A DNA stretch of 25,700 nt from positions 1-25,700 of the IMG/VR virus record IMGVR_UViG_3300012017_000113, one strand, 5' to 3'. A program made the position numbers and the translations under genes. Shown in pieces: positions 1 to 25,700 of this stretch. Position 1 is the stretch's first letter; each line of letters opens with the position of its first letter. The notes below the pieces were generated by a model that was not told where the DNA came from, did not search any database, and was given only the letters and a program-made list of their open reading frames with translations. This DNA is from a virus.

Positions 1-804
1 TTTATCATACTTGCCCATGTTCTTATAAGGCTTACCAGTCTTTGGATCAAGCCATACAACGGTGTTCTCACGGTTGTTTAGGACTACATAGAAACCACCA
101 TCAATTTCTTTTGGTAATCCAGTCTTAACTAACTCAAATACTGTTCTTGCTGCACCTTGATGCGTCTGAAGGAGAATGTCAGCAGGAACAACTCGTGCTC
201 TTTCTGAATTGTTTTTAATTGCTACTTGATAGTTTGTGAGCACCCAAGTAATATGTATACTCTTCGGATCGTAGCCCATCCGCATAAGTTTTGGCACGTA
301 GGTGTTCAAATCATCCATATCTTTGAACGTTGTATCAAATATAATGTTAGGCAGTTTACCTTCTTTAGCACCATTCAACATCAAATCAATGAGTTTATCT
401 TTTGCACCAGTTGCTCGGACTAATACATGAAGTGCAAAGACATGCTCAGGTGTTCTCAGATTTAGATTCTTCATGCTGTAATCACGATCTAGAACTTGTT
501 TTTGAACAATTTCCATTTCATGTGGTTTAATCTTGCTGCCATATTTGTCTAGCAGTTGCTTCATAGTAAATTTATTCAGATAGTCCAACTTCTGGAATGC
601 CATCTTCAATTCGTCAACGTCAATGACTTTGAACTTAGGACCTTCCATAAAGTTGCTGATTGCAAATCCTTTACCACTGCCAGCACCACCTGCTAAGAAA
701 ACAACTTGACCATATGCTTTGCCGCCATTATAGACAATTTGTTTTTCATGTAGATGCTCTAAGTAATTATATTCTTTTTTATGAAAAAACTCTGTGAATT
801 TCAT
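1..804 (-). CDS. P-loop kinase/ATPase-like protein, 3' end outside the window
   Basis: The reading frame opens at an ATG at 804 and runs off the left edge, so at least 268 residues are present and the C-terminus is missing. A purine-rich AAGGAA lies a few bases upstream of the start. A clear Walker A motif, GGAGSGKG, sits at residues 39-46 after a hydrophobic strand (QVVFLA), followed by VIDVDELK near residues 60-67. This resembles zeta-toxin-like or polynucleotide-kinase-like P-loop proteins seen in T4-like marine phages. The substrate cannot be told from the sequence. The gene starts 12 bases after the hub gene ends and is probably co-transcribed with the baseplate genes. The P-loop assignment is firm, the precise family is not. 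Confidence 0.8.
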   Translation of the reverse strand, partial: MKFTEFFHKKEYNYLEHLHEKQIVYNGGKAYGQVVFLAGGAGSGKGFAISNFMEGPKFKVIDVDELKMAFQKLDYLNKFTMKQLLDKYGSKIKPHEMEIVQKQVLDRDYSMKNLNLRTPEHVFALHVLVRATGAKDKLIDLMLNGAKEGKLPNIIFDTTFKDMDDLNTYVPKLMRMGYDPKSIHITWVLTNYQVAIKNNSERARVVPADILLQTHQGAARTVFELVKTGLPKEIDGGFYVVLNNRENTVVWLDPKTGKPYKNMGKYDK

Positions 805-816
805 TTAATTTATTCC

Positions 817-3018
817 TTATCCTGGTGTATATCCATTTGCTTTCATCCAATCTATACTACCTTGATCAACTCCAGCTGCGAGTAATTGTGCCTCAGTAAT
901 TCTTTTTGTATTGTAAAAGTTTATTTTTTCACTTGCTGTTAATGTAAACCAATTTACTGGCAAAACTATATTTGCTAATGCTGCACTCTTTCTCACTAAG
1001 ATTTGATTCGCAATTTCATTAGACTCTTTGACAACTTTCTCTTTTTTAGCTGGTGGATTAATTTTATTATTAATCAAAGTTTCGTTTGCGATCAGCACTT
1101 CAGATGTTAGATTATTTAACGTATCAGGATATAATACTGTTATTGCTTCTTTTACATTTTTAAAATCGCCTTTCTTAATTGAGTTTGCGATTAATGTCAT
1201 ACCTTTATCTGTTATAAGTTTATCAGCCCTAACGCCAAAAGTTGAAATCGCCTCTTCAGATTTTATAAAAGTTAAAGCAATTTCATCTAATGTTGCTGCC
1301 TTTGTCGTTAATATATTTTTCCAATAATCTAATCCAACTTTATCTGGACTTCTTCGTAAAATTTGCTTATATAAATTTCTTATATTAGAATCCGCATCAG
1401 ATGTTGATCTGTAAGTTCTGGGCACAAGTGTTATACCAATTTTTGTTAATGCTGCTATTGATGTTTTATCTAAAGTGCCAGATGAGTCTCTTTTAGTTGA
1501 TATTAAAGTTCCATGAATTACTTTAGTTTCAGTGGATATTGCATCAGTTTTTAATGTGTCGAGGGATGCGGATGGTGTTGTCGTTGCGTATTTTGCTTTT
1601 GATATTTTTGTTGTAGATTTTATAGCTGGTTTATTTTTAACTAAAGATCCTGAACTAGATCCTTTTACAGATGGTAATGATAAGTTAAATGTGTTCTTCT
1701 CAAAGTTTACCGCAGATGATCCTCTACTTAATTGAAGTTCTTTATTATAACTGTCACCGATAATTGTATGTTTTGCCGCTGTTACGATGTAATATCCTGA
1801 ATATATGGGATCATCTTTTAATAGTGAATTTTTAGGATTTTGGATCTTATCAAAATGAGATGGAACTTTTAGGTTGACGATGCTTCCTGCACCAACATTA
1901 TTTGTTCCACCTTCAACGACAACTTCTACTTTAAATAAATTTTTTAATATTTGTCCATTTATATTATTTGATAACCAATTTTCTTTACCGTAAGGATCAT
2001 TGTATGATGATACGATTAATCTTTCTCCAGGAACTTCATCTCTACTGTCATCGTAATTAGAAAATATTGTATTCTTATATACCAAATTGTGACTATAGAA
2101 ATCACCTTCAACTTCTTTATTTGTGTATCCAATTTTTTCTAAACTAAATGCTCTTGTCAATGGATCAATAGTGGTAATTTTTGTATTATAAAATCCAGTC
2201 ATCATTACATCTAAATGATTAAATGTGCTTGCTCTTGTAAACTCGGGCGTTTTCAAAGTTTTTAAGTCTTTAACTGTCTGTCTTGTGCCAGCAGTATTGA
2301 TTTGATATGCAATTGTATACGCATCAGATATGCCTTGATCAATTAAATTTTCAAAACTTCCAAAGTAATGTGGCGCATTCTCACCTTTTGTCGGCAATAA
2401 TCTTTCAAAGCATACAAAAAATTTATTTTTTATGCACGATCTTTTTGCCAAATATTCTATGAGAACGTGTGGTTTTAATCCTGTACTAATAAAAGGGTCA
2501 TTAAAAACTAAATCCGGATCTTCAATTGAAATTTCGTTCTCACTAATGTCAGAATAAATTCTTTGTATAGCTTTTTTAAAACTTATACCATTTTTAAATG
2601 TGCTGTAATATCTTCTCTTTAAAGACTGTATAAATGCTTTTGTTGTAAAATTTATTTCAAAAGTTGTATTTAAGTTTTTATCGACTGTGCTTTTTGAAAT
2701 TGAGTGAACAACAAAATCTTGTCTCCAAACAAGTATTTCGTTTGTAATTGGTTTGGAAAGTTTAATTTCTATTTCTTCACCACCTGTAATTCTATATTTT
2801 TCTAGCATACCCTCTGTATCTTTTATTCCAACGATACCGGATACAGCAAAAGAAAACACATTTTCGAATAGTTCTATCTTGTTATATCTACCCTTTAGTG
2901 TTACAATTTCACCATAGTTTGTTTTAAGATTAAATTCGCTAACAAGAACCTTATCGCCTAAGTGTGTGTTTACTTGAGCGTCAGATTTTATTTTAGGTTT
3001 TGATTTTCCGATTGCCAT
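817..3018 (-). CDS. Baseplate hub protein (gp27-like) with long C-terminal extension carrying a DUF4214-like domain
   Basis: This 733-residue protein has a gp27/gpD-like hub region over roughly residues 1-440. Features there are GMLEKYRITGGEEIEI near 70-85 and a C-terminal hub strand region (GYYIVTAAKHTIIGD, about 408-422) comparable to the end of T4 gp27. T4 gp27 is only about 390 residues, so the remaining ~290 residues are an addition. After a Ser/Lys/Thr-rich linker (about 450-500), residues 544-592 match the DUF4214 pattern (LYKQILRRSPDKVGLDYW, then a helix ending in FIKSEEA). The last ~48 residues (686-733) form a small module that recurs in the tape-measure protein. The gene follows gp53 almost without gap, in a baseplate operon. 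Hub identity is inferred from pattern and context; the extension's role (cell-surface glycan contact or protein docking) is a guess. Confidence 0.72.
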   Translation of the reverse strand: MAIGKSKPKIKSDAQVNTHLGDKVLVSEFNLKTNYGEIVTLKGRYNKIELFENVFSFAVSGIVGIKDTEGMLEKYRITGGEEIEIKLSKPITNEILVWRQDFVVHSISKSTVDKNLNTTFEINFTTKAFIQSLKRRYYSTFKNGISFKKAIQRIYSDISENEISIEDPDLVFNDPFISTGLKPHVLIEYLAKRSCIKNKFFVCFERLLPTKGENAPHYFGSFENLIDQGISDAYTIAYQINTAGTRQTVKDLKTLKTPEFTRASTFNHLDVMMTGFYNTKITTIDPLTRAFSLEKIGYTNKEVEGDFYSHNLVYKNTIFSNYDDSRDEVPGERLIVSSYNDPYGKENWLSNNINGQILKNLFKVEVVVEGGTNNVGAGSIVNLKVPSHFDKIQNPKNSLLKDDPIYSGYYIVTAAKHTIIGDSYNKELQLSRGSSAVNFEKNTFNLSLPSVKGSSSGSLVKNKPAIKSTTKISKAKYATTTPSASLDTLKTDAISTETKVIHGTLISTKRDSSGTLDKTSIAALTKIGITLVPRTYRSTSDADSNIRNLYKQILRRSPDKVGLDYWKNILTTKAATLDEIALTFIKSEEAISTFGVRADKLITDKGMTLIANSIKKGDFKNVKEAITVLYPDTLNNLTSEVLIANETLINNKINPPAKKEKVVKESNEIANQILVRKSAALANIVLPVNWFTLTASEKINFYNTKRITEAQLLAAGVDQGSIDWMKANGYTPG

Positions 3019-3019
3019 T

Positions 3020-3547
3020 TTAAACGATTGGATTTTCCAATGATGATTTGAGTGCAGTATCTAATGCAGGTATGACGGCAGGATTTAATAACTTTATTCT
3101 TGATTTGATTATATTTTTTCTTTGCTCGTATTCATATACACTTTCAATCTTTCTTTCATTTGTGGATAAATTTGTGTAACTTGCAAGATCGATTTGATGA
3201 TCAAAAATATTATAATATCTATATGATGTTTGTGCTGCGCCAATGCTACCATATTTATCCGCAATGTACTTATCAAATGCTTCAGATGACTTAGGCCAAT
3301 CATCATAGATACTGTAAACATCATTTGTGAGTAAAATAATCCAATCGTAGTATTGATTACCATAAACTTTATATGCAACTTGATCCGGTCTTTCACCATC
3401 ATGTACAATATATGGCGTGTAACTAATATACCTATAAGATTTTATAAACTCTTTAAATCGAATAGATTGAGTTAAATCAATTGCCGTAATTTGATCAAAA
3501 TCATTGACGTTATATTGAATTCTTTGGAAAAGTGTAAAGTATGACAT
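3020..3547 (-). CDS. 53: Baseplate wedge protein gp53-like
   Basis: This 175-residue protein has the typical gp53 layout: N-terminal MSYFTLFQRIQYNV, then a compact region with DGERPDQVAYKVYG and YYDWIILLTNDVY (about residues 50-80). That region marks the LysM-like core of gp53 in T4-like phages. In T4, gp53 joins the wedge arms together around the hub. The length is close to the family's usual ~180-200 residues. It lies between the gp48-like cap gene (3 bases upstream) and the hub gene (1 base downstream), which fits a baseplate operon. No strong Shine-Dalgarno is seen, so translation may be coupled to the gene before it. Confidence 0.85.
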   Translation of the reverse strand: MSYFTLFQRIQYNVNDFDQITAIDLTQSIRFKEFIKSYRYISYTPYIVHDGERPDQVAYKVYGNQYYDWIILLTNDVYSIYDDWPKSSEAFDKYIADKYGSIGAAQTSYRYYNIFDHQIDLASYTNLSTNERKIESVYEYEQRKNIIKSRIKLLNPAVIPALDTALKSSLENPIV

Positions 3548-3550
3548 AAC

Positions 3551-4558
3551 TTAAAATATAGTTTTAGTTAGTATCGAAGATTCTTGTGCTACGTCATTTC
3601 TTGTAAGGAGCACTGATTCTCTGAGAGATATGTTCATTATAACATCAGATGGAAAATAGTTTTCATTATCTCCTTCATAAAATGTCATTTTATTTTGAGA
3701 CCCATAAGTAATTTGAACATTCTCAATAACACATAGTTTACTTTCAAACATTAGCGATTGCGAAGTGTCGCCACTTGATGCCATTACAATTGATAACTTA
3801 CACATGTCAGGATATCCAAATGTAAATGTGGCGCCAGCTGCCAGAGTTCCAACATCTTCATCATTGATCTGACCTTCCGCATTTAATCTAATGGCATCCC
3901 TTTCTTCTTCAGATAATTTTTCATCGTCCACATTTGCAGGATCAAAGGTACTTGATCCTAGAGTGCTTTGAAATCCTGATATTGAACTTTCACCCAAAGA
4001 TGGTGATGAAGCATATCTAAAAAGTGTAATGATATCACGCATTGCTTGCGCTTCATTTAAAGATGTGGGTCTAAAAGTAAAGCTAGGAGTAAATCTTCTA
4101 AACTGAGGGCCTTTATAGATTAATTGTTGAAAGTTATTAATCATTTGTCTAGTTAGAAATTCGGCTTGAGGCACTCCAGTTGCGCCTGCTGACAAAAATT
4201 TGCCTGCTGCACCTCCAACACCACCTAATAACTGTCTTCGCAACGCTTCTAATCCTGTTCCACCCGCTTTTTGTAATGTTTCTAAAAATCCGGAGTTTGT
4301 ATCAAATGGTGTGCCAAAAATGCCTTCCTGTTCCTGAAATGGATTTGATAATGTTGTTTCAAACGTTCCAATCATACGAATAAATATTACGGGTAAAGAA
4401 TCTGTTTCATTTCCGGTGTTGTCATAAAACTGAAATTTCATGACTGGACCCCAAAAATCTTTTTGTGCTTCTTGAAAACCAAACTCTAATACGCTTGAAT
4501 TATATAATTGCAAGTCTTGTGTTTGAGAATTTGGTCTAAAATTAGTTTCCGTTGCCAT
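3551..4558 (-). CDS. Baseplate tail-tube cap protein (gp48-like; gp54 is the alternative)
   Basis: This 335-residue protein fits the tube-initiation proteins that cap the T4 baseplate (gp48 about 364 residues, gp54 about 320). The region around residues 160-190 (FTPSFTFRPTSLNEAQAMRDI, then a helix) and the C-terminal strands SKLCVIENVQITYG and NISLRESVLLTR resemble the gp48/gp54/gp19 tube fold, where a long helix packs on a beta sandwich. A Gly/Ala-rich flexible insert lies near residues 95-130. It is the first gene of the minus-strand baseplate block (cap, gp53, hub, kinase-like), with an AAGGA ribosome-binding site. I favour gp48 on context, but cannot separate it from gp54 without a profile search. 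Confidence 0.65.
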   Translation of the reverse strand: MATETNFRPNSQTQDLQLYNSSVLEFGFQEAQKDFWGPVMKFQFYDNTGNETDSLPVIFIRMIGTFETTLSNPFQEQEGIFGTPFDTNSGFLETLQKAGGTGLEALRRQLLGGVGGAAGKFLSAGATGVPQAEFLTRQMINNFQQLIYKGPQFRRFTPSFTFRPTSLNEAQAMRDIITLFRYASSPSLGESSISGFQSTLGSSTFDPANVDDEKLSEEERDAIRLNAEGQINDEDVGTLAAGATFTFGYPDMCKLSIVMASSGDTSQSLMFESKLCVIENVQITYGSQNKMTFYEGDNENYFPSDVIMNISLRESVLLTRNDVAQESSILTKTIF

Positions 4559-4577
4559 TTTAATCCTTAATTTTTTA

Positions 4578-4587
4578 CTTATTTATG
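4578..4587 (-). promoter_or_regulatory. Candidate T4-type late promoter -10 box for the baseplate operon
   Basis: On the minus strand the 26-base gap between divergent genes reads CATAAATAAG, one base off the T4 late box TATAAATA. It is placed so that initiation would fall just before the AAGGA ribosome-binding site of the gp48-like gene. The box overlaps the start codon of the divergent gp4 gene. A gp33 homologue in this window shows the phage has the T4 late-transcription system. The assignment rests on a short AT-rich match and is tentative. Confidence 0.35.
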
Positions 4588-5028
4588 TCTTATAAAGGTC
4601 GATTTGTACCAAAAAATTATCAAAAGTATAAAGGTGATCCAACCAATATCATCTTTAGAAGTCTTTTGGAAAGAAAATTCATGGTATATTGTGATACCAA
4701 TCAATGGATCCTTCAGTGGAGTTCTGAAGAGATTATCATACCCTATGTGTCGCCAGTTGATAAACGGTGGCACAGATACTTTCCTGACTTCTACATTAAA
4801 TATCGTGACAAAGATCATAACATCAGAGAATCACTGATTGAAGTCAAACCATATACGCAGATTTCGTCTCCTAAGATTAAGATGTCAGCAAGAGGAAAGC
4901 CGACAACACGATTTCTTCGTGAAGCTGTTACTTGGGAAGTCAATCAAGCAAAATGGAAAGCAGCAATGGAGTATTGTTTAGATAGGAAATGGGAATTTAA
5001 ATTGATGACCGAGAAAGAATTGAGATAA
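4585..5028 (+). CDS. 4: Head completion nuclease gp4-like (PD-(D/E)XK fold)
   Basis: This 147-residue protein matches the T4 gp4 head-completion family, which acts at the portal after packaging before tails attach. It carries the fold's catalytic signature: FPDFYI with Asp68, then LIEVKPY with Glu86-x-Lys88. An upstream FRSLLERKF segment (residues 24-32) supplies the usual N-terminal glutamate region. Length is normal for the family (about 150). It heads the plus-strand head/tail block and is divergent from the gp48-like gene only 26 bases away, so its regulatory signals overlap those of the baseplate operon. Confidence 0.85.
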   Translation: MSYKGRFVPKNYQKYKGDPTNIIFRSLLERKFMVYCDTNQWILQWSSEEIIIPYVSPVDKRWHRYFPDFYIKYRDKDHNIRESLIEVKPYTQISSPKIKMSARGKPTTRFLREAVTWEVNQAKWKAAMEYCLDRKWEFKLMTEKELR

Positions 5029-5038
5029 ATAGAAAACT

Positions 5039-5629
5039 ATGGCAATATTCGACAAAGTTTTACAGCAAGGTGCACGACAAGGAATTATTCCTGCGAAGAC
5101 TAAGTTCGCCAGGGAATGGTATCGATCTGCTGCCGAAAGTTTATACAGCCGAAGAATTTCATCGGACACACTTTTAAGAGATGAAACAAGATTGGTAAAT
5201 AATATAACATATGGTTATATGTATGGATTTGCTTACGATCCTAAATGGAAGAAAGAACTACCTTATTATGACCAGTTTCCTCTTATATTTCCTGTAGAGT
5301 TCCACAAAGATGGCTTTAACGGAATTAATTTTCACTATTTACCACCAATATTGAGAGCCAAATTAATGGACGCACTTTACACAACGGTAAATAATAAAAC
5401 ATATGACGCTACGACAAAAGTTAGAATTTCATACGATATACTCAAAGGCGTTTCAAAATTTAGATTATTTAAACCAACATTAAAAAAGTATTTAAGAAAT
5501 CATATTAGATCAAATTTTCTTCAAGTATCATCTAGTGAATGGGATATTGCACTGTTCTTGCCAACAGAAAACTTTAAAAAGGCAAATAAAGATCAAGTTT
5601 GGGCAGACTCAAGAAAGAAAGTAGGATAA
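5039..5629 (+). CDS. Conserved T4-like phage protein, possible gp2-type DNA end protector
   Basis: A 196-residue basic protein with the conserved segment YYDQFPLIFPV (about residues 75-85), then GFNGINFHYLPPILRAKLMDA. I associate this with a marine T4-like family often labelled DNA end protector (T4 gp2), but I recall the family label rather than an alignment. It follows gp4 by 10 bases, and genes 2 and 4 are also close in T4. The C-terminus is basic (ADSRKKVG). No Shine-Dalgarno precedes the ATG. The stop codon of gp4 lies only 10 bases before it, so coupling is likely. The coding call is sure; the function is tentative, and a neck or tail-completion protein is the alternative. Confidence 0.6.
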   Translation: MAIFDKVLQQGARQGIIPAKTKFAREWYRSAAESLYSRRISSDTLLRDETRLVNNITYGYMYGFAYDPKWKKELPYYDQFPLIFPVEFHKDGFNGINFHYLPPILRAKLMDALYTTVNNKTYDATTKVRISYDILKGVSKFRLFKPTLKKYLRNHIRSNFLQVSSSEWDIALFLPTENFKKANKDQVWADSRKKVG

Positions 5630-5633
5630 TCGC

Positions 5634-6191
5634 ATGTCATTTAGCATTTCAGATTTTAGAAATAATGTAGGTGCTTTGGCTCGTCCTAACTTATGGAGAG
5701 CAGAAATTGATACAAATCAAGCAGGCGGCGCTGCGGCTGCACCATCAACATTTTCTTTTAGATGCGAAAAAACGATTGCTCCAGGAAGAACTCTAGCGAC
5801 CGTCGATGATATAGGATTTGGACCTGCATTAAAACTTCCGTATGAAACAACATATGAAGACTTAGACGTTACTGTAATTTGCGCTCAGGATATGGCTGAG
5901 AGAAAATTTTTTGAAGGATGGATGGACAATATTGTGTATACTAAATCATCCGGATCATCAGGAAAACCTGGATTGATTCGATTTTATAAAGACTATGCTG
6001 AAGGCAATTATCTTACCATTTATCAAATGAATGAGGTTGGAAAAGATATTTTTAAACATAAATTAATAAACGTTTATCCGATTCGCTTGAGTGCGATGAA
6101 TCTAAGTTGGGAAGAAACGAATACGTATCAAAGATTTGATGTAACATTTGCATATCAATATTATGAATGGGAAATACCTGAAGCTGCTTAA
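5634..6191 (+). CDS. 19: Tail tube protein gp19-like
   Basis: This 185-residue protein is the major tail-tube subunit. It has the N-terminal pattern FSISDFRNNVGALARPNLWRA, the strand EKTIAPGRTL, the segment RKFFEGWMDNIV (about residues 87-98) and the C-terminal HKLINVYPIRLS region, then LSWEETNTYQRFDVTFAYQY. This is the signature of the Phage_T4_gp19 family, whose hexamers stack on gp48/gp54 to form the tube. Length is standard (T4 gp19 is 163 residues). An AGGA ribosome-binding site precedes the ATG. The sheath gene (gp18), usually next to it in T4, is not in this window. Confidence 0.92.
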   Translation: MSFSISDFRNNVGALARPNLWRAEIDTNQAGGAAAAPSTFSFRCEKTIAPGRTLATVDDIGFGPALKLPYETTYEDLDVTVICAQDMAERKFFEGWMDNIVYTKSSGSSGKPGLIRFYKDYAEGNYLTIYQMNEVGKDIFKHKLINVYPIRLSAMNLSWEETNTYQRFDVTFAYQYYEWEIPEAA

Positions 6192-6214
6192 CTATAATTT
6201 TTTGGAGATTTACA

Positions 6215-6955
6215 ATGCCTTTACCTAAAATTGATTCACCTATTTTTGAGTTGACATTACCATCCACTGGCGAACAAATCAAATACAGACCCTTTCTAGT
6301 AAAAGAGCAGAAAATTCTTTTGTTTGCTTTGGAAGGTGGCGAACAAAAAGATATGATATCTGCTATAAAACAAATCATTTCAAATTGTTCTATTACGCCC
6401 GTAGATGTTGAAAAACTTCCAACTTTTGATTTAGAATACTTTTTTGTTCGATTGAGAGCAAAGTCTATTAGCGAAACTGTAGATTTAATTATGAGACATG
6501 CTAATGGTACAAATAGTAAGGATGAAGAATGCGACGGTGAAGTTAGAGTGAAGTTTAATCTTTTAGATTTAGAAGTTGTTAAAAATGAAAATCACATGGA
6601 CAATATTGTTTTAGATGAGATTAAAAAGATTGGTGTAAAGTTAAAATATCCTACAATGAACATGAGCAACCTTGATCTTGATGGAAATAAGACTCAAATG
6701 GATATCGCTACAGAAAGTATTATTCATAGCATAGATTACATCTATGACGAGGACAATATTTACAAAAAAGAAGATACATCCAAAGCTGAATTGGTAGAGT
6801 TTATCGACAATCTTTCACAAGAACAGTTTACTAAACTTGCTACATTTTTTGAAACTATGCCTAAACTTAAACACAAAATTAAATGGAAATGCAATAAATG
6901 TAGAATGGAAGAAGAAACTGAACTGGAGGGTATGGCAAATTTTTTCGACTTTTGA
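6215..6955 (+). CDS. 26: Baseplate hub/tail assembly protein gp26-like
   Basis: A 246-residue protein of the T4 base plate gp26 family. It starts MPLPKIDSPIFELTLPSTG, followed by the typical KYRPFLVKEQKILLFALEGG (about residues 24-43), a helical middle (FDLEYFFVRLRAKSISE), and a C-terminal CNKC pair before ELEGMANFFDF. A GGAG ribosome-binding site lies 8 bases before the ATG. Its last codons contain a perfect X-XXY-YYZ slippery heptamer (A-AAT-TTT at 6937-6943), and the next ORF is in the -1 frame. This recalls lambda G/GT-type tail chaperones that precede tape-measure genes. In T4, gene 26 is followed by gene 51, which acts in hub assembly. Confidence 0.8.
   Translation: MPLPKIDSPIFELTLPSTGEQIKYRPFLVKEQKILLFALEGGEQKDMISAIKQIISNCSITPVDVEKLPTFDLEYFFVRLRAKSISETVDLIMRHANGTNSKDEECDGEVRVKFNLLDLEVVKNENHMDNIVLDEIKKIGVKLKYPTMNMSNLDLDGNKTQMDIATESIIHSIDYIYDEDNIYKKEDTSKAELVEFIDNLSQEQFTKLATFFETMPKLKHKIKWKCNKCRMEEETELEGMANFFDF
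6925..6943 (+). promoter_or_regulatory. Candidate -1 programmed ribosomal frameshift site in the gp26-like gene
   Basis: The heptamer A-AAT-TTT (6937-6943) is in the reading frame of gp26 (GCA AAT TTT) and obeys the X-XXY-YYZ rule. A Shine-Dalgarno-like GGAGGG lies 6 bases upstream (6925-6930). It is too far from the ATG at 6955 to start that ORF, but resembles the internal stimulator of dnaX frameshifting. After slippage the -1 frame is open from 6943 through 7149, giving a fusion of 243 + 68 = 311 residues. No obvious downstream hairpin was seen. Confidence 0.5.
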
Positions 6956-7149
6956 TGGGGCATGACAATTTGCTTTCTTACTATAAAACAAATTTCAACC
7001 TCATGCAACATCATAAATATAGTTTATCAGAGTTGGAAAATATGTTTCCTTTTGAACGTGATATTTACATACTGTTACTAAGCCAACACATAGAACAAGA
7101 GAACCAAAAAATAGCTCAACAACAGAGTACGTCAAAAGGAAGAAGATAA
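6955..7149 (+). CDS. Small protein overlapping gp26 in the -1 frame (possible gp51-like or frameshift extension)
   Basis: From the ATG at 6955 this gives 64 residues, MGHDNLLSYYKTNFNLMQHH onward, ending in a charged tail (QQQSTSKGRR). The start overlaps the gp26 stop by one base (TGATG). An in-frame TTG at 6952 exists but is a poorer start. No ribosome-binding site is at a useful distance. The segment MFPFERDIYILLLSQHI resembles small hub-assembly ORFs between gp26 and the tape measure in marine T4-like phages. It is therefore made either by coupled re-initiation or as the C-terminal part of a gp26 frameshift fusion. The function is unknown; the position suggests a tail assembly chaperone role. 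Confidence 0.65.
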   Translation: MGHDNLLSYYKTNFNLMQHHKYSLSELENMFPFERDIYILLLSQHIEQENQKIAQQQSTSKGRR

Positions 7150-7715
7150 TGGCATTTCAATTTGGAGTAAAAAAAGAAGAACCAAAAGTAGAAGAGCCTA
7201 AGAAGGAAGAGCCAGCGGAGACTGCGAATAAAGAAGATTGGATGACAAAAAAATGGCGTCCAATGATGGCAATCATGTATATGATTTGTTGTCTAGCAGA
7301 CTTTGCTATTTTTCCTATCATGTTTACGATTGTTCAATTTTGGGAAACTCAAGCAGCAAATGATGCATTCCGTCAATGGGTGCCAATCACACTTCAAGGT
7401 GGTGGTTTATTTCATGTAGCGATGGGTGCAGTTTTAGGTGTCACAGCATTTGGCCGTACGCAGGAAAAGATTGCAGGTGCTGCTAACGGTACACCAACTC
7501 CAACATTAAGTTCTACACCTCCTTCAATGTCTGGTCCTCAAATGAGTGGTGGTTATACTCCACCAGTTAGAAGCATGCCGCCATCATACAATGATCCTTA
7601 TTCAAATGGATCTGTTACAACAAGTTCAACGACAACAACCACGACAACAACTGGCGCACCAAATTTAGCAAGAATTCGCCAGCTTGATCCGGATAATGTA
7701 TTTGAACGTGGATAA
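7149..7715 (+). CDS. Two-TM membrane protein, holin-like (3TM/GTA holin family)
   Basis: A 188-residue protein. The N-terminus is Lys/Glu/Pro-rich (residues 7-30). Then comes KWRPMMAIMYMICCLADFAI (from residue 35) leading into a long hydrophobic segment to about 64, and a second membrane segment at about 80-101 (GLFHVAMGAVLGVTAFGR). The pattern KWRP...hydrophobic...GRTQEK matches the 'holin of 3TMs' family found in gene transfer agents and marine phages. The C-terminal half is low complexity, Pro/Ser/Thr-rich with a run of eight threonines. It starts on the last base of the previous stop (TAATG), after AGGAAG. Because it lies among tail genes, a virion membrane role is an alternative. The secreted SleB lysin would be its lysis partner. 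Confidence 0.65.
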   Translation: MAFQFGVKKEEPKVEEPKKEEPAETANKEDWMTKKWRPMMAIMYMICCLADFAIFPIMFTIVQFWETQAANDAFRQWVPITLQGGGLFHVAMGAVLGVTAFGRTQEKIAGAANGTPTPTLSSTPPSMSGPQMSGGYTPPVRSMPPSYNDPYSNGSVTTSSTTTTTTTTGAPNLARIRQLDPDNVFERG

Positions 7716-7720
7716 ATTAA

Positions 7721-10700
7721 ATGGCTAACTACGCAAAATCTCTCGGTGAAATGGCTACCGAGAGGGCTTCAGATACCGTTAAAGGATTTGGTAGAAGTCT
7801 TAAGGGCGCATTTTTGTCAGAGACACCAGCTTTGACTGGTGTTATGTCTTTTAGTAGAGAATTACAAAAGCGTGCTGAAAAACAATCTGATAATAAAATA
7901 GAAGACGCTACAAAAGAAGTTGCACAAGAGCAACGAAAGAATAACGTTATAAGTCTTGAAATGGTTCGACAATTAAGAGCCATCAACGGAAACATTGCGG
8001 CTCAAAATAGAATAGCTGCAAAAGCTGAAATACGCAATTCTAAAGCAGCGGCGTTCGCTGAAGAAGCTGAAAAAGAAAAAATTATTCGTGATGAAAAATT
8101 ATTAAAAGCAATCGAAAAGATTGGTGCTAATGATAGTGCATGGAAAGGTAGAAAGCCTGGTGATACTACAACCGGCGGTGGCATTTTAGATTTCATTAAA
8201 AATATTTTTTCTGGTAATTTAGGTGAGATTTTAGGATCAGTTGCTGGAGGCGCAGCAGGACTATACGGTCTGAAAAAAGCTGGCGATATGATAAGAAAAC
8301 CAACTGCTACACCAACTACTCCACCTGCGGGTGGTGGAGGTGCTGGTGGAGGTGCTGGAGCAGCAACATCAGCGGGCAGTAAAGTGTTAAGAGGTCTTGG
8401 ATTCTTAGGAAGAATTGGTGTAAGATTCTTAGGTCCCATAGGTTTATTATATACTGCATATGAAATTTATAATGCATTAGGTACTCTATTTGGTGATAGT
8501 GGCGGTCAATGGGGTGGTAAACCTAACAATATGCCACAAAAAAATACTAACGGACTTGTTAGAAATCAATCCGGAAGAGCAATAGCGAAAGAAAGACAAA
8601 CAACACAATCCGCTACAGATAATATTGCTGATAAAATTATACAAGCCGAAAGCGGTGGGCGAAATGTTGATACTCAGATAAAAGATGCCTCAGGAAAATC
8701 TACAAGCAGTGCATCAGGAATAGCACAGTTTACAAAAGGTACCTTTGAAGGATTAGTTGCAAGATCCCAACCAGGCGATCCTTTATATGAATACGAAAAT
8801 GCAGAGAAAAAAATAAAAAAAGGCAACAGTTTAGTAAGTAAAAATTTTCAACTGATGAAGACAGATGTAAATCTTCAACGAGTTGCACTTGATACACTAA
8901 TTAAAGCAAATTCAAGAGACTTATCAAAAGCTGGAATGCCTGTAAATGATGCAACATTATATCTAGCACATTTTTTAGGTTCAGCTGGAGCCATTAGAGC
9001 ATTATCTCAATCGGACGACACACTATTAACAAATGTTATAAATCCTGATTCTTTAAAAGCAAACAAACCAATATTTGATAAACTTAAAACTGTAGGTGAT
9101 CTAAAAAATTGGGCATCTGCTAAAATGGGAATGTCGAGTAATATTGCCGCAGGAAATCAAAACTTAGTGACTCAAGGAAGACTTAGTAAAGCACAAACTA
9201 ATGCTGCCCTCGGTGAACTAGGTATCAATACTGATAAAGCAGTCGGCAAAAAATCTCAAAGAACTTATCGATTAAAACAAATAGCATCAGCTGGTGGTAA
9301 AGCGGACAATTTACCACCAGGATCTACACCAGAATCACCATTCATGGGTGAAGGTTTAATTGCTGATGCGGTTCAAGATGCTGCGAATGATAATCTTTCA
9401 CCCAAATCTCGATCATTAGGTATTTCACCATCACCATCATCTAGCGGCACGGTTACATCAACGGGCGGTGATGCTAGCGTATTAGAATCCTTAGGCCGAA
9501 TTGAAACTAACACATTGATTGCGGCAACCGCTGCCGTCAGTTCAGATAAAAGAGGAAAAAGAACCGAAGCAAGAAATGTTGCTGATAGAACACGCAGACC
9601 TGCTAAGGCTACAGCAGCAGCACAAGCAAAAGCGGATCCATTTACTCGTTATATTACCACTAAATTAAAATCAATATCAACTGGTTTAGAAAATACAACA
9701 CGCCAACTATTTACTAAAACTTTAGGTGATCTTTTTGGTGTTGGTAAAGGTGCAACACGTTCTAAATTTATAAACAAAGAAGGCGTCATTCCTGGTGCTA
9801 TCGGTAGTCTTGTTGAAAGAGAATTTCAGTTTGGTAAAAAACTTACACCATTCTTTACAAAAATATTCGGTAAACAATATGGTGGACAATATGGCAGAAT
9901 GTTTGGTCAACTTGGTGGAATGTACGCCGACGTTGCAATCAATCAACTAGGATCAGCATTTGGTTTTGATCAAAATAGTCCGTTTGCTTTAGGACAAATT
10001 TTATCTAACTTTAGTTCAAGAGGTAAAAGTAAAAAGAAAGCCGCTGAAGATAAAAAACTTGGAAGAGAACAGTTAATTTATTCTTTGACGGGTATACCTA
10101 CAGGCGGCGCTTCATTCTTGCCATTTTTACAAAAAATGGCACCAGGTTTATTCCCAGGCATGGATCCAAGTGATCCTAGATTTTATGATCCTAGATTTGC
10201 TGTCAACAGCATGGTTACAGGATTCATGGGACCACGTGGTGCGATGGCAGGTCAAATGCAAGGTATGCTTGGTATGCCATTTGGAATGATGGGAAATCCT
10301 TATGCGTCTATGATGGGCGCAGGCACTCCAATGCCTATCATATCAGGCTTTTCAAGTAGACAATTAATTGCTGGTGGACCAGGTGGATTTGGATATGGTG
10401 GAAATACAACAAGTGCTAGAGATAGGGCTACAACAATAAAAGTTGATCCTAATTCAGATTATGCAAGAGAGCAAGCGGCTATAGCCGAAGCAAATGGTCT
10501 ACAAGTTGAAGCAATCACGGAACAAACTCAAGTCAACGAATCAGGATTTAGTGGATTAGCAAACACATTCACTGAAGGTATTTCAGGAATGATGAGAGGT
10601 TTGAGTGGAATGGTATCTGGATTATTCACCGGTGCACCGATGGGCGGTGGCGGTGGTGGATTTAGTTTAGGTAATATATTTGGTGGTGGCGGAACAAGTA

Positions 10701-12193
10701 GTGGCGGAGGTGGTTTTAGTTTTGAGAATATGCTTGGTAGTTTTGGTAGTGGTATTGCAAATCTAGGATCAATGTATCTTGGAAGTAAAATCTCTTCTAA
10801 AGTTATAGGATCTAAAAATCCTTTAGTTCAAACTTTAGGATCAATGTTGATTGGACAGGGCGTTAAAGGTGTAGCAGGAATGGCTTTAAACTCCATGGGA
10901 TTTGGAGGAGTGTCTTCAGCGTTAGGTCTTTCAGGTGCAGCATCAGGATTAAGTTCAATTGGTGGTGCATTGTTTGGATCATCGGTTCCCGCAGCTGGTG
11001 CGATGTATGCCGCACCGACTACAGGTATTTTAGGTAGTTTGGGCGGACTTGGCACCGCTATAGGAGGATTTGGATCAGCACTTGGTGGAGTAGGATCAGC
11101 ATTGATGACTGGTCTTTCTGGTGGTGGTTTTGCGGCGTTAGGTCCTGCATTAGGAGCACTTGCAACTAATCCTGTAGGATGGGCAATACTAGGTGCAGCA
11201 GCACTTTTTGGACTTAATAAGAAAGAAGATCATAGAGCGTCATATTCATTATCGATGGCGTCAGAGAGTCCTGAGGATGGTAATTTAGGATCGGGTAGAG
11301 GAACAAAGCAGGAAATGATAGATTCTGCTAAGATGATGGGCAAATTAGCATGGGCAACAGCAAAACGCATTGAAGGTTATTCGGGAGTTAAAGCAGACTT
11401 TCAAAGAATTGGCGCAAGTCTTCATGGCAATACAAAAAGTTTTTATTTGAATTTTGATAACGGTGAAACAAAAGTCACATCTCTTGATGATTTTGCAAAG
11501 AATCCGAAGAGTGCTTCAAATAAGATGATAGGCATGATTCAAACAAGATTTAAAAAAATCGCACAAGGAGATAAAACAAAAGAGGCGGCAATTAACAAAG
11601 CTGCAAGCGTGACTCGTACAGCAAGCACACCTGAAAAAGCTATATCAGCATCTTTTAATCCACCGCCACCAAAGTCAACATCAAGTTCAAATCCTATTTC
11701 TAAAACTACAACAACATCAACAACTGCAACTAAATCGGTTGTTGTTCCAATTTTACCATCAACATGGAAAAATTATACCGCACAAGAAAAGATAGATTAT
11801 TTTAATAGAAATAAAATTACTCCAGCGCAACTAACTAAACTTGGAGTGTCTGATGCTGACATCAATGCCATCAAAGATTTGGGATATACTGTTACAGATA
11901 CTACTACAACACCTCCAGCTACTCCTACAACACCTCCAGCTACTCCTGCTGCAACACCGACGGTGCCTGTAAATCAAACACCCGCATCAACGTACAATGA
12001 TTTACAGGAGAAAGCAAATCAGGCAACATCATCAGAAACAACTCCGACAAATAATAATGTCCTAAGTAACGTTGGTAATACGGTAGATCAAAGCACTAAA
12101 GTTACAAATATTGTAAATCGTGGAATGTATGATGATTCAATAGCAAAGTTTGGATCTTTTAGATCATCAGAGTTTGGAATGCAACTGCAATAA
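7721..12193 (+). CDS. Very large tape-measure-like tail protein with lytic transglycosylase (SLT-like) domain
   Basis: A 1490-residue protein, far longer than T4 gp29 (590). An N-terminal helical region (about 45-140) is followed by Gly-rich membrane-like stretches (about 160-260). Residues 301-345 are SLT-like: KIIQAESGG with the likely catalytic Glu310, then SGIAQFTKGTFEGL. Residues about 860-1160 are Gly/Met/Phe-rich and hydrophobic, as in tape-measure proteins that insert in the host membrane. Residues 1300-1344 and 1393-1425 are Ser/Thr/Pro linkers flanking a module (1345-1392) also found at the end of the hub protein. Its position after gp26 and the small ORF fits a tape measure that also digests peptidoglycan during entry. 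A separate virion-internal ejection protein is the alternative. Confidence 0.72.
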   Translation: MANYAKSLGEMATERASDTVKGFGRSLKGAFLSETPALTGVMSFSRELQKRAEKQSDNKIEDATKEVAQEQRKNNVISLEMVRQLRAINGNIAAQNRIAAKAEIRNSKAAAFAEEAEKEKIIRDEKLLKAIEKIGANDSAWKGRKPGDTTTGGGILDFIKNIFSGNLGEILGSVAGGAAGLYGLKKAGDMIRKPTATPTTPPAGGGGAGGGAGAATSAGSKVLRGLGFLGRIGVRFLGPIGLLYTAYEIYNALGTLFGDSGGQWGGKPNNMPQKNTNGLVRNQSGRAIAKERQTTQSATDNIADKIIQAESGGRNVDTQIKDASGKSTSSASGIAQFTKGTFEGLVARSQPGDPLYEYENAEKKIKKGNSLVSKNFQLMKTDVNLQRVALDTLIKANSRDLSKAGMPVNDATLYLAHFLGSAGAIRALSQSDDTLLTNVINPDSLKANKPIFDKLKTVGDLKNWASAKMGMSSNIAAGNQNLVTQGRLSKAQTNAALGELGINTDKAVGKKSQRTYRLKQIASAGGKADNLPPGSTPESPFMGEGLIADAVQDAANDNLSPKSRSLGISPSPSSSGTVTSTGGDASVLESLGRIETNTLIAATAAVSSDKRGKRTEARNVADRTRRPAKATAAAQAKADPFTRYITTKLKSISTGLENTTRQLFTKTLGDLFGVGKGATRSKFINKEGVIPGAIGSLVEREFQFGKKLTPFFTKIFGKQYGGQYGRMFGQLGGMYADVAINQLGSAFGFDQNSPFALGQILSNFSSRGKSKKKAAEDKKLGREQLIYSLTGIPTGGASFLPFLQKMAPGLFPGMDPSDPRFYDPRFAVNSMVTGFMGPRGAMAGQMQGMLGMPFGMMGNPYASMMGAGTPMPIISGFSSRQLIAGGPGGFGYGGNTTSARDRATTIKVDPNSDYAREQAAIAEANGLQVEAITEQTQVNESGFSGLANTFTEGISGMMRGLSGMVSGLFTGAPMGGGGGGFSLGNIFGGGGTSSGGGGFSFENMLGSFGSGIANLGSMYLGSKISSKVIGSKNPLVQTLGSMLIGQGVKGVAGMALNSMGFGGVSSALGLSGAASGLSSIGGALFGSSVPAAGAMYAAPTTGILGSLGGLGTAIGGFGSALGGVGSALMTGLSGGGFAALGPALGALATNPVGWAILGAAALFGLNKKEDHRASYSLSMASESPEDGNLGSGRGTKQEMIDSAKMMGKLAWATAKRIEGYSGVKADFQRIGASLHGNTKSFYLNFDNGETKVTSLDDFAKNPKSASNKMIGMIQTRFKKIAQGDKTKEAAINKAASVTRTASTPEKAISASFNPPPPKSTSSSNPISKTTTTSTTATKSVVVPILPSTWKNYTAQEKIDYFNRNKITPAQLTKLGVSDADINAIKDLGYTVTDTTTTPPATPTTPPATPAATPTVPVNQTPASTYNDLQEKANQATSSETTPTNNNVLSNVGNTVDQSTKVTNIVNRGMYDDSIAKFGSFRSSEFGMQLQ

Positions 12194-12217
12194 AAAAGGG
12201 TGGCATTTCTGCCACCC
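12192..12217 (-). terminator. Intrinsic terminator after gp32
   Basis: An 8-bp perfect stem GGGTGGCA / TGCCACCC (12198-12205 with 12210-12217) closes a 4-base loop. Read on the minus strand it is followed directly by six T residues (12197-12192), so it terminates the gp32 operon. On the plus strand only a short A-rich stretch follows, so it would be a weak terminator there, although it lies right at the end of the convergent tape-measure gene. Confidence 0.85.
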
Positions 12218-12248
12218 AAAATACTACTCAGTCAAGGAGAATCAAAAA

Positions 12249-13145
12249 TCAATCTTCTTCTGCTAACTTTTCAAAATAACTCAAGTCTTCATCATCACCA
12301 TCGTCAGCAGCAGTCTTCGTAGCAGGTGCAGCCTTTTGTTGTGCAACTCTTTCAACAACTGGAGATCCACTCGCAATTGCACCAACAGCACCAGCAATTC
12401 CTAGAACGACATTCAAGCGTTCTTTAATTTGGTCATAAGACTTAAAGTTAGTCTTATCCAAGAATTCTGTAAGTTTATATTCAGACTTCCAAATACGCTC
12501 TAAGTCATCGTCATCTTTAGACAATGGACTTGGCTTATCAAATTCTGATTTGTCATAGTTTTGATAACCTTCAACTTTGCGAATTTTCAGTTTAAAGTTA
12601 GCACCTTCCCACAAATCAAATGGATTGATGGGTGACTCATCTTCAAATTCAGGATTCATCAAATCATTTAGTTTATCAAAGATTTTCTTACCAAACTTGA
12701 ACAGACGGACTGTACCATCATTCTCAGGATTAGCAGGATCTTTAACGATATAAATGTTTGCAATGTACTGAAGTTTACGCTTTTGTTTACGTACTACTTC
12801 TTTATTTGCTTCAATGCCAGAGTTCCATAGAATGGTGTTATGTTCACACACTGGGCACTTTTGATTGATGGTTGTCAAGCAGTTATCAATCAACCACTGA
12901 CCAGTAGGACCTTGGATTGAATGAGAAAACATTTGAATCCAGGGCATGTCTTCACCTTCGGGTGAAGGTAGAAAGCGAATTGTTGCCATTCCGTTGCCTG
13001 CTTTGTCAACGGTAGGCTTCCAGAAGCGGTCATCTTCGTATGACTTTTTGCCTTCTTCTTTGTTGCTGAGTTTTGAGAGTTCGCCCGTAAGTTTCTCTAG
13101 GGCTTGTGAGCGTGATTTTTTAAGATCAGCGAATGAATTTGCCAT
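12249..13145 (-). CDS. 32: Single-stranded DNA-binding protein gp32
   Basis: A 298-residue gp32 homologue (T4: 301). The N-terminus has a basic KKSRSQALEKL segment like the cooperative-binding 'LAST' region. The zinc ligands appear as His75, Cys89, Cys97 and Cys100 (SHSIQG...DNCLTT...KCPVC), with the OB-fold aromatic residues around them. The C-terminus is strongly acidic (DDGDDEDLSYFEKLAEED), the docking tail for replication proteins. It follows gp59 and ends at an intrinsic terminator. The leader has four TAATAC repeats around the ribosome-binding site, so translational autoregulation as in T4 is likely. It coats ssDNA during replication, recombination and repair. Confidence 0.96.
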   Translation of the reverse strand: MANSFADLKKSRSQALEKLTGELSKLSNKEEGKKSYEDDRFWKPTVDKAGNGMATIRFLPSPEGEDMPWIQMFSHSIQGPTGQWLIDNCLTTINQKCPVCEHNTILWNSGIEANKEVVRKQKRKLQYIANIYIVKDPANPENDGTVRLFKFGKKIFDKLNDLMNPEFEDESPINPFDLWEGANFKLKIRKVEGYQNYDKSEFDKPSPLSKDDDDLERIWKSEYKLTEFLDKTNFKSYDQIKERLNVVLGIAGAVGAIASGSPVVERVAQQKAAPATKTAADDGDDEDLSYFEKLAEED

Positions 13146-13147
13146 AT

Positions 13148-13217
13148 GTATTACCTCGTATTAAAAATGTATTAAAATGTATTACTCTTGTCCACATGTA
13201 TCATTATCACCTACATG
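13148..13217 (-). promoter_or_regulatory. gp32 mRNA leader: hairpin plus four TAATAC repeats, putative autogenous operator
   Basis: On the minus strand TAATAC occurs four times (13184, 13174, 13163 and 13153 as 5' bases) with a 10-11 base period. The last two flank the CGAGG ribosome-binding site (13158-13154) of gp32. Upstream, CATGTA / TACATG (13217-13212 with 13200-13195) can form a hairpin with an 11-base loop. In T4, gp32 represses its own translation by binding an unstructured AU-rich leader nucleated from an upstream folded element; this arrangement is similar in layout. The function is inferred. Confidence 0.5.
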
Positions 13218-13285
13218 AGTATATAGTAATTCTACATTGTTTTTTGGCATAAGTAAAGCACAAATTTGCCTTTTTACAATCTTTT

Positions 13286-13882
13286 TTATTTCTGTACCAA
13301 TTGCCTTAGAACTGACTTCAGTTTTGGTATGTCTACTTTTAAGAAGGGCTGGTATTTTTTGCATAACTTGCTGATATCAATATAGATAGGATCTGATATA
13401 ATTTTGTCTGATTTGTGTATAAAATTTAGTATGTTGTCAAGTATGCATAATGTCTCCAAACTAATTTCTTTTCGCATGTACTTTTGAATGATTTCAGGAT
13501 GATTGCCATCCACTGGAGTAAATAACGCATTAAATTCTTTCGAAGACAAGTCACTTACGAATTCCATTTCATTTTTAAAATGGTAACTCAATGATTCTTG
13601 TCTTCGTTTCCAATTCTTGTAGCGGTCTTCACATTCATCAGACAATAGTTCACCAACCCACATGTTTGTCTGATATAGAAAGTTTGCTACAAGAAAACTT
13701 TCAAGGTATGTATCTTTTCTATTGCCTAATTTGGCAAAAAAGATTTTGTCTTTACGTTTTAGAAATGTATCTAATGATACCTTACTCTTCTTATTGTACT
13801 TAAAATAATCATAAGTATCAAGTGTAAAATGATTTTTAATTGCTAAGTATGTTCGATATGCGTCAATTGCTTCCATTCTCAT
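13286..13882 (-). CDS. 59: Helicase loader gp59-like
   Basis: A 198-residue protein matching T4 gp59 (217 residues), which loads the gp41 helicase onto gp32-coated forks. The N-terminus lines up with T4: AIDAYRTYLAIKNHF, then DYFKYNKKSKVS, then RKDKIFFAKLG, then a helix with LVANFLYQTNMWVGEL. The C-terminal half is helical (ISLETLCILDNILNFI), as in the all-helical gp59 fold. It is directly upstream of gp32, as in T4, and overlaps the end of the acidic ORF by 20 bases. A second ATG at 13876 is a possible start. Replication function is well supported by both the sequence pattern and the neighbourhood. Confidence 0.88.
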   Translation of the reverse strand: MRMEAIDAYRTYLAIKNHFTLDTYDYFKYNKKSKVSLDTFLKRKDKIFFAKLGNRKDTYLESFLVANFLYQTNMWVGELLSDECEDRYKNWKRRQESLSYHFKNEMEFVSDLSSKEFNALFTPVDGNHPEIIQKYMRKEISLETLCILDNILNFIHKSDKIISDPIYIDISKLCKKYQPFLKVDIPKLKSVLRQLVQK

Positions 13883-14282
13883 CGGAGACTTCTTCTATAT
13901 TAAGTGGACCAGTTAATATGGTTTCGGAGTCAGTACATACCCAATTATCACTTTCCAAATCTAACAAACTACCACCTTCAAGAAATTCTTCCATTGCTTC
14001 AATTTCTTCTTCAGTCATACCTTCAAATTCATAGTCAACCCACCAACCATCATCTTCGGATGAATCTTCAACTTCAAATTCATCAAAGACACTGACACCT
14101 TCATCCTCATCATAAGATTCTAACCATTCTTCAATGGTTGTATTTTCAGGTGCGACAACATAGTATTCACCCCATCGCCAACCTAAATTATAAGTTATTT
14201 TTTGACCAGTCTCTAAGTTTTTCCAATACTCAGTCTGTACAATTGACTTTTTATGTTCAGTTGTAATTTTCCATGTAGTCAT
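13863..14282 (-). CDS. Highly acidic protein of unknown function between gp33 and gp59
   Basis: A 139-residue protein I do not recognise. Residues 1-50 look folded, with Trp/Tyr-rich TEYWKNLETGQKITYNLGWR and WGEYYVVAPE. From about residue 50 it is dominated by Asp/Glu (YDEDEGVSVFDEFEVEDSSE, then MTEEEIEAMEEF). It overlaps gp33 by 4 bases (ATGA) and gp59 by 20 bases, so it is co-translated with the replication and late-transcription genes. The acidity could reflect DNA mimicry or docking to basic partners, but nothing in the sequence proves that. Coding status is firm because of the tight overlaps. Confidence 0.75.
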   Translation of the reverse strand: MTTWKITTEHKKSIVQTEYWKNLETGQKITYNLGWRWGEYYVVAPENTTIEEWLESYDEDEGVSVFDEFEVEDSSEDDGWWVDYEFEGMTEEEIEAMEEFLEGGSLLDLESDNWVCTDSETILTGPLNIEEVSDENGSN

Positions 14283-14551
14283 ATTTCATCATCCTCTAGT
14301 GGTAATCTCGCTTTTCTGGTAATCATGTTTGAGTCCATTGCTTCAGTTTCAATCCGACTTTTCATTCGTGGCGAAACTAATGCAGCAGCAGTTTCAATTT
14401 CTATATTCTTTTCTTCACAATATAGAACGATTGCATCTATCATAGTGATAGGATGTTTTTCTCGCATGATACCAGTAATGTGACGTTCAAATTCTTTACT
14501 CGTTAATATATTCAAATTCATATTAGATTCGCATTTTTGTTTTTTGGACAT
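14279..14551 (-). CDS. 33: Late-promoter transcription accessory protein gp33-like
   Basis: A 90-residue protein. Its centre follows T4 gp33 closely: MIDAIVLYCEEKNIEIETAA lines up with the T4 segment YLEATTAFLEENSIPETQFA. This is followed by RIETEAMDSNMI versus the T4 IQSEAIDENLL. T4 gp33 (112 residues) bridges host RNA polymerase beta-flap and the sliding clamp at late promoters. The T4 C-terminal clamp-binding LDFLL is not obvious here; the end reads RLPLEDDEI, so clamp contact may use a variant motif. The start at 14551 overlaps the lysin gene by 29 bases and has a GGGGAAAGG just upstream. A second ATG at 14521 would avoid the overlap but lacks a ribosome-binding site. Confidence 0.85.
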   Translation of the reverse strand: MSKKQKCESNMNLNILTSKEFERHITGIMREKHPITMIDAIVLYCEEKNIEIETAAALVSPRMKSRIETEAMDSNMITRKARLPLEDDEI

Positions 14552-15047
14552 CCTTTCCCCAACGATAGAAAATGTGGTCGCCGATTTGCACGACTTTTGT
14601 TGCGGTCTTAGCCCAAGGTGGTTTCACGTAAGTTGCATGAAAGTGCGTAGCACCTTCTACAACGTCTATCATAATGCCTTTTTTGTATCCTGTCAAGAGA
14701 AATTCTGCAACCTTGTAAGATTGTTTCCACATGTCCATGTTCTTAGGTTTGTGATCCTTTACGATACAATACCAAGAGAACTGACAATCTTGTGTCACAA
14801 TATCTTTAATGTTCTTTGGAAATCTATTTTGCTTGTCGGCTAAGCGATTGAGTACGACCATACCAACTGCTATCTTACCAATTGAAGGCTGATTGCCTGC
14901 TTCATGGTAGATATTGAGTGCCATCCAGTACAAGTCAATTTTGCTTGTATCTTTGCTTTTCAGTAATGATTGTGGATCTAATGCGTATGCTACAGATGCA
15001 AAAAGCAAAGAAAAGAGTAACACTACAACCTTTGAGAAGGTTTTCAT
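14523..15047 (-). CDS. Secreted cell wall hydrolase, SleB-type (Hydrolase_2) endolysin
   Basis: A 174-residue protein with a signal peptide: MKTFSK, a hydrophobic core (VVVLLFSLLFASV), and a likely cleavage after AYA (residue 22). The mature part has the SleB family pattern: WMALNIYHEAGNQP with the likely catalytic Glu49, VGMVVLNRL, a CQFSWYC segment (88-94) and THFHATYVKPPWA. SleB-type enzymes cleave peptidoglycan. An exported lysin does not need a large-hole holin, which matches small holin-like proteins such as the one at 7149-7715. An AAGGAG ribosome-binding site and a candidate late promoter lie upstream. It shares its transcript with gp33, gp59 and gp32. Confidence 0.88.
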   Translation of the reverse strand: MKTFSKVVVLLFSLLFASVAYALDPQSLLKSKDTSKIDLYWMALNIYHEAGNQPSIGKIAVGMVVLNRLADKQNRFPKNIKDIVTQDCQFSWYCIVKDHKPKNMDMWKQSYKVAEFLLTGYKKGIMIDVVEGATHFHATYVKPPWAKTATKVVQIGDHIFYRWGKDVQKTKMRI

Positions 15048-15065
15048 ATCTGCTCCTTATAGAAC

Positions 15066-15089
15066 GGGAACAATTCCCTATATATTTAG
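15066..15089 (-). promoter_or_regulatory. Candidate late promoter box and short hairpin upstream of the lysin
   Basis: In the 46-base gap between the GDPD-like gene and the lysin, the minus strand has CTAAATA (15089-15083), similar to late -10 boxes of T4-like phages. It is followed by the inverted repeat GGGAA-TTG-TTCCC (15078-15066) that would lie near the transcript's 5' end. The lysin start is 36 bases beyond the box. It is the only sizeable gap between the glycan and late-gene blocks, which is why a promoter is expected here. Confidence 0.4.
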
Positions 15090-15093
15090 TATT

Positions 15094-15546
15094 CTACACG
15101 ATTTCAGATAGTTTGTCAACATAATCCGAACAGATTGCATAGCATTCTAATTTGGAACACTTTTCTAATACCATAAATTGCTCTGGCATGACGCATACGG
15201 AGGTTTTGGTTAACTTGCTCTTAGGATAAGCCCATATGAAACCATGACTTGTCAGTGTGTATGCATCTTTTTCATGCCAAAAATAATGAAGATTAGTTTT
15301 GGTTAACCACTCCAATGCTTCTATATTCTTCACATGAATCCATAACAATGTAGCATTATCATATAAGAATTCTTCGTCAATCTTGTGTTGTGGTTCATCA
15401 TGCCCTAAGTAGAATTGATCATAGACACGCCATAAATCAATCTCACATTGATAACCAGATTTCATTGCATACCGTATTTGGTCAGGAAAGTTTTCTAATG
15501 TTGAATTTGGTCCATTTACTAGACCTCTATGTGCGATTAGTAGCAT
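15094..15546 (-). CDS. Short glycerophosphodiester phosphodiesterase-like protein
   Basis: The protein is read from the ATG at 15546 (MLLIAHRG), 150 residues. An upstream ATG at 15585 only adds a tail inside the cupin gene. The N-terminus has the GDPD signature: AHRG (His6, Arg7), then TLEN (Glu18), CEIDLW (Glu35, Asp37) and LGHDEP (His49, Asp50). These are the metal and catalytic positions of the family. GDPD enzymes are usually about 240 residues, so this is a shortened barrel. It overlaps the cupin gene by 20 bases and ends the glycan operon. It might remove or add a glycerophosphate-type group on a glycan; substrate is unknown. Confidence 0.7.
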   Translation of the reverse strand: MLLIAHRGLVNGPNSTLENFPDQIRYAMKSGYQCEIDLWRVYDQFYLGHDEPQHKIDEEFLYDNATLLWIHVKNIEALEWLTKTNLHYFWHEKDAYTLTSHGFIWAYPKSKLTKTSVCVMPEQFMVLEKCSKLECYAICSDYVDKLSEIV

Positions 15547-15859
15547 CGTATTTGTCCGTTGGTATGCTTGGCCACCGCACCACAATGAGTTCGGTGTCTT
15601 CCAAGAAGGTTACATTTGAAATTTCATTTGCTTCGTAGATCCACATGTCACCAGTTTTTAGATGTAAACCAGATACATTGAGTTCACCACGAACGATATA
15701 ATTTAACTCCGTTGTAAGTTTATGATAGTGTGAGAATGTAGGATCATTCTTAGGATGTTTATGGTGTGCAATCTCAAAAAGATTTGTTCTATAAATTGAG
15801 TTTTCAAAGTCACCAACAAACCATCCTTTGAAATACTTTTCAATGTTTGAAACAATCAT
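15527..15859 (-). CDS. Single-domain cupin protein
   Basis: A 110-residue cupin. Motif 1 is textbook: His44-Tyr-His46, four residues, Glu51, six residues, Gly58 (SHYHKLTTELNYIVRG), giving a metal site. A second half follows with LKTGDMWIYEANEI. It overlaps the nucleotidyltransferase-isomerase fusion by 4 bases (ATGA) and the GDPD-like gene by 20. Small cupins in glycan clusters are often sugar isomerases, epimerases or binding proteins. Which applies here cannot be decided from the sequence, but the position points to nucleotide-sugar or sugar-phosphate processing. Confidence 0.75.
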   Translation of the reverse strand: MIVSNIEKYFKGWFVGDFENSIYRTNLFEIAHHKHPKNDPTFSHYHKLTTELNYIVRGELNVSGLHLKTGDMWIYEANEISNVTFLEDTELIVVRWPSIPTDKYDATNRT

Positions 15860-17022
15860 TCTAATTCCTGTATGCGAGTCTGATGTCTACCACCATCAAA
15901 CGTATGCTTGATTGCAAGATACATCAAATCAGCAAGCCAGTCTTTAGATGTTGCTAACTTAGCAGGTATCGCAAAGAAGTTAGCACAGTTATGGCGAATG
16001 GCCATTTCCATTGCGTTCTCATCATAGATAAGTGCAGACCGAATACCTTTAAATTTATTAGCACACATGTTGACGCCTTGACCAGTTCTACAGAAACCAA
16101 AAGCAAATTCACAGTCACCATCTTGAATTGCTTTTGCTGCTTGACCAATATAATCTTTATAATTGCAATCACGATTCACAAAGGTGCCAAAGTCAATCCA
16201 CTTCATATGAAAGTATTCAGTTAGTACAAACTTAAACATTTCTTTTTCAGCAAATCCAGAATGATCCGAACACAGTGCTATTGGCTTTGTTGTATTGCCC
16301 AAGTTCTTGATTGCATTGTTTTTGTAAAACCTATACTCTTCAGGTGTACCAAATACATGCATCTTTTGAACTGGATAAGATACAATCTTTAAACCGTTCT
16401 GAATAAGAAGATTGTACAGTGGTGCAATATAGAATTCGTTGTTTGTCCGAATGTCTTTTTCTATCATCTCTTTAGCATACTTAACGAACGTTGCACCATT
16501 TCTAAATCCATAAATGCCTACACATGCATCGCCACTAATTGCTTTCTTTTCAGCAGTCTCAATCACACGACCACCGATATCTTTAGCATAGCTGTAGTTT
16601 GCACTATTTGATTTGAATGTCAGAATCATACCATCTGCATCCCACTTTAACATATCGTAGGGATCATATTGTGGTGCAAATTCTATATCAAGTGTATGAA
16701 TGATAAGTGGATCAGGATTGTCAATGAATTTCTCAGCATACAAGCAACTCTCAACTGAACCTCTTGTTAGATGATCCAAAACAATGACTTGACAATCCTC
16801 ACCAAACTTCTTCTTTAGAATTTCATCCATGCGGAAGTTGTAGACATGCTCATCACGAATGATAAAGATTAGATTACAATCATCAGTCTTCAAACATGAT
16901 AACGAAATGTCAATTAAATGTTTGTCATGAATATTGATAAGCTGTTTTGGTACAGTAAAGCCTTCTTTTTGAAAGCGACTGCCCAAACCAGCCATCGGCA
17001 CAAGTATATTAGGTTTTCCCAT
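15856..17022 (-). CDS. Fusion: sugar nucleotidyltransferase + RpiB/LacAB-type sugar-phosphate isomerase
   Basis: A 388-residue two-domain protein. Residues 1-242 are a sugar-phosphate nucleotidyltransferase: PMAGLGSRF (9-17) with VPKQL following, TRGSVESCLYAE (86-97), an acidic LDIEF site (111-115), and FGTPEEYRFYKNN at the domain end. Residues 246-388 are a complete RpiB: CSDHSGFAEKEMF (251-263), the active-site CRTGQG (Cys311), NMCANKFKGIRSALIYDENA, RHNCAN (His344), and the C-terminal GGRHQTRIQELE that closely follows E. coli RpiB. Isomerase and activating enzyme in one chain suggest that the first and last steps of one pathway are coupled. It overlaps PfkB by 14 bases and cupin by 4. Nucleotide and sugar specificity are not visible. 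Confidence 0.88.
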   Translation of the reverse strand: MGKPNILVPMAGLGSRFQKEGFTVPKQLINIHDKHLIDISLSCLKTDDCNLIFIIRDEHVYNFRMDEILKKKFGEDCQVIVLDHLTRGSVESCLYAEKFIDNPDPLIIHTLDIEFAPQYDPYDMLKWDADGMILTFKSNSANYSYAKDIGGRVIETAEKKAISGDACVGIYGFRNGATFVKYAKEMIEKDIRTNNEFYIAPLYNLLIQNGLKIVSYPVQKMHVFGTPEEYRFYKNNAIKNLGNTTKPIALCSDHSGFAEKEMFKFVLTEYFHMKWIDFGTFVNRDCNYKDYIGQAAKAIQDGDCEFAFGFCRTGQGVNMCANKFKGIRSALIYDENAMEMAIRHNCANFFAIPAKLATSKDWLADLMYLAIKHTFDGGRHQTRIQELE

Positions 17023-17662
17023 AACTATCTTTCAAAAATTTTGTAGTTTCTCTATGTGCATCTCGCAAACACTTTTCAGGTAAATGATTCTTATGTAGAC
17101 CTAACATAAAACGTGCAGCAAAATAATCACCAGCACCTAACACATTTAATCCTTCAATATAATCGCTAGTACACTCATATTTGGTATGATAAAAATAACT
17201 TCTTCTAGGCGAATGAACAACAATGATACCTCTAATTCTATCAGGAGTTTTGATCAATCTCAAGTCTTCTTCAGAAACAAAAAGATAATCAATCATGTCC
17301 AATAATTCATCGTCTAATGGTTCACCTGTGCATATGTCAGCACAAACGATGCCTTCTAAATGCCGAATAAAGAATGTTTCTTCTAACTCGTTTATGTATG
17401 CGATATGATTGACTCTTGCTTGAATGATTGTTGGTAATATGGTAGATGCGTTTAAATCAGAATCACTATATCGTTCAGATTTTTCTCTATCAATTGTGAT
17501 AGTAGAATAACCAATAGCAGTTGGTGAAACATGAATGTCTGCTTTAGAATTTAAATGCTTCAATGCTCTCCATACATTTGCAATACCACCTGTGTTATAG
17601 TACGTGTTAACATCTAGTACAGTATCAAATACTAAATGTCCATAAAGACCAAAGTCTCTCAA
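17009..17662 (-). CDS. PfkB/ribokinase-family sugar kinase, compact
   Basis: A 217-residue kinase, shorter than the usual ~300. It has the N-terminal strand FGLYGHLVFDTVLDV, the GGIANVWRAL substrate motif (25-34) and the C-terminal anion-hole motif GLNVLGAGDYFAARFM with GAGD at 176-179 (catalytic Asp179). It starts at TTG (17662), with AAAGGA 6 bases upstream and a TTGA overlap with the phosphatase stop; no ATG is available. Members phosphorylate sugars or sugar phosphates, as the HldE kinase domain does in the heptose pathway. Its neighbours (KdsC-like phosphatase before, nucleotidyltransferase-isomerase after) suggest it makes a sugar bisphosphate intermediate. The lid region seems reduced. 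Confidence 0.82.
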   Translation of the reverse strand: MRDFGLYGHLVFDTVLDVNTYYNTGGIANVWRALKHLNSKADIHVSPTAIGYSTITIDREKSERYSDSDLNASTILPTIIQARVNHIAYINELEETFFIRHLEGIVCADICTGEPLDDELLDMIDYLFVSEEDLRLIKTPDRIRGIIVVHSPRRSYFYHTKYECTSDYIEGLNVLGAGDYFAARFMLGLHKNHLPEKCLRDAHRETTKFLKDSYGKT

Positions 17663-18195
17663 AATTTTTCCTTTACATCAATTTCATAAACTTTTTCTAG
17701 ATGGTCATGAAAAGAGTATTCAGGCAGTTTGCCTGCTAAGTCTAACCGTTCAAATAATTCCATGATTAGATTTTCACCACCCTTACCACTTAGATGCTGT
17801 GATATCGCTTTTACACAACTTGGAGAATCACTTGGACAGAATGCATAACCTACAGCAGCAAGAAGTCTTACATCAAAGATATCATCACCAACATATACAA
17901 TATTGATAGGCTCTACCGAATATTCATCACACAAATTTGGTAGCATATGGATTTTATCTGTGTGGTGTGTGTCTGAACGATTCACATAAACATCTATGTT
18001 TCTTCTCATTGCAACATCAACATTAAATGCATCACCAGTGAGAAACACTACAGGTAAACCTAATGCTTTGAATCGCTTGATTGCTGTCCAATCTTTATCA
18101 CAAAACTTTTTATATCGCACTCTACCTTCTTTGTCATAATATTTACGACCATCAGTCATAACACCATCAACATCAAGTACAATTAATTTAATCAT
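17659..18195 (-). CDS. KdsC-like HAD phosphatase
   Basis: A 178-residue protein when read from the ATG at 18195, preferred because GGAG lies 5 bases upstream and the previous stop is 1 base away. An ORF extended to 18225 would run into the WavE-like gene. HAD motif I is LDVDGVMTDG (Asp8, Asp10), motif II is FLTGD, motif IV is VYVGDDIFD, and the C-terminal LSGKGGENLIMEL parallels the GGxGAVRE end of KdsC tetramers. KdsC removes the phosphate from KDO-8-phosphate. Relatives act in other acidic or heptose-like sugar pathways. No KdsA-type aldolase is in the window, so here it more likely dephosphorylates a sugar bisphosphate between kinase and nucleotidyltransferase. Confidence 0.85.
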   Translation of the reverse strand: MIKLIVLDVDGVMTDGRKYYDKEGRVRYKKFCDKDWTAIKRFKALGLPVVFLTGDAFNVDVAMRRNIDVYVNRSDTHHTDKIHMLPNLCDEYSVEPINIVYVGDDIFDVRLLAAVGYAFCPSDSPSCVKAISQHLSGKGGENLIMELFERLDLAGKLPEYSFHDHLEKVYEIDVKEKF

Positions 18196-18196
18196 G

Positions 18197-18919
18197 CTAA
18201 CTCCAATATTCAGTATAAGACTCACCGATATGATAGTGGTATTCTTGTAGACCGTGTTTTGGCCAAGACATGCTCACTTTAGGAAATGGTACAAAAACTT
18301 TATCACGAATTGCAAAGTCTTTAGACAATGCTTCATTTAATTTAGGTGCAGCATCAACTGTATACGTCAACGGATTATCTATATGCACTTTAATTGATGG
18401 ATCAAATCTTGCATAATAAAATTGACCTATGTAAGTTTCAGCCCTTGTCTTGTATGTATAGTTTTGTTCAAAATTAGGATTCATATCAAAAGGTATATCA
18501 AAAACTTTCTTCACATCTTCAGTTCTACCCCAAAACACATGATCCCTTGGATGATATGGAAATGCTCTATACATACCCATTACAAAAATTCTACCATCCT
18601 GCATTCTTTCAGCAGCAAACTTGTGCATCATTTCCATGCTATGAAGACGTATGAATTGGTCTGTACGCATTTTAGCACAGAATTCTGAATCTATAACATT
18701 CAAGCCATTTCTGCTTGTGTTGATTTGAAGATTGCGATTACCTGTGCCACGAGGATGCACTACATCATTAAACACTACATGAACATTAGATGGATGTTTA
18801 ATATCATTATGATATGTGGATAAAATAATCTTGTCAACGAAACTTAATGTTGCATACTGTTCTATAATTGCTAACGTGAATGGATTACACTCACCTTGCA
18901 GCATTAATGATATTTTCAT
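18197..18919 (-). CDS. WavE-like lipopolysaccharide synthesis protein
   Basis: A 240-residue protein. The segment GNRNLQINTSRNGLNVID (about 60-77), then CAKMRTDQFIRL, matches the WavE pattern: NxQIxSSxxGL, then (V/A)KxRxD. The second half has DHVFWGRTEDVKKVFDIPFD and a pattern of aromatic residues typical of GT-A-like synthesis proteins. WavE proteins belong to Vibrio LPS core loci and many capsule clusters, and are probably glycosyltransferases. The gene overlaps the preceding glycosyltransferase by 29 bases and is followed after 1 base by the phosphatase. Acceptor and donor are unknown. Confidence 0.72.
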   Translation of the reverse strand: MKISLMLQGECNPFTLAIIEQYATLSFVDKIILSTYHNDIKHPSNVHVVFNDVVHPRGTGNRNLQINTSRNGLNVIDSEFCAKMRTDQFIRLHSMEMMHKFAAERMQDGRIFVMGMYRAFPYHPRDHVFWGRTEDVKKVFDIPFDMNPNFEQNYTYKTRAETYIGQFYYARFDPSIKVHIDNPLTYTVDAAPKLNEALSKDFAIRDKVFVPFPKVSMSWPKHGLQEYHYHIGESYTEYWS

Positions 18920-19829
18920 ATCGCTCTACTAATGTCTTTGGATTCCATTCATCGTAAAATTCTTGAAGTGGTTCTATACCGGCATCAATGATAGATTGTA
19001 TTGACACTCTATCCAAATTGTTATATGGTTTACGTACATGTGAAAGAAGAATATCACTGTTCACACCAAATGGTTTCTTAGATGCTAACGCTTTGTCTAT
19101 AGACGCACTGACACCAGGAACTTGTGATGCGCTATTGTAAACATAAAGATTGATGTCATTACCATTCAACCATTTAACTAAATCTTTTCTATTGAAAAAA
19201 TCTCTGCATACACGAACATCAACATTACTCTTTGCAATCGATCTACATGATGCGATTAAATTGTTTGTCAATGCGCCAGATGGATCAATATATTGACCAT
19301 CAATGATATGCAAATTAAAAATTACATCGTTAGTAAATTGTTCATTGATGATTTCAATGATACGATCAATATTCTTTGTTCTATTTGCAAGACCACTAGT
19401 GCCAATTTTTACAACATCACTCGGCGGTGAGTATGTAACGTCATCATAGTAGATGACTGGTGGTATTGCAGCATAACTTGTTCCGTGTGGTATAAATCTT
19501 GGATCAGTATGAACATATGCATCAACACCAACATATTGGTTGATATGTTCATGACCAGTAATCATAATTTGTTTAATGCCCAATTCATTTCTAACTGGTC
19601 TAGTGAAGCCTGAATCTAACCAACCCAAAGTCCAAGGATGATGATTATAAATGATTGCTGCCGGCATTTCATTTGCGATTCTATCTCTCGCAAACATTCT
19701 ATCATCGGTCGGTACCAATTCAAATACATACTCTGAACTTGCTTCATTGAATGCATCAACTAATGATGCTCCATACTGATAGATGCCGCAGTTTTGCTCT
19801 GGACCAGTAAACACTAAAACTTTCTTCAT
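18891..19829 (-). CDS. GT-B-type glycosyltransferase (GT1/GT4-like)
   Basis: A 312-residue protein beginning MKKVLVFTGPEQNCGIYQYG, the usual first strand and glycine loop of GT4-like enzymes. Middle features are MITGHEHINQYVGVDAYVHT and a donor domain entry VKIGTSGLANRTKNIDRIIE (about 140-160), where GT4 proteins begin their C-terminal Rossmann domain. Later YVYNSASQVPGVSASIDKAL corresponds to the donor-binding region with an E/D-x7-E-like position occupied by other residues. It overlaps both neighbours (4 and 29 bases) in the glycan operon. It likely transfers a sugar to a growing glycan; specificity is not deducible. Confidence 0.72.
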   Translation of the reverse strand: MKKVLVFTGPEQNCGIYQYGASLVDAFNEASSEYVFELVPTDDRMFARDRIANEMPAAIIYNHHPWTLGWLDSGFTRPVRNELGIKQIMITGHEHINQYVGVDAYVHTDPRFIPHGTSYAAIPPVIYYDDVTYSPPSDVVKIGTSGLANRTKNIDRIIEIINEQFTNDVIFNLHIIDGQYIDPSGALTNNLIASCRSIAKSNVDVRVCRDFFNRKDLVKWLNGNDINLYVYNSASQVPGVSASIDKALASKKPFGVNSDILLSHVRKPYNNLDRVSIQSIIDAGIEPLQEFYDEWNPKTLVERYENIINAAR

Positions 19830-20749
19830 GGATATACCTGCATAATTTTCTTCCTTACATTCTCTCGTGGACTATCAAGTGTTTCAATAGTGTTGATTAT
19901 AATTTGTATAGCTTCGTCGTCATCTGTCGTATCGCTGAATAGATGTGTTGCATGATATTCACCTTCGCCAGCTAAACAATGTTTCATGTTTTTACTGAAG
20001 CATAGAAATGTTTGGTCAGGATTTGAATTGTTCAAGAAATTGTGTGCGAATGTAAACGGCCCACTGTTCTTACCGATAATAAGTTTTGAAAAGTTGCTCA
20101 TATATGATATGTGCGGTAAATTGCCTGTAGGTCCACCGAACAAATCATCCGTATAGAATACGTTTTTCTTTTCTAAATTCAACTTATCGCATACAAGAAA
20201 GTTATAATCTGGATAATCATTTGATACCAAATCAATGATTCGGCGCATGTTGCCCATATCACTCTGTTCACTCTGTTGTTTGCCGTTACATATTAGAACG
20301 AATGGTTTGTCCTCATGCTCATCTAACCATTTTGTAGCAGGCTTTAGATTGAAGTGATCCAAATCCAATTGTGGTAGAAACTCATAGTAATCTATTGGTG
20401 GTTCAAGATTCAACATTCTATAGATATCACACCATGCTTTATAAACTGTTATAAAGTTGGCGTGATCTTTTTCGCCCATATGGATACCAATCCAACAACC
20501 AATCCATGTATTTACATAAAGTGTATCATTAGGATTAGCAAATTTGTGCCAGAATGTTAAACCTGCAGGCACATCTGCGATGGTTAGTTTTTTGCATGGT
20601 AAATCTTGAGTAATACTTTCATGATTATTATGTGCGTAATAGAAATCACGTTCTTTATATAATTTACTACAGATATCACGAACATAAGTTCTATTCAAAA
20701 AAGTATCACCGTTTCTCCAGTGATTGAAGAATACTAGTTTTCGTTTCAT
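19826..20749 (-). CDS. Glycosyltransferase-like protein, resembling GT9 heptosyltransferases in its C-terminal half
   Basis: Read from the ATG at 20749 this is 307 residues (MKRKLVFFNHWRNGDTFLNR), with an ATGA overlap with the methyltransferase gene. A start 27 bases upstream is possible but lies inside that gene. The N-terminal FFNHWRNGDTFLNR and the C-terminal KLIIGKNSGPFTFAHNFLN (about 225-245) follow the GT9 layout, in which a GxSGxxHxA loop binds the nucleotide sugar. Here His is replaced (SGPFTFA). The middle has PFVLICNGKQQSEQSDMGNM, the entry to the second Rossmann domain. The family is a best guess; a glycan role is supported by the neighbours. Confidence 0.6.
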   Translation of the reverse strand: MKRKLVFFNHWRNGDTFLNRTYVRDICSKLYKERDFYYAHNNHESITQDLPCKKLTIADVPAGLTFWHKFANPNDTLYVNTWIGCWIGIHMGEKDHANFITVYKAWCDIYRMLNLEPPIDYYEFLPQLDLDHFNLKPATKWLDEHEDKPFVLICNGKQQSEQSDMGNMRRIIDLVSNDYPDYNFLVCDKLNLEKKNVFYTDDLFGGPTGNLPHISYMSNFSKLIIGKNSGPFTFAHNFLNNSNPDQTFLCFSKNMKHCLAGEGEYHATHLFSDTTDDDEAIQIIINTIETLDSPRENVRKKIMQVYP

Positions 20750-21966
20750 GCTGAGTAAACTTTCACATTGGGACAAGGCACAATCATTTTACCACCAGCT
20801 TTGAGATAGTCTTGCTCACGCATAAGAAACTCATCAATGAAGTGCCAAGGTAGAACAAGAAGATAATCAGGCTTTGCTGCTCGCATTTCTTCTTCACTCA
20901 CGATAGGAATATGAGTGCCGATTGTTTTCAAACCGAATTTATACGGACTACGTTCAGCGATTGCGGTAATGTGATTCGCATTCAAATCAAAGAATTGTAA
21001 CAGTGTATTACCCTTTGTGCTTGCACCGTAACCATAAATTGTTTTACCTTCCGCTTTGATATTATGAATGAGTTCAGTTAATTCCTTTTTCATTTGTTTC
21101 AAGCGTCTTTCAAAATTATCCCATACACTAAACTTTCGAATGTTAACCACATTCTGTTCGTATGCAAGAATGCTTGCAACTCTAGTTTCACATACATCAC
21201 GAAGAGGTGCTGATCCAAACTTTGCAGGATTTGCATCACGTTTTCTGAAATAGATTCTAAAACTACCACCATTGGTATCATTCAAAGAACAATCAACGCA
21301 ATTGAATCCAATGCGAGAAAACAATCCTATGAGTGATGTTAAATCATAATAGTATACATGCTCATGGCAAATGTTATCAAATGCCATTTGCTTAATCATA
21401 AGCGGTGTATAACTCATCTGAAGAACAACGACACCATCATCATCCAAAATATCATACATGCTTTGAACAAATGGTCTTGGATCATCTAAATCATAGAACA
21501 TTGCAATGCATGTAATGACTTTTGCTTTTCTATGCGCTACAGTTGTTTTGTTCCATGCATCTTTAGAGAAATAGTCTTGAATGATTTCACCATGTTTAGA
21601 AGATTCCGCTAAGTAAGTGTTATCGCAAGGATCAATACCAACACGCTTTACATACGGTGGCACATAACTCAAAAGTGTACCATCATTACATGCAATGTCT
21701 AACCAGATGTCATCTTTCTCTGGTTGAATTCTCGGCAAAATTTCGCCTACGATTCTGTTTAACTCTGCTTTCATACTTGCATTGATGCCACTTCTATACC
21801 AATACTGACCCCACATAGAATCAGCAGGTGCTAAGCCATGCAGTCTTGCAGCACCCAATTCATCATCCGACCATACATCTAAACTGTACTTATTACGCTT
21901 TGCTGTATCCTCTTCACCCTTTACAAAGTCACTTACATAATGGTCACCTAAACTCACAAGTTTCAT
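20746..21966 (-). CDS. SAM-dependent sugar C-methyltransferase-like protein
   Basis: A 406-residue protein with the methyltransferase core WLDIACNDGTLLSYVPPYV (SAM glycine-rich loop, about 108-127), FYDLDDPRPFVQSMYDIL and NICHEHVYYYDLTSL, and the C-terminal domain marked by IYGYGASTKGNTLLQFF (about 318-334). That domain pair is typical of NovU/TylC3-type enzymes that put a methyl group on a carbon of keto-deoxysugar nucleotides. The N-terminal zinc-binding part of that family (four cysteines) is missing or replaced by a Cys-free ~60-residue segment. An AAGGAA ribosome-binding site precedes the ATG. With Gmd in the same operon, a GDP-keto-deoxyhexose is a plausible substrate. Confidence 0.78.
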   Translation of the reverse strand: MKLVSLGDHYVSDFVKGEEDTAKRNKYSLDVWSDDELGAARLHGLAPADSMWGQYWYRSGINASMKAELNRIVGEILPRIQPEKDDIWLDIACNDGTLLSYVPPYVKRVGIDPCDNTYLAESSKHGEIIQDYFSKDAWNKTTVAHRKAKVITCIAMFYDLDDPRPFVQSMYDILDDDGVVVLQMSYTPLMIKQMAFDNICHEHVYYYDLTSLIGLFSRIGFNCVDCSLNDTNGGSFRIYFRKRDANPAKFGSAPLRDVCETRVASILAYEQNVVNIRKFSVWDNFERRLKQMKKELTELIHNIKAEGKTIYGYGASTKGNTLLQFFDLNANHITAIAERSPYKFGLKTIGTHIPIVSEEEMRAAKPDYLLVLPWHFIDEFLMREQDYLKAGGKMIVPCPNVKVYSA

Positions 21967-21967
21967 A

Positions 21968-22348
21968 TCAGTATTCCTTATAAGATTTTTCTTCTATAAT
22001 TTTTGATCCATACTTAAGATTGATTTCTTTTTTGATTGCTGCTCGTTTGTCGTTAGTTTTATAAACATTTCGTGCAAGTCTTATAAAATGTAAATCAAAC
22101 TTTTCGGTACGCTCACATTCACGAATATCATTCTCAATAATCCATAGTTGCATATTTACGATATAAAGATTTGTGAAATATGGTGCAACTGAATATGCAA
22201 TGTCTCTATATTCTGGTAGATTTGATAACAAGTCCCATTCTCGCTTTACATTTCCCCATTTTTCTGGATCTTCTATCTCTTGTAATTTTATCTGAAGAAT
22301 AGTGAGTTTGTCAATCAATTCTCCTATGCTGATAGGAACGTTAACCAT
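21968..22348 (-). CDS. DUF6165 family protein
   Basis: A 126-residue protein with the DUF6165 pattern: [19 protein letters not shown] at the start, then [54 protein letters not shown], and EEKSYKEY at the end. The family sits in LPS and capsule clusters next to glycosyltransferases, but its molecular role is not known to me. It is helical, with no signal peptide or membrane segment, so it is cytoplasmic. It overlaps Gmd by 8 bases and is 1 base from the methyltransferase, so translation is probably coupled. Confidence 0.82.
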
Positions 22349-23345
22349 TTTTTAATTGCTCCATTACCATTTCTTTAACTAAAGCATCAAACGAATATTC
22401 TGGTTTCCAATTTAGAACTGATCTTGCTTTCAACGAATTGCCGAGTAACGTATTAACTTCAGCGGGTCTGTAGAATTTCTCGGACACTTCAAAGATAACA
22501 TTACCTGTAATCGGATCAATAGCCTTTTCTGATGTACCAACACCTGACCATTCAAGTGTTCTACCTAACGCCCTAGTTGCAGCATTACAAAAGTCTCTCA
22601 CGCTATGTTGTTCACCAGTTGCTATAACATAATCGTCTGCTTTGTTTTGCTGAAGCATGAGCCACATAGCATAGACAAAATCTTTTGCATGACCCCAATC
22701 TCTACGTGCATCTAGATTTCCTAGTTGCACAGGACCTGCGCCATTAATTGCTTTAACTAAACCTTTTGTAATCTTTCTTGTAACAAATTCTTCACCTCTT
22801 CGTGGGCTTTCATGATTGAATAAAATACCATTACATGCGAAAAGATTATAACTTTCACGATAGTTGACTGTGATCCAATAACCATAGAGTTTTGCTACTG
22901 CATACGGGCTGCGTGGATAAAATGGTGTCAATTCTGTTTGTGGAATTTGTTGGACTTTACCAAAGAGTTCGCTTGTTGATGCTTGATAGAATTTACATGA
23001 TTGCTCTTTAGCAAGTTTTCTCACTGCTTCAAGCATATGTAATACACCAACTGCGTTGGCGTCAGCAGTATATGCAGGTGAAACAAAACTGACCGAAACG
23101 TGTGATTGTGCGCCTAGATTGTAGACTTCGTTTGGTTTAATGTCCATGATGATATTATGGACGTTAGATGCATCAGCCAAATCACCGTAGTGTAGATTCA
23201 ACCGATGTTTGATGTGTTCTATATTTTGAAAGTTATAAGTGCTAGTACGGCGTATGAGCCCGTGTACTTCATAACCTTTTTCTAAAAGAAGTTCAGCAAG
23301 ATATGAACCGTCTTGACCTGTAATACCAGTAATAAATGCTTTCAT
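22341..23345 (-). CDS. gmd: GDP-mannose 4,6-dehydratase
   Basis: A 334-residue short-chain dehydrogenase from the ATG at 23345 (an in-frame TTG 3 bases earlier is less likely), with GAGG 8 bases upstream. The NADP-binding [21 protein letters not shown] is at residues 7-27 (GxxGxxG at 7-13). [39 protein letters not shown] (catalytic Tyr and Lys) and [15 protein letters not shown] are all hallmarks of Gmd. It converts GDP-mannose to GDP-4-keto-6-deoxymannose, the precursor of GDP-fucose, GDP-rhamnose and GDP-perosamine. No fucose synthase, Rmd or Per lies in the window, so the next step is by the methyltransferase, a gene elsewhere, or the host. It heads the glycan operon. Confidence 0.96.
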
Positions 23346-23362
23346 CAATTCATCCTCTGAAA

Positions 23363-23388
23363 TGCCAGTTGATAAAGTTCAACTGGCA
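23363..23388 (-). terminator. Hairpin between the beta-barrel gene and gmd, possible terminator/attenuator
   Basis: A 10-bp perfect stem TGCCAGTTGA / TCAACTGGCA (23363-23372 with 23379-23388) has a 6-base loop. On the minus strand it follows the beta-barrel stop and is trailed only by TTTCAG, so it is a weak terminator at best and may limit or process read-through into gmd. Its core GTTGA-ACTTTA-TCAAC nearly repeats that of the hairpin on the other side of the beta-barrel gene. Confidence 0.6.
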
Positions 23389-23401
23389 AAACTATATAGC
23401 A

Positions 23402-23947
23402 TCAATAGGCTAAACGTAGACCTACACCAACTGCCTTTTCTGTAATGTCTTGGTAAGACCGACTTGCAGATACACTCACACTTGCAGCCTTTGTCACTGG
23501 CATACTCACGCCAAGAAATGCTACAGTTTGTTTAGGATTATCTTTATCCCAATTAACTCGTGTTTTAGCGCCAGCAAAACCCCAAGCTGGTCCTAAAGGC
23601 ATACCAGTTGATGCGCCAACAAGCCCATAAGTAAAGTCTCCGTTTACTTTACCATTGAATCCGTTGTCGTAACCAACACCAAGATATGTATTCACACCTT
23701 TAATCAAGTCTTTGCCGGCAGTGACTTCTACACTGTTCAGCATACCACCTTTATCAAATACAGCAGTGCGAACCTGTACACCTAAGTTCATACCAGCCAT
23801 ATCTTTACCTGCACGGAAATACTGTGCAGTGCTATTTGCTCTATTTGTTGTATCTTTTACTTGGTCAACATCAAAGCTGACATAGTTTGCAGCATTTGCA
23901 GAGCCAAAAGCTAATGTTAAACATAATGCAATGAAAGTTTTTTTCAT
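23402..23947 (-). CDS. Small outer-membrane beta-barrel-like protein with signal peptide
   Basis: Read from the ATG at 23947 (181 residues), chosen because AGGAG lies just upstream; an upstream in-frame ATG at 23971 falls in the terminator hairpin region. The signal peptide is MKKTFIALCLTLAFGSANA, with cleavage likely after ANA (about residue 19). The mature part alternates polar and hydrophobic residues in strand-like pieces rich in Gly and Asn (VNTYLGVGYDNGFNGKVNGD, KAASVSVSASRSYQDI). It ends VGVGLRLAY, the aromatic-terminal strand pattern of outer-membrane barrels. About eight strands fit its length. Phage-encoded barrels can change host surface properties or block superinfection, but its role here is unknown. 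It is boxed by two related hairpins. Confidence 0.75.
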   Translation of the reverse strand: MKKTFIALCLTLAFGSANAANYVSFDVDQVKDTTNRANSTAQYFRAGKDMAGMNLGVQVRTAVFDKGGMLNSVEVTAGKDLIKGVNTYLGVGYDNGFNGKVNGDFTYGLVGASTGMPLGPAWGFAGAKTRVNWDKDNPKQTVAFLGVSMPVTKAASVSVSASRSYQDITEKAVGVGLRLAY

Positions 23948-23972
23948 ACAATCTCCTGTGTTATTAAACAAA

Positions 23973-24004
23973 GTCGGTTGATTCTGTTGATAAGTTCAAC
24001 CGAC
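23973..24004 (-). terminator. Hairpin after the tmRNA coding piece, likely terminator
   Basis: A 9-bp perfect stem GTCGGTTGA / TCAACCGAC (24004-23996 with 23981-23973) has a 14-base loop and is followed on the minus strand by TTTGTTTAAT. The loop contains TATCAAC, which could alternatively pair with GTTGA of the 5' arm, so two structures are possible. It marks the 3' limit of the tmRNA transcript and leaves only 25 bases before the beta-barrel start. Confidence 0.7.
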
Positions 24005-24144
24005 AAAACTCCGCACTAGAGTTTAAGCTGCTAGTGCAAAACGCTCATCGTTTGCTGCGTTTATTTTGGTGCTTGATTTACGGTCATCGCCTACCGAATT
24101 GTCCACTCTCATACTCTTTGCCCCGTCGAAACCTGTTCATCCCC
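24005..24144 (-). other. tmRNA coding piece (tag reading frame)
   Basis: Mature 5' end at G24144, set by pairing with the acceptor strand. The tag codons lie at 24058-24026 with stop TAA at 24025-24023. If the resume codon is the second GCA the encoded tag is ANDERFALAA. The ending ALAA is the ClpXP/ClpAP degron type. The 3' end is uncertain and is placed at the terminator hairpin. Confidence 0.75.
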
Positions 24145-24226
24145 ATCAGAAGCAGCTCAGTTTGGATTCGAACCTTGTTCTAGTCTTGTCGATCTGCGCT
24201 TCCCACAGTGCTGACCGAACTGCTTT

Positions 24227-24279
24227 TGGTGGAGATGGGCGGAATCGAACCGCCGTCCGAAACATGTTTCTGTTCGCTT
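24227..24279 (-). other. tmRNA acceptor piece (T-arm and CCA end)
   Basis: It holds the T-arm (24254-24238), the 7-base acceptor strand (24237-24231) and encoded ACCA (24230-24227). A short palindrome GAAACATGTTTC (24270-24259) precedes TTTCGGAC. Its 5' end is not defined by sequence; I place it where the 8-bp tandem repeat stops. Confidence 0.65.
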
Positions 24280-24319
24280 CATACAATCATACAATCATAC
24301 AATCATACAATCATATAAT
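24280..24319 (-). repeat. 8-bp tandem repeat upstream of the tmRNA
   Basis: On the plus strand CATACAAT is repeated four times exactly (24280-24311), followed by one copy with a single change, CATATAAT (24312-24319). On the minus strand this is ATTGTATG repeated directly before the tmRNA acceptor piece, between it and a possible -10 box. It would be in the transcript's 5' leader. Confidence 0.9.
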
Positions 24320-24323
24320 TATA
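24318..24323 (-). promoter_or_regulatory. Possible -10 box for the tmRNA
   Basis: The minus strand reads ACTATATAATTATATG just after the stop of the MazG-like gene, containing a perfect TATAAT. It lies in the only gap upstream of the tmRNA. The -35 region would fall inside the MazG-like gene and no clear match is seen, so the assignment is weak. Confidence 0.35.
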
Positions 24324-24328
24324 TAGTA

Positions 24329-24679
24329 TCACACTTCCACAAATTGTTCAAGTGCTGGTGCTTTCCAATTCTTAGGTTTCATCACTTTGCCATCTGAATT
24401 TTTTAGAACGTATCCTGTGTCAGGATCAATCTTATCCAAGTTGCTTCTTGCAACTTCTTCCCATGCCCGTTCTACATTCCAACCTTTCATATGACAATAA
24501 CCAATAATTACCCAAATCATATCCATGCAAGCGTCCAACTTCTCAGCATCATTTTTTGAATCTATGTACTCGCCGAATTCTTCATGAATTAATTTATCAT
24601 ACAGTTCTATATTTGATGGTGTGCGTAACTGCTCACACGCTTGAATAAACCTAACCACATCGTGCACCATTTTACTCAT
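24329..24679 (-). CDS. MazG-like/all-alpha NTP pyrophosphohydrolase
   Basis: A 116-residue helical protein with the all-alpha NTP-PPase signature: KLIHEEFGEYIDS (Glu33, Glu34, Glu37) and, one helix later, LDACMDMIWVIIGY (Asp49, Asp53). These acidic residues bind magnesium. The tail GYVLKNSDGKVMKPKNWKAP is typical of the phage PRA-PH-like version. Such enzymes hydrolyse non-canonical NTPs or may lower alarmone levels, as proposed for MazG in cyanophages. AAGGAG precedes the ATG, and the start overlaps the exonuclease stop by 4 bases, so the two are co-translated. Substrate is unknown. Confidence 0.82.
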   Translation of the reverse strand: MSKMVHDVVRFIQACEQLRTPSNIELYDKLIHEEFGEYIDSKNDAEKLDACMDMIWVIIGYCHMKGWNVERAWEEVARSNLDKIDPDTGYVLKNSDGKVMKPKNWKAPALEQFVEV

Positions 24680-25350
24680 GCATTCTCCTTATCGAATTGC
24701 CTACGGTACTCACGGAATAATTCTATGTAATCGTTCCGCTTCTTAATAAAGACTTGTGGCATGTCATTCTCTACTGCAATGACAATCGCAAGTCTTGAAA
24801 CTGGTATTCTTGTGCGTTCTTCATACATTACAGCGTATGCAGCACATTGCATAAAGTAATTGGTAATCCATTCTTCTTGCTTTGGTTTACTTGATGTTTT
24901 AAAATCTATAATTGATAACTTACCGTCAAATTCTCCAATGCAGTCTACACGCCCTGCAACTCGGAGATGGTGTGAGTAGAGTGGTATTTCAATTGCATGG
25001 ATGTTATTAATGCGTTCATCAAGGATTGGTTGGACAGTCTTGAACATTGCGACCGAAGTTGGCATATGTCCTTCAGCCCAATCCACTTGGTTGTTTAGGT
25101 AGTTCTCACAAAGCGTATGGATTCTCGTACCACGCCTTGCTGCTTTCGTTGAAATGCGGTTTGCTTCTTCTTCACCAACACGCCTACGCCATTCAAGAAT
25201 GCCTTCTTTACCATGCATTCCTGTAATTGTTGTAACCGACGGATAGGCTTCTCCGTCTGGTGTTAGATAGAATCGTTTACCATTGATTGTTTTCGTTTGT
25301 AGATCGTAATCAATATCAACCCCTACATGATTAAAGATAACTTGTCTCAT
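24676..25350 (-). CDS. PD-(D/E)XK exonuclease (RecB/Cas4/MGME1-like)
   Basis: A 224-residue nuclease. The motif order fits RecB-family enzymes: GTRIHTLCENYL with His78, AGRVDCIGEF with Asp136, LSIIDFKTSSK with Asp149-x-Lys151, and MQCAAYAVMYEE (QxxxY, Gln168-Tyr172). N-terminal PSVTTIT is the substrate-gripping segment seen in MGME1-like phage exonucleases. No cysteine cluster of the Cas4 kind is present. It likely trims single-stranded DNA in phage recombination or replication. It starts on the stop of the preceding gene (TAATG) and overlaps the MazG-like gene (ATGA), forming a nucleotide/DNA metabolism mini-operon. Confidence 0.88.
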   Translation of the reverse strand: MRQVIFNHVGVDIDYDLQTKTINGKRFYLTPDGEAYPSVTTITGMHGKEGILEWRRRVGEEEANRISTKAARRGTRIHTLCENYLNNQVDWAEGHMPTSVAMFKTVQPILDERINNIHAIEIPLYSHHLRVAGRVDCIGEFDGKLSIIDFKTSSKPKQEEWITNYFMQCAAYAVMYEERTRIPVSRLAIVIAVENDMPQVFIKKRNDYIELFREYRRQFDKENA

Positions 25351-25583
25351 TAGAAGGTGTTGATATTACCTCTTGGATGTGCAGCCTTTGCTTTCTGTAA
25401 GACTTCACGAAAGCCTGCGTCTGGCTTTCTCAACCCTAGGCGAATTGGATCGCCTAGAGTCATACCCAAGTGTGTGATTTCATAATCAGGATTAGCGTCA
25501 AGCCATTCCTTCTGTTCGGAGATTTTCATCATTTTCTCTATGACTTCTCCTGTCGTTTTGTTCCGTAAGTTGTATGTTGGCAT
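25350..25583 (-). CDS. Small conserved phage protein starting MPTYxLRNK (FmdB-like N-terminus, function unknown)
   Basis: A 77-residue protein from the ATG at 25583; a second ATG at 25589 adds two residues and lies closer to AGGG. I prefer MPTYNLRNKTTGEVIEKMM because this N-terminus recurs in a small family of T4-like marine phages and resembles the first strands of FmdB zinc ribbons. The zinc-binding cysteines are absent. The C-terminal GLRKPDAGFREVLQKAKAAH and final NTF are also family-like. Function is unknown. It is coupled to the exonuclease (TAATG). Confidence 0.75.
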   Translation of the reverse strand: MPTYNLRNKTTGEVIEKMMKISEQKEWLDANPDYEITHLGMTLGDPIRLGLRKPDAGFREVLQKAKAAHPRGNINTF

Positions 25584-25700
25584 TCTCATATAGCCCTAAT
25601 GATTCATTGATCTCAACCATTCGCTGAAGACACCCTGCAGTAAACCATAAAGGAATCTGTCGTTTTGTCCATTTAGCAAATCGCACCTTATGTTCTATAT
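25498..25700 (-). CDS. Possible 3' end of a gene entering from the right edge
   Basis: On the minus strand one frame is open from the right edge to a TGA at 25498, giving about 66 residues that include FAKWTKRQIPLWFTAGCLQR. An internal GTG at 25686 is the only start-like codon near the edge. The last ~90 bases overlap the MPTY gene in another frame, which is unusually long for this compact genome. Either the upstream gene truly ends here, or the frame is open by chance. Unrecognised. Confidence 0.35.
   Translation of the reverse strand, partial: IEHKVRFAKWTKRQIPLWFTAGCLQRMVEINESLGLYENANIQLTEQNDRRSHRENDENLRTEGMA

Follow-up and report, generated by a model that had tools for sequence, protein, structure and literature searches.

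A circularly permuted tmRNA gene in a conserved slot of T4-like aquatic phages, with apparent exchange of its acceptor and intervening segment and putative protein genes in the intervening segments of its relatives

Phage tmRNAs have hitherto been read as host relics. Of 133 distinct phage tmRNAs, 53 are two-piece structures, and 50 of these come from marine or aquatic phages (PMC9004378). The accessible text of the tmRNA database paper counts 79 distinct phage sequences, describes the permuted-tmRNA model RF04321 and gives one intervening segment (IVS) that contains a tRNA-Ala gene and another that contains a repetitive element, with no mention of protein genes in IVSs (PMC11915505). In this study an entire IMG/VR virus record (25,700 bases), referred to as the window, is compared with these systems. 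A preliminary description of the window had named phage Melnitz as a precedent for a phage-borne permuted tmRNA, and this precedent is borne out (PMC9004378). Melnitz EXVC044M (MZ577097; PMC9004378) resembles the window in having a permuted tmRNA with an exonuclease gene upstream and gp33-gp59-gp32 downstream. Like several other relatives, it has an unannotated ORF in its IVS (142 nt). It differs in that its best cell-wall-hydrolase match lies upstream and in that alpha_tmRNA is its best-scoring older model (106.7 bits, tag ANDNYVPVDYALAA), whereas the window is beta-type. In Melnitz a glutamine riboswitch also lies beside the tmRNA, but Rfam finds none at the window.

The permuted ssrA genes of betaproteobacteria (RF01850; Rhodocyclaceae and relatives) share with the window the gene order, an IVS closing stem, the G3-U70 pair and an ANDERFALAA-like tag, but their IVSs are 3-48 nt long, their RF01850 scores are higher and they form a separate branch. 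Two further systems are described in the accessible text of the database paper. The permuted tmRNA of GCA-2688965 has extra IVS content in common with the phages; there it is an intact tRNA-Ala gene, whereas the phage relatives of the window have protein genes and the window has only a T-arm-like motif (PMC11915505). The tmRNA group I introns with homing endonuclease genes likewise nest a protein gene in a tmRNA gene, but these introns are self-splicing and located in the T-loop, whereas the phage ORFs are located in the IVS of permuted genes (PMC11915505).

It was confirmed that positions 24288-24023 of the window (minus strand) encode a circularly permuted, beta-type tmRNA (Table 1). The covariance-model scan proposed in the preliminary description matches both permuted models above their gathering scores: RF04321 with 133.5 bits (gathering score 47, E 2.4e-26, 24288-24023, model positions 1-213 complete) and RF01850, beta_tmRNA, with 118.3 bits (gathering score 84, E 8.6e-36, 24353-23988). 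ARAGORN calls the locus tmRNA* (permuted). The circular permutation, the two-piece layout and the phage origin claimed in that description are supported. It had placed the gene at 24005-24279, which is the correct locus, but the extent is slightly short on the 5' side relative to the Rfam spans. On the minus strand the order is 3' half, IVS and 5' half. The acceptor strands CATCTCC and GGGGATG of the two halves form 7 of 7 pairs including G3-U70, as had been described, and the CCA is encoded. The processing sites predicted earlier, A24227 and G24144, fit this layout of acceptor, CCA and IVS. On the minus strand, neither a sigma-70-like promoter nor a simple terminator was detected next to the tmRNA.

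Table 1. Features of the tmRNA gene and its genomic slot in the window
Feature	Position	Strand	Basis or remark
PD-(D/E)XK exonuclease, upstream slot boundary	24676..25350	-	PF12705 E 1.5e-8, phrog_298 E 6e-84, synteny
MazG-like nucleotide pyrophosphohydrolase, between exonuclease and tmRNA	24329..24679	-	PF01503 E 2.3e-6, phrog_671 E 7.3e-29
tmRNA 3' piece (transcribed first)	24227..24288	-	RF04321 alignment from 24288, a putative start of the mature piece
T-arm GGCGG-TTCGATT-CCGCC	24254-24238	-	in tmRNA 3' piece
Acceptor 3' strand CATCTCC	24237-24231	-	in tmRNA 3' piece
A73	24230	-	
Encoded CCA	24229-24227	-	
Intervening segment (IVS), 82 nt, predicted to be excised from the precursor	24145..24226	-	
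tmRNA 5' piece up to tag stop	24023..24144	-	RF04321/RF01850 alignment; piece extends to about 23973
Acceptor 5' strand GGGGATG	24144-24138	-	start of 5' piece
TTTCGACGGGG	24131-24121	-	in 5' piece, after GGGGATG; mRNA-like domain in same piece
Tag reading frame AANDERFALAA and stop TAA (24025-24023)	24058-24023	-	RF01850 alignment (AUAAAC GCA GCA AAC GAU), ARAGORN
Terminal helix GTCGGTTG / CAACCGAC, then TTTGTTT	23973..24004	-	end of mRNA-like domain, near last RF01850 helix
Probable exported, outer-membrane-like protein, directly downstream of tmRNA	23402..23971	-	signal-peptide-like start only
Cell-wall hydrolase, downstream side of slot	14523..15047	-	PF07486 E 1.6e-22, synteny
gp33-like late transcription coactivator	14279..14551	-	phrog_254 E 2.1e-15, synteny
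gp59-like helicase loader	13286..13882	-	phrog_269 E 3.6e-59, synteny
gp32-like ssDNA-binding protein	12249..13145	-	phrog_224 E 1.5e-113

The tag AANDERFALAA also stands as first read, with the codons GCA GCA AAC GAT GAG CGT TTT GCA CTA GCA GCT TAA. A longer tag reported by ARAGORN, DDRKSSTKINAANDERFALAA, is not favoured because AUAAAC immediately precedes the first GCA, an arrangement also seen in the RF01850 alignment. Among the readable tags 117 of 118 end in L/I/M/V/F-A-A (87 of them in ALAA), the final AA having been demanded by the tag-reading script, and they are otherwise variable. Unusually long tags, ANANTKDVVKVSMGRGFRFARGTEAVAA and AEKADTFDFTAMSFTGNTVTGSSKIAFAA, occur in the phage permuted tmRNAs L015, L022, L020 and L021. 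A permuted ssrA from a bacterial genome (L175, G254:C1:892359-892683) has a 5-nt IVS and a 28-residue ARAGORN tag without an AA end (GNQPSNLQVMQQFDVPTPANGDQYLNVA).

The acceptor stem was compared across 90 distinct phage cassettes, each comprising the acceptor strands and the IVS. The pairs G1-C72, G2-C71, G3-U70 and G7-C66 are invariant and pairs 4-6 vary by compensation: pair 4 is G-C in 54 and C-G in 36, pair 5 is C-G in 38, A-U in 30, G-C in 20 and U-A in 2, and pair 6 is mostly U-A with some C-G, U-G and A-U. The lack of mispairs is partly built in because the acceptor finder required at least 6-7 pairs; the compensating changes and the invariant G-U remain informative despite this threshold. 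Rfam, which was run without the finder, confirmed a tmRNA in all 26 records scanned. Additionally, nearly every IVS of ordinary length has a closing stem in a single register, starting at IVS nucleotide 1 and leaving 4 nt (usually UGAU) before G1. A closing stem of at least 8 bp is present in 94% of phage IVSs versus 11% of shuffles, and in 64% of bacterial IVSs versus 19% of shuffles. In the window it pairs 24226-24214 with 24161-24149 (13 positions) and is followed by TGAT before G1, and the stretch from T-arm to acceptor folds into the closing-stem shape at -47.1 kcal/mol (z -2.7). This stem would hold the acceptor strands together in the precursor, with the CCA and the RNase P site presented in an internal loop.

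The window tmRNA occupies a conserved slot of T4-like aquatic phages that extends from the exonuclease to gp33-gp59-gp32. The one-strand order exonuclease, tmRNA, cell-wall hydrolase, gp33, gp59, gp32 recurs in many sufficiently long IMG/VR contigs. When 80 loci were fetched by the exonuclease alone, ARAGORN called a permuted tmRNA in 46, and in at least 37 the acceptor finder placed a permuted tmRNA with a 7-bp acceptor and G3-U70. The slot is empty in the Synechococcus phages ACG-2014d and S-CREM1, where the exonuclease and gp33 genes overlap with no tmRNA between them, and in phage C48C1 the gene order after the exonuclease differs. The outer-membrane-like protein encoded directly downstream of the window tmRNA has no Pfam or PHROG match and is 80% identical in L003, L004, L013 and L024. 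Between its gene and the cell-wall hydrolase the window has an 8-kb sugar/surface-glycan block (15094-23348) that includes GDP-mannose 4,6-dehydratase, a C-methyltransferase, a HAD hydrolase, a ribose/galactose isomerase-domain protein and others. The hydrolase is far from the tmRNA in the window because this cargo block intervenes; in relatives it is located much nearer.

Comparison of the window with its relatives shows that the acceptor strands and the IVS are swapped between phages as one cassette. The nearest relative is L213, a 113.7-kb contig with 98% identity in the exonuclease and 95% DNA identity over 1.4 kb upstream. Both tmRNA halves of L213 are 95-99% identical to those of the window, whereas acceptor plus IVS is 24% identical; the L213 acceptor, GGGCCTG/CAGGTCC, differs by two doubly compensated pairs and its IVS is 181 nt long. 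The reverse is observed with L003, where acceptor plus IVS is 98% identical (98 of 100 positions) and flank and tag are 38-45% identical (upstream flank 38%, tag region 43%). Likewise, L213 and L371 share 89% in acceptor plus IVS, 67-78% in the halves and 30% in the flank, and L268 and L270 share 31% in acceptor plus IVS and 94-100% elsewhere. In the tree of mature sequences the nearest neighbours of the window are L213, followed by L352, L262 and L372, and all four have GGGCCTG acceptors. These comparisons suggest that the window probably received the GGGGATG/CATCTCC cassette with its 82-nt IVS from an L003-like phage in place of a GGGCCTG-type cassette. Because both acceptor strands flank the IVS in the permuted order, the cassette is self-consistent and a swap preserves the pairing. 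We infer homologous recombination as the means of exchange. The tag and the downstream parts are exchanged likewise: L002, L008 and L017 have 97-100% in common over the 3' half, acceptor plus IVS and 5' core, and their tags and ends differ.

No notable ORF is present in the window's own IVS of 82 nt. A T-arm-like GGTTCGAATCC within this segment is possibly a tRNA remnant. This motif, together with the two changes in 82 nt relative to L003 that leave the closing stem intact, would fit an IVS that is itself a functional tRNA-derived small RNA, which would explain its 98% conservation in L003. We regard this as unlikely, since the T-stem has only 2 bp, tRNA-family models give no match with E values of up to 10 allowed, ARAGORN makes no call at its normal threshold, and recent transfer of the cassette explains the L003 identity equally well. 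A tRNA in this IVS, named only by a relaxed ARAGORN run, was rejected as it has no model match. The IVS fragment, used as a search pattern, retrieved real relatives and two unrelated GC-rich contigs. A different IVS, in L009 (between 7385 and 7488, minus strand), also has a T-arm-like motif (GGGTTCGAGTCCC), and tRNA-like pieces may be recurrent in IVSs.

The preliminary description took the gene as a possible record of host lineage or host switching. According to this explanation the tmRNA is a recent acquisition from a betaproteobacterial host whose ssrA is two-piece; RF01850 is a betaproteobacterial model, the bacterial gene L173 has the identical GGGGATG/CATCTCC acceptor, and ANDERFALAA occurs in the permuted bacterial ssrA genes L161, L168 and L169. 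The wider comparison speaks against it, and we consider it very improbable. RF01850 is above cut-off in 13 of 300 sampled genomes (the order around Thauera, 104-331 bits), and bacterial permuted ssrA genes score 157-331 bits (one at 104) versus 118 for the window. Their IVSs are 3-48 nt long, whereas those of the phages are mostly 53-194 nt. In the tree, which was built from the mature sequence minus acceptor and IVS and is to be read as a short alignment with rough bootstrap, the window falls in a phage-only group with L213, L352, L262 and L372, and the 27 bacterial permuted ssrA rows, apparently related to those of the phages and sampled from one order plus chance matches, form nearly one group apart from it (two label changes versus 24.8 in shuffles). 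Melnitz, L153, L029 and L030 are long branches, and no claim is made on their placement. A search of bacterial genomes found none with exactly the GGGGATG/CATCTCC acceptor, ACCA and a 40-70-nt IVS. The broad pattern GGGGRTG..GGTTTCGAC was set aside, its matches being mostly in other bacterial phyla and presumably one-piece genes.

The host can be read neither from the model nor from the tag. The tag ANDERFALAA does not identify a two-piece host because the one-piece Burkholderiales tmRNAs L176, L177 and L179 also have it, and beta-type permuted tmRNAs, mostly unannotated, are also found in Stenotrophomonas and Pseudomonas phages. The hosts of these phages are known to use one-piece ssrA, as seen here for a Xanthomonas relative. 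The Stenotrophomonas/Pseudomonas phage records L028, L029 and L030 (KU682439, OR529408, KU245542) match RF04321, L028 and L030 match RF01850 as well, and none of the three has a tmRNA annotation. Megablast of the phage collection found no direct DNA relatives of the window; matches there were limited to short tmRNA stretches of Stenotrophomonas and Pseudomonas phages and of one other phage record.

In contrast to the window, several relatives have an ORF within the IVS: L213 (67 aa), L249 (52 aa), L286 (71 aa, from ATG), L270 (58 aa) and L272 (39 aa). An equally long ORF is present in 0.2-4.4% of IVS shuffles for L208, L286, L249, L213 and L270; the L272 ORF alone is not significant because 35% of shuffles give an equal length. 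Several further long IVSs have no ORF. In Melnitz (L208:46077-46218) the unannotated IVS ORF is about 54 aa from its ATG and runs into the 5' half. The IVSs of L226 and L260 encode a PF09791 domain above the Pfam cut-off (E 2.8e-12 and 2.2e-9). A search with these ORFs found 64 loci; a PF09791 ORF lies between both permuted tmRNA halves in 43 contigs and in 23 distinct flanking-half contexts, and in L374-L419 (e.g., L374:3001-3180) the embedded ORF is always accompanied by the acceptor GGGCCTG/CAGGTCC. In all 14 loci scanned to test this placement, the tmRNA was independently confirmed by Rfam. The in-frame pN/pS of the PF09791 ORF, counted pairwise and ignoring relatedness, is 0.18 (17 distinct sequences) and 0.20 (12 sequences), with third-position changes predominating, whereas the other frames have values of 1.0-1.5 and contain stop codons. 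Between L213 and L371 the IVS ORF has 11 synonymous and 3 non-synonymous changes (pN/pS 0.06). These substitution patterns indicate that small protein genes in the IVSs of relatives are under coding constraint, that is, purifying selection.

The candidate start of the PF09791 ORF is an ATG in the 3' half in 42 of 43 contigs (ACG in L391), without an evident Shine-Dalgarno sequence; the same ATG is present in 44 of 82 tmRNAs without an embedded ORF. In other loci the PF09791 gene stands alone (L420-L427, L436) or immediately precedes the tmRNA (L431, L432). In L431 and L432, around 3001-3210, the upstream PF09791 frame continues into the tmRNA 3' half and the IVS is only 55 nt. No PF09791 IVS ORF was found in isolated phages, and no homing-endonuclease family matched the IVS ORFs. 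We judge it likely, on balance, that in a large group of aquatic T4-like phages the IVS serves as an exchangeable cargo bay in which acceptor and IVS form one self-pairing unit, the IVS houses selected protein genes such as PF09791, and the precursor would give rise to both a two-piece tmRNA and an mRNA.

The gene has an intact tRNA-like domain, G3-U70 and an ALAA-ended tag, and a permuted tmRNA is retained in many phages. We infer processing, charging and tagging as follows. Host RNase P would cut before G24144 and host 3' processing would form the CCA end at A24227, removing the IVS, with the two pieces remaining paired via the acceptor stem. Host AlaRS would charge the RNA through G3-U70, and the tmRNA would then act on stalled ribosomes together with SmpB and EF-Tu of the host. 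In this way ribosomes stalled on broken mRNA during infection could be rescued, and addition of AANDERFALAA would direct the tagged chains to ClpXP-type proteolysis. Ribosome recycling and protein tagging, the roles proposed in the preliminary description, are plausible. SmpB was found in none of nine phage records, including complete Melnitz, with the window covering a 25.7-kb fragment of its phage, and is presumed to be supplied by the host.

An RNA that has lost trans-translation and instead inhibits host tmRNA, serves as its decoy or forms a leader of the downstream genes has some precedent. According to the accessible text of the database paper, the tag-less phage tmRNA of DS6A is reported to inhibit endogenous tmRNA (PMC11915505), and in Melnitz a riboswitch adjoins the tmRNA. 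Such a role is hard to reconcile with an LAA-type tag frame, G3-U70 and mRNA-like domain kept in nearly all relatives, and we give it little credence. We are confident, short of certainty, that the window carries a functional permuted tmRNA of a T4-like phage in a conserved slot, with an exchangeable acceptor and IVS and with small protein genes in the IVSs of its relatives.

The window tmRNA alone adds one member to the published phage permuted tmRNAs and is itself without an IVS protein gene. Exchange of the acceptor and IVS as a cassette, with a protein-coding IVS, is a variant for which no description was found in the literature searched; likewise no report of protein genes in permuted-tmRNA IVSs was found, in a search that lay mostly outside subscription journals, so that their absence from the literature is unproven. 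For annotation, the IVS ORFs and many phage permuted tmRNAs are currently unannotated. The IVS genes raise the question of whether the precursor is translated before, after or instead of processing. The phage tmRNAs studied here have the appearance of a phage lineage that is stable, occupies a fixed slot and has exchanged parts. If the proposed arrangement is true, the IVS protein genes would be a new way for a coding gene to be nested within the gene of a structured RNA.
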